From contig JAFASF010000099.1 of the NCBI GenBank assembly GCA_019244745.1, forward strand, positions 1-43,525: a stretch of 43,525 nt of DNA, read 5' to 3'. The stretch comes from Solirubrobacterales bacterium (GTDB lineage Bacteria > Actinomycetota > Thermoleophilia > Solirubrobacterales > Solirubrobacteraceae). The translations under genes and the position numbers were made by a program. Below are positions 1-43,525 of this stretch, piece after piece (the first letter of the stretch is position 1; every line of letters begins with the position of its first letter). The notes under the pieces were generated by a model. It saw nothing but the letters and a program-made list of their open reading frames with translations, had not been told where the DNA came from and made no database searches.

Positions 1-217
1 CCGCGAACGTGACCGTGTAGGCGTTGACGACCCACTGGAGGTCCTGCTCGGTGAAGCCCAGCGCCCCGCGAATCTTGGGCAGCGCGACGTTGACGACCGA
101 GACGTCGAGGATCACCATGAACTGCGCCAGGCACGAGAGCAGCAGGATCGCGGTGAGATGAGGACGTGCCCGGGGGCCGCTCTCGTTTCGGATGTCCGCT
201 GGCGGTACGATGGTCAT
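1..217 (-). CDS. DHA2-family MFS efflux transporter, N-terminal part (cut by window edge)
   Basis: Reading the reverse strand from the ATG at 215-217 gives 72 residues that run off the window edge. After a short cytoplasmic N-terminus there is a hydrophobic first helix containing AQFMVILDVSVVNVALPKI, then LQWVVNAYTVTFA entering helix 2. The D at the end of TM1 with VNVALP, followed by QWVVNAYT, is the hallmark start of 14-TM drug:H+ antiporters (EmrB/QacA type). The gene is divergent from the ArsR-type regulator at 257, with a perfect inverted repeat over its start codon, so it is probably that regulator's target. Substrate unknown; efflux of a phenolic or quinone-like compound is an inference from the neighbouring genes. 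Confidence 0.85.
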   Translation of the reverse strand, partial: MTIVPPADIRNESGPRARPHLTAILLLSCLAQFMVILDVSVVNVALPKIRGALGFTEQDLQWVVNAYTVTFA

Positions 218-241
218 CGAACAGGCTATCAAGTTCGATGA
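214..241. promoter_or_regulatory. Perfect 9-bp inverted repeat, candidate ArsR-family operator
   Basis: TCATCGAAC (214-222) and GTTCGATGA (233-241) are exact reverse complements separated by 10 bp. They lie in the 39-bp gap between the divergent MFS and ArsR genes, and the left arm covers the MFS start codon. A dyad of this size between a winged-helix regulator and a transporter is the expected position of an operator. Seen: the repeat. Inferred: binding by the protein at 257-601 and control of both directions. Confidence 0.6.
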
Positions 242-256
242 TCTTCGTACATTGGC

Positions 257-601
257 ATGGAGCTAGCAGGGATTGAGGCGACCCCGCGCGGCGCCGGGGA
301 AGCCGTGTGGCACCCGGAACGCGACCAGATCGAGCTGACCGCAGTTTTGCACGCGCTCAGCGACCCGATGCGGCTGACGATCGTCTCGGAACTCGCGTCG
401 GGCGAGCAGCGAACGTGCAAGAGCTTCGATCTGCCGGTGGTCAAGTCGACGTGCACGCATCACTTCAAGGTGCTGCGCGAGGCGGGCGTGATCCGGCAGC
501 AGCTGCTCGGCACGACGCGCGTCAACACGCTCCGGCGCGAGGACCTCGAAGCGCGCTTTCCCGGGCTCGTGGACGCGGTGCTCCGCGGGGCGTGCCGTTA
601 G
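257..601 (+). CDS. ArsR-family winged-helix transcriptional regulator
   Basis: 114 residues. Residues about 27-95 read as an ArsR winged helix: HALSDPMRLTIVSEL (helices 1-2), then a recognition region with STCTHHFKVLREAGVI, and a wing ending LLGTTRVNTLRREDLE. SDPMRLxIV and HHFKVLREAGVI are close to the family pattern. There is no CxC metal motif; the cysteines are at 54, 66 and 113, with Cys66 inside the recognition helix, so redox or electrophile sensing is possible but unproven. It is the first gene of a plus-strand series with hydrolase, ring-cleaving dioxygenase and phenol oxidase, and is divergent from an efflux gene. Most likely a repressor of both. Confidence 0.88.
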   Translation: MELAGIEATPRGAGEAVWHPERDQIELTAVLHALSDPMRLTIVSELASGEQRTCKSFDLPVVKSTCTHHFKVLREAGVIRQQLLGTTRVNTLRREDLEARFPGLVDAVLRGACR

Positions 602-635
602 CGGCGCGATCAATCCGCATCTGAGAAACCGCCCG

Positions 636-1250
636 GTGCTCGCAGGGGCTCCGCTCGGCACTGCCCGCGGGGTGGGAGTGCTCGTGCACGGTCGTGATCA
701 GGGACCCGACGTGATGCTCGACGTGGCGGAGCGGCTCGGGCTGGGGGATGCGGTGGCGTATGTGCTGCCCGTGGCGGCGGGACGCTCGTGGTATCCCGGT
801 CGCTATTACGAGCCGGTGGCCGATAACGAGCCGCACGTCACCTGGTCGCTCGAGTGCTTCGAGGCGGCGATCGAGGTCGCACGGTCGGGCGGCTTGCCCC
901 TCGAGCGGGTCGTGGCGGCCGGCTTCTCGCAGGGTGCGTGTCTCGTCGCCGAGCTCGTGGCCCGCCGGCCTCGCCGGTTCGCGGGCGTCGCGGTGCTCAC
1001 GGGGACGCTGCTCGGACCGGATGGCTCGGAGGTCCGCCCCGGGCGGGTCGATGGGCTGCCGATGTTCTTCGGGAGCGGCCGGTACGACGAATGGATCCGG
1101 CTCGAGCGGGCCGAGTCAACCGCTCGCGCGTTCCAGCGGGCCGGGGCAGAGGTTGTGTTCGAGACCTACGAGGACCCCGAGCACCATGTGACCGCTCAGG
1201 CGGTGTCGGGTGTGCGAAAGCTGTTCGAGCGGGCCTTGGCCAGGGATTAA
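636..1250 (+). CDS. Phospholipase/carboxylesterase-type alpha/beta hydrolase (MhqD-like)
   Basis: 204 residues from a GTG start with no clear ribosome site, so the exact start is uncertain (GTG codons just downstream are possible). The nucleophile elbow GFSQGA is at about 97-102, the acid is probably the D of SGRYDEWI, and the histidine is in EDPEHHVT. HGRDQGP after strand 1 supplies the oxyanion region. This is the phospholipase/carboxylesterase family, small esterases without a lid. The gene is followed 37 bp later by a ring-cleaving VOC dioxygenase; the same pairing occurs in Bacillus mhq operons (MhqD hydrolase, MhqO dioxygenase) that respond to quinones. Role here: hydrolysis of an ester or ring-cleavage product, inferred from context. 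Confidence 0.83.
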   Translation: MLAGAPLGTARGVGVLVHGRDQGPDVMLDVAERLGLGDAVAYVLPVAAGRSWYPGRYYEPVADNEPHVTWSLECFEAAIEVARSGGLPLERVVAAGFSQGACLVAELVARRPRRFAGVAVLTGTLLGPDGSEVRPGRVDGLPMFFGSGRYDEWIRLERAESTARAFQRAGAEVVFETYEDPEHHVTAQAVSGVRKLFERALARD

Positions 1251-1287
1251 GATGCGCCTGCATCGCAGACGAAAACAGGAGCGAGAC

Positions 1288-2265
1288 ATGCCGAACCCGG
1301 GTTTCATCCGCGGCACCCACCACCTGACGTTCTGTGTGGGCGGCGCCCAGGAGGACTATGACTTCCACGTCCGGCTCCTCGGTCTCAAGAGCGTCAAGAA
1401 GACCGTGCTGTTCGACGGTGAGATCCCGATCTACCACCTTTACTACGGCAACCGCGTCGGTGACGCCAGCACGCTGCTGACCGCATTTCCCTACCGACAG
1501 GCGGGCTGGATGGGCAAGCGCGGCACGAACCAGCTGAAGGTGCTGAACATGTCGGTACCGGTCGACTCGGTTGGCTTCTGGGCCGACCGACTGGACGAAT
1601 TCGGAGTCGAGCACGAGCGCGGTGAGTTGTTCGGCACCGAGCGTCTTCATTTCCAGCATCCCTGCGGAATTCACTACTCGATCGTGGGCGATCCCGAGCC
1701 GGATTCCCGGGAGCCGTACGCGGGCCCGGGTGTTCCGGCCGAGCATGCGATCCGCGGCGCGTACGGCACGACGACATCGGTGCGCGAGCCAGAGCCGCAG
1801 GCGTTCTTCATCACCGAGGGCCTGGGGGGGAACCAGCTGCGCTCGGAGGGCAAGCACCACCAGTTCCAGGTCGGAGACGAACAGGGCCACGGCCGGATGC
1901 TCGAGCTCGTCGAGGAGCCCGAGCTCCCCCAGGGCACGTGGCATTTCGGTGAGGGGACGATCCACCACCACGCGCTCGACGCGGTGACGGCCGACAACCA
2001 GGCCGTGGTCAAGGACTGGATCGTCGGGCTCGGGTTCACCGATGTATCCGACGTCAAGGACCGCGGCTACTTCTTCTCGGTGTACATGCGCAGCCCGGGC
2101 GGGGCACTGATCGAGCTGGCCTACTCGACGCCCCAGGGGTTCCTGATCGACGAGGACGAGGACGAGCTCGGCACGCACATGTGCATCCCGCCGCACTGGG
2201 AGAACCGGCGCGCGGAGATCGCGCAGCTCGAGCCGATAGAGACGATCGAGACCGTCGTCAGTTAG
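1288..2265 (+). CDS. VOC-family ring-cleaving dioxygenase (MhqO/PcpA-like)
   Basis: 325 residues. The ATG at 1288 is preceded by AGGAGCGAG, which decides against the longer in-frame start at 1210. The protein has tandem vicinal-oxygen-chelate modules: GTHHLTFCV at about 9-17 opens the first and GTIHHHALDA (about residue 225) the second. With the E of GALIELAYST, the His of module 2 would form the 2-His/1-carboxylate Fe(II) site. Length and order match the glyoxalase-type ring-cleaving dioxygenases MhqO, LinE and PcpA, which open hydroquinones or catechols with O2. The C-terminal IPPHWENRRAEIAQLEPIE fits that family. It acts in the cytoplasm, probably on the dihydroxylated product of a phenol made by its neighbours. 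The substrate cannot be read from sequence. Confidence 0.85.
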   Translation: MPNPGFIRGTHHLTFCVGGAQEDYDFHVRLLGLKSVKKTVLFDGEIPIYHLYYGNRVGDASTLLTAFPYRQAGWMGKRGTNQLKVLNMSVPVDSVGFWADRLDEFGVEHERGELFGTERLHFQHPCGIHYSIVGDPEPDSREPYAGPGVPAEHAIRGAYGTTTSVREPEPQAFFITEGLGGNQLRSEGKHHQFQVGDEQGHGRMLELVEEPELPQGTWHFGEGTIHHHALDAVTADNQAVVKDWIVGLGFTDVSDVKDRGYFFSVYMRSPGGALIELAYSTPQGFLIDEDEDELGTHMCIPPHWENRRAEIAQLEPIETIETVVS

Positions 2266-2367
2266 CCGCGAGCGCACATCTCTTTGCCGATACGTGCGGG
2301 GTTCGTTTGCGCCGAGCGCCTGGGGGTAACCATCGGAGCTGTGAGTCTCGCGAAGGGAGGCAATGAC

Positions 2368-3957
2368 GTGGCCACGACCGTTCCCCAGGCGGTATCGCCC
2401 CGAGCGCTTTCTTCGGCCCTCGCGGAGTTCACCGACGTGCTCGGCGAAGAGCGCGTCCTCATCTCCCCTACGGAGCTGCGCGAGTTCCGCGACCCCTTCC
2501 AACACGAGAGCTGGGACGACTACACGGGCTCCGCCGTCCTGGAACCCACCACGGTCGAGGAGATCCAGGAAGTTGTGCGGATCGCGAACCGTCACTGCGT
2601 CCCCCTGTGGACGCACGGGCAGGGCCGCAACAACGGTTACGGTGGGCCCGCCCCGCGCGTGAAGGGCTCGGTAATCGTGAGCCTGCGGAACATGAACCGC
2701 GTACTCGAGATCAACGAAGAATGCGCGTACGCGGTCGTCGAGCCGGGCGTGCGCTGGTTCGACCTCTACGAGGCGATCAAGGCGGGCGGCCACCAGCTGA
2801 TGCTCTCGGTCGCCGACGTCGGATGGGGCAGCGTGGTCGGGAACACGCTCGACCATGGGATTACCTACCTCCCGTACGGCGTGGACATGGGCATGCAGTG
2901 CGGGATGGAGGTGGTGCTCGCGAATGGTGAGGTGCTGCGGACCGGAATGGGTGCGATGCCCGGCAACCGGGCATGGCACGTCTACAAGCGCGGCCTCGGC
3001 CCGACCCCCGATCAGCTCTTCATGCAGTCGAATTTCGGAATCGTCACCAAGATGGGCGTCTGGCTGATGCCCTACCCAGAGGTGTACATGCCGCTGTGGC
3101 TGCGGGTGTGGCGGGACGACGACCTGGCGGCGGTGGCCGACACGCTGCGCCGGCTGATGCTCGACGACACGATCCGCATGGTCCCGCAGATCATGAACAC
3201 ACTCCTGCTCGGATCGGTGATGACCAACCGCGCGGACTGGTGGCAGGGCGAGGGTCCGATTCCCGAGGCGGTCATCGACAAGATGGGGCGCGAGCTCGAG
3301 ATCGGGCGCTGGATCATGCGCTTCGCTCTATATGGCGACGACGCGGTCGTCGACCATCGCTTCGCCAAGATCAAATCGGCGTTCGAGCGGATCCCCGGAG
3401 CCGAGGTGTGGGGAGCGAAGTGCGCCCCGGAGGACGTCCCTTCGCTCGAGCATCCGGTCGAGCGGGTCCAGGGCGGCGTGCCCAATCTCGATCTCAATCA
3501 GATGACGGCCTGGTACGGCGGCGAAGAGGGCGGGCACATCGGCTTCTCGCCCGTCGCTCCGCTGACCGGCGCCGACGCCGTACGCCTGCGCGATCTGCTG
3601 CGCGGCATGGTCAACGACGCCGGCCTCGACTACATCGTGGCGCTGATCCCGATCAACGCTCGGAGCTTCGTGCACGTCACGCTGATCATCTTCGACACCA
3701 AGAACGAGCCGCAGACCCGTGCGGCCTACGACGTCGCGAAGCGCCTGGTCCGTGACGCGGCGAAGCTCGGCTACGGCGAGTACCGCGCCCATCTCGACTT
3801 CATGGACCTCGCCCAGGAGCAGTACTCGTTCGGCGATCACGCCTACCGCCGGTTCTGCGAGCGGATCAAGGACGCGCTCGATCCGAACGGGATCCTTGCG
3901 CCCGGCAAACAGGGAATCTGGCCACGGGGGATGCGCTCGCCACGCAACGGGCACTGA
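2368..3957 (+). CDS. Vanillyl-alcohol/eugenol oxidase-type flavoprotein (4-phenol oxidase, VAO/PCMH family)
   Basis: 529 residues from GTG 2368, chosen because AAGGGAGG lies 7 bases upstream; in-frame GTG 2341 and TTG 2284 lack such a site. The FAD-binding half has GRNNGYGG (Tyr91), VVEPGV, LSVADVGWGSVVGN (Asp150) and PYGVDMGM; the cap half has GGHIGFSPVAPL with His390, then GEYRAHLDFMD (Tyr472-Arg473) and DPNGILAPGKQGIWP. In fungal vanillyl-alcohol oxidase and Rhodococcus eugenol oxidase the equivalent His links covalently to FAD, the Tyr/Tyr/Arg trio binds the phenolate and the Asp is the catalytic residue; all are present. Length matches bacterial eugenol oxidase (about 526). No cytochrome partner is adjacent, which favours oxidase over p-cresol methylhydroxylase. 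Expected reaction: oxidation or hydroxylation of a 4-alkyl- or 4-hydroxymethyl-phenol. Confidence 0.9.
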   Translation: MATTVPQAVSPRALSSALAEFTDVLGEERVLISPTELREFRDPFQHESWDDYTGSAVLEPTTVEEIQEVVRIANRHCVPLWTHGQGRNNGYGGPAPRVKGSVIVSLRNMNRVLEINEECAYAVVEPGVRWFDLYEAIKAGGHQLMLSVADVGWGSVVGNTLDHGITYLPYGVDMGMQCGMEVVLANGEVLRTGMGAMPGNRAWHVYKRGLGPTPDQLFMQSNFGIVTKMGVWLMPYPEVYMPLWLRVWRDDDLAAVADTLRRLMLDDTIRMVPQIMNTLLLGSVMTNRADWWQGEGPIPEAVIDKMGRELEIGRWIMRFALYGDDAVVDHRFAKIKSAFERIPGAEVWGAKCAPEDVPSLEHPVERVQGGVPNLDLNQMTAWYGGEEGGHIGFSPVAPLTGADAVRLRDLLRGMVNDAGLDYIVALIPINARSFVHVTLIIFDTKNEPQTRAAYDVAKRLVRDAAKLGYGEYRAHLDFMDLAQEQYSFGDHAYRRFCERIKDALDPNGILAPGKQGIWPRGMRSPRNGH

Positions 3958-3988
3958 GGAGGTCGGCGCAGCCGCGCGCCGGCCGCAC

Positions 3989-4001
3989 CCGGAGTCTCCG
4001 G
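3989..4001. terminator. Possible bidirectional terminator between convergent genes
   Basis: CCGGA-GTC-TCCGG forms a 5-bp stem with a 3-base loop in the 44-bp gap between the converging oxidase and SnoaL genes. There is no T-tract, so it is only a weak candidate. Confidence 0.3.
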
Positions 4002-4361
4002 CTAGTCCGCGAACACCGGCGCGATGTCGATATAGATCCGGTAGTCGGCGATCAGGTCCTCGTCATTGGTGCGGTAGATCGTCACGGCGGGAACTGTCAC
4101 CTGACGCCCATCCTTGCGCGTGTACGTGACGTTCGACTCGACGATCGTGGCGGTGCTGGTCTCCCACTGCTCGACGATCTGGTGGCTGACGCCGGCGATC
4201 GTGTCGTAGAACGCGGCGAGCGCATCCCGGCACGCCTGTCGCCCCCGCACGGGCTCCGCGTTGCCGAAGCGCATGACCACGTCCTCGGCCAGATACTCCG
4301 ACCAGGCGTCCGCGTCCATCCGGTCGATGTCGGCGAACAGGTTCGTTCTCGTCGTGCTCAT
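4002..4361 (-). CDS. SnoaL/NTF2-like small protein
   Basis: 119 residues. The ATG at 4359-4361 is preceded on its strand by GGAGGA, so the longer open frame upstream is not used. The pattern FADIDRMDADAWSEYLAEDVVMRFGNAEPVRGRQACRDAL, then HQIVEQWE and a final IADYRIYIDIAPVFA, is the cone-shaped NTF2/SnoaL fold (helices followed by a curved sheet). Such proteins are isomerases, hydratases or ligand-binding domains; nothing visible assigns a reaction. It is divergent from the aldo-keto reductase operon and shares with it an intergenic region holding the TTTGATCAA palindrome, so the two may be co-regulated. Confidence 0.85.
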   Translation of the reverse strand: MSTTRTNLFADIDRMDADAWSEYLAEDVVMRFGNAEPVRGRQACRDALAAFYDTIAGVSHQIVEQWETSTATIVESNVTYTRKDGRQVTVPAVTIYRTNDEDLIADYRIYIDIAPVFAD

Positions 4362-4487
4362 CGATTCCTCCGCTCCTCGGGGTTGCCGGCGCTGGACTGA
4401 AAGCCTGACATCTGCACGGGCCCATCGGAGCACGCCGTTGCGCGGAGGGGCCACTCGGGACTGAGCCTGCCTTGCGCCACCGGGCCC

Positions 4488-4499
4488 TGATTTGATCAA
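4488..4499. promoter_or_regulatory. Candidate operator: TGATTTGATCAA (copy 1)
   Basis: This 12-mer contains the 8-bp palindrome TTGATCAA (4492-4499) in an AT-rich patch of a very GC-rich divergent intergenic region, 31 bp before the aldo-keto reductase start. An identical 12-mer occurs at 12111-12122, also between divergent genes. Function as an operator is inferred from repetition and placement. Confidence 0.5.
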
Positions 4500-4530
4500 C
4501 TATTGAGGTGGCTGGGCGCGGGCTAGAACG

Positions 4531-5490
4531 ATGACCCTGACGCTCGAGATCGAGCGCCGGCCCCTCGGTCGCTCGACCCTCACCACCCCGCGCGTCGCGC
4601 TCGGCTGCGGCAACTTCGGGGGTATTGGATCTGCGCCGGCGTTCTTCGGCCAGGGGCTCTCGGAGGACCAGGCACTCGAGTTGATGGATTCGGCGTGGGA
4701 GCTCGGCATCACGCATTTCGACACCGCGGACGCGTATGGCGGCGGCCGGAGCGAGCGGGCAATCGGCACCTGGATCCAGTCGAGGGGCGTGCGACCGACG
4801 ATCACGACCAAGACGTACAACCCAGTCAGCGAGGGCGCCGACCAGGGGCTGGCGCCGGCGCGGATCGCCCGGCAGCTGCGATCGAGCCTCGAGCGTCTCG
4901 GGGTCGAGCACGTAGAGCTGTACCTCGCCCACGAGTACGACCCGGACGTCCCGCTGGCCGAGACGCTCGGCGCTTTCGAGGCGCTCTCGCGCGAGGGGCG
5001 CATCGGCGCATACGGGGTCAGCAACTTCGATGCCGAGCAGCTCGAGGCCGCGCTCGCCGCCGGCGACCCGGAGGCGATTCAAAACGCCCACTCGCTGCTT
5101 GGGCGAAGCGAAGAGGCGGACGTGTTGGCCCTGTGCTCCCGCCGCCAGATCGCCTACCTTGCCTTCAGCCCCCTCGCCGGCGGCTGGCTCACCGGCAAGT
5201 ACCGCCGGGACGAGGCGTTTCCTCCAGGATCGAGGATGACCCAGCGGCCCGAGCCCTACCAGTCGCTGGTCAACGATCGCACGTTCGACGCGCTCGAGCG
5301 GTTGGGCGAGTTCGCCCGCGAGCGCGGCATGTCGATCGCCGGCGCGGCGCTGGCGTGGCTGCTCGCGGACGACCGCGTCACCCAGATCGTCGTCGGGCCG
5401 GGCCGACCGGCTCACCTCGACCCGGTGCGCGAGGCGCTCGGGCAGCCTCTGACTCCGGAAGAGCGAGTCCACGTCGAGTCCCTTCTCTAG
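4531..5490 (+). CDS. Aldo/keto reductase
   Basis: 319 residues. The catalytic tetrad can be read directly: Asp64 in THFDTADAYG, Tyr69 in the same motif, Lys94 in TITTKTY and His134 in YLAHEYD. GVSNFDAEQL and the C-terminal IVVGPGRPAHLD (NADP-binding region) complete an ordinary (beta/alpha)8 aldo/keto reductase. Expected activity is NADPH-dependent reduction of an aldehyde or ketone in the cytoplasm. It is the first gene of a plus-strand operon: the next gene starts 10 bp after its stop, then a 4-bp overlap and a 41-bp gap to the dioxygenase. The Shine-Dalgarno is weak. Substrate is unknown; an amino-acid-derived carbonyl is plausible from the neighbours. Confidence 0.9.
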   Translation: MTLTLEIERRPLGRSTLTTPRVALGCGNFGGIGSAPAFFGQGLSEDQALELMDSAWELGITHFDTADAYGGGRSERAIGTWIQSRGVRPTITTKTYNPVSEGADQGLAPARIARQLRSSLERLGVEHVELYLAHEYDPDVPLAETLGAFEALSREGRIGAYGVSNFDAEQLEAALAAGDPEAIQNAHSLLGRSEEADVLALCSRRQIAYLAFSPLAGGWLTGKYRRDEAFPPGSRMTQRPEPYQSLVNDRTFDALERLGEFARERGMSIAGAALAWLLADDRVTQIVVGPGRPAHLDPVREALGQPLTPEERVHVESLL

Positions 5491-5500
5491 CGATCGCGCG

Positions 5501-6505
5501 ATGCGAGTGCTGATCCTCAACCACGACGACGTCATCGCTTCGCTGCCGCCCGCGACGTGCGCCGAGGGGATGGCGTCGATCCTTGCCGCCCATGCGCGCG
5601 GCGAGGCCTACATGCCGCTGCGATCGATGATGATGCCGCCGGCGGCCGCCGGCTTCATGGGGCTGATGCCCGCGTGGCGCGATGGCCGCTACGGCCACCG
5701 CGCCGCGTTCGCGCTGAAGGCGATCTGTGTCATGCCCGCCAACCCGGCGCGCGGACTCGATGCCCACCAGGGGACCGTGACGCTGTTCGACGGCGATACC
5801 GGCGTGCCGACGGCGATACTCGATGCTTCAGCGATCACCGCGATCCGCACGGCCGCGGTCACCGCGGTCGCGACGCGCCTCCTCGCCCGCCCGGGCGCGA
5901 GCGTGCTGGCGATCATCGGCGCCGGTGTTCAGGCCAGGACGCACATCGATGCGCTGCTGCGCGTGCGCGGCTTCGAATCGGTGCGGGTCTATGCCCCCAC
6001 CGAGGCGCACGCCCGCGCTGTAGTCGAAGACGCGGCGGCCGCGCGACCCGCCGGCATCGAGTTCCGCGTCTGTGAGAGCGCACAGGATGTCGTCCGAGGC
6101 GCCGACGTGGTCGTGACAGCGACCAGCTCGCGCGAGCCGGTGCTCGAGCGCGAGTGGGTCGGCGCCGGCGCCCACATCAACGCCGTCGGTGCGAGCACGC
6201 CGGCGGCCCGTGAGCTGGACACCGACACGGTGGCCGCGAGCGCGCTGTTCTGCGACAGCCGCGAATCGCTTCGAAACGAGGCCGGCGAGTTCCAGCTTGC
6301 CGTGCGCGAGGGCAAGATCGCCGGCGACGACCACATCCGCGCCGAGCTGGGCGAGGTGCTCGCCGGGCTGTTGCCAGGCCGCCAGGACGACGCGGAGCTG
6401 ACCGTGTTCCGCTCGCTGGGGCTGGCGGTAGAGGATCTGGCCGCCGCCGAGGAGGCGGTCACGGCTGCCCGCGGCCGGGGGCTCGGCCGCGAGATCGAGC
6501 TGTGA
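5501..6505 (+). CDS. Ornithine cyclodeaminase/mu-crystallin family protein
   Basis: 334 residues. N-terminal half: MRVLILNHDDVIASLPP, then LKAICVMPANPARGLDAHQGTVTLFDGDTGVPTAI (about 72-107). Rossmann half: AIIGAGVQARTHIDALLRV (about 137-155), then ADVVVTATSSREPVLEREWVGAGAHINAVGA. This is the classical order of ornithine cyclodeaminase, alanine dehydrogenase (archaeal), ketimine reductase and EutC-type proteins. They use NAD(P)H to make or reduce a cyclic or linear imine. The stop overlaps the GTG of the threonine dehydratase-like gene, indicating coupled translation. A PLP lyase next to a cyclodeaminase-like protein resembles the EutB/EutC pair of hydroxyectoine breakdown, but other eut genes are not here. 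Confidence 0.88.
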   Translation: MRVLILNHDDVIASLPPATCAEGMASILAAHARGEAYMPLRSMMMPPAAAGFMGLMPAWRDGRYGHRAAFALKAICVMPANPARGLDAHQGTVTLFDGDTGVPTAILDASAITAIRTAAVTAVATRLLARPGASVLAIIGAGVQARTHIDALLRVRGFESVRVYAPTEAHARAVVEDAAAARPAGIEFRVCESAQDVVRGADVVVTATSSREPVLEREWVGAGAHINAVGASTPAARELDTDTVAASALFCDSRESLRNEAGEFQLAVREGKIAGDDHIRAELGEVLAGLLPGRQDDAELTVFRSLGLAVEDLAAAEEAVTAARGRGLGREIEL

Positions 6506-7455
6506 CCGGGCTAACCCTGATGGAAATCGAGGCCGCGCGCGCGCGGATTGCCGACGTCGCCGTACGAACCCCGCTGGTGCGGCTCGCGCTCCAGGACGCG
6601 CCGGCGGAGATCTACCTGAAGCTCGAGTCCTTGCAGCCGATCAACTCGTTCAAGATCCGCGGCGCGGCGAACGCGATCCGCGCCGCCGCCCCCGGGGACC
6701 GCTCGGGCGGGCTCGTCACCGCCAGCGCCGGCAACATGGCGCAAGGCGTCGCCTGGGTCGCACGGGAGCTTGGCCTGCGGGCCACGATCGCGGTCCCCGA
6801 GCACGCCCCCGAGGCGAAGCTGGCGGCGATCCAGCGCCTGGGAGGCCAGGTCGTAAAGCTGCCCTACGACGAGTGGTGGAACGCGATCGTGACCAGCCGT
6901 GTCGAGGGGATCGACGGCCTGTTCGTCCATCCGGTGCAGGACGAGGGCGTGATGGCGGGCAACGGGACGATCGGGCTCGAGATCATCGAAGACCTGCCCA
7001 CTCCCGATGCGGTCGTGATCCCGTTCGGCGGCGGCGGACTCACGGTCGGGATCGCGAGCGCGATCCGCGCGCTGCGCCCGCGGACGAAGATCTACACCGC
7101 CGAACCCGAGACCGGCGCGGCGCTGACCGCGGCCCTCGGCGCCGGCGGCCCCACCGACGTCGACTACCGCCCATCGTTTGTCGACGGCGCTGGAAGCCGA
7201 CGCGTGCTCGACGCCATGTGGCCCCGCGTCTCACCGCTGGTCGACGGCGCGTTCCCGGTGCCAATCGCGGACGCGGCCGCCGCGGTGCGGACGCTCGCCG
7301 AACGAGTTCGGGTCATCGCGGAGGGCGCCGGCGCACTGGCTCTGGCCGTCGCACTCGCGGGGCACGCCGGGTCGGGGAAGGTGGTGTGCATCGTGTCGGG
7401 TGGCAACATCAACTCGACCAAGCTGGCTGAGATCCTCGAGGGAGGTGCGGGATGA
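6502..7455 (+). CDS. Threonine/serine dehydratase-like PLP enzyme (fold type II)
   Basis: 317 residues, GTG start overlapping the upstream stop by 4 bp. PLP lysine in INSFKIRGAANAI (Lys about 50), SAGNMAQGVAWVAREL (phosphate/carboxylate loop), IPFGGGGLTVGIASAI (glycine loop binding PLP phosphate) and CIVSGGNINSTKL near the end. The length is that of catabolic threonine dehydratase or serine racemase, without the C-terminal regulatory ACT-like domain of biosynthetic IlvA. Expected: beta-elimination or racemisation of a hydroxy-amino acid. Anomaly: its last ten codons and stop are partly repeated just downstream (see the repeat at 7426-7493). Confidence 0.9.
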   Translation: MTGLTLMEIEAARARIADVAVRTPLVRLALQDAPAEIYLKLESLQPINSFKIRGAANAIRAAAPGDRSGGLVTASAGNMAQGVAWVARELGLRATIAVPEHAPEAKLAAIQRLGGQVVKLPYDEWWNAIVTSRVEGIDGLFVHPVQDEGVMAGNGTIGLEIIEDLPTPDAVVIPFGGGGLTVGIASAIRALRPRTKIYTAEPETGAALTAALGAGGPTDVDYRPSFVDGAGSRRVLDAMWPRVSPLVDGAFPVPIADAAAAVRTLAERVRVIAEGAGALALAVALAGHAGSGKVVCIVSGGNINSTKLAEILEGGAG

Positions 7456-7493
7456 TGCGCGTGGCAGAGATTCGCGAGGGAGGCACGGGATGA
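7426..7493 (+). repeat. Tandem imperfect copy of the gene's 3' end
   Basis: The 30 bases 7426-7455 (last codons and stop of the dehydratase, AEILEGGAG-stop) recur at 7464-7493 with 25 of 30 identical, encoding AEIREGGTG-stop at 38 bp offset. The second copy supplies the purine-rich GAGGGAGG upstream of the dioxygenase start. It appears to be a small local duplication. Confidence 0.75.
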
Positions 7494-7496
7494 GGG

Positions 7497-8222
7497 ATGT
7501 CTGACACCTCGAACGGCGACCTGAGCCAGCCCGTCCTGCCCGGACGCGGCGCGAGCGACTACGAGCGGTATCTGCGCACCGACGAGCTGCTGTCGTTGCA
7601 GAAGACCCCCGAGGAGCGCGTCCATCATGACGAGCTCCTGTTCCAAACCGTCCACCAGTCCTCGGAGCTGTGGCTGAAGTTCGCCACCACCGAGGTGGAC
7701 GAGGCGGCCTCGAACCTCGAGCAGGGCCAGGCGGCGCCGGCACTCCGGCTCCTGCGTCGTGCCGTACTGAGCCTCCAGTACGTCACCAACCAAATCGAGA
7801 TGCTCAACCAGATGGACCCGTGGGAGTACCACCAGATCCGCGTCGTCCTCGGTCACGGCAGCGGTTTCGACTCACCCGGCTTCCGGCGCGTGCCGCACGT
7901 GACACAGCGAGTGTGGAAGGCGTTCGACCGCCTGCTCGCCGACGCTGGGCTCGAGCTCACCGAGCTCTATCAGCGGGGTCGCGAGCACGAGGAGCTCTAC
8001 CAGCTGGCCGAGCTCCTGACCGAGTGGGATGAGCGCATCTGGGTGTGGCGCTTTCGCCACTACACGATCGTCGCGAGAGCGCTGGGCGAACAGACCGTCG
8101 GCACGCAGGGCACTCCGGTCCAGGTGCTGGGCAAGCTGATCGCGCAGAGGCAGTTGCCGAAGCTGTGGGAGACCCGGAGCCGGCTGGTCGAGCTGTTCGA
8201 TGCCGAGCGGGGCGGCGAATAG
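7497..8222 (+). CDS. kynA: Tryptophan 2,3-dioxygenase family heme protein (divergent)
   Basis: 241 residues, ATG at 7497. Family signatures: DELLFQTVHQSSELWLK with His53 (distal His), WEYHQIRVVLGHGSGFDS with Arg115 (substrate carboxylate), and WRFRHYTIVAR with His188 (proximal heme ligand). Canonical enzymes cleave the indole ring of L-Trp to N-formylkynurenine, the first step to kynurenine and anthranilate. It differs from the textbook enzyme in two places: SGFDSPGFR replaces SGFQSxQFR, and VGTQGTPVQ replaces the active-site GTGGSSG loop. It may therefore belong to a TDO-like heme oxygenase branch acting on a modified tryptophan or indole. It is last in the operon with the reductase, cyclodeaminase-like and dehydratase-like genes. 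No clear kynureninase is present. Confidence 0.82.
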   Translation: MSDTSNGDLSQPVLPGRGASDYERYLRTDELLSLQKTPEERVHHDELLFQTVHQSSELWLKFATTEVDEAASNLEQGQAAPALRLLRRAVLSLQYVTNQIEMLNQMDPWEYHQIRVVLGHGSGFDSPGFRRVPHVTQRVWKAFDRLLADAGLELTELYQRGREHEELYQLAELLTEWDERIWVWRFRHYTIVARALGEQTVGTQGTPVQVLGKLIAQRQLPKLWETRSRLVELFDAERGGE

Positions 8223-8225
8223 CGC

Positions 8226-8242
8226 CCGCGGGGCCTTCGCGG
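8226..8242. terminator. Short hairpin between convergent genes
   Basis: CCGCG (8226-8230) pairs with CGCGG (8238-8242) across a 7-base loop in the 24-bp gap between the converging dioxygenase and esterase genes. It has no T-run, so it is a weak terminator candidate. Confidence 0.35.
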
Positions 8243-8246
8243 ACGG

Positions 8247-9179
8247 TCAGGCCGGAATCGTCGGCTGCGCCAGCGCGGCGCGGATATCGGCGCCCACTTG
8301 TGCAACCGCCTCGTCCCCGCGCTCGAGCAGGTTCACGAGCGTGAAGAAGGCGTGGATCATGTCGTCGTAGTGGCGGTGGGTGAGCGGCACGCCGGCGGCC
8401 CGCAGGCGCTCCGCGTAGGCGATCCCCTCGTCGCGAAGCGGGTCGTATCCCGCGGTCAGAACAATGGCCGGCGGCAGGCCGGAGAGATCGCGCGCTCGTA
8501 ACGGCGACGCCTCCGGATCCGCGCGGCGCGCGGGATCGGCGATGTAGAGATCCCAGAACCACTTCATCTCATCGGTGGTCAGGAACGTCTCCGGAGGGCT
8601 GCCGTGCTCCGCGTAGGACGCGGTCGTGAACACATGGTCGGTGACCGGATAGACAAGTACCTGCAGCACCAGCGGAGGACCGCCACGATCGCGAGCGCGC
8701 AGGGCGAGCACCGCCGCCATGTTCCCGCCGGCGCTGTCGCCGCCGAGGATCAATGGCCGGCCGCCGCATGTCTGGTCGACCCATTGCAGCGCGTCCCATG
8801 AATCCTCGAGCGGCGCCGGGAAGGGGTGCTCCGGCGCGCGACGGTAGTCGAAGGCAATCACCTGGCAGCCGGACTCGAGCGCCAGCCGCCGGCACATCGC
8901 GTCGTGGCTCTCGAGGTCGCAGATCACCCAGCCGCCCCCGTGGACCCAGAGAATCGTGGCCGCTGGGTCCCCCGGGGAGTAGCGCCGCGCAGCCATGTCC
9001 CCGGCCCTCGTGGGCAGCGCGAACTCCTCGACGTGCGCGACTTCCGGTCCCGGACCGACCAGTTCGATCAATGGCGCCGCCTGGAGGCGCGCATCGGCCG
9101 GGCTGAGCTCGTTGAGCGGCGGAAGACCTGACTCCTCCACTTGGACGAGCAGTGCACGCGCTTGAGGATGCAAACCCAT
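8247..9179 (-). CDS. HSL-family alpha/beta hydrolase (esterase)
   Basis: 310 residues. Hormone-sensitive-lipase features: oxyanion motif HGGGW (80-84), nucleophile elbow GGDSAGGN with Ser149, acid in TAGYDPLRDEG and histidine in DMIHAFF. AFDYRRAPEHPFPAPLED is the standard family sequence between them. Expected: cytoplasmic hydrolysis of short-chain esters or amides. It converges on the tryptophan-dioxygenase-like gene. Animal kynurenine formamidase is also HSL-like with a related oxyanion motif, so formamidase activity is a testable idea, but the sequence alone says only esterase. It is followed 45 bp upstream on its strand by the frameshifted beta-helix gene. Confidence 0.9.
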   Translation of the reverse strand: MGLHPQARALLVQVEESGLPPLNELSPADARLQAAPLIELVGPGPEVAHVEEFALPTRAGDMAARRYSPGDPAATILWVHGGGWVICDLESHDAMCRRLALESGCQVIAFDYRRAPEHPFPAPLEDSWDALQWVDQTCGGRPLILGGDSAGGNMAAVLALRARDRGGPPLVLQVLVYPVTDHVFTTASYAEHGSPPETFLTTDEMKWFWDLYIADPARRADPEASPLRARDLSGLPPAIVLTAGYDPLRDEGIAYAERLRAAGVPLTHRHYDDMIHAFFTLVNLLERGDEAVAQVGADIRAALAQPTIPA

Positions 9180-9224
9180 CGTCGGCCCTCCGCTCGAGAT
9201 CCGCCGGCGGAATCCTAAGGGCTC

Positions 9225-10831
9225 TTATCCCAGGCCGCTCGGCGGCGCCACCGGCCGCGTGTGGGCGGGGCACCACGGATTGGCGGGGACCTGCGCGCAC
9301 GGGTTCGGCATCGTGGGCAGGCCGGCCGGGAGTGGATGCATGATCACCTCGGTGCGCCTGGGGTACTGACCGGTTGGGCACGGCGGCGCCTGTCCCGGAA
9401 CCAGTGAGGTCTGGGAATCGCACAGGACCTCACCGAGGAAAGGCGGGTTGGTATTCGCGGCGGCGCTCGAGCCGTTGCAGGTGGGGTGGGTGTGCTCGAG
9501 GGCGGCGGGACTCGTGCTCGCGCCGGCGCCGCTGGGATCCACGTTGCCCCGGAAGCAGTTGGTCGGATGGCCGCCTTCGAAGTTGAGCGTGGCGATGTCG
9601 CCGTTGGAGGGATGGCCAAAAGAGCCGTTGTCGGCAAAGGTGTTGCTGAGCACCGCGACTCCGAACGGGTCAAACAGGCAGCTACCCGGCCCGAGTGCGC
9701 CCACGGTCCCGCCGGTGCAAGGCGGCCCGCTGTCGAGGTAGGGCAGCACGATGATCCCCCAGGCGTCGTTGCGCACGAAGCGGTTGCGCACGATCGTGTC
9801 GTTGCGCCCGCCCGAGACCGACATTCCAGTGCCCACCGGCCCCGCGGCGGCGGAGCCCGCGGACGGCACGTTCGGGTTGTTGTTGTCGTGGACGTAGTTG
9901 TCCATGAAAACCCAGCACGACTGGGTGTGCGTGATCGGGCTCACCTTGCCGTTCGGGCACGCTCCGTTCTGCGGCGGGGGATAGTCGGCGTTCTGCGAGT
10001 TGGTGTCGAGGCCGTCCTCGTTGCGGTCAAACTCGGAGTTCTTGATCACCAGGTACCCGCCGGAGTTCGTGCCGGAATATCCGAGCGCGTTGAACTCCGA
10101 GTGCGCTTGATCGATCGTCTGGTCGCAGACCTGGCGGCACGCGCCGATGTAGTAGCCCGAATCATTGAAGTTGCTCGCGTACGTCTGACTCCAGGTCCCA
10201 CCGCTCCAGTTGCTGGAGAACAGTCCGTACTGGGCCGCGGTCGACTCGCTCTCGTAGAAGTGCTCGTCGTGTTCAGGTAGGAGCCGTAGAACCCCCAACC
10301 GCCGACCCTTCCACTGTCGGCGCCTCCGTTCCACCAGATCTCGTTGCCGGTCTGGCCATCGCCGCCCGTGCCCCCGAGGAAGTTGCAGGCGGTCAAGTTC
10401 TGCACCCATACGTTGTCGGCCTTCCAGACCATGATGCCGTTGAGCCCCGTCGGCCCGCGCGAGGTATCGGGGCCGAAGTTCTGATCGGCCGCCTTGGGGC
10501 TGCACCGGGACGAGCCGGGCTTGGTGCCGTCGACCACGACCGTGTCGCGATTCATGCCGCGGAGGTGCAGGCCGGGCTTGGTGATCAGGACGGCAGCGGG
10601 AAACTTCGATCCGCCCTTCGGGTGGTGGGCCGAGGTTGTCTTGTAGTCGCCGGGGGCGACTAGGATCCAGTCTCCGGGTGAAGCGGCGTCAACGGCCGCC
10701 TGGATCGTCCGGAACTGCCCCCGAATTCCCCTGAGGGTCCCTACCCGCCACACCCGTGCGTCGGCCGCCTGCGCCCACGCGATAAGCGATCCGCAAACGG
10801 CGAGCAGCAGGACCACGACGCGCTTGAACAT
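9225..10831 (-). pseudogene. Secreted right-handed beta-helix (pectate-lyase-like) protein, frameshifted
   Basis: Starts at ATG 10829-10831 with a signal peptide (MFKRVVVLLLAVCGSLIAWA, then QAADA). The beta-helix begins RTIQAAVDAASPGDWILVAPG, typical of NosD/pectate-lyase-like proteins, and continues with NGIMVWKADNVWVQNLT up to FYGSYLNTT. At about 10260 the frame breaks. The other frame carries on seamlessly with FYESESTAAQYGLFSSN, NSEFDRNEDGLDTNSQN and MSVSGGRNDTIVRNRFVRND down to 9225. Adding one base at 10260 (AGCAC-TTC to AGCACC-TTC) gives one 535-residue protein. The damage is therefore a single lost base, real or a sequencing error. No predicted catalytic residue can be named; carbohydrate binding or cleavage outside the cell is the family expectation. 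Its start is 2 bp past the stop of the PLP gene, so it is the second gene of that transcript. Confidence 0.8.
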
Positions 10832-10833
10832 GG

Positions 10834-12024
10834 CTACTGGCTGGGCCGCAGCCGGAGCAGCGCCGCCACCAGCCGGTCGACCTCCTCCTCCGTGTTGTAG
10901 TGGATGAACCCTAGCCGCACGGCCTCGCGCTCGTACCCCAGTCGCCTGTACAAGCCGAGCGAATACCAGGAGTCGTGCGCCCACACTCCCATCCGCTGAG
11001 CGGCCAGGCGCAACGCGACCTCGGAGGCCTCGACCCCGTCCACGTTGATCAGGAATGTGGGCACGCGGCCTTCCATGCCCCGAAGGCCATACAAGCTCAC
11101 ACCTCCGGGGGCGATTCCGTCGAGAAACCGCTGACCGAGCGCCCGCTCGTAGGGACGTATCACGTCGAAGCCGCCTATCGAGTCGAGGTACTCAAACGTC
11201 GCGTTCACGCCGGCCAGTAGCTCGAACGGGGGGGTGCCGGTGGCGAACCGGCGGCCGAGCGGATCCATCGGCGCCGGACGCGCCTTGTAGGGACGCCAGG
11301 TCTCGAGCACCGCCGCACGACCGTACGCCATCCCGAGGTGCGGTCCACAGAATTTGTACGGGGAGCAGATCAGGACGTCGGCGTCGATTTCGCGCACGTT
11401 GATCGGCTCGTGCGCCGCGTAATGGACGGCGTCCACCCAGGCCAGGGCGCCGACCGAATGCGCCATGCGGGAGACGCGCGCGGCGTCGACGACAGTCCCG
11501 ATGGCATTCGACGCCCACGCAAACGCCACCACCCGCGTCCGGGGACTGAGCTTAGCTTCCAGGTCCTGGTAGTCAAAGCTGGTGTCCTCGCGCAGCTCGA
11601 TGTGCTTGACCACGAGGTCCTTGTCGCGCGCGAGCTCGAGCCAGGGCGCCACCCCGCCATCGTGGTCCAGCGAGGAGACGAGGATCTCATCGCCGGCGGA
11701 GAACCCCCGTGCCACGGTCCGAGATAGGGCGAAGTTCAGGGTCGTCATGTTGGCGCCGAAGATCACCTCCCGCGGCTCGCAACCCATGAAGCGTGCGGCC
11801 TTCGCCTCGGCCTCTTCGAGGATGGCCTTGACGCGGTGACTCGTCTCGTACACCGCCCCGAGGTTCGCGCTCGCCTCGCGCATGGCCCGCGCGACCGCCT
11901 CGCCGACCTCGTCCGGAACCTGCGATCCGCCCGGAGAATCGAAGAACGCAAAGCCCGTCTGCAAGGACGCGAAGCGTTTGCGCGCTCCCTCGAGCGGGGT
12001 GGTCTCACTCAGCGTTTGCGCCAT
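10834..12024 (-). CDS. Class-V aminotransferase, cysteine desulfurase-like
   Basis: 396 residues from ATG 12022-12024 with AAGGAG upstream; the much longer open frame antisense to OsmC is not used. Fold type I PLP enzyme: FFDSPGGSQVPDEV near the N-terminus, SSLDHDGGVAPW, VAFAWASNAIGTVVD, and the PLP lysine in CSPYKFCGPHLGMAYG. That last motif is characteristic of the VC1184-like cysteine-desulfurase-like subfamily rather than of kynureninase. Expected chemistry is removal of sulfur or another beta-group from an amino acid, but physiological substrates of this subfamily are poorly known. It is divergent from the OsmC gene; the shared intergenic region has a TTTGATCAAA palindrome. Confidence 0.87.
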   Translation of the reverse strand: MAQTLSETTPLEGARKRFASLQTGFAFFDSPGGSQVPDEVGEAVARAMREASANLGAVYETSHRVKAILEEAEAKAARFMGCEPREVIFGANMTTLNFALSRTVARGFSAGDEILVSSLDHDGGVAPWLELARDKDLVVKHIELREDTSFDYQDLEAKLSPRTRVVAFAWASNAIGTVVDAARVSRMAHSVGALAWVDAVHYAAHEPINVREIDADVLICSPYKFCGPHLGMAYGRAAVLETWRPYKARPAPMDPLGRRFATGTPPFELLAGVNATFEYLDSIGGFDVIRPYERALGQRFLDGIAPGGVSLYGLRGMEGRVPTFLINVDGVEASEVALRLAAQRMGVWAHDSWYSLGLYRRLGYEREAVRLGFIHYNTEEEVDRLVAALLRLRPSQ

Positions 12025-12110
12025 CCGCAGCTCCTTCCTCGGGTCCCGTGAGCGGGTCGCGTACCTAACCAAATCAAAAGGTGCGGCGCCTTGCCATCGC
12101 CTCGGCAGAT

Positions 12111-12123
12111 TGATTTGATCAAA
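12111..12123. promoter_or_regulatory. Candidate operator: TGATTTGATCAA (copy 2) with 10-bp palindrome
   Basis: TGATTTGATCAA (12111-12122) is identical to 4488-4499. Here it extends to the perfect palindrome TTTGATCAAA (12114-12123). ATCAAAAG follows at 12118-12125 and also occurs at 12073-12080, 45 bp away, giving a possible second half-site. The site lies between the divergent PLP-enzyme and OsmC genes. Confidence 0.5.
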
Positions 12124-12177
12124 AGTACAGGATCGAAAGGTTTCATCTCGCGGGCACCGGACAGGAGGAGATAGCAC

Positions 12178-12624
12178 TTGAGCGTGCGGGTTACGCGCAG
12201 ATCGCAAGCCAGTTGGCGCGGCACGGTGGGGGATGGCGGCGGCCGGATAGGACTGGGCAGCGGGGCCTACGAAGGGCCGTTCTCGCTGAAGGCGCGGGTC
12301 GAAGATGTGGAGCGGGCGACGAACCCAGAGGAGCTGATCGCCGCTGCCGAGGCAGGCTGCTTCACGATGTCGCTGGCGAACATCCTGAGCGAGGCCGGGC
12401 ACCCCCCCGACGACCTTCAGACGACCGCGAGCGTCCGCCTCGAGCAGCTCGAGAGCGGGTTCGCGATCACGCGCATCGAGCTCAAGACGACCGGCCGGGT
12501 ATCGGGCGTCGATCCCGACGAGTTCGGCGCCTTCGCCGAGCGGGCAAAGGCGACCTGCCCGGTGTCCCGGGCGCTGGCCGGCACGGAAATCGTCCTGGAG
12601 GCGGTGCTTGCAGGAGATTCTTAA
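12178..12624 (+). CDS. OsmC/Ohr-family peroxiredoxin-like protein
   Basis: 148 residues from TTG 12178, with AGGAGG about 9 bases upstream; GTG 12184 is an alternative. The two redox cysteines of the family are visible: Cys61 in AAAEAGCFTMSLANIL and Cys127 in AKATCPVSRAL. Members reduce organic hydroperoxides through this thiol pair in the cytoplasm. NPEELIAAAEAGCFTMSL matches the OsmC rather than Ohr subgroup. First gene of a plus-strand group that continues with a bicupin and the branched-chain-type ABC importer. It may protect against peroxides made by the oxygenases nearby (inference). Confidence 0.92.
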   Translation: MSVRVTRRSQASWRGTVGDGGGRIGLGSGAYEGPFSLKARVEDVERATNPEELIAAAEAGCFTMSLANILSEAGHPPDDLQTTASVRLEQLESGFAITRIELKTTGRVSGVDPDEFGAFAERAKATCPVSRALAGTEIVLEAVLAGDS

Positions 12625-12693
12625 GTTCCGCGCGCGCCGGCAGGGAGTTGACCGGTGCAAGCCGAATGTGCGAGGGTGGCGCGACGCTCGTAG

Positions 12694-12737
12694 GCCGCGC
12701 CAGCACGGACCGCGAACGCCGCGCCAGCACGGACCGC
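12694..12737. repeat. Two direct 20-bp repeats, 24-bp period
   Basis: The same 20 bases, beginning GCCGCGCC and ending GGACCGC, occur at 12694-12713 and 12718-12737. They lie in the 156-bp untranslated gap between OsmC and the bicupin. No function is apparent. Confidence 0.85.
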
Positions 12738-12780
12738 CACGGGATCGAATGCAGTACTCCGAGAACATCGATATGCGGCC

Positions 12781-13602
12781 ATGTCGCCCCTGACCGTCAA
12801 CGCGCGGGTCATCCAGGCGCCACCGATGTCCCCGGCCGGCGACCGATCGAGCGGCTTGACGTGGCGCGAGCATCAGACCCTAGGGCCCGAGACGGGGTTC
12901 GAGGCGCTCGAGCAGACGCTGATCGAGTGCGTTCCGGGTAGTTCGGGCGCGCGCGCGACGGAGGACGCCGAAGAGGTTCTGTTCGTGCTCGAGGGCGCCG
13001 GCACGCTTACGGCGGGAGGGACGGCGTACGCGCTCGAGCCGGAGACCGGGGCTTCGCTCGCGCCGCACCAGTCCTACCAGGTGCGCAACGACTCACGGCA
13101 GACGCTGCGGATCGTCGCCGTACGGGTCCCGAATGCCCACCTGCCGGCCGGCGACGAACTCCTGGGTCCCGACGGCGCCAAAACCGCCGTGGTCGTGCGG
13201 CGCCTCGCCGACCAACAGGCGCAAGGCGCGACCGCGGCCCGCGAGTACCGGATCGTCGGCGACCCGCGCACCGGGCTGTGCTCGGCCACCCACTTCGTCG
13301 GCTACATCCCGGCCGCGCGCGCGCCCGATCATTTCCACACCTACGACGAGGTCATCTACGTCCTCGAGGGAGAGGGCGTGTTCCACGCGCACGGCAGCGA
13401 GTGGCCGCTCACTTCTGGCTCGTGCATCCAGCTTCCTGCCCGCACCGTTCACTGCCTCGAGAACACCGGCGGCCAGGTCATGCGAGTCGCCGGCGTCTTC
13501 CGCCCGGCCGGCTCCCCGGCCGCGGCGTATTACCCGGATGGCACGCCGGCGCATCCAGACGCCCCGCCCATGGAGGCGTCGCCAGCAACAGCAACACAAT
13601 GA
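12781..13602 (+). CDS. Bicupin protein
   Basis: 273 residues with two cupin barrels. The first (about 35-120) has EEVLFVLEGAGTLTAGG but lacks the His ligands, so it is probably structural. The second (about 180-245) has the complete metal set HFHTYDEVIYVLEGEGVFHAHG followed by PARTVHCLENTG. Bicupins of this layout include (S)-ureidoglycine aminohydrolase, quercetinase-like and gentisate-dioxygenase-like proteins; the reaction cannot be chosen from sequence. Its stop lies 17 bp before the importer's binding-protein gene, so it is probably co-transcribed and may act on the imported compound. Confidence 0.85.
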   Translation: MSPLTVNARVIQAPPMSPAGDRSSGLTWREHQTLGPETGFEALEQTLIECVPGSSGARATEDAEEVLFVLEGAGTLTAGGTAYALEPETGASLAPHQSYQVRNDSRQTLRIVAVRVPNAHLPAGDELLGPDGAKTAVVVRRLADQQAQGATAAREYRIVGDPRTGLCSATHFVGYIPAARAPDHFHTYDEVIYVLEGEGVFHAHGSEWPLTSGSCIQLPARTVHCLENTGGQVMRVAGVFRPAGSPAAAYYPDGTPAHPDAPPMEASPATATQ

Positions 13603-13619
13603 GGAGGAGGAGGTCATAC

Positions 13620-14807
13620 ATGAAAGGCCGAACGTTCTTAGCTTTAACGGCGCTGATCGCGGGGATTGCGGCCGGCTGCGGAAGCAGCAAGAGCAGCAGC
13701 ACCGCCACCAGCGCCGCCAGCGGGACCACGTCGAGCGCCGCGGCCGGCGGCACGACCAACAGCAAGTGCGCGGTGTCGATCGGCGTCGAGGCTCCACTTA
13801 CGGGGATGGTGGCGGTGCTCGGCCAGGAGCAGCTGGCATTTGCCCAGCTCGCCGTGAAGATGGACAACCAGGCCAACGGGACCAATATCTCGCTTGCGCA
13901 GGGGGACACCATGCTCATGCCCGCGCAGGCGACGACCGTCACCCAGCAGTTCATCTCCAACGCAAAGGTCGTCGGGGTCGTCGGGCCAGCCGGTAGCCAG
14001 GAGGTTGAGGCGGTTGGGCCGCTGATGACCCGTGCCGGAATGCCATTCATCACTGGCTCAGCGACGAACACGACGCTGACGAGCGGCAAGAACCCGACGT
14101 TCTTCCGTGTGGTTTCAAGAGACGACGTGCAGGGGCCGGAGGACGCGCACTACGTCGTCAACCACCTGCATCCGAAGGCCTTGATGATCGTCGACGATCA
14201 GGAGGCGTATTCCACCGGCCTGGTCAGCTCGATGGTGCCGGTCTTCAAGTCGGCCGGTATCGCGGTCGACCACGAGTCGGTCAGTCAGAAAGTGACCGAT
14301 TTCTCGGCGCTGGTCGCCAAGGTCAACGCGAACACGACGGTCGTGGTCCTTCCGTGGCAGGTAGCTGCCAACGCGCAGCAATTCGGCAAGAACCTCGCCG
14401 AGCAGCACAAAAAGGTCGTGATCTTCGGAACCGACGGCCTTTTCTCGCCGGGAACGTTCACGATCAACGGGTCGTACGTGTCGTCGTTCGGACCCGACAT
14501 CACGGCGATCCCGTCAGACGCGTCGCTGGTGGCGGCCGCGAAGGCCGCATACCCGAAGTTCGGCACGTTTGGCCCGCCGGTCTATGCCGCCACGCATGTT
14601 GTCGACGAGGCGATCGCCTCGGTGTGCAAGTCGGGGCAGACCCCGACGCGCTCAAATGTGCTGGCCGCGATCAAGGCCACCAATCAGCCAACCTCGATCC
14701 TGGGCCAGCCGATCAAGTTCGACGCCCACGGTGATCTCGTCGGCGCCAAGTGGTTCCTGTTCAAGATCAACCCACAAGGCAAGTACACGCTGGTCACCAA
14801 CAGTTGA
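13620..14807 (+). CDS. Branched-chain amino-acid-type ABC importer, substrate-binding lipoprotein
   Basis: 395 residues from ATG 13620, after a strong GAGGAGGAGGAGG. Lipoprotein signal: ALTALIAGIAAGC with the lipidated Cys20, then a Ser/Thr/Ala linker to about residue 47. The mature part starts VSIGVEAPLTGMVAVLGQEQL and contains VVGVVGPAGSQEVEAVGPLM and MIVDDQEAYSTGLVSSM, the type-I periplasmic binding fold of LivJ/LivK and aromatic-acid relatives. It binds solute outside the membrane and delivers it to the LivHM channel encoded next. The ligand is unknown; LivK-like proteins also carry aromatic acids, amides and urea. A strong hairpin follows the gene. Confidence 0.92.
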   Translation: MKGRTFLALTALIAGIAAGCGSSKSSSTATSAASGTTSSAAAGGTTNSKCAVSIGVEAPLTGMVAVLGQEQLAFAQLAVKMDNQANGTNISLAQGDTMLMPAQATTVTQQFISNAKVVGVVGPAGSQEVEAVGPLMTRAGMPFITGSATNTTLTSGKNPTFFRVVSRDDVQGPEDAHYVVNHLHPKALMIVDDQEAYSTGLVSSMVPVFKSAGIAVDHESVSQKVTDFSALVAKVNANTTVVVLPWQVAANAQQFGKNLAEQHKKVVIFGTDGLFSPGTFTINGSYVSSFGPDITAIPSDASLVAAAKAAYPKFGTFGPPVYAATHVVDEAIASVCKSGQTPTRSNVLAAIKATNQPTSILGQPIKFDAHGDLVGAKWFLFKINPQGKYTLVTNS

Positions 14808-14827
14808 TCAGCTGACGCGATGGTCGC

Positions 14828-14859
14828 CGGCGGTGGGCGCGTCAGTGCGCCCACCGCCG
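14828..14859 (+). terminator. 13-bp hairpin between binding-protein and permease genes
   Basis: CGGCGGTGGGCGC (14828-14840) is the exact complement of GCGCCCACCGCCG (14847-14859) around the loop GTCAGT. No T-tract follows and the operon continues 32 bp later. It is therefore more likely an RNA-stability or partial-termination element that raises binding protein relative to permease than a full stop. Confidence 0.75.
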
Positions 14860-14891
14860 CGTGACGTTAGGGTTGCGCACACCCGCGGCTT

Positions 14892-15809
14892 ATGCATTTC
14901 TTCATCCAGGAACTGGTGAACGGCCTGACTCAGGGGAGCCTGTATGCGCTGATTGCGCTTGGCTACTCGATGGTCTATGGCGTCCTCAAGCTACTCAACT
15001 TCGCCCACGGCGACCTCTACATGGTCGGGGCCTTCATCGGCTACTTCGTCATCCAGTGGTTCGGCGGGCCCATGGCGCTGAGCGTTCCGGTACCCCTCGT
15101 CCTGCTGGTCATGTTCGTGCTAGCCGGTGGGGGCGTCGGGATGCTTGGGGTCGCGATCGAGCGCTTTGCGTACCGTCCGCTACGCGATGCGCCGCGGATT
15201 GCCCCGCTGATCACGGCGCTGGGCGTCGCGTTCTTGTTGGAGAACACGATGCTGCTGCTGTTTGGTGCGTCCTATCGGGACTACAACACCTCAGCTTTCA
15301 TCTCGTTCTCCACGGGGATCCACATCGGGCCGCTCAACGTCGACATCGTTCGAATCATGGTGATCGTCCTGAGCATCGTGTTGATGTTCGCCCTGACCGT
15401 GATCGTCAATCGGACGAAGCTAGGCAGGCAAATGCGCGCGGTCGCGTCCGACCGCGAGGCTGCGGAGATGCTCGGAATCAACGTTGACTACACGATCGCG
15501 GCGACGTTCTTCCTCGGATCGGCGCTGGCCGGGATCGCCGGCGTGATGGCCGGGCTGGTGTTCAACCAGATCTACACGTTGATGGGGTTTGTGGCCGGCT
15601 TGAAGGCATTCACGGCGGCGGTCGTCGGTGGGATCGGATCGATCCCTGGGGCGATGCTCGGCGGAATGCTGATCGGCATCGCCGAATCATTCGTCACGGG
15701 GTACATCTCATCGACCTATACGAACCTGATCGTGTTCGGGATCCTGATCGCGGTGATGCTCGCGCGCCCCACCGGGCTGCTCGGGCGCGTGCCGCTGCAG
15801 AAGGTGTGA
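14892..15809 (+). CDS. livH: LivH-type ABC importer permease
   Basis: 305 residues, hydrophobic throughout. FIQELVNGLTQGSLYALIALG at the N-terminus and YGVLKLLNFAHGDLYMVGAF are the LivH signature. A cytoplasmic segment, RTKLGRQMRAVASDREAAEMLGINVD, is the EAA-like loop that docks to the ATPases. KAFTAAVVGGIGSIPGAMLGG follows near the C-terminus. It forms the inner-membrane channel with LivM. It ends one base before the GTG of livM. Confidence 0.95.
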   Translation: MHFFIQELVNGLTQGSLYALIALGYSMVYGVLKLLNFAHGDLYMVGAFIGYFVIQWFGGPMALSVPVPLVLLVMFVLAGGGVGMLGVAIERFAYRPLRDAPRIAPLITALGVAFLLENTMLLLFGASYRDYNTSAFISFSTGIHIGPLNVDIVRIMVIVLSIVLMFALTVIVNRTKLGRQMRAVASDREAAEMLGINVDYTIAATFFLGSALAGIAGVMAGLVFNQIYTLMGFVAGLKAFTAAVVGGIGSIPGAMLGGMLIGIAESFVTGYISSTYTNLIVFGILIAVMLARPTGLLGRVPLQKV

Positions 15810-15810
15810 G

Positions 15811-17244
15811 GTGAGCGTAGAGCCGAAGGATCCCTCGATCGGAGTCGACGAGTGGGTAGCACGCAGCGCCCAGCGAGCAGAGTACGCGCCCGGCTGGCGC
15901 GGGCAAGCGCAGCGGCGGTGGGAGCGAATTGGGTGGTGGCCGCGGCTTGGCATCGCCGCGCTCGCGGGCGCCGCTGTGCCGCTCCTGACAGTGAACGACT
16001 TCCAGCTTCAGATCGGCATCAACGCGTTGCTGCTGGCGTTGCTCGCGCTCGGGCTGAACATCTCAGTTGGCTGGGCGGGACTGCTGGATCTCGGCTTCAT
16101 CGCGTTCTACGGATTCGGCGCTTATGGGTTCGCGCTGTTGTCCTCAAACCAATTGAGCACAAGCGGCGTTCACCTCCCTGCTTACGCATCGGTTCCGATC
16201 GTGATGGTCGGCGCTGCCTGTCTGGGTTTGATGGTGGGGCTGCCGTCGAGGCGACTGATCGGTGATTACTTGGCGATCATCACGCTGTTCTTCGGAGAGG
16301 CGTTCGTCGAGTTCACCAACAACGTCGCAACGAACAAGCTGGGAGGGCCGAACGGTATCGTCGCGATTGACCCTTACAAGGCCTTCGGCGCGCAGATTAC
16401 GACCAACAAGGGCTACTTCTATTTGCTCCTGATCCTGCTCGTGCTGACGATGGCCGCGCTTCACCTGCTCGATACATCGCGCACCGGGCGGGCCTGGCGG
16501 GCGGTGCGCGAGGATCCGCTCGCCGCGGAGATGATGACAATCCCCGTCAACCGCGTGAAGCTGATGGCGTTCAGCTTCGGCGCGGTCGTCGCGGCGCTCG
16601 CGGGCACGGTGTTCGCCGCCCAGCAGATCAGCGTCTTCCCAACCGATTTCGACACCACGTTCCTGATCCTGATCTACGCGGCGCTGATCCTCGGCGGCGC
16701 AGGCAGCATCGGGGGCGCGGTGCTCGGCGGGCTCATCCTCTCGGTTACGCTCGATGGCTTCTTGCGTAGCCCGACTCAGTCGGGATATCTGTTCTACGGC
16801 GTGATCTTGCTCACACTGATCGTCAAGCTCCGGCCGTGGTGGCGCCTGATAGCGGTGGTGGCGGGGACTGCTGTATTCGGTCTCGTTGTACACGCGATCG
16901 TGCACGCCGTTTCCGCGAGCGCCGTTGCGGGTGGCCCCCAGTCGAGCGGCTGGATTGCGGATCTGGTCCGCAATTGGGTGGTTGTGCCGCGTAATCCGGC
17001 GGCCGCCGGCAACGTCGGATTCGTGCTGCTGCTCGGGCTTCTGATCGCCCTCGTGCAGGTCCGCGGTCGCTGGCGGACGGTGCTGCTGGTGCCGACGCTG
17101 TACCTCTCGGTGTGCGTCTGGGAAGGACGGCTCGTAACGGTGCCCGCTATCACGCGCCAGATACTGATCGGCGCAATCCTGATCGTGATGATGAATGCAC
17201 GACCGCAGGGGTTGCTCGGTTCTCGCCGGGTGGAGGTGGTGTAG
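15811..17244 (+). CDS. livM: LivM-type ABC importer permease with extended C-terminus
   Basis: 477 residues from GTG 15811. After about 45 hydrophilic residues come membrane helices with LGLNISVGWAGLLDLGFIAFYGFGAY (shared by all LivM), the docking loop DTSRTGRAWRAVREDPLAAEMM and LGGAGSIGGAVLGGLILS. Ordinary LivM proteins end soon after a segment like YLFYGVILLTLIVKLRP. Here about 130 further residues, with roughly four more hydrophobic segments, come before the terminal MMNARPQGLLG. The protein is therefore an extended LivM. It overlaps livG by one base (TAGTG). Confidence 0.93.
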   Translation: MSVEPKDPSIGVDEWVARSAQRAEYAPGWRGQAQRRWERIGWWPRLGIAALAGAAVPLLTVNDFQLQIGINALLLALLALGLNISVGWAGLLDLGFIAFYGFGAYGFALLSSNQLSTSGVHLPAYASVPIVMVGAACLGLMVGLPSRRLIGDYLAIITLFFGEAFVEFTNNVATNKLGGPNGIVAIDPYKAFGAQITTNKGYFYLLLILLVLTMAALHLLDTSRTGRAWRAVREDPLAAEMMTIPVNRVKLMAFSFGAVVAALAGTVFAAQQISVFPTDFDTTFLILIYAALILGGAGSIGGAVLGGLILSVTLDGFLRSPTQSGYLFYGVILLTLIVKLRPWWRLIAVVAGTAVFGLVVHAIVHAVSASAVAGGPQSSGWIADLVRNWVVVPRNPAAAGNVGFVLLLGLLIALVQVRGRWRTVLLVPTLYLSVCVWEGRLVTVPAITRQILIGAILIVMMNARPQGLLGSRRVEVV

Positions 17245-18035
17245 TGTCGCTGTTGGAGCTGGACCGGGTATCCCTCTCGTTCGGGGGCCTGCGGGCTTTG
17301 AGCGAGCTCGAGCTGCACGTTGACCAGCGCGAGATCGTGAGCTTGATCGGCCCGAATGGTGCCGGAAAGACGACGGTCTTCAACGTCCTCACCGGTGTCT
17401 ATGACCCCACCGACGGCGATATTCGCTTCGCCGGCGAGAGCATCGCCCACAAGGCTTCTCACCAGGTCACCCGCCGAGGAATGGCACGTACGTTCCAGAG
17501 CCTCCGGCTGTTTCTCAACATGTCGGTCATTGAGAACGTAATGGCAGCGACCTACGGCGGCACCAAGGCGATGCCGTGGGAGTCGATCCTGCGCTTCCCG
17601 CGCGCCCGCCGCGAGGAGCGCGAAGTGCGCGAGCTGGCCGAGGAGGCGCTGTCGTTCTTCGGCCAGCGCCTCGCCGGCTACCGCTGGGACCAGCCTGCCT
17701 ACTCGCTGTCGTACGCCAACCGCCGCCGCCTCGAGATCGCGCGCGCACTGGCGACCAAGCCACAACTGCTGCTTCTCGACGAGCCGGCCGCGGGGATGAA
17801 CCCGAGCGAGACGCACGAGATCACCGAATTGATCGGCCGCCTGCGGGACGAGCGCGAGGTGGGAATCCTGGTGATCGAGCACGACATGCACGTGGTCGAG
17901 GGCGTCTCTGACCGGGTGGTCGCGCTTGACCACGGTGTGAAGATCGCCGAGGGCAGTTTCGACGAGGTCGCCAACCACCCCAGCGTGGTCGAGGCGTATC
18001 TGGGTCGCGATCCCGAGGCGCTGGCGGAGGCCTGA
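17244..18035 (+). CDS. livG: LivG-type ABC importer ATPase
   Basis: 263 residues from GTG 17244, which overlaps the livM stop; the open frame extends further upstream but only inside livM. Walker A GPNGAGKTT (about 36-44), the LivG-type signature LSYANRRRLEIARAL, Walker B LLLLDEPAAGMNPSE and the switch histidine in ILVIEHDMHVV. It hydrolyses ATP at the cytoplasmic face of the LivHM channel together with LivF. The next gene's ATG overlaps its stop (TGATG). Confidence 0.95.
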   Translation: MSLLELDRVSLSFGGLRALSELELHVDQREIVSLIGPNGAGKTTVFNVLTGVYDPTDGDIRFAGESIAHKASHQVTRRGMARTFQSLRLFLNMSVIENVMAATYGGTKAMPWESILRFPRARREEREVRELAEEALSFFGQRLAGYRWDQPAYSLSYANRRRLEIARALATKPQLLLLDEPAAGMNPSETHEITELIGRLRDEREVGILVIEHDMHVVEGVSDRVVALDHGVKIAEGSFDEVANHPSVVEAYLGRDPEALAEA

Positions 18036-18769
18036 TGAACGCCGCCGATGGACAGCTCGCCAAGCCGCTGCTCTCACTCGACAAGGTCACGACCTACTAC
18101 GCCCAGATGCGCATCCTCGAGGGAATCTCGCTCCAGGTTGGCGCCGGCGAGCTCGTGTGCCTGCTCGGCGGCAACGCCTCAGGCAAGTCGACCACCCTGA
18201 AGACGATCCTGGGCCTGGTGCGCCCCCGGGCGGGGAGGGTCCTGTTCGCCGGCGAGGACGTCACCGCCTGGCCGGTCCCGCAGCGGATCGCCAACGGGGT
18301 CGCGATCGTTCCCGAGAACCGGCGCCTGTTCGGAACGATGACGGTGCGCGAGAACCTCGAGCTGGGCGCCGTGCTGCGGGACGCCGGCACGTACGACGCT
18401 GACTTCGAGCGGGTGTACACGCTGTTCCCGCGCCTGCACGAGCGCCGCGACCAGCTCGCCGGCACCCTGTCGGGCGGCGAGCAGCAGATGGTCGCCATGG
18501 GGCGCGCGCTGATGTCGCGCCCTCGGCTGCTGCTGATGGACGAACCCTCGATGGGCCTCTCTCCGGCGCTCGTCCAGCAGAACTTCCGCATCATCAAAGA
18601 AGTGCACGAATCGGGCGTCGCCGTGCTGATGGTCGAGCAGAACGCGACGATGGCGCTGTCGATCGCCGACCGCGGGTACGTGCTCTCGACCGGCGAGATC
18701 GTGCTGTCTGGCTCGGCCGCCGAGCTGCTGCGAAGCGAGGATCTGAAGCGCGCGTATCTGGGACGGTGA
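18035..18769 (+). CDS. livF: LivF-type ABC importer ATPase
   Basis: 244 residues. KVTTYYAQMRILEGISL is the LivF-type beginning. Walker A reads GGNASGKST instead of the usual GxNGAGKTT, still functional in form. The signature is LSGGEQQMVAMGRAL, Walker B LLLMDEPSMGLSP and the switch His is replaced by Gln in LMVEQNA, as is normal for LivF. Completes the importer. A hairpin immediately after the stop probably ends the transcript. Confidence 0.95.
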   Translation: MNAADGQLAKPLLSLDKVTTYYAQMRILEGISLQVGAGELVCLLGGNASGKSTTLKTILGLVRPRAGRVLFAGEDVTAWPVPQRIANGVAIVPENRRLFGTMTVRENLELGAVLRDAGTYDADFERVYTLFPRLHERRDQLAGTLSGGEQQMVAMGRALMSRPRLLLMDEPSMGLSPALVQQNFRIIKEVHESGVAVLMVEQNATMALSIADRGYVLSTGEIVLSGSAAELLRSEDLKRAYLGR

Positions 18770-18774
18770 TTCGT

Positions 18775-18799
18775 GTGGGCGCCCCGCGTGGGCGCCCAC
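18775..18799 (+). terminator. Hairpin terminator after livF
   Basis: GTGGGCGCC (18775-18783) pairs perfectly with GGCGCCCAC (18791-18799) across a 7-base loop, 5 bp after the livF stop. A T-rich tail is absent, as is common in high-GC actinobacteria. Confidence 0.65.
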
Positions 18800-18925
18800 C
18801 TCAGGTTCCGTGTCCCTACGGGATCCGGAGCGACGCGGCACGCCACGAGGCGCAGTGGGCCGGCGGGCCGCTACTATGCCGCCCACGGCCGGTCCCCGAG
18901 CAGGGATGACAGAGAGGAGACCGAG

Positions 18926-21322
18926 GTGAGGAGCTGGATGAGGTGCGCGCGCACTCGCGCGCCGGTGGGCATCGTCGTGGCGACGATCGGGTTGATTGCC
19001 GCGTCCACTGCGGCCGCGAGATCGCAGGTCAGCATCACGCGCGACCGTGCCGGGATCCCACACATCACCGCGGCCAACTTCCGGGCACTCGGATACGGCG
19101 AGGGCTACGTGTTCGCGCAGGACAACCTGTGCACGTTCGCCGAGCAGATCGTGACCGTCAACGGCCAGCGGTCGCAGTACTTCGGTCCGAATGGGCTCGC
19201 GGTCAACTATTCCGCCGGCGCCTCCAACACCAACCTCCAGTCAGACCTGTACTGGCGCTACGTCAAGGCGTCGGGCCTGATCCAGCGCGAGCTCGCCACT
19301 CCTCCGCCGAACGGCCCGCTGCCGCAGATTCGGGACCTGTACACGGGCTTTGCCCAGGGCTACAACGCGTATCTGCGCTCCGGCAAGCTCCGCGATCCGC
19401 GGTGCAAGGGCAAGCCGTGGGTACGGCCGATCACGCTCGCCGATCTGTTTCTGCGCGGAGAGCAGATCGTGACCGAGGCCTCCGCGCAGCAGTTCATCGG
19501 CGGGATCGTGGGTGCCGTGCCGCCCGGTGTGACGGTGACCTCGGGTGCTGCCGCCCGAAGCCCGGTGGACCTCGGGGCGCTCAAGGCGGCGCTCGCCGAT
19601 TCGTCGGGCGCGGCCGAGGGATCGAACGGCCTCGGCCTCGGCTCGCGGGACACGCGCTCGGGCCACGGGATGCTGCTCGCGAACCCGCACTTCCCGTGGC
19701 GCGGGACGGAGCGGTTTTGGATGGCGCAGCTGACGGTGCCGGGGAGCTACGACGTCGAAGGAGGCACGCTCGAGGGGTTCCCGCTGATCGGGATCGGCTT
19801 CAACCGTCACATCGCCTGGACCCACACGGTGTCGACCTCGCGGCGGTTTGTCATCTATCAGCTCAAGCTCGTGCCGGGTGACCCGATGAGTTACTACGTC
19901 GACGGGGTGCCCCACCGGATGACTCACATCACGGTGAGCATGAGGGTCGGCGGGCGCCGGGTGTCGCACACCTTCTACCTCACGCGGTGGGGAATGGTGT
20001 TCAACTTGCCCGAAGCGGGCTACTCGTGGACCACGAACACCGCGTACGCGCTCTATGACGCCGTCGCTCAGGCGGGGCCGCGGGCGGCCAACGAGTTCCT
20101 GCGCATGGGGCAGGCTTCGAGCGTCAAGGCGCTGCTCGCGGTCGAGTCCAGGTTCCTGGCCATCCCGACGTTCAACACAATCGCCGCCGACGACAGGGGC
20201 GACGCCTACTACGGCGACGTGGGGGCGGTGCCGAACGTCAGCCAGGCGAAGCTGACCGCGTGCCTGCCGGCGGGGATCCCCACGCTGGTTTTCGACGCCG
20301 CCCGCGTGGTCACGCTCGATGGCTCGCGCTCGTCGTGCGCCCCGGGCAACGATCCGGGGACGCCGGTCAAGGGCATCTTCAACGCCAGCCACATGCCGCA
20401 CCTGATCCGGCGCGACTACGTCGAGAACTCCAACGACCCGTTCTGGCTCGCAAATCCGTCGGCGCCGTTGACCGGCTTCTCTCCGATCATCGGGCTCACG
20501 GACGAGGAGCAGGGGCTGCGGACGCGCGAGGGCAACCAGATGGTCGCCGCGCGGGTCGCCGGCACCGACGGTCTCGGGCCGGCGAAGTTCACGATCCCGA
20601 CGCTCCAGGCGATGTGGCAGTCCGATCGCTCCGAGCTGGCCGAGCTGGTGCTGCCGGCGCTCGTCGCCGACTGCCGCGCGCACGGGTCGGCGGTGGCGAG
20701 CAACGGTCAGACGGTCGACCTGACGGCCGCCTGCAGCGCCCTGGCCGGATACGACGGCACCGGCCACCTCGGCGCCAACGGCGGGTGGCTGTTCTCGGAG
20801 TGGTACGCGCGCATGCCGGCCTCGGCCCTGTGGGCCGACAGCTTCGACCCGTCGAAGCCGCTGACCACGCCGGCGGTCCTGAACACGTCGAGCCCCGCGA
20901 CTTTGCGGGCCCTGGCAGACGCGGTTCTGGCGCTGCGGGCTCACGGCCTCGCGCCGGATGCCTCCTACGGACAGGTCCAGCACGCCACGCGCGGCCGGAT
21001 CAAGATCCCGATCCCGGGCTGCGACACCGGGTGCTTCAACGCGATCTACGCCGCCGACGGCCTCTCGACCGATCCCTCGAGCGAGGCCCCCTACGGCGAG
21101 GTCTACACGGGATCGTCGCTCGTGATGACGACCGAGCTGCGGCCGTCCGGGCCGGTGTCGCAGGGAATCCTCACGTATTCCCAGGCGACCGACCCGACCT
21201 CGCGGTGGTTCGCGAACATGACCCGGCTGTACTCGGAGCGGCGGTGGGTCACGCTGGCGTACACGCCGGCCGAGCTGCGTCGCGGGCGCCCGCTGCCGCC
21301 GCTGGTGCTGACCGTGCCGTAG
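18926..21322 (+). CDS. Secreted penicillin-acylase-type Ntn hydrolase (aculeacin/AHL acylase-like)
   Basis: 798 residues from GTG 18926, preceded by AGAGGAG. A signal sequence spans about 1-31 (ends IAASTAAARS). The alpha chain has RDRAGIPHITAANFRALGYGEGYVFAQDNLC, typical of actinobacterial aculeacin-A-type acylases. The precursor is cut before Ser233 (EG-SNG), whose free amino group is the nucleophile; the beta chain then reads SGHGMLLANPHFPW. These enzymes remove acyl chains from cyclic lipopeptides, N-acyl-homoserine lactones or beta-lactams outside the cell. Although it follows the importer, the hairpin at 18775 and a 156-bp gap suggest its own transcript. It may release a compound that the importer takes up, or defend against lipopeptides. 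Confidence 0.9.
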   Translation: MRSWMRCARTRAPVGIVVATIGLIAASTAAARSQVSITRDRAGIPHITAANFRALGYGEGYVFAQDNLCTFAEQIVTVNGQRSQYFGPNGLAVNYSAGASNTNLQSDLYWRYVKASGLIQRELATPPPNGPLPQIRDLYTGFAQGYNAYLRSGKLRDPRCKGKPWVRPITLADLFLRGEQIVTEASAQQFIGGIVGAVPPGVTVTSGAAARSPVDLGALKAALADSSGAAEGSNGLGLGSRDTRSGHGMLLANPHFPWRGTERFWMAQLTVPGSYDVEGGTLEGFPLIGIGFNRHIAWTHTVSTSRRFVIYQLKLVPGDPMSYYVDGVPHRMTHITVSMRVGGRRVSHTFYLTRWGMVFNLPEAGYSWTTNTAYALYDAVAQAGPRAANEFLRMGQASSVKALLAVESRFLAIPTFNTIAADDRGDAYYGDVGAVPNVSQAKLTACLPAGIPTLVFDAARVVTLDGSRSSCAPGNDPGTPVKGIFNASHMPHLIRRDYVENSNDPFWLANPSAPLTGFSPIIGLTDEEQGLRTREGNQMVAARVAGTDGLGPAKFTIPTLQAMWQSDRSELAELVLPALVADCRAHGSAVASNGQTVDLTAACSALAGYDGTGHLGANGGWLFSEWYARMPASALWADSFDPSKPLTTPAVLNTSSPATLRALADAVLALRAHGLAPDASYGQVQHATRGRIKIPIPGCDTGCFNAIYAADGLSTDPSSEAPYGEVYTGSSLVMTTELRPSGPVSQGILTYSQATDPTSRWFANMTRLYSERRWVTLAYTPAELRRGRPLPPLVLTVP

Positions 21323-21341
21323 AGCCCCACCGGCAGGGTGC

Positions 21342-21376
21342 CCGAGATAAGGCCCCGTCCTGGGGCCAAATCTCGG
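21342..21376. terminator. Strong bidirectional terminator hairpin
   Basis: CCGAGAT (21342-21348) pairs with ATCTCGG (21370-21376). Inside, GGCCCC (21351-21356) pairs with GGGGCC (21362-21367) around a 5-base loop. The two helices are separated by a symmetric AA/AA internal loop. It lies between the convergent acylase and MFS genes. Confidence 0.75.
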
Positions 21377-21391
21377 ACACCCCAAAGTCCG

Positions 21392-22807
21392 TCACGCTCG
21401 TTCGGCGGCCAGCGCCGGGACTGCCGAGCCGCCGGTAACGGAATCCAGCCGTCGGCGTCCGCGCAACGCAATACCGGCGAGCGCTCCACACAACGACAGG
21501 CCCGCCGACACCGCCAGCGCGGCGGCGAACCCGTCGCTAAACGCCGCCGGCGAGGCGTAGCTGCCGGCGCCCGAGAACACCGCCACCGCGAGCGCCAGCC
21601 CGAGCGCCGCCCCGAGCTGGCGCATGGTGCTGAACGTCCCGGATGCCTTTCCGAGCTCTCCCCGGGTCACGCCGTTCATCACCGCGGTCTGCCCCGCCGG
21701 CAGCGCCAGCGAGACGCCCACGCCGGCGAGGATCAGCGGCGGGATCGTCTCCGCGTACGGGAGTCCGGTACGCGCCAGTAGCGCCACCCATCCGAACCCG
21801 AGGGCCTGGAGCAGCAGCCCGGCGACGATCAGCGCTCGCTCTCCGACGCGCGGCACGAGCGCGCCCGAGATCGGCGCGACGATGAACACCGTTCCGGTCC
21901 ATGGGATCAGCCGCAGCCCGGTCTGGAGCGGCGAGGAGCCGAGCGTCGTCTGCTCGAATTGCGCCACGAAGAACACGGCGCTGAATAGCGCGCCGGACAT
22001 GAGGATCGTCACGGCGTTGCCGGCGGCGAAGCCCCGCGAGCGGAACAGGCGCATCGGCAGCATCGGCTCGCGGGCCCGCAGCCCCCAGGCCACGAACGCC
22101 AGAGCCAGCACCGTCCCGCCGGCGAGGGTCGCGAGCACCTCGACGCTGCCCCACCCCGCGGTGTTGCCGCGCACGAGGCCCCACACGACCCCGAGCGCCG
22201 CGCCGGTGACGAGCAGCAGCCCGGCGACGTCGAGCTTCGCGCGCTCGCCGAAGCTCTCATCCATCCCCCGGAGCACGAACGGGATCGCCGCCAGCCCGAT
22301 CGGCACGTTCAGCCAGAACACCCACTGCCACGCCAGCCCCTGGGTGATGGCGCCGCCGATCACGGGCCCGGCCACGACCGCGAGCCCGGTGATGCCGCCG
22401 TAGAGACCGAGTGCCTGGCCGCGCTTCTCGGGCGGGAAGGCGGCGCTCAGCAGCGCGAGCGACGCCGGGGTGATCAGGGCGGCGCCCGCTCCCTGGACGG
22501 CGCGGGCTGCGATCAGCCAGCCGACGCTCGGGGAGAGCGCGCACAGGGCGGAAGCGGTCGAGAACAGCGCGAGCCCGATCGCGAACACCCGCCGGCGCCC
22601 GAACCGGTCGCCGATCGCGGCGCTGGTCATCAGCAGGACCGCGAAGCTCAGGACATAAGCGTTGACCGTCCACTCGAGCTGGCTGATAGAGGCGTGCAGG
22701 TGCAGCCGGATCGTGGTCAGCGCGGTCGTCACGACGGTGGTGTCGAGCGCGACCATCAGCGCTGCGATCGCGGTCAGCCCGAGCACCCACTTCTGTCTGC
22801 GAGTCAT
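21392..22807 (-). CDS. DHA2-family MFS efflux transporter
   Basis: 471 residues from ATG 22805-22807 with GAGGAGG upstream. TM1 holds MVALDTTVVTTALTTI, TM2 LEWTVNAYVLSFAVLLMTSAAIGDRFGRRRVF (motif A), and ARAVQGAGAALITPASLALL precedes motif C (GGITGLAVVAGPVIGG). About 14 hydrophobic segments follow, as in EmrB/QacA drug:H+ antiporters. Inner membrane. It is divergent from a SnoaL-fused sigma factor gene, so control by that factor is possible. Substrate unknown. Confidence 0.92.
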   Translation of the reverse strand: MTRRQKWVLGLTAIAALMVALDTTVVTTALTTIRLHLHASISQLEWTVNAYVLSFAVLLMTSAAIGDRFGRRRVFAIGLALFSTASALCALSPSVGWLIAARAVQGAGAALITPASLALLSAAFPPEKRGQALGLYGGITGLAVVAGPVIGGAITQGLAWQWVFWLNVPIGLAAIPFVLRGMDESFGERAKLDVAGLLLVTGAALGVVWGLVRGNTAGWGSVEVLATLAGGTVLALAFVAWGLRAREPMLPMRLFRSRGFAAGNAVTILMSGALFSAVFFVAQFEQTTLGSSPLQTGLRLIPWTGTVFIVAPISGALVPRVGERALIVAGLLLQALGFGWVALLARTGLPYAETIPPLILAGVGVSLALPAGQTAVMNGVTRGELGKASGTFSTMRQLGAALGLALAVAVFSGAGSYASPAAFSDGFAAALAVSAGLSLCGALAGIALRGRRRLDSVTGGSAVPALAAERA

Positions 22808-22910
22808 GAAGGTGCCTCCTCGGAGTTGAGAACCATGTGCTGGTGAAGACACCGCGGGCCAGCGCAAACTGAGCGATGAATCTCACGTCGGTGTGGTGTC
22901 CTTACAGCGG

Positions 22911-23912
22911 ATGACCGAAGCAACGCTCAGTCGGGCCCGGGCCGGAGACGAGGTCGCGTTCCGCGAGCTCACCGACCCCTACCGGCGCGAGCTCCAGGTG
23001 CACTGCTACCGAATCCTCGGATCGGTGCAAGACGCGGAAGATCTAGTTCAGGAGACGCTGTTGGCTGCATGGCGAGGACTTGCGGGGTTCGAGGAACGCG
23101 CGTCGGTGCGCTCCTGGCTTTACCGGATCGCGACCAACCGCTGCCTGAACGCGCTGCGCGACAGCGAGCGACGCCCCAAGGAGGTCCGGCGCGACCTGCC
23201 GCCTCCCACGCGCGTCACCGAGCCGCTGTGGCTCGAGCCCTACCCAGACACGATGCTCGAGGACATGCCCGACACCGCTCCGGGCCCCGAGGCGCGCTAC
23301 GAGACCCGGGAGTCGATCGCGCTCGCGTTCGTCACCGGCCTGCAGTACCTCGCTCCACGCCAGCGGGCCGTGATCGTGCTCCGGGACGTGCTCGGCTTTC
23401 AGGCCGGCGAGGTCGCGGACATGCTCGACACCTCCGAAGCCTCGGTCAACAGCGCGCTCCAGCGGGCGCGCGCCACCCTCGACAGCCGGGCTCCACGCGC
23501 CGGCCGAGAGCGCGCTCCCCTTCCGCGCTCGCCCGAGGAGCGCGAGCTTCTCGCCAGGTTCACCGATACGTTCGAAGACGGCGACGTCGACGGGATCGTC
23601 GCGCTCCTGACCCAGGACGCGCTCCTGACGATGCCGCCCGAGCCGCTCGAGTACCAGGGCCACACGGCGATTCACGAGTTCCTGGCCGATCGCTTCGCCA
23701 CCCACAGGGGCCGGCGCGTCCGGCTCGTTCCGACCCGCGCCAACGGGCAGCCCGCCTTCGGGCACTACATCGAGGACGGGCACGCTCCGATCGCCCGGAG
23801 CTTCGGGGTGATCGTGCTGACCCTGGAAGGCGGTCGCATTTCCGGCCTCACCCGGTTCGGGGACAGCGCGATCCTGCGCCTCCTCGGACTCCCCCGGACG
23901 CTTCCCTTGTAG
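22911..23912 (+). CDS. ECF RNA polymerase sigma factor with C-terminal SnoaL-like domain
   Basis: 333 residues from ATG 22911. Sigma region 2: FRELTDPYRRELQVHCYRILGSVQDAEDLVQETLLAAWRGLAGFEERASVRSWLYRIATNRCLNALR. Region 4: LAPRQRAVIVLRDVLGFQAGEVADMLDTSEASVNSALQRAR. From about residue 205 a SnoaL-type domain follows (LLARFTDTFEDGDVDGIVALLTQDALLTMPPEP). This is the class of ECF factors without a separate membrane anti-sigma, in which the C-terminal domain controls activity (as for ECF41/SigJ relatives). No anti-sigma gene is adjacent. Targets may include its own promoter and the divergent transporter. Confidence 0.93.
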   Translation: MTEATLSRARAGDEVAFRELTDPYRRELQVHCYRILGSVQDAEDLVQETLLAAWRGLAGFEERASVRSWLYRIATNRCLNALRDSERRPKEVRRDLPPPTRVTEPLWLEPYPDTMLEDMPDTAPGPEARYETRESIALAFVTGLQYLAPRQRAVIVLRDVLGFQAGEVADMLDTSEASVNSALQRARATLDSRAPRAGRERAPLPRSPEERELLARFTDTFEDGDVDGIVALLTQDALLTMPPEPLEYQGHTAIHEFLADRFATHRGRRVRLVPTRANGQPAFGHYIEDGHAPIARSFGVIVLTLEGGRISGLTRFGDSAILRLLGLPRTLPL

Positions 23913-23922
23913 CGTTCACCCA

Positions 23923-24852
23923 GTGACGAGCCCGGAGCGTCTTAGCGTCCGCGTCGGCGTCGGCTGGAATCCGTTTCGCCGGGACGCCGTCGCCGGGGCG
24001 CTGTTCTGGGACACGGTCGAGCTGCTCGAGGAGTTTCGCTACGACTCCCTTTGGTTGAGCGACATCGCCACGCAGCCGTCGGTCGCGCCGCTGCCGATGC
24101 TCGCCGCGGTGGCCGCCAGGACCGAGCGGCTCAAGCTCGGGACGAGCGTGCTCGCCGTGCCGGCGCGCAACCCGGTTCTGATGACCAAGGAGCTCGCGAC
24201 GATCGATGTGCTCTCCGCCGGGCGTCTGTTCCCCGCCTTCGGCATCGGGATCGCGCTGCCGCGCGAGCTCGCCGCGCTCGGGATCCCGCGCGAAGAGCGC
24301 GCGCCCCGGCTCGAGGAGGCCATACACATCATCCGGGCGCTCTGGACGGGCGAGCCGATCACCTACCACGGCCGATTCAGCACGCTCGAGAACGTCACCC
24401 TAATCCCGCGCCCGACCCGCACCAAGATCGAGCCCTGGCTCGGCGGCTCGACCCCGGCGGCGGTAAAGCGCATCGGCCGCATCGCCGACGGCTGGCTCGC
24501 GTCAGGCGTCGATCCGCCGCGGTTCGCCAGTCTGCTCGCGATCCTCAAGGCCGAGGCGGCGGCGGCCGGCCGGACCGTCCCCGAAGACCACTTCGGCACG
24601 ATCGTGTTCGTGGCCGAGTCAGACGACCAGGCCGACGCCCTGATGGCGGCCCGCCAGCGGGCGGGCCGCCCCACGCCACCCGACACGATCGCCGTCGGCG
24701 TCGCGGGAACCCGCTCGCTGCTCGAGCGCTTCCGCGAGGCCGGGGCCACGAAGTTCGTCTTCTACCTCCTGCCAGACGACCCGCGACCGCTGCTGCGGGC
24801 GCTAAAAGCCGAGGTCGTCGACCCCTTCGAGGCGGAGCCGGTTTACGCCTGA
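23923..24852 (+). CDS. LLM-class (luciferase-like) oxidoreductase, probably F420- or flavin-dependent
   Basis: 309 residues from GTG 23923, 10 bp after the sigma factor stop. The bacterial luciferase TIM barrel is recognisable by VRVGVGWNPFRRDAV, DSLWLSDIA, TERLKLGTSVLAVPARNPVLMTKELATIDVLSAGR and FGIGIALPRELAALG. The segment IEPWLGGSTPAAVKRIGRIADGWL lies near residue 170. In actinobacteria such proteins usually use F420, but FMN cannot be excluded. It converges on the SDR gene with a 10-bp overlap of coding ends. Substrate unknown. Confidence 0.88.
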   Translation: MTSPERLSVRVGVGWNPFRRDAVAGALFWDTVELLEEFRYDSLWLSDIATQPSVAPLPMLAAVAARTERLKLGTSVLAVPARNPVLMTKELATIDVLSAGRLFPAFGIGIALPRELAALGIPREERAPRLEEAIHIIRALWTGEPITYHGRFSTLENVTLIPRPTRTKIEPWLGGSTPAAVKRIGRIADGWLASGVDPPRFASLLAILKAEAAAAGRTVPEDHFGTIVFVAESDDQADALMAARQRAGRPTPPDTIAVGVAGTRSLLERFREAGATKFVFYLLPDDPRPLLRALKAEVVDPFEAEPVYA

Positions 24853-25583
24853 ATCCCGCCGCCGTCGATGACGAGCGCCTGGCCGTTGATCGCGACCGCC
24901 GCCGGGGAGGCGAGGAACACGACCGCGTCGGCGACTTCGCCGGGGTCGAGCAACCGGTGCAGCGGCGACTTGTCCGCCAGCGCCTGCTCGCTCTCGGCCT
25001 CCGTACGTCGGGTGACCTCGACGATCCGGGCGATCGCCCGATCCGTCAGCTCCGTGCGCACGTAGGCCGGGCAGACCGCGTTGGCGCGCACTCCGGTGCC
25101 CGCGACCTCGCTCGCCACCGCGCGCATCAGTCCCACGGCGGCGTGCTTGGAGGCGGTGTAGGCGCTGGTGTATGGCGCGCCGATCCGACCGGCGACCGAG
25201 GCGACGGTGATCATCGCGCCGGCGCCGCGCTCGCGCATCCGGGGCAGCACCGCGCGCATGCACAGGAACGGTCCGGTGACGTTCGTATCGAAGTGCCGGC
25301 CCCAAGAGGCGAGCGTCGTCCGGGCGAGCGGCGCGCTCTCGGCAAACCCGGCGTTGTTGACGAGCACATCGACGTCCCCCAGCCGCCCGAACGTCTCGAT
25401 CACCGCCTGCTCATCGGTGACATCGCACCGCTCGGTCCGCACCGCCTGCTCGGCCTGCAGACGTGACAGTGCCTCCCGGTCGCGCCCGAGCGCCACCACA
25501 TCGTCCCCCAGCGCCGCGAACCGCTCGACGATCGCGCGCCCGATGCCCTTGGCGCCGCCGGTGACGACGACCGTCCGGCTCAC
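24843..25583 (-). CDS. Short-chain dehydrogenase/reductase
   Basis: 246 residues from GTG 25581-25583, overlapping the upstream LLM stop by 4 bp. NAD(P) motif TGGAKGIG (8-15), NNAG, the catalytic Ser in ITVASVAGRIG and YTASK (Tyr and Lys), then the C-terminal INGQALVIDGGG, as in FabG-like enzymes. Expected: oxidation of a 3-hydroxyacyl-CoA or other alcohol. As last gene of the minus-strand group containing enoyl-CoA hydratase and acyl-CoA dehydrogenase, it could supply the 3-hydroxyacyl-CoA dehydrogenase step of the aromatic-CoA pathway (inference). Confidence 0.9.
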   Translation of the reverse strand: MSRTVVVTGGAKGIGRAIVERFAALGDDVVALGRDREALSRLQAEQAVRTERCDVTDEQAVIETFGRLGDVDVLVNNAGFAESAPLARTTLASWGRHFDTNVTGPFLCMRAVLPRMRERGAGAMITVASVAGRIGAPYTSAYTASKHAAVGLMRAVASEVAGTGVRANAVCPAYVRTELTDRAIARIVEVTRRTEAESEQALADKSPLHRLLDPGEVADAVVFLASPAAVAINGQALVIDGGGIQA

Positions 25584-26503
25584 CCTGCGATCACCGGCGC
25601 CAGCCGCTCCATCTGTGCCAGCCGCTCGGGGTAGCGCCCGACCAGGAACTGGAGCGCCACGTGCTGCACCCCGATGTCCTCGAACCGCGACAATGCCTCG
25701 GCGACCTGTTCGGGCGTCCCCCGCAGCCGGTCCCGCTCCTGCTCGGCCGGCTCGTCGGTGACCTCGACCGACAGGCAGCAGTTGAGCCCGACCGCGTGCG
25801 GATCGCGTCCCGCCTCGCCGGCCGTCTCCCGCACGCGTTCGTACCGCGACGCCAGCTCCTCCGGCGTCACGCGCGCGAAGTACGGAAACCATGCGTCTCC
25901 GTAAATTCCCGCGCGGCGCTGCGCCCCCCGGCTCTCGCCGCCGCACCACACGGGGATCGGGGAGTCGAACGCCTTGGGGTAGAACGCGATGTCGTCGTAG
26001 GAGTACTCCTCGCCGGAGAAGGAGCAGTGATCCTCTCCGAACAGGTTGCGCGCCACCCGAAGCTGCTCCTCGCCGACCGCCGCCCGCCGCGGGAAGACGT
26101 CCGAGCGGCCCAGGGCCGCGAACTCCTCGGCCATCCACCCGATTCCGACCCCGAGGATGAACCGCCCCTCCGACAGCCAGTCGATGGTCGAGGCGACCTT
26201 CGCCCAGTGCACGGGGTCGCGGTACGTGGTGACGAGCACGCTCACCCCGAGCCGGATCCGCTCCGTGGCGCCGGCCAGGAACGCGAGCGCGGTCATCGAC
26301 TCGAGAAACGGCTTCTCCGGGGGGACGATGAACGAACCCGACCAGCTATAGGCGTAGTCGCTCTCGATCTTCCACGGGATCACGATCCGGTCCGCGGCCC
26401 ACACGGTGGTGAATCCCAGTCGCTCCGCGGTCTCCGCGGCGTGGCGCAGTCCGGCCCGGGTGCACGCCGCTCCTGACACCGGAAGGAAGACGCCAAAGTC
26501 CAT
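25580..26503 (-). CDS. LLM-class F420/flavin-dependent oxidoreductase
   Basis: 307 residues. MDFGVFLPVSGAACTRAGLRHAAETAERLGFTTVWAADRIVIP is the typical start of an F420-dependent LLM protein (TIGR03619-like style). It is followed by TERIRLGVSVLVTTYRDPVHWAKVASTIDWLSEGRFILGVGIGWMAEEFAALG and PIPVWCGGES. Translation is coupled to the SDR (GTGA overlap). 46 bp separate it from the acyl-CoA dehydrogenase upstream, so it probably belongs to the same transcript. Function in the pathway unknown; a ring or enone reduction is conceivable. Confidence 0.9.
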   Translation of the reverse strand: MDFGVFLPVSGAACTRAGLRHAAETAERLGFTTVWAADRIVIPWKIESDYAYSWSGSFIVPPEKPFLESMTALAFLAGATERIRLGVSVLVTTYRDPVHWAKVASTIDWLSEGRFILGVGIGWMAEEFAALGRSDVFPRRAAVGEEQLRVARNLFGEDHCSFSGEEYSYDDIAFYPKAFDSPIPVWCGGESRGAQRRAGIYGDAWFPYFARVTPEELASRYERVRETAGEAGRDPHAVGLNCCLSVEVTDEPAEQERDRLRGTPEQVAEALSRFEDIGVQHVALQFLVGRYPERLAQMERLAPVIAG

Positions 26504-26549
26504 AGCTGACAGGTCTCCGCAGTAGTGTGTCGAGTTTTAGTGCCGGGTG

Positions 26550-27665
26550 TCAAGGCGCGGTGCGGAACAGAGACCGCGCGATGATCTCGCGCTGGATCTC
26601 AGAGGCACCCTCGTAGATGCGTGGCGCGCGAACCTCGCGGTAGAGATGCTCGAGCGGATGGCCGTGCTCGAGCCCTCGCGCGCCGTGCACCTGGACCGCG
26701 AAGTCGACCGCTTCCTGGGCGGTCTCGGTCGCCATCAGCTTGGCCATTGCCGCGAGCGCCGGGTCGTGCTCGGCGGCGTCGTGGGCGGCCGCGGCCTGGT
26801 GCACGAGCAGCCGGGCTGCCGTGACGCGGGTGACGACGTCGGCGAGTTTGTGGGATAGGGATTGGTGGTTACGCAGCGGCTGCCCGAACGTGGTGCGCCA
26901 GCGCAACCACGTGGTGGCGTGTTCGATCGCTGCCTGGGCCATCCCGATGACCCCGGCGCCGACGCTTGGCCGGAACAGGTCGAGCGTGCGCATCGCCACC
27001 CGGAAGCCGGCGCCGGGCTCGCCGAGCGTCTGCTCGCGCGCGACCGGGACCGCGTCGAAGTGAAGCGATCCGATCGCGTGGGGCGCGAGCAGCTGACGGT
27101 GCTCGCCGGTGAGGCCCTCACTCTCGCCCGGCACCGCGAACGCGGTCAAGCCGCGGGATCCCTCCCCCGAGGTACGCGCGAACACCGTGTAGATGTCGGC
27201 TTCGGGCGCGTTCGAGATCCACAGCTTCTCTCCGGTCAGGCGGTAGCCGTCGCCATCGGGCTCGGCCTTGAGCGAGATCGCCGACACGTCGGAGCCCGCT
27301 TCCGGTTCCGTGAGCGCGAACGCCGCCACCGCGGTTCCGGTGGCCACGCGCGGGATCCATTCATCCCTGATCGGCGGCGACCCGGCCTGGAGGATCGGGT
27401 AGGCGCCGAGCCCCTGGACCGCGAACGCGGTCTCCGCGTCGGTGCACGCCGTCGCCAGCGCCTCGCGGATCAGGCACAGCTCGATGGCGGAGGTTGTGGG
27501 GAACAGGTGGGTCAGCAAGCCCTGCTGTGCGAGCGCGCGCACCAGCGGGCGGTTGACCCGCCCGGGCTGCCCCTCCTCGGCGATCGGCCGCAGCGTCTGC
27601 GCCGCCAGCTTCCGCGTGCGATCGTAGAGCGCGCGGTGCTCCTCGCTGAGGCGATCGTTGATCAC
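26550..27665 (-). CDS. Acyl-CoA dehydrogenase
   Basis: 371 residues from GTG 27663-27665, which overlaps the Rid-protein stop by 4 bp; the 14 extra upstream codons lie inside that gene. FAD/substrate motifs: AAFALTEPEAGSDVSAI (about 117-133), GEKLWISNAPEADIYTVFAR and VHGARGLEHGHPLEHLYREVRAPRIYEGASEIQREI near the end. The Glu of IYEGASEIQ is the usual catalytic base position. It would introduce a double bond alpha,beta to a CoA thioester, passing electrons to ETF. Placed with an enoyl-CoA hydratase and beside a CoA ligase, it belongs to a beta-oxidation-like branch of the aromatic pathway. Confidence 0.93.
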   Translation of the reverse strand: MINDRLSEEHRALYDRTRKLAAQTLRPIAEEGQPGRVNRPLVRALAQQGLLTHLFPTTSAIELCLIREALATACTDAETAFAVQGLGAYPILQAGSPPIRDEWIPRVATGTAVAAFALTEPEAGSDVSAISLKAEPDGDGYRLTGEKLWISNAPEADIYTVFARTSGEGSRGLTAFAVPGESEGLTGEHRQLLAPHAIGSLHFDAVPVAREQTLGEPGAGFRVAMRTLDLFRPSVGAGVIGMAQAAIEHATTWLRWRTTFGQPLRNHQSLSHKLADVVTRVTAARLLVHQAAAAHDAAEHDPALAAMAKLMATETAQEAVDFAVQVHGARGLEHGHPLEHLYREVRAPRIYEGASEIQREIIARSLFRTAP

Positions 27666-28033
27666 GGCTGGATGACCGCGGTGCCCATCAGCTCGACCAG
27701 CGCCCACGGCTCGAACAGCTCCGTGACCCCGAACAACCCCATCGCGGGGTAGTGGGTCCCGAAGCGCTCGCGCCAGACCTGACCCAGCTCGGACAACGAG
27801 GCCTTATACGCGGCGACATCGGTCACGAACACCTGTAGAGAAACCAGGTCGCCCACAACACCACCTGCCGCATCCAGCGCCACGATGAGGTTCGACGCTG
27901 CCCCATCGAACTGCTCCACGATCGTCTCGCCCGCGCCGATCTGCCCGGCGAGGTAGACCGTGTTGCCGGCGACGACCGCGTGAGAGAAGCCGCGGGGGCG
28001 GGGCAACTCCGGCGGGTTGACGATCCGATTCAC
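27662..28033 (-). CDS. Rid-family (YjgF/YER057c) protein lacking the deaminase arginine
   Basis: 123 residues if it starts at GTG 28031-28033, which forms a GTGA overlap with the hydratase like its neighbours; ATG 28045 would add four residues. FSHAVVAGNTVYLAGQIG, then VALDAAGGVVGDLVSLQVFVTDVAAY and YPAMGLFGVTELFEPWALVELMGTAVI follow the RidA trimer fold. In true RidA imine deaminases the P-A-R-S motif carries the essential Arg (Arg105); here the sequence is PAMGL, with Met98 at that place. It therefore probably belongs to a Rid subfamily without the classical imine deaminase site. In an aminoaryl-CoA pathway a Rid protein could act on an enamine or imine intermediate, but by other residues. 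Confidence 0.88.
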   Translation of the reverse strand: MNRIVNPPELPRPRGFSHAVVAGNTVYLAGQIGAGETIVEQFDGAASNLIVALDAAGGVVGDLVSLQVFVTDVAAYKASLSELGQVWRERFGTHYPAMGLFGVTELFEPWALVELMGTAVIQP

Positions 28034-28848
28034 CGGCCGCTCCATGCCGGTTGGCGCCCCTCGCTCCAGGCTTTGTAGAACTCGGCGAAGTCATCTGACT
28101 TCATCAGCAGCGCCTGCGTGAGCGCATCGTGCTCGATCGAGCCACCCAGGTCCATGTCGAGCTCGCGGGTCAGCGCGACCTTGGTGGCTGAGTAGGCGAA
28201 CGCCGGCCCCGTGGCGAGCCGTTTCGCGAGCGTCGTGGCCCTGGTCAGCAGTGCCGCATCCGGGAGGACCTCCGAGGCCAGGCCGATCTCGAGCGCGCGC
28301 TGAGGGGAGATCTTGTCTCCGAGCATCAGCAGCTCGGTCGCCCGGCCCAATCCCACGATCCGCGGCAGCAGGTACGCCGAGCCCATGTCCGCGCCTGAGA
28401 GCCCCACGCGCGTGAACAGGAATGCGAACGACGCCGATTCGGACAGCAGCCGGAAGTCGCTCGCGAGCGCGATCACCGAGCCGGCCCCGGCGGCGACGCC
28501 ATTGACCGCCGCGATCACCGGCAGCGGACATTCGCGCAGCGCCTTGACCACCGCCCCGGTCATCCTCGTGAACGCGAGCAGCTCCGCCGCCTCGAGCTTG
28601 ACCAGCTCGCCGATGATCTCCTCGACGTCGCCGCCCGAGCAGAAGCCGCGGCCCCGTCCGGTGATGATCAGAACGCGCGCGTCGCCCGGCGTGTGGGTAA
28701 GCTGCCCGATCAGGTCGCGGAGGTCCCCGTAGACCTCGAACGTGAGCGCGCCCAGCTTGTCGGGCCGGTTGAAGGCAATGGTTGCGACACCGTCGCGGAC
28801 ATCGAAGTCGAAGTGCCAGTTCACGCCTGACCCGACGATACTTGACAT
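28030..28848 (-). CDS. Enoyl-CoA hydratase/isomerase (crotonase) family protein
   Basis: 272 residues from ATG 28846-28848 (CCGGAG upstream). Crotonase fold: GVATIAFNRPDKLGALTFEVYGDL, oxyanion loop GRGFCSGGDVEE, and VNGVAAGAGSVIALASDFRL. The two catalytic Glu residues of classical enoyl-CoA hydratase are not obvious: the sequence has GAGSVIAL and GLSGADMGSAYLLPRIVG, in which an Asp occupies the second site. The reaction could therefore be isomerisation, ring hydrolysis or C-C lysis instead of simple hydration. First gene of the minus-strand operon, only 44 bp from the divergent CoA ligase. Confidence 0.9.
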   Translation of the reverse strand: MSSIVGSGVNWHFDFDVRDGVATIAFNRPDKLGALTFEVYGDLRDLIGQLTHTPGDARVLIITGRGRGFCSGGDVEEIIGELVKLEAAELLAFTRMTGAVVKALRECPLPVIAAVNGVAAGAGSVIALASDFRLLSESASFAFLFTRVGLSGADMGSAYLLPRIVGLGRATELLMLGDKISPQRALEIGLASEVLPDAALLTRATTLAKRLATGPAFAYSATKVALTRELDMDLGGSIEHDALTQALLMKSDDFAEFYKAWSEGRQPAWSGR

Positions 28849-28892
28849 AGAACTCCGGAGCAATGTGAACTATTATTTCGACGGAGGCGAAG
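28849..28892. promoter_or_regulatory. Divergent promoter region of the two aromatic-CoA operons
   Basis: Only 44 bp separate the hydratase ATG (minus) from the ligase TTG (plus), so both promoters must overlap here or reach into the genes. An AT-rich patch, GTGAACTATTATTTCG (28865-28880), stands out, beside the 8-bp palindrome CTCCGGAG (28853-28860). A regulator bound here would control both directions; the PaaX-type protein at 34369 is the obvious candidate (inference). Confidence 0.5.
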
Positions 28893-30245
28893 TTGGCCGG
28901 AAGCCCGTACTGGAATCCTAAGACCGAGACCCTCCCGCGCGAACGACTCGAGGCGCTTCAACTGGTCAAGCTCCGACGCCACTGCGAGTGGGCGGCGGCA
29001 CGGAGTCCCTGGTATCGCCGGCGCTTTGCCGAGGAGGGGTTCGAGCCAGGGCAGCTGAGGTCGCTGGCCGACTTGCGCCGCGTGCCGATGCTGACGCGCG
29101 AGGACTGGATGGCCTCCCAGGACGTTCGCCCGCCCTATGGGGAGGTTCCGACGGTCGGGGGGGAGGGCGCGATCCGGGTCCATACCACGTCGGGCACGAC
29201 CGGGCGCGGCCCGCTGCGCGCACTCGATTCGCGCAAGGACTGGGCGTGGATCGCGGAGATGTGGTCCTACGCGGTCTGGGGGTGCGGCGTGCGGCCCACC
29301 GACACCGCGTACATCGCGTTCGGGTACGGGTCGTTCATCGGGTTCTGGGGACTCCACTACGCGATGGAGAAGGTGGGGGTGCTGAACGTCCCCGGGGGTG
29401 CCCAACCGACCGACGCGCGGGTGGCCCAGATACTGGATTTCGGCGCCACGGTCGTCGCCTCGACGCCGACCTACGCGCTGCGTATGGCCCAGGAAGCCGA
29501 CGCGCGCGGCCTGGATCTGCGCGCCTCCGCGGTGCAGCGCCTGATCCTGTCCGGCGAGCCCGCCGGCTCGATCCCGCAGACCAAGGCGCTGATCGAGGAG
29601 CAGTGGGGCGCCAGGGCGTTCGACACCGCGGGCATGACCGAGATCGGGACGATCATGGTGTTCGAGTGCGAGCACCAGCCGGGTGGGACGCACATCATCG
29701 AGGACAACATGATCGAGGAGGTGATCGACCCGGACTCGCTCGAGGCAGTGCCGTACGGCGAGCGCGGGGAGCGGGTCGTGACCTCGTTCGGGCGCGGCAC
29801 GATTCCCCTGATCCGCTACCGGACCGGAGACGTGGTGTGCCGGGTACCGGCCTCGCGATGCCCGTGCGGGCGGGGGTTTGACATCTACGAGGGCGGGATC
29901 CAGGGCCGGGTGGACGACATGAAGATCGTCCGCGGGACGAACGTGTACCCGCGGGCGATCGAGGCGATCGTCCGCGAGTTCCGCGACGTGGACGAGTTCC
30001 AGACCGTGATCACGCACGAGGGAATTCGCGACGAGATCACGCTGCGGGTGGAGATGAAGCCCGAGTGGTCGGTGGATGGTTGGGACGCCTTCTCGGCGGA
30101 TCTCCACCGGCGGCTCGCGCACTCCCACGAGGGCCTGAACTTCCGGATCGAGCGCGCGGAGGCGGGTGAGCTGCCACGGTTCGAGCTGAAGGCCAAGCGG
30201 ACGGCCGATCTTCGGGAGCAGCCGACGGCGGTGGTGTTCCCGTGA
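28893..30245 (+). CDS. Phenylacetate-CoA ligase-type (PaaK) aryl-CoA ligase
   Basis: 450 residues from TTG 28893 with GGAGG 5-6 bases upstream. Adenylate-forming enzyme of the PaaK branch: YRRRFAEEGFEPGQLRSLADL, P-loop HTTSGTTGRGPLRALD, FDTAGMTEIG, IRYRTGDVV, CGRGFDIYEGGIQGRVDDMKIVRGTNVYP and C-terminal LPRFELKAKR. It activates an aryl acid with ATP and CoA in the cytoplasm. With a 2-aminobenzoyl-CoA monooxygenase/reductase-type gene two genes later, anthranilate or a related benzoate is the likeliest substrate. The last ~9 residues extend past the usual LPR...KAKR end. The IS110 element begins about 10 bp after the stop. Confidence 0.9.
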   Translation: MAGSPYWNPKTETLPRERLEALQLVKLRRHCEWAAARSPWYRRRFAEEGFEPGQLRSLADLRRVPMLTREDWMASQDVRPPYGEVPTVGGEGAIRVHTTSGTTGRGPLRALDSRKDWAWIAEMWSYAVWGCGVRPTDTAYIAFGYGSFIGFWGLHYAMEKVGVLNVPGGAQPTDARVAQILDFGATVVASTPTYALRMAQEADARGLDLRASAVQRLILSGEPAGSIPQTKALIEEQWGARAFDTAGMTEIGTIMVFECEHQPGGTHIIEDNMIEEVIDPDSLEAVPYGERGERVVTSFGRGTIPLIRYRTGDVVCRVPASRCPCGRGFDIYEGGIQGRVDDMKIVRGTNVYPRAIEAIVREFRDVDEFQTVITHEGIRDEITLRVEMKPEWSVDGWDAFSADLHRRLAHSHEGLNFRIERAEAGELPRFELKAKRTADLREQPTAVVFP

Positions 30246-30256
30246 GACGTCGTGTG

Positions 30257-31609
30257 TCAACCCCCGAGCGCGTTAGCGGATGTCGGCTTGCCGTCAAGCG
30301 CGTCGCGTTCGGCCGGTTGGGCCGCCCTGCGGGTGACGGTGGCGCCGAGCATCTGCTGGGTGGCGGCGAGGTCGGAGCGGGGCCCCGACGAGCTGGGGAT
30401 GGTGACGGTGCAGTGCTGTTGGAGAGCGCGGTGGCGGGCCGGGTCATACAGGGTGCGGTCCTGCCAGCAGCGCCAAACGATGCGGCACCAGGCGCGTCCG
30501 AGGGTGCGGGTTGCGCGGGGGTGGTCGTGACCTTGGGCGATCGCGCGGGCGTAGTGGTCGGCGGCCCAGGGGTGCCAGTGGCGGGTGCTGTCGGCCAGCG
30601 TGCAGAACGCGTCACGGAGCCGCTTGTTGCACGCCCAGCGGAAGCAGGCGATCTTGCGTTTGCCGGACTCGACCGCGACGGGTGCCTGGCCGGCGTCGCC
30701 GGCGAGCGTGTCGCGGGTGGGGTAGCGGGCGCGGCAGTCGCCCATCTCCGCGAGCATGGTGGCGGCGGTGATCATCGCCTTGGGGTCGCGGAACAGCGAA
30801 AGGAAGATCTCGCCGTCGGGATGCTCGCGCACTGCGGTCGCGATCTGCCGCTCGAGCGTCTTGATCTGCGCCACGAGCGGCTTCAGCGTGGCGAGGAGCG
30901 CGAGCACCAGCTGCCGCCGCATCGCGATCTCCTGCTCGCCGGCGCGACCCTCGGGAGCTTCGCGAAGCCGGGCCAGCAGTTCGCGGGCGGGCTTGCGGCC
31001 GCTGTATCCCTGGCGGCGCAGAAACGAGGCGAGGCGCTGTTCTCCGAGCGCTTTGGCGTCGATCGGGCTCGGATATTTCTCCAGGAAGGCGAGCGCGATC
31101 GGGCTGTGCAGGCGGGCGAACATCTTGACGGCGCCGGGCCAGAAGCGCTCCAGCTCGGCGCGCAGCTGGTTGGTCAGCGCCACCCGAGTCTGCACGAGAT
31201 CCTCGCGCCCGCGGGTCAGCGCCCTGAGCGCCTTGGTCTGATCGCTGTCGGGCTCCAGAACCCGAAAGCGGTGGTGGTCGGTGCGGGCGAGCTCGCACAA
31301 AACGAACGCGTCGAAGCGGTCGGACTTGCCGCCCGAGACCCGGAACCGGGGGCGGGCAGCCACCACCTGGTTGGGATGCAGCGCGATGACCCGCAGCCCC
31401 GCGTCCAGCAGCCGCTCGACCAGCACCCCATCCGGGCGCTCGATCGCCACCAGCTCCACACCCAGGCGCACCAGCGTCCGGCACAGCGAACGCAACCCCG
31501 CCTCCTCATGCGCGAACGACGCCGCCAACAGCTCCTCGCCGGCCGCGTCGCAGACCAGCACCTCGTGCTTCTCGGACGCCCAGTCGACGCCCGCATACCT
31601 ACTTCCCAT
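30257..31609 (-). CDS. IS110-family transposase (DEDD recombinase)
   Basis: 450 residues. N-terminal DEDD RuvC-like domain: GVDWASEKHEV with Asp9, VAIERPDG with Glu57, and GGKSDRFDAFVL with Asp97 and Asp100. Middle segment: VQTRVALTNQLRAELERFWPGA. C-terminal Tnp_20 domain: LAEMGDCRARYPTRDTLAGDAGQAPVAVESGKRK (Ser expected to be the nucleophile), then RWACNKRLRDAF and DRTLYDPARH. All key positions are present and there is no frameshift, so it is probably active. The ~55-residue tail beyond DPARH is long for the family. The stop codon lies within a few bases of the element's end. Members use a structured RNA from the element's non-coding end to pair donor and target DNA. Confidence 0.95.
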   Translation of the reverse strand: MGSRYAGVDWASEKHEVLVCDAAGEELLAASFAHEEAGLRSLCRTLVRLGVELVAIERPDGVLVERLLDAGLRVIALHPNQVVAARPRFRVSGGKSDRFDAFVLCELARTDHHRFRVLEPDSDQTKALRALTRGREDLVQTRVALTNQLRAELERFWPGAVKMFARLHSPIALAFLEKYPSPIDAKALGEQRLASFLRRQGYSGRKPARELLARLREAPEGRAGEQEIAMRRQLVLALLATLKPLVAQIKTLERQIATAVREHPDGEIFLSLFRDPKAMITAATMLAEMGDCRARYPTRDTLAGDAGQAPVAVESGKRKIACFRWACNKRLRDAFCTLADSTRHWHPWAADHYARAIAQGHDHPRATRTLGRAWCRIVWRCWQDRTLYDPARHRALQQHCTVTIPSSSGPRSDLAATQQMLGATVTRRAAQPAERDALDGKPTSANALGG

Positions 31610-31830
31610 CTGAACTCCTCTAACGCTGGGACTTCACAGCGCCCCGACCACGAGGTACCGTTGCGGGCGCTCATTGACTGGCCCTCAACGGGGCTACGTC
31701 GTGTTGCCGCTTGCGGCACCTCACCCCGCCGGGAGGGGCAGGTCTCACGCGGGCCCTCACACGGGCAAGCGACACAGGCCCTCCCCCCGCGGCGGTCGAG
31801 GCCGACACGACCACATCGGCCGCGTCAACC
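31610..31830 (-). ncRNA. Candidate IS110 bridge RNA / structured non-coding end
   Basis: 220 bases upstream of the transposase with no open frame of note and at least six self-complementary stems: AGCGCCC/GGGCGCT (31638-31644 with 31665-31671, a 20-base loop); GCCC/GGGC (31681-31684 with 31691-31694); TGCCG-cttg-CGGCA (31705-31718); CCCC/GGGG (31724-31727 with 31735-31738); GCCC/GGGC (31753-31756 with 31763-31766); and a nested CGCGGC/GCCGCG (31788-31793 with 31819-31824) enclosing GGTCG/CGACC. IS110-group elements such as IS621 encode their bridge RNA (about 180 nt, with two guide loops) in this position and orientation. Position, size and loops fit; guide loops have not been assigned. It could instead be leader sequence of the 74-aa gene. 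Confidence 0.5.
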
Positions 31831-31842
31831 GAAGGATGACCA

Positions 31843-32067
31843 ATGAGCGACACGAGCACGCGGACGACCCGCGACCTGCTCGGCAACGAGCTCACGCCCG
31901 CCGAGGCGCGACTGCTGGCGGTGTATGAAGAGCTGAAGGCGCTCTGTGCCTCCGAGGATTTGCCGCCCAACGCGGCGGCTGGGGCGCGGGCGGCGCTGGC
32001 GCAGATGCACAACGTGGTGAGCGGGCTGGCGCTCGAGTACGAGCATCTGAGCGACCTCGGGGTGTGA
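31843..32067 (+). CDS. 74-residue protein of unknown function preceding the monooxygenase/reductase
   Basis: 74 residues from ATG 31843, with AAGGATG 6 bases upstream. Not recognised. Sequence is mostly helical: [50 protein letters not shown], ending EHLSDLGV, and with a single Cys. There is no signal peptide or membrane segment. Its stop lies 4 bp before the TTG of the monooxygenase/reductase, which strongly suggests coupled expression and a job as partner or accessory to that enzyme (inference). GC content and codon use match the flanking genes, so it is unlikely to belong to the IS. Confidence 0.8.
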
Positions 32068-32071
32068 CGCT

Positions 32072-34372
32072 TTGAAGATCGCCGTCGTCGGTGGGGGGCC
32101 CGGGGGTCTCTACTTCTCCATCCTCATGAGGAAGGTGAGGCCCGACTGGGAGATCACCGTGTTCGAGCGCAACGCGCCAATCGACGCGTTCGGGTTCGGG
32201 GTCGTGTTCTCCGACGAGACGCTGACCGTGTTCGAGCACGCGGATCCGGAGACGTACTGGTCGATCGCCGAGCGGTTCGCGCGCTGGAGCGATATCGATA
32301 TCGAGTTTCGTGGGACCGTGACGACTTCGGGCGGCCACGGATTCGCGGCTCTGGGACGACGGGAGCTGCTGGGGATCTTGCAGGAGCGGGCTCTGGGGCT
32401 GGGAGTGGACATTCACTTCCAGTGCGAGGCGCCTTCGGTGGCTGAGTTGGCGTGGGCCGATGTAGTCGTCGGGGCGGACGGGGCCTCTTCCGCGGTACGG
32501 GGTGAGTTGGCGCGCGACTTCGTGCCATCACTGGACCGCCGCCACTGCCGCTACATGTGGCTGGGCACCGACCTCATGTTCGACTCGTTCAAGTTCTTCA
32601 TCGTCGAGACGGATGAGGGAGTGTTCCAGGCGCACGCGTATCCGTACGACGAGCGGATGAGCACATTCATCGTCGAGACGCACGAGGCGGTGTGGCGGCG
32701 CGCCGGGTTGGATTCGCTGGCACCGGGGCCGCTACCCCCGGGGGTGAGCGATATGGCCTCGGTCGAGTTCTGCTCCCGGTTGTTCGCGGATGCTCTTGAC
32801 GGGCATTCGCTCGTGGCGAACAACTCCAAGTGGATCAACTTCGTGACCGTGCGCAACCGGCGGTGGTGCGTCGAGAACGTTGTGTTGCTGGGGGACGCGG
32901 CGCACACGGCGCACTTCTCGATCGGCTCAGGCACGAAGATGGCGATGGAGGACGCCACCGCACTGGCGTGGGCGTTTAAGTGGCACGGTTCGGATGTCGG
33001 GCCGGCGACGCGGGCTTATGAGAGTGAGCGGCGACCGATCGTCGAGAGCACGCAGCGGGCGGCGCAGGCCTCGCTCGAGTGGTTTGAGGGGATCGGGCGC
33101 TACGTGGGGCAATCGCGCACCCAGTTCGCGTTCAATCTCTTGACGCGGTCGCGAAGGGTGACGTTCTCGAACCTCCAGATGCGCGACCCCGAGTTCGTCC
33201 GGTCGGTGCACCCCGATCCGCGGCCGCCGATGTTCACGCCGTTCCGGCTCCGCGGGCTCGAGTTTCCGAACCGAGTGGTGGTGTCGGCCATGGACATGTA
33301 CTCCTCGGTCGACGGGACCGCTGGCGACTTTCACCTCGTACACCTGGGCTCGCGGGCGCTCGGCGGAGCCGCGCTGGTGATGACCGAGATGATCTGTGTA
33401 TCGGCGCAGGGGCGGATCACGCCGGGATGCGCGGGGATGTATCGCGCCGAGCACGTCGCGGCGTGGCGGCGGATCGTCTCGTTCGTGCACTCGTACGGCG
33501 GCGGCCTGATCGGGGCGCAGATCGGGCACTCGGGCCGAAAGGGCTCGACCAAGCTCATGTGGGAGGGGATGGACGAGCCTTTGGAATCCGGCAACTGGGA
33601 GGTGATGGGTCCCTCGCCGCTGCGCTACGGGCCGCGCAACCAGGTCCCGCGGGCGATGACGCGGGAGGACATGGATCGGGTGGTGGCGCAGTTCGTGGCG
33701 GCCGTGCGGGGTGCGGTGGCGGCCGGGTTTGACTTCATGGAGCTGCACTGCGCGCACGGATATCTGCTGTCGAGCTTCCTCTCGCCGCTGGCGAACGCGC
33801 GGTCGGATGAATACGGAGGGTCGTTGGCGCGTCGGGCGCGCTTTCCCCTGGAAGTGTTCGATGCCTGCCGGGCGGTTTGGCCCGCCGAGAAGCCGATGAG
33901 CGTGAGGATCTCGGCGACCGACTGGGTCGAGGGCGGATTTGGGCCAGACGACGCGGTTGCCTTCGCCGCGATGCTGCGCGCGCACGGATGCGACATCGTC
34001 GATGTTTCCTCGGGGCAGGTGTCGCCCCTGGAGCGGCCGGCGTTCGGCAGGAGTTTCCAGACCCCGTTCGCGGACCGGATCCGCAACGAAGTCGGGATGC
34101 CGACGATCGCGGTCGGGGCGATCTCCTCGGACGACGACGTCAACACGATCGTCGCGGCGGGGCGGGCGGACCTGTGCGCGCTGGCCCGTCCGCACCTCTA
34201 CGACCCGCATTGGACCCTGCACGCGGCGGCGGAGCAGGGGGTCGACGTGCCGTGGCCGGCGCAGTACCAGGCCGGTTCTCGGAAGCCTCCCTCGGGACGG
34301 GGGGACGAGGTGCGAAAGGAGCTCGAGCGGACGTTCGAGGCGCCGGAGCTCGTGCCCGACGCAAGGCCGTGA
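32072..34372 (+). CDS. Bifunctional flavin monooxygenase/Old Yellow Enzyme, 2-aminobenzoyl-CoA monooxygenase/reductase type
   Basis: 766 residues from TTG 32072. Domain 1 (1-~385): FAD-dependent aromatic hydroxylase, with [18 protein letters not shown], the mid-motif [16 protein letters not shown] and [26 protein letters not shown]. Domain 2 (~388-750): Old Yellow Enzyme barrel with [70 protein letters not shown] and the FMN-binding IAVGAIS. This fusion is that of 2-aminobenzoyl-CoA monooxygenase/reductase (ACMR) of Azoarcus evansii, which hydroxylates and then reduces the ring of anthraniloyl-CoA; salicylyl-CoA 5-hydroxylases with the same fusion are the alternative. The substrate would come from the PaaK-type ligase upstream. 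Its stop overlaps the PaaX start (GTGA). Confidence 0.9.
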
Positions 34373-35199
34373 CGGGCGCGATCGGGGAGCCGTTTCAGCC
34401 TCAGGATCTCGTGATCACCCTGCTCGGCACGTACGTGCGGGGGTTTCATGAAACCGTCTGGTCGGGCGGGCTCGTCGTGCTGCTCGGGGAGTTCGGGTTC
34501 TCGCACGGGGCCGCGCGGGTGGCGCTGACCCGGCTGGTTCGCCGTGGGTTGATCGCGCGCGTGCGCTCGGGGCGGTTAGTGCACTACCGGATCACCGATC
34601 GTGCGGACCGGCTGCTCGCGGAGGGCGATGGGCGGATCTTTACTCTGGGCACGCGCCGTTCAGCCGAGGGCACCTGGACGTTGCTGTGGCATCAGATCCC
34701 CGAGGATCGCCGGCTCGAGCGCTCCCGGCTGGCGAGGCGGCTGCGGTTTCTTGGGTTCGGGTCGATGCAGGACAGCGTGTGGGTCTCGCCGCACGACCAT
34801 TCTCCCGAGGTGTCGCAGCTGCTTTCCGATTTGGGAGTCGCGCAGTACGCGACGATGTTCTCATCTCGGGTGGCGGGGGTTGCAGGCCTGAGGTCTTTGG
34901 TGGGGAGGGCGTGGGATTTGAGCGGGCTGGCGGAACGCTACGACGCGTTCTGCGGGGAGTTCGGGAAGTACGTCTGGCGGGGGCGGCCACGGAGGCTGGA
35001 TGATTTCTCGGCGTTCATGGTCCGCACCCGGGCAGTGCACCTATTCCGCGGGTTTCCGGTTCTCGATCCCGAGCTGCCGGAGGACTTGGCGCCGCTGTCG
35101 GCGCCCCGCGCGCGGGCGGCGGAGATCTTCCACGTGTTGTACGAGGGGCTGGCGGCAGGATCGCGGCGGCACTTCGACCGCGTGACGGCGGCGCGTTGA
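34369..35199 (+). CDS. PaaX-family transcriptional regulator
   Basis: 276 residues from GTG 34369, overlapping the upstream stop by 4 bp. Winged-helix domain: [62 protein letters not shown]. Middle domain: [42 protein letters not shown]-terminal effector part ending [15 protein letters not shown]. PaaX of E. coli represses phenylacetate genes and is released by the aryl-CoA ester. Here an aryl-CoA produced by the ligase at 28893 is the likely inducer. Being within the operon, it would autoregulate. Confidence 0.92.
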
Positions 35200-36356
35200 C
35201 CGTGGCCGCGGACGCGTGCATCGTCGGATGCGGCGAGGCGCGATACACCCGCCATGCGCCCGCCGGCACGAACACCGCGGCTGTGCTCGCCGACGCGGCT
35301 TGGCTCGCGCTCGAGAGCGCGGGGATCGACGCCGGCGCCGTCGACGGCCTGGCAGTCTCCTCGTTCTCGCTCGGACCCGATCACGCCATCGACCTCGCGT
35401 GGCGCCTTGGCGTTCACCTGCGCTGGCTGATGGAGGACACCAACGGGGGGGCGAGCGCGATCAACATGCTCCAGCACGCGGGGCGTGCTGTGCAGGCGGG
35501 TGACGCGACTACGGTCCTGGTCCTGGCGGGCGATCATCTGCCGGCGGCGGCGTTTCGCACCCTCGTCGAGGAGTACAACCGCGCCACGCGCGACCATCTG
35601 GCGCCACTTCCGTTCGGTGGGCCCAATTCGTTGTTTGCCATGCTGACCCAACGGCACGCCCGCGCATACGGACTCGGCCGCTCCGACTACGCGGCGCTGG
35701 TCATCGCCCAGCGGCAGTGGGCGGCGCACAACCCCGGCGCGGTGTACCGCGAGCCCTTGACACTGGAGGAATACCTCGCCGCGCCGATCGTGTCCGACCC
35801 GCTGTGCATCTACGACTGCGTGCCGGTGGTGACGGGCGGCGATGCGATCGTCGTGCGCGCGCGCGACCATCTCTCGGGGTCCCGGAGGCCGCCGGTATTG
35901 GTGCGCGCGCTCCGGCTGACCTTCAACCCAGACGACCAGCAGGGCGACGGGCTGCGCACCGGTCTGTCGGTGCTCGCCGGGGAGCTGTGGGCGGAGGCCG
36001 GCGCCGGCCCGCGCGACATGGACGTGACGATGGTCTACGACGACTACCCGGCGATGGCGCTGGTCCAGCTCACGGATCTCGGCTACCTCGGCGAGCGGGA
36101 GCTGCGCGGGTTCATCGCGGATGAGCTCGCGTCGCGACGGCTGCCCGTCAACACCTCGGGCGGCCAGCTGTCCGCGGGTCAGGCGGGAGCTGCGGGCGGA
36201 CTCCATGGTGTGGTCGAGGCGGTGCGGCAGCTCCGCGGCGAGGCGGGGGGCCGGCAGGTGCCCGGCGCCCGCCGAGCGCTGGTCGCGGGCTATGGCATGG
36301 TCGTCTACCGGTATGGAGCGTGCGCCGGCGCGGCGGTGTTGGAGCGCGCGCGGTGA
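35196..36356 (+). CDS. Thiolase-fold protein without catalytic Cys/His (Ltp/aldolase-like)
   Basis: 386 residues from TTG 35196 (TTGA overlap with the paaX-like stop); GTG 35202 is an alternative. Thiolase superfamily architecture: AVDGLAVSSFSLGPDHAID, VQAGDATTVLVLAGDH, VYDDYPAMALVQLTDLGYLGE, NTSGGQLSAGQAGAAGGLHG. But the nucleophile Cys position reads EDTNGGAS (81-87), the histidine position reads SAGQAG with Gln for His, and the C-terminal CxGGG motif is YRYGACAGA. Conventional thiolysis is therefore unlikely. SCP-x/Ltp proteins lacking these residues and paired with a DUF35 partner include Ltp2, a retro-aldolase in steroid degradation. The next gene is exactly such a DUF35 protein, overlapping by 4 bp. 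Confidence 0.87.
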   Translation: MTVAADACIVGCGEARYTRHAPAGTNTAAVLADAAWLALESAGIDAGAVDGLAVSSFSLGPDHAIDLAWRLGVHLRWLMEDTNGGASAINMLQHAGRAVQAGDATTVLVLAGDHLPAAAFRTLVEEYNRATRDHLAPLPFGGPNSLFAMLTQRHARAYGLGRSDYAALVIAQRQWAAHNPGAVYREPLTLEEYLAAPIVSDPLCIYDCVPVVTGGDAIVVRARDHLSGSRRPPVLVRALRLTFNPDDQQGDGLRTGLSVLAGELWAEAGAGPRDMDVTMVYDDYPAMALVQLTDLGYLGERELRGFIADELASRRLPVNTSGGQLSAGQAGAAGGLHGVVEAVRQLRGEAGGRQVPGARRALVAGYGMVVYRYGACAGAAVLERAR

Positions 36357-36649
36357 GCGAGCTCGAGATCCAGCAATGCCTTCGCTGCAGCGCGGCGTGG
36401 TTTCCGGACCGCCTTCGCTGCCCGGGATGCGGCGCGCGCAAATGGCAGCGCGTGCCGGCGGGGGAGGGAACCGTCGAGCAGGACACTTGGGTCCACCGAC
36501 CGCCGGCGCCCGACGGCGCACCGGTCAGGCTGGGTTCGATAAGGCTCGACGCGGGGCCGATCGTGATCGCGCGCCTTCAGGAGGATGTCGGCACCGGGCG
36601 GCGCGTCCGGTTGGATTCCGGTGCCGACGGAGTCGTCCGGGCACGTTGA
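36353..36649 (+). CDS. DUF35 OB-fold protein with rubredoxin-like zinc ribbon
   Basis: 98 residues from GTG 36353 (GTGA overlap). CLRCSAAWFPDRLRCPGCG (about 9-27) is a four-cysteine zinc ribbon. The rest (GEGTVEQDTWVHRPPAP, VRLGSIRLDAGPIVIARLQE) is an OB-fold barrel. DUF35 proteins form tight complexes with thiolase-fold enzymes and help bind the CoA thioester, as in ChsH2-Ltp2 and archaeal HMG-CoA synthase assemblies. It almost certainly partners the preceding protein. Confidence 0.92.
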   Translation: MSELEIQQCLRCSAAWFPDRLRCPGCGARKWQRVPAGEGTVEQDTWVHRPPAPDGAPVRLGSIRLDAGPIVIARLQEDVGTGRRVRLDSGADGVVRAR

Positions 36650-36675
36650 ACGACCACCGAGGAACAGGAGAGCCG

Positions 36676-37464
36676 ATGCGCATTCGCTGGCAGAGCTTCA
36701 TCGACCCCGATCAGCACCGCGACTACTTCGGGCTGCTCGACGAGCAGCTTCGCCTCAGCGCTGGGCCGGGGGTCAGCTACGAGATCGTCGGCATCCAGCC
36801 GCCGGACACCGAGCTGCACCGCCTGTCGGAGGTCCGCTGCGGCGTCCGCGCGGTCGCGAACGCGATCGACGCCGAGCGTGAGGGCTACGACGCCTTCGCC
36901 CTCGGGCACTTTCAGGACAGCGGTCTGCACGAGGCGCGGTCGGCGATCGACATTCCGGTGCTGGGCCTCGGAGAGACCACGATGCTGCACGCCTGCACGT
37001 TGGGTCAGCTGATCGGGCTGGTGACGATCGACCCGGTGTTCATCCCGTGGCACCGCGAGCAGATCGGTCGCTACGGGCTCGGCGAGCGGGTGATCGGGGT
37101 CACCGCGATGGGACGGCTCGGGGTGGCCGACTACGTGCAGGCGTGCGCCGATGAGGACGCCTTCCGACGCGTCTACGATCAGTTCGAGGCGGCATCGCAG
37201 CCATTGCTGGCCGCCGGGGCCGAGGTGCTGATCCCGGCCGGGGGGCTGCCCGCGCTCGTACTCTCGCGCCGGCCGGGGTTGGAGGTCGGGGGCGCTGCGG
37301 TGCTGAACGGGGTTCCGGTCCTGGCCAAGCACGCCGAGGCCGCCGTCGAGCTCGCGCGCCTGGGGGTCCCGGTGGCCAGCCGCAAGGGGCCCTTCGCCCC
37401 CGCCTCAGAGCGCTGCCGGGAGGAGTTCCTGGCCTTTACGGGGACGGACTCGAGCTCGCCCTGA
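36676..37464 (+). CDS. Asp/Glu/hydantoin racemase-fold protein lacking both active-site cysteines
   Basis: 262 residues from ATG 36676 (GGAACAGGAG upstream; the longer frame runs back inside the thiolase gene). The fold is recognisable from MRIRWQSFIDP, YDAFALGHFQDSGLHEARSAIDIPVLGLGETTM, IGLVTID and LLAAGAEVLIPAGGLPALVL. In hydantoin and Asp/Glu racemases the first catalytic Cys sits at the start of GxFxDPGL, where this protein has His78. The second Cys, normally in a GCAG-like loop, is replaced by PAGG (187-190). It may be an isomerase or decarboxylase of altered chemistry, or an isomerase using His78. Its 3' end overlaps the convergent permease gene by 29 bp. Confidence 0.85.
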   Translation: MRIRWQSFIDPDQHRDYFGLLDEQLRLSAGPGVSYEIVGIQPPDTELHRLSEVRCGVRAVANAIDAEREGYDAFALGHFQDSGLHEARSAIDIPVLGLGETTMLHACTLGQLIGLVTIDPVFIPWHREQIGRYGLGERVIGVTAMGRLGVADYVQACADEDAFRRVYDQFEAASQPLLAAGAEVLIPAGGLPALVLSRRPGLEVGGAAVLNGVPVLAKHAEAAVELARLGVPVASRKGPFAPASERCREEFLAFTGTDSSSP

Positions 37465-38539
37465 TCTCGGGCTTCGATCTCGCGCCGTGTGAACGCGGGC
37501 GGATACCGATGCTCGCGAGTCCCTCCCGCTGGATCCGGTCCAGAAGCACGACGACGACCAGGATCGCGCCGGTGATGATCTGCTGCCAGTAGTCCTGGAC
37601 GCCCGACACGGAGAGGCCTTGCTGGAGCGTGGCGAGGAACAGCACGCCGATCGCGGTGCCGCCGACGCCGCCGATGCCGCCTGCGAAGCTCGTCCCGCCC
37701 AGCAGTACGGCCGCGGCCGCGTCGAAGATCACGGTGCTTCCGACCAATGGGCTGGCCGCGCCGATCCGCGCGTCCTGGAGCACGCCAGCCAGGGCGGCGA
37801 GCAACCCGGCGATCCCGTACACCGCGATCAGCGTCCTCGATACGCGTACGCCGGACAGCCGGGCCGCATCGGCGCTGCCGCCCACGGCGTACACATCCCG
37901 CCCGAAGTACGTGCTGCGCTGTAGGTACAGCGCCGCCAGGAACACACCGATCATGATCCACACCGGGATCGGCACGCCCAAGGCATGGTTGAACGCGAGC
38001 GCGGTCAGCGACGGGTTGAGGATCTCCGTTGTTGCGCTCTTGGACCACAGATCGACGAGACCGCCGTAGAGCGTCAGCGTGCCGAGCGTGACGACGAGAA
38101 ACGGCAATCCCATCTTTCCGATCAGCACCCCGTTGACGCCGGCTCCCAGGGCGAGCCCGAAGAGAAGCGTGATCGCGATCGCGAAGCCGAACGGCACGCC
38201 GCTGCCGACCATCAGGTGACCGAGCGCGATGCCCGCGAGGGCCAGCAGCGATCCCAGCGACAGGTCGAAGCCCCCAGCCAGCATGACGAACGTGAGGCCG
38301 ATCGAGACCATCCACAGGATCGAGGCGCCGGTCAGCAGCGCGTCGATGTCCGACGAGGTGAAGAAGGACGACTTCGTGACCGAGAAGAAGACAAACACGA
38401 GGACGAACAGGACGAGCACGGACAGGAAGCGCAGGCGAAACGCCGCCTTGCTCGCGCGTGCCGCGCCTCCCTGGCGCGGTCGGGGATCCACGCCCGCCTC
38501 GGGGCGCGCCACCACGTCGCTGCCTTCGACGCCGCTCAT
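37436..38539 (-). CDS. Ribose-type ABC importer permease (RbsC-like)
   Basis: 367 residues from ATG 38537-38539, with its start overlapping the ATPase stop (ATGA). About 40 hydrophilic residues, then eight or more membrane helices: SIGLTFVMLAGGFDLSLGSLLALAGI is the RbsC hallmark, with FLVVTLGTLTLYGGLVDL, GRDVYAVGGSADAARLSGVRV (docking loop) and AAAVLLGGTSFAGGIGGVGGTAIGVLFLATLQQGL. Inner membrane. Together with the ATPase and binding protein it makes a complete CUT2-type importer. Confidence 0.93.
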   Translation of the reverse strand: MSGVEGSDVVARPEAGVDPRPRQGGAARASKAAFRLRFLSVLVLFVLVFVFFSVTKSSFFTSSDIDALLTGASILWMVSIGLTFVMLAGGFDLSLGSLLALAGIALGHLMVGSGVPFGFAIAITLLFGLALGAGVNGVLIGKMGLPFLVVTLGTLTLYGGLVDLWSKSATTEILNPSLTALAFNHALGVPIPVWIMIGVFLAALYLQRSTYFGRDVYAVGGSADAARLSGVRVSRTLIAVYGIAGLLAALAGVLQDARIGAASPLVGSTVIFDAAAAVLLGGTSFAGGIGGVGGTAIGVLFLATLQQGLSVSGVQDYWQQIITGAILVVVVLLDRIQREGLASIGIRPRSHGARSKPEIRASSSPSP

Positions 38540-40029
38540 GCGTGACCGACCGCGTAGCGTGTGATCTGTGCCTCCGTCGCTTCGGCGCGCGTGAACGAGG
38601 CCGCGACCCGGCCCCGATACATGACCAGGATACGGTCGCACAGCAATCGCAACTCGGGCGTCTCCGATGAGCTGACCAGGATTCCCACTCCAGTCTCCTT
38701 GATCTCGTTGAGCAGCCTGTAGATCTCGGCCTTGGCGCCGACGTCGACGCCGCGCGTCGGTTCGTCGAGCAGCAGCACCTTGGGGTTGTTCGCCAGCCAC
38801 TTGGCCAGCACCACCTTCTGCTGGTTACCGCCGCTGAGGCGGGCGACCGGGGCGTTGGGCGATTCGACGACGATCCCGAGGTTGCCGATCGCTTCCTCGA
38901 CGAGCCGCTGTTCTCTGGCCGCGCTCGGACGGCGGAGCCTCCAAGTGCGCGCGGTGTGGGCCATCAGGAGGTTCTCGCGTACGGTCATGTCCTGCACCAG
39001 CCCGAGCGTCTTGCGGTCGGCGGGCACGTAGCCGAGCCCGAGGCGCATGGCGCTCACCGGGTCGCGGCAGGCCGCGGGCTTGCCGTCGATCTCGATCGTG
39101 CCGCCGGCGGTCGGATGCAGGCCGAACAGCCCCTCGAGCAGCCCGCTGCGTCCGGCCCCCACCAGCCCCGCCAGGCCCACGATCTCGCCCCGCTCGACGG
39201 CCAGGTCGATGCCCTCGACCCGGCCAGGCACGCTGAAGTCGCGCACTCGGAGCACCGGATTGGTGCTGACGTGCTCGTGGCGGCCCAGATCGAGGTGCTC
39301 GAGGGCCCGCCCGATCATCTCGCCGATCAAGCTCTCCCGGTCGTATTTGCCGATCGGGCCCGAGCCGACGACCGACCCGTCGCGCAGCACCGTCACGGCG
39401 TCGACGAGATCGAACACCTCGCTCAGCCGGTGCGAGACGAACGCGGTGGCGACGCCCTCCCGGCGCAGCGCTCGCACCGCGCTGAACAGCGCGTTCACCT
39501 CGTCATCGGAGAGCGAGCTGGTGGGCTCGTCGAGGATCACCACGCGTGCGTTCATCGACAGGGCGCGAGCGATCTCGACCATCTGTTGCTGGTCGGGCCG
39601 AAGCTCGGCGACCGGCCGATCGGGATCTAGGTCCAGCTCGAGGCGCTCGAGGATCGCGCGCGCACGCGAACGCGTCTTGCGCCAGTCGATCCCGTACCAG
39701 CGGCGTTCTTTGCGCGGGCCGAGGAAGATGTTCTCGGCGACCGAGAGACCTAGAACGAGGGTCGTCTCCTGCGTCACGGTGGCGATCCCGGCCTGCATCG
39801 CCTGGGCGGCGTCGCCGAAGCGGACCGGCATCCCAGACAGAAGCACCTCGCCGGCATCGGGCGCGAGCTGACCCGAGAGGATCCGCAGCAGCGTGGACTT
39901 GCCGGAGCCGTTCTCGCCCACCAGTCCGTGGATCGCGCCACCGCGCAGCTCGAAGTCGACCCCCCGCAGCGCTCGCACTCCGCCGTAGCGCTTGTGCACT
40001 CCGACCGCACGCAGGACGGCCTCGCTCAC
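38536..40029 (-). CDS. Ribose-type ABC importer ATPase (RbsA-like, duplicated domains)
   Basis: 497 residues from GTG 40027-40029, overlapping the amidase stop by 4 bp. N-terminal half has Walker A GENGSGKST, LRPDQQQMVEIARAL and Walker B VVILDEPTSSLSDDE. The C-terminal half has a degenerate Walker A (LVGAGRSGLLEG), then ARLSGGNQQKVVLAKWLANNPKVLLLDEPTRGVDVGAK. This duplicated arrangement, with the first site catalytic, is characteristic of RbsA/MglA/XylG. It energises the adjacent permease at the cytoplasmic face. Confidence 0.95.
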   Translation of the reverse strand: MSEAVLRAVGVHKRYGGVRALRGVDFELRGGAIHGLVGENGSGKSTLLRILSGQLAPDAGEVLLSGMPVRFGDAAQAMQAGIATVTQETTLVLGLSVAENIFLGPRKERRWYGIDWRKTRSRARAILERLELDLDPDRPVAELRPDQQQMVEIARALSMNARVVILDEPTSSLSDDEVNALFSAVRALRREGVATAFVSHRLSEVFDLVDAVTVLRDGSVVGSGPIGKYDRESLIGEMIGRALEHLDLGRHEHVSTNPVLRVRDFSVPGRVEGIDLAVERGEIVGLAGLVGAGRSGLLEGLFGLHPTAGGTIEIDGKPAACRDPVSAMRLGLGYVPADRKTLGLVQDMTVRENLLMAHTARTWRLRRPSAAREQRLVEEAIGNLGIVVESPNAPVARLSGGNQQKVVLAKWLANNPKVLLLDEPTRGVDVGAKAEIYRLLNEIKETGVGILVSSSETPELRLLCDRILVMYRGRVAASFTRAEATEAQITRYAVGHA

Positions 40030-41438
40030 AGCTCGGCCTCCAGCGCTGAGGCGACCGCCATCACCCGATCCTCGCGCCACGGTGCGGCGGCGATCTGGAC
40101 GCCCACCGGGAGGCCATCCTCCGAACCTGCCGGAACGCTCGCGGCGGGAAGCCCCGCCAGCGCGATGAGGTGCACGTAGTCAAAGGCGCGAAACTCGTTG
40201 TAGCGCTCCCGGGGCAGGCCGCCCGGGGGCTCTCCGTGACGCGGCGCGGGCCCCGCGACCACCGGGCAGAGGAGCACGTCGACCTCGCGGGCCATCGCCC
40301 GCACGGCGGCGCGCAACCGGAAGATCCGCTCCTGCACCGAGAACCATTCGGCGGCCGTCCCGCGTCGCTGCTTCACCGCCGCCATGAGGTCGAGCATCAA
40401 CGGGTGATGCCGGCCGCCGGCGGGCGCCAGATCGGCCCGAAGCTGCTCTCCGCCATCGGCCGCGACACAGGCGAAGAAGAGCTCGGTCGGATCTTCGTCC
40501 CACGGCGCTGACACCATCCGGACGTCGGCGCCCGCGCGCTGGAGCGCATCGACGGCGCGCGTCAGGGTGGTGCGCGTCCCGGGGGTGAGGGTCAAGCGCG
40601 GGTCGTCGGCGAACCAGCCGAAGGTCATCCGGGTCACGTCGAGCGCGCGGTGATCGCGCAGGGGGGCCGGGACCGCGTAGGGGTCGATCCCGTCCGGCCC
40701 GCTGATGACCGGCAGCACGAGTGCGACGTCCTCCACGTGGCGGGCGATCGGGCCGACGCAGAAGAGGTCCATGTAGCCGCTAGCGCGCGTGCTCGGCCAC
40801 GTGCCGGTGTCAGGGACGCGACCAACGGTCGGCCGCAGTCCGAGCACGCCGCAGTAGTGCGCGGGAACGCGCAACGAACCACCTCCGTCGGTGCCGATGC
40901 CAAGCGGAGTGGCGTCGAGCGCCGCCAGAGCCGCCTCGCCTCCGCTCGAGCCGCCGGGGGTGCGCTCAGGATCGAGCGGGTGATCGGTACGCCCGTGCAC
41001 GAGGTTGTCGGTCTCGTAGGCCGAGCTGTATTCCGGGACGTTCGTCTTGGCGAGGATGATGGCTCCGGCTTGGCGCAGGCGGGCCGCGGCCGTGGCGTCG
41101 GCGGCGGGGCGGTGTCCCGCCCGGGCCAGCGAGCCTCCGGTGCAGGGGAGCCCCGCGACGTCGATGGAGTCCTTGATCGTCACCGGCAGTCCGAGCAGCG
41201 GGCCCGAGTGTCCCTCGCGGCGGGCTCGGTCGGCGGCGTCCGCGGCGGTCAGGACGGCGTGCGGATCGCTCGCGACGACCGCCGTGACCTGGGCATCGGC
41301 GGCATCCAGGCACTCGAGGTAGCGCTCGGCGAGCTCGCGAGCCGACAGCTCGCGGCGGGCGAGCATCGACAGCCACTGCGTCGCGGACGGCTGCGCGGTT
41401 TCAGCCCGAGAGCGCGGCGTAGAAGCTGCCGATGGCAC
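40026..41438 (-). CDS. Amidase (amidase-signature family)
   Basis: 470 residues if it begins at ATG 41436-41438, which overlaps the hydrolase gene by 38 bp; ATG at 41366 would be shorter and cannot be excluded. Catalytic Ser-cisSer-Lys triad: Lys89 in GLPVTIKDSID, the Ser pair in PGGSSGGEAA (161-170), and nucleophile Ser188 in GIGTDGGGSLRVPA. PAASVPAGSEDGLPVGVQI is typical of the C-terminus. It hydrolyses carboxamides in the cytoplasm. Embedded between importer genes, it probably acts on the imported compound. GatA is excluded by the absence of GatC/GatB neighbours. Confidence 0.92.
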   Translation of the reverse strand: MPSAASTPRSRAETAQPSATQWLSMLARRELSARELAERYLECLDAADAQVTAVVASDPHAVLTAADAADRARREGHSGPLLGLPVTIKDSIDVAGLPCTGGSLARAGHRPAADATAAARLRQAGAIILAKTNVPEYSSAYETDNLVHGRTDHPLDPERTPGGSSGGEAALAALDATPLGIGTDGGGSLRVPAHYCGVLGLRPTVGRVPDTGTWPSTRASGYMDLFCVGPIARHVEDVALVLPVISGPDGIDPYAVPAPLRDHRALDVTRMTFGWFADDPRLTLTPGTRTTLTRAVDALQRAGADVRMVSAPWDEDPTELFFACVAADGGEQLRADLAPAGGRHHPLMLDLMAAVKQRRGTAAEWFSVQERIFRLRAAVRAMAREVDVLLCPVVAGPAPRHGEPPGGLPRERYNEFRAFDYVHLIALAGLPAASVPAGSEDGLPVGVQIAAAPWREDRVMAVASALEAEL

Positions 41439-42270
41439 TCTTGATCCACATCTGGTTGTCCCAGCCGGTCTGCCGCTCGGACAGCTCCGGCTCGAGCCGC
41501 TGCTCGATCTCCTCCAGCGCCAAGCCCTCGGCGTGCAGCGCGCCGACCCGGTCCCGGACGGTCGTCAGGTAGTCGCGCAGCGCCTCGATCAGGCCTTGGT
41601 CGCCAACTTCCCCGTGTCCGCCGACGACGATCGCGGGCCCCAGCTTCTGGAGCTGGTCGAGCACCTCGAGCCAGCGGGGGCCGATCGCGTCGGCGTCCGG
41701 GAAGATCGGCAGGAAGCGGTCCTCGACCAGGTCCCCGGCGAACAGAACCTTCTCTGCGGGCAGGAACACCACTTGGTCGCCGCGCGTGTGTGCGGGCCCG
41801 ACTTCGAGCAGCTGCGCGACGATTCCGCCCAGATCGAGCTCGGCGCTCGGTCCTGAGAACGTGATGTCCGGCGCCACGAGCTCGACGCCGGCGAGGAGCT
41901 CCGCCAACCCGGGTCCGAAGCCGCTGAACATCTCGATGTACTCCGCCCCCTTGTCCGCCAGCTCCCGCGCTTGGGCGGCGTTACACACGTACGTCGCCTC
42001 GCCGAACGCCTGCACGCCGAACGCGTGCTCGGGATGGAAATGGGTGGTCGTCAGCAGCAGCTTGCGCTCGCCGCCCAACCGCCGAGCCTCTTCGCGGATC
42101 CGCTCGCCGTTGCGGCGCCCCATCGCGGTGTCGATCACGAGCGTCGCGCGGTCGCCGACCACGATCCCGGCGTTGGGCACGAACTCCACCCGCTGATCGG
42201 GTATCACGTGGACGCGCTCTGCGACCTGCTGGGTGACTCCGGTCGGTACCAGCGGTGGGGATTCGATCAT
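41401..42270 (-). CDS. Metallo-beta-lactamase-fold hydrolase
   Basis: 289 residues. Zn site: THFHPEH (His77, His79, Glu81, His82; the canonical HxHxDH has Asp where this has Glu), GPAHTRGDQVVF, VLFAGDLVEDR and the GGHG motif near residue 212. Members include glyoxalase II, quinoline/AHL lactonases and cyclases. The Glu-for-Asp change can affect the second metal. Located between the binding-protein and amidase genes and overlapping the latter by 38 bp, it is likely part of the same degradation route. Confidence 0.88.
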   Translation of the reverse strand: MIESPPLVPTGVTQQVAERVHVIPDQRVEFVPNAGIVVGDRATLVIDTAMGRRNGERIREEARRLGGERKLLLTTTHFHPEHAFGVQAFGEATYVCNAAQARELADKGAEYIEMFSGFGPGLAELLAGVELVAPDITFSGPSAELDLGGIVAQLLEVGPAHTRGDQVVFLPAEKVLFAGDLVEDRFLPIFPDADAIGPRWLEVLDQLQKLGPAIVVGGHGEVGDQGLIEALRDYLTTVRDRVGALHAEGLALEEIEQRLEPELSERQTGWDNQMWIKSAIGSFYAALSG

Positions 42271-42277
42271 CGATCTG

Positions 42278-43384
42278 TCAGCTGCCGGGGTACTCCTGCT
42301 TTAGCTGCTGCTCCCAGCTCAGGGTCGAGTTGACGTTTGCCTTGTCGACGAGGACCGGCGGGCCGGCCTTGACCGTCGGCGGGATCTTGACGCCCTCGGA
42401 CAGGTCGTACAAGCCCCACGCGAAGTCCTTGCCCATGCTCGGGTCATCGAGCTTGATCGTGAACGTCTCCCGGCCCGCCTTGATCGCTCCGAGACCGTCG
42501 GTGCCGCCGTTCTCACCCGCGAGCACGAGGTTCGTGATGCCCTGGCTGCGCGCGGCCGAGCCGGCGCCGATCGCGGAGGGGTCGTTGTATGCCATCACGC
42601 CCTTGATTGAGTGCGAGGCACCGAGCAGCGTGGTCATGGCCTTCTCCCCGCCGGCGATGTCGTCGCTCGGGTTCGACGCGTTGCCGGTGACCTTGAGCCC
42701 GAACTTCTCGCCCCAGTAGACATCGCGGTCGATGCTGTACACGATCGAGGGAACCTTGATCATGAAGTCGATCGTTCCGACGGGCGCGCCCGATCCGGCC
42801 AGCTTCGCGGTCTCCATTCCGGTCATGTAGGCGGCTTCGTCGCGGCGCTGCCAGACCTGGCTCTCGTACCCGCCGAGGGCTGTCGTGCTGTTGAAGTTGA
42901 GGTCGATCGTGACCAGGTGGATACCAGCTGCCCGTGCCCTGGCCACGTCGGGCGCGAGCGACTTGGGGTCGAGCGCGAATACCGCGATGCCGTTGACCTT
43001 CTGCGCGAGCAGCTGGTCGAACTGGCTCACCTGCTTGTTCACATCGCCCTCAGCGTCGAGCTCGACGTAGGTGCCCCCGAGCTTCTGCGTGGCCAGCTTC
43101 ATCGACTGGCCGAGGATCGTCAGGAACTCGTTGCTGCTGCCCTCGGGATTGAGATATGCGAGGACGAGCTTCTTGGGCTTGGGCGCCGGATAGCCCGCCG
43201 GCACGGTCTGCTCGATGCTCGAGAACGGGACGCTCGCCGCCGCGGCCGACGTGCTGGTGGTACCGGCGGCGGTGCTCGTGCTCTTGGCCGCGCTGCTGCT
43301 GGAGCTGCTGCTCCCGCACGCGGCGAGCGCGATGGCAATGGCGCATCCCGCGACGAACGTCAACGGCCAACGCTTCCCAGTCAT
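42278..43384 (-). CDS. Ribose-type ABC importer substrate-binding lipoprotein
   Basis: 368 residues from ATG 43382-43384, with GGAGGTG upstream. Lipoprotein signal with AIALAAC lipobox (Cys about 23), followed by a long Ser/Ala/Thr linker to about residue 55. The mature fold begins KKLVLAYLNPEGSSNEFLTILGQSMKLATQKLGGTYVELDAEGDVNKQVSQFDQLLAQKVNGIAVF, the ribose/galactose binding-protein family. IKGVMAYNDPSAIGAGSAARSQGITNLVLAGENGG is the second-domain hinge region. It is the first gene of the minus-strand operon with hydrolase, amidase, ATPase and permease. The ligand need not be a sugar, given its enzyme neighbours. Confidence 0.93.
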   Translation of the reverse strand: MTGKRWPLTFVAGCAIAIALAACGSSSSSSSAAKSTSTAAGTTSTSAAAASVPFSSIEQTVPAGYPAPKPKKLVLAYLNPEGSSNEFLTILGQSMKLATQKLGGTYVELDAEGDVNKQVSQFDQLLAQKVNGIAVFALDPKSLAPDVARARAAGIHLVTIDLNFNSTTALGGYESQVWQRRDEAAYMTGMETAKLAGSGAPVGTIDFMIKVPSIVYSIDRDVYWGEKFGLKVTGNASNPSDDIAGGEKAMTTLLGASHSIKGVMAYNDPSAIGAGSAARSQGITNLVLAGENGGTDGLGAIKAGRETFTIKLDDPSMGKDFAWGLYDLSEGVKIPPTVKAGPPVLVDKANVNSTLSWEQQLKQEYPGS

Positions 43385-43473
43385 GCTGCACCTCCAGGGC
43401 CACGCGCCGGGGTCGGAGCGCATGACCGGTGCGCTCTCAACGAGGGAGAGAGCGGGTCGAGATTTTTGACATT

Positions 43474-43483
43474 TGATATACCA
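43474..43483. promoter_or_regulatory. Near-palindrome TGATATACCA upstream of the importer operon
   Basis: Read on the operon strand this is TGGTATATCA, close to the TGGTNNNACCA style of GntR/FCD operators, in the only AT-rich patch (43461-43480) before the binding-protein gene. Identity of the regulator is unknown. The remainder of 43385-43525 holds the ribosome site and GC-rich leader, with no gene seen. Confidence 0.35.
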
Positions 43484-43525
43484 GAACCGCGCGGGCGGGG
43501 CAAGCGAGCCTAACCGCTCACTAAG

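What the first reader, a model, noticed from the sequence alone, without database searches (positions are those of the whole stretch)
28030..36649. A 2-aminobenzoyl-CoA-type aerobic aromatic pathway with its own PaaX regulator in an actinobacterium
Divergent operons combine a PaaK-type ligase, an ACMR-type monooxygenase/OYE fusion, a crotonase, a Rid protein, an acyl-CoA dehydrogenase, a thiolase-fold/DUF35 pair and a PaaX regulator. ACMR was characterised in the proteobacterium Azoarcus evansii as part of anthranilate breakdown through CoA thioesters. The set here is distinct: PaaK-type instead of benzoate-CoA-ligase-type ligase, a 74-aa unknown gene, and a probable aldolase in place of a thiolase. 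The combination may be an undescribed variant in which the ring nitrogen or a ring C-C bond is handled differently.
Basis: partly seen in the sequence, partly recalled or inferred. Interest (0 to 1): 0.75.

Follow-up and report, generated by a model that had tools for sequence, protein, structure and literature searches.

The report
Anthranilate breakdown cluster with swapped ligase
A soil actinobacterium carries a gene cluster that most likely breaks down anthranilate (a product of tryptophan) as a coenzyme A ester, a route already known in other bacteria, but with a different type of starter enzyme and a small extra gene, and with a jumping gene lodged in the middle.

Summary
It is not new to actinobacteria: the fusion protein is 61% identical to that of Arthrobacter Rue61a plasmid pAL1, whose anthranilate-CoA route and PaaX-like regulators are published, and 66 of 80 named loci hold a PaaX-family gene in the fetched flanks. 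Details change. The 74-aa gene is DUF6052. The thiolase-fold/DUF35 pair is not part of the conserved set (0 of 15 related contigs). An SDR and probably an ABC transporter (12942-18766) belong to it. Neighbours in related genomes point to the substrate: kynureninase in 4 of 15 contigs, an isatin-hydrolase-like gene in 8 of 15; both lead to anthranilate. What differs is a PaaK-family ligase: 6 of 101 genomes at E<=1e-100, all six with the fusion; 0 of 80 named loci. In all six the ligase is followed by DUF6052, here with the IS between them. A 23-bp promoter element occurs once in the genome. No enzyme was tested. Verdict: new variant of a known kind.

The parts
12942..18766 (+). branched-chain-type ABC transporter (substrate-binding protein, two permeases, two ATPases), probable importer of the pathway
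   Evidence: Pfam; 63-88% identical to the transporter that adjoins kynureninase in the PaaK-DUF6052-fusion contig of G023 (L110), ATPases also in G007 (L106)
24843..25580 (-). short-chain dehydrogenase (SDR) of the cluster
   Evidence: translation and 41% identity to the Paracoccus cluster SDR; SDR hits in 7 of 15 related contigs but only 8 of 80 named loci
25580..26503 (-). LLM-class (F420-type) flavin oxidoreductase, optional member
   Evidence: TIGR03619 213.5 bits, cut-off 166.9; in 2 of 15 related contigs, L108 and L109
26550..27665 (-). acyl-CoA dehydrogenase
   Evidence: Pfam; ACAD hits in 52 of 80 named loci
27662..28045 (-). Rid-family protein with Met at the RidA arginine position
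   Evidence: Pfam; Met in 74 of 80 rows, Arg in none
28030..28848 (-). crotonase of the ACMR-linked type (start uncertain: TTG 28863, ATG 28848 or GTG 28824)
   Evidence: NF006107 375.3 bits, cut-off 330; best PDB match 3g64
28844..28866 (+). conserved promoter element, candidate PaaX operator GACATAGAACTCCGGAGCAATGT
   Evidence: only place in the genome with up to 3 mismatches; also upstream of the ligase in L106, L110, L115, not in L117
28893..30245 (+). PaaK-family CoA ligase, probably anthranilate-CoA ligase
   Evidence: PF14535/PF00501; TIGR02155 246.9 bits, below its cut-off 646.3; orthologues 78-81% in five same-genus genomes
30241..31848 (-). IS110-family insertion (transposase 30257-31609 -) splitting the ligase from DUF6052-fusion-PaaX
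   Evidence: NF033542 168.5, cut-off 140; ends by comparison with other copies; no IS at this junction in L106, L110, L115, L117
31843..32067 (+). DUF6052 small protein, two-helix hairpin in the model; its start codon is at the IS end
   Evidence: PF19522; 63-80% identical in five relatives; also after the ligase in G010; model pLDDT 82.4, pTM 0.71
32072..34372 (+). ACMR-type FAD monooxygenase / old-yellow-enzyme fusion
   Evidence: NF006101 over cut-off; 61.4% to the pAL1 protein over 100% of the query; tree
34369..35199 (+). PaaX-family regulator
   Evidence: three PaaX domains over Pfam cut-offs; 66-83% in the same-genus contigs L106 (a fragment at the contig end), L107, L115
35196..36649 (+). 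thiolase-fold + DUF35 pair, downstream, not a conserved member of the pathway
   Evidence: thiolase not hit in 15 related contigs or 80 named loci

Best explanation
The cluster degrades anthranilate, made from tryptophan via kynurenine or, in relatives, probably from isatin, as CoA thioesters. Proposed order: (1) import by the ABC transporter [inferred]. (2) The PaaK-family ligase makes 2-aminobenzoyl-CoA [inferred; it takes the ligase's place in the cluster]. (3) The fusion enzyme hydroxylates (FAD half) and reduces (OYE half) it to 2-amino-5-oxocyclohex-1-ene-carbonyl-CoA [shown for the Azoarcus enzyme as told in PMC3534580 and recalled; here by family membership]. (4) The Rid-like protein, or spontaneous hydrolysis, releases ammonia to give 2,5-dioxocyclohexane-carbonyl-CoA [inferred; a CoA ester of the fitting acid formula C7H8O4 was seen in Rue61a, PMC3534580]. 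(5) Crotonase, acyl-CoA dehydrogenase and SDR open the ring and beta-oxidise the chain [inferred]. (6) PaaX represses the divergent promoter through the 23-bp element until an aryl-CoA, probably anthraniloyl-CoA, releases it [inferred]. DUF6052 follows the ligase gene even where the ligase lies apart from the fusion, so it is more likely a partner of the ligase than of the fusion [inferred]. In this genome IS110 lies between ligase and DUF6052-fusion-PaaX; the ligase stop codon is kept and DUF6052 starts at an ATG at the IS end with AAGGA before it.
For: Fusion over the NF006101 cut-off, 61% to the pAL1 enzyme, in a supported 10-row clade with Ca. Solirubrobacter pratensis, next to the 28-row clade that holds pAL1, in a tree of 41 chosen rows. 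Same protein types as the Paracoccus cluster: fusion, SDR, crotonase, ACAD, Rid, ligase, BCAA-type ABC. Anthranilate-making genes beside the cluster: kynureninase in L106, L110, L118, L119 (4 of 15 contigs; three over the TIGR01814 cut-off, L106 at 239.8 against 246.4) and an isatin-hydrolase-like gene in 8 of 15 (L115 copy 267.7 bits to isatin hydrolase A, next cyclase 109.5). Own genome has a 69% kynureninase on another contig. Kynureninase also near the fusion in Chloroflexi L010 and L015 and Arthrobacter ERGS1:01. Ligase orthologues in 6 of 101 genomes, all with the fusion. Unique conserved promoter element.
Against: No biochemistry on any of these proteins. The ligase scores far below the PaaK equivalog cut-off and its substrate is undetermined. 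The kynureninase of this genome is not in the window, and only distant matches to the isatin hydrolase and TPP enzyme were found in G000. Among the 80 named loci kynureninase and the isatin-hydrolase-like gene are each hit in only 2. The Rid lacks the RidA arginine, so deamination by it is unproven. No conserved thiolase was found. In L109, L111, L112 and L116 neither ligase type was hit. L117 lacks the promoter element. In G010 the ligase lies some 7 kb or more from the fusion. The IS may have silenced the fusion operon.
Confidence: 0.8

Rival explanations
1. Salicylate pathway: the ligase makes salicylyl-CoA and the fusion acts as salicylyl-CoA 5-hydroxylase, as the NCBI family name says.
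For: NF006101 is named bifunctional salicylyl-CoA 5-hydroxylase/oxidoreductase and the protein passes its cut-off.
Against: Of the 38 window ORFs scanned with Pfam none hit a gentisate-type or other benzene-ring-cleaving dioxygenase family (the one dioxygenase hit is tryptophan 2,3-dioxygenase). Kynureninase and isatin-hydrolase-like genes beside the cluster in relatives lead to anthranilate. A Rid gene is found near the fusion in 64 of 80 named loci.
Confidence: 0.07
2. Phenylacetate-type pathway: the ligase is a true PaaK and PaaX a true phenylacetyl-CoA regulator.
For: Both belong to the Paa families in Pfam.
Against: TIGR02155 246.9 against cut-off 646.3 and TIGR02277 161.2 against 264.55; no phenylacetyl-CoA epoxidase family among the 38 window ORFs scanned; the ligase occurs only in genomes with the fusion.
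Confidence: 0.04
3. The cluster is decaying in this genome: IS110 has cut DUF6052-fusion-PaaX off from the shared promoter, so the pathway is silent. (Compatible with the best explanation for the relatives.)
For: IS110 on the opposite strand between ligase and DUF6052; the candidate operator occurs once in the genome, upstream of the IS.
Against: Frames of ligase, DUF6052, fusion and PaaX are open; the ligase stop is kept and DUF6052 starts at an ATG with AAGGA before it, as ORFs do at three other copies; read-through or an IS-borne promoter could express the genes.
Confidence: 0.2
4. One reading: the thiolase-fold/DUF35 pair acts as an Ltp2-type aldolase that replaces the thiolase and cleaves a ring-derived intermediate differently.
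For: It follows PaaX with overlapping ends (35196/35199), and its best PDB matches include lipid-transfer-type proteins.
Against: Thiolase not hit in any of 15 related contigs or 80 named loci by tblastn; no match at E<=1e-60 in 60 relatives.
Confidence: 0.08

Closest known systems
2-aminobenzoyl-CoA gene clusters of Azoarcus evansii, Schuhle et al. 2001 (recalled; text not held)
   Same: Fusion enzyme, CoA ligase, beta-oxidation type enzymes, a 'translation inhibitor' (Rid) protein and an ABC transport component, as recalled
   Different: Here PaaX instead of MarR, PaaK-family instead of benzoate-CoA-ligase-type ligase, DUF6052, divergent arrangement
Anthranilate-CoA genes of Arthrobacter sp. 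Rue61a, plasmid pAL1 (PMC3534580, abstract and passages seen; region)
   Same: Actinobacterial; fusion 61% identical; Rid 45%; PaaX-family genes near it; anthranilate-CoA ligase activity and anthraniloyl-CoA reported in that paper
   Different: pAL1 has an AMP-binding ligase of the other type plus FAH, cupin and thioesterase genes; no crotonase, ACAD or SDR annotated or hit within the 13-kb flanks fetched; PaaX only 27-28% identical
Paracoccus kondratievae plasmid cluster (NZ_CP045074)
   Same: Fusion, SDR, crotonase, ACAD, Rid, ligase, BCAA-type ABC transporter side by side
   Different: MarR regulator, thioesterase, other ligase type, fusion 51% identical
iad loci (indole-3-acetate via isatin to anthranilic acid; PMC9613470, passages seen)
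   Same: Isatin and isatinic acid as sources of anthranilic acid, as proposed for the isatin-hydrolase + TPP pair in relatives
   Different: In the passages seen, iad loci are named in Variovorax, Alcaligenes, Achromobacter and Bradyrhizobium, are MarR-controlled, and are followed only as far as anthranilic acid

Membership tests
ACMR / NF006101 | FAD monooxygenase fused to an OYE domain, over the curated score | tested here: met
   1145.5 bits, cut-off 1078; both Pfam domains
ACMR / NF006101 | activity on 2-aminobenzoyl-CoA | not testable with these tools
   needs an enzyme assay
ACMR / NF006101 | FAD motifs and OYE His-x-x-His-x-Tyr (motifs recalled) | tested here: met
   all four patterns match the window protein; over 97 rows GxGxxG 97, GDAAH 96, HxAHGYLL 92, [DE]YGG[ST] only 16
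Azoarcus-type 2-aminobenzoyl-CoA cluster | crotonase, ACAD, SDR and Rid with the fusion | tested here: met
Azoarcus-type 2-aminobenzoyl-CoA cluster | MarR-type regulator (recalled) | tested here: not met
   PaaX instead; no hit to the Paracoccus MarR in the window
Azoarcus-type 2-aminobenzoyl-CoA cluster | ligase of benzoate-CoA-ligase type (recalled) | tested here: not met
   PaaK family; 74 of 80 named loci hit the other type (three of them only at 33-36% identity), 0 of 80 PaaK
PaaK phenylacetate-CoA ligase (TIGR02155) | score over cut-off | tested here: not met
   246.9 of 646.3
PaaX equivalog (TIGR02277) | score over cut-off | tested here: not met
   161.2 of 264.55; the three PaaX Pfam domains are met
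RidA deaminase | catalytic arginine (recalled) and TIGR00004 cut-off | tested here: not met
   Met where PDB relatives show Arg and in alignment; 34.2 of 106.25 bits
IS110 RNA-guided transposase | NF033542 cut-off | tested here: met
   168.5 of 140
DUF6052 (PF19522) | Pfam gathering score | tested here: met
   27.1 of 25 bits, marginal
Isatin hydrolase (relatives' gene, L115) | closest solved relatives and metal-site residues | tested here: inconclusive
   closest PDB entries are isatin hydrolases, but the residue aligned with Gln219 of the solved enzyme is Thr, with Gln next to it (alignment, residue number from PMC6117287)

The most novel reading that the evidence does not exclude
In this soil genus the CoA pathway for anthranilate has been rebuilt as an indole/tryptophan funnel: isatin hydrolase plus a TPP enzyme that decarboxylates isatinate, together with kynureninase, feed a PaaK-family anthranilate ligase that works with a dedicated small helical protein, DUF6052, encoded right after it in 6 of 6 genomes with this ligase, under a genome-unique operator. 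The ligase family and the small partner would be new for this pathway, and the TPP enzyme might even form anthraniloyl-CoA directly. (Probability raised from a draft value of 0.30 because the check found DUF6052 after the ligase in G010 too.)
Probability: 0.34. Interest if true: 0.55.

Novelty: new variant of a known kind. Interest (0 to 1): 0.36.

Why it matters
It would show that the first enzyme of the aerobic anthranilate-CoA route has been replaced by a ligase of another subfamily in one actinobacterial lineage, and it gives DUF6052 a first functional setting. The isatin-hydrolase/TPP neighbours in relatives suggest how soil actinobacteria might mineralise indole or auxin breakdown products through CoA esters. 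It also cautions on a family name: a protein called a salicylyl-CoA hydroxylase by its model sits, in relatives, beside anthranilate-making genes.

Tried and rejected
Thiolase/DUF35 pair and the Asp/Glu-racemase-family gene at 36676-37464 as pathway members: the thiolase was hit in 0 of 15 related contigs and 0 of 80 named loci, the racemase in 0 of 15; rejected. DUF6052 function by sequence or fold: no PDB sequence hit at E<=1 and no Foldseek match better than E 2.2; nothing learned beyond a helical hairpin. DUF6052 across the phylum with the Pfam model: 1 of 396 genomes, the own one; the model is marginal and I do not know which same-genus genomes were in that sample, so the count says little. 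With a profile of six copies the only hits at E<=1 in the loci scanned were the window (and its duplicate locus L126), L106, L107, L110, L115, L117 and L158. My draft said that G010 lacks DUF6052 beside its ligase; one search showed this wrong, because the ligase end was outside the stretch first looked at (L108). Inverted repeats in the divergent promoter: none with perfect 6-bp arms in the window, L106, L110 or L115; L117 has GC-rich ones and lacks the element. A first regex count of Rid residues was misaligned and was replaced by the alignment. A KynU hit in L111 at 24% overlaps the cysteine-desulfurase-like protein hit and was dropped from the kynureninase count. Chance estimates rest on assumed copy numbers and are not used. 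TDO-family gene at 7494-8219: 137.1 bits against a cut-off of 390.7, 20 kb away, not used as evidence. Papers not held: Schuhle 2001 and the MeqR2 paper; what I say of them is recalled. A search for IS110 with start codon and ribosome binding site listed one paper, PMC11187229 (listing only).


Full report
What is there. On the minus strand from about 28848 leftward: crotonase, Rid, acyl-CoA dehydrogenase, LLM flavoprotein, SDR. The window is contig C51 of a 4.9-Mb genome assembly, 91% complete. The fusion groups with Candidatus Solirubrobacter pratensis and same-family genomes, so the source is probably a member of Solirubrobacterales (inference).

Is the neighbourhood conserved? Of 101 genomes searched (own plus 100 relatives), 18 match the fusion at E<=1e-60. 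I fetched 15 contig stretches from 14 of them, leaving out the own genome and G036, G049 and G074, whose matches cover one domain. The PaaK-family ligase is hit in 5 of 15 contigs. In four of these (L106, L110, L115, L117) it is directly followed by DUF6052 and the fusion, without the IS. In the fifth genome, G010, DUF6052 also follows the ligase (L158), but the fusion lies elsewhere in the same cluster. With the window, that makes 6 of 6 genomes with this ligase. L107 starts at DUF6052 because the contig ends there.

Substrate. Kynureninase lies beside the cluster in L106, L110, L118 and L119; L106 scores 239.8 against the cut-off of 246.4, the other three pass it. A PF04199-type gene is hit in 8 of 15 contigs; the L115 copy is closest to isatin hydrolase, 267.7 bits against 109.5 for the next cyclase, but one metal-site glutamine is replaced by threonine in the alignment with glutamine next to it, so activity is not assured. 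It is paired with a TPP enzyme in five contigs, whose best PDB matches (BbmA, acetolactate synthase, pyruvate oxidase) do not fix its reaction. The pair also occurs in Ornithinimicrobium L023, and the isatin-hydrolase-like gene alone in Pimelobacter L041. In the 80 named loci kynureninase and the isatin-hydrolase-like gene are each hit in 2, so these links are a feature of the window's own group more than of the whole family. Isatin, isatinic acid and anthranilic acid as products are reported for the iad route (PMC9613470, passages), and isatin hydrolase forms isatinate (PMC6117287, passages). The own genome has a 69% kynureninase on C100 but only distant matches to the other two.

Known precedent. 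PMC3534580 (abstract and passages) reports for Arthrobacter Rue61a growth on anthranilate by a CoA route, anthranilate-CoA ligase activity of two expressed ligases, anthraniloyl-CoA and CoA esters that may be hydroxyanthraniloyl-CoA and cyclohexanedione-carboxyl-CoA, and two plasmid regulators related to PaaX. The plasmid region shows a PaaX-family gene as the next gene after the fusion, on the other strand. The window fusion is 61.4% identical to that fusion. So an actinobacterial 2-aminobenzoyl-CoA route with PaaX-type regulators is not new. I recall, without having seen it here, a paper on MeqR2 of that strain responding to anthraniloyl-CoA.

What differs. The ligase is of another subfamily than in the named loci. 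DUF6052 follows it, also where the ligase lies apart from the fusion, which points to the ligase as its partner. PaaX is only 27-31% identical to the pAL1 and Rhodococcus BG43 regulators. The Rid proteins near the fusion have Met at the RidA arginine position in 74 of 80 rows and Arg in none (L108 and L158 are one place counted twice). The crotonase scores 138.7 bits against PaaG (4fzw_C) and 78.0 against PaaF (4fzw_A); its best PDB hit is 3g64, a putative enoyl-CoA hydratase (320.1 bits), and the next ones are entries named only as probable hydratases (146-148 bits). A motif FTxVG[LI]xGxDMG is kept in 70 of 72 crotonase rows, 58 by a stricter pattern; the other two rows, L021 and L157, are distant crotonases. 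In the tree of 41 of the 97 fusion rows, the window and three same-genus rows form a clade (100/99); two same-genus rows (L111, L112) fall in the other large clade with Pimelobacter, so the genus holds more than one version.

Regulation. A 23-bp element at 28844-28866 is conserved upstream of the ligase in the window, L106, L110 and L115, not in L117. It occurs once in the whole genome with up to three mismatches, and in none of 100 shuffles of the window. It is the candidate PaaX site. A shorter 13-base core also has one match in the Streptomyces locus L069, away from the fusion, which I take as chance.

IS110. The element's ends were set by comparing other copies. The right end AAGGATGACCAATGAG occurs four times in the genome, window included. 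In all four an ORF starts in frame at that ATG (74, 351, 178 and 114 aa); at the one other left end seen, an open frame ends at the shared TGA. So the element seems to enter overlapping stop/start junctions and to leave a usable start. It may still cut the fusion operon from its promoter.

Verdict.

Noticed in passing
30241-31848; other ends at G000 C66, C99, C151 (right) and C154 (left): IS110-family element whose right end carries AAGGA-N6-ATG; all four right ends found in the genome sit at the start of an in-frame ORF, suggesting targeting of overlapping stop/start codons. IS900 is a recalled precedent.
   Followed up: partly
7494-8219 with 5453-6502 and 6214-7452: Tryptophan 2,3-dioxygenase-family protein (137 bits, below the TIGR03036 cut-off) next to an ornithine-cyclodeaminase/mu-crystallin-type and a PALP-type gene.
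   Followed up: no
L107, L108, L115, L118, L119, L023: Isatin-hydrolase-like gene paired with a TPP enzyme beside 2-aminobenzoyl-CoA clusters; possible isatin-to-anthranilate module.
   Followed up: partly
27662-28045 and related loci: Rid proteins of these clusters carry Met in place of the RidA arginine in 74 of 80 rows, Arg in none.
   Followed up: yes
18770-21319: Penicillin-amidase family protein (best NCBIfam match PvdQ, below cut-off) directly after the ABC transporter.
   Followed up: no
36676-37464: Asp/Glu racemase-family protein after the DUF35 gene; no hits in the 15 related contigs.
   Followed up: no
L121, L122, L013 and others: A second actinobacterial cluster type with cupin, FAH and thioesterase genes (cupin in 13 of 80 named loci).
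   Followed up: no
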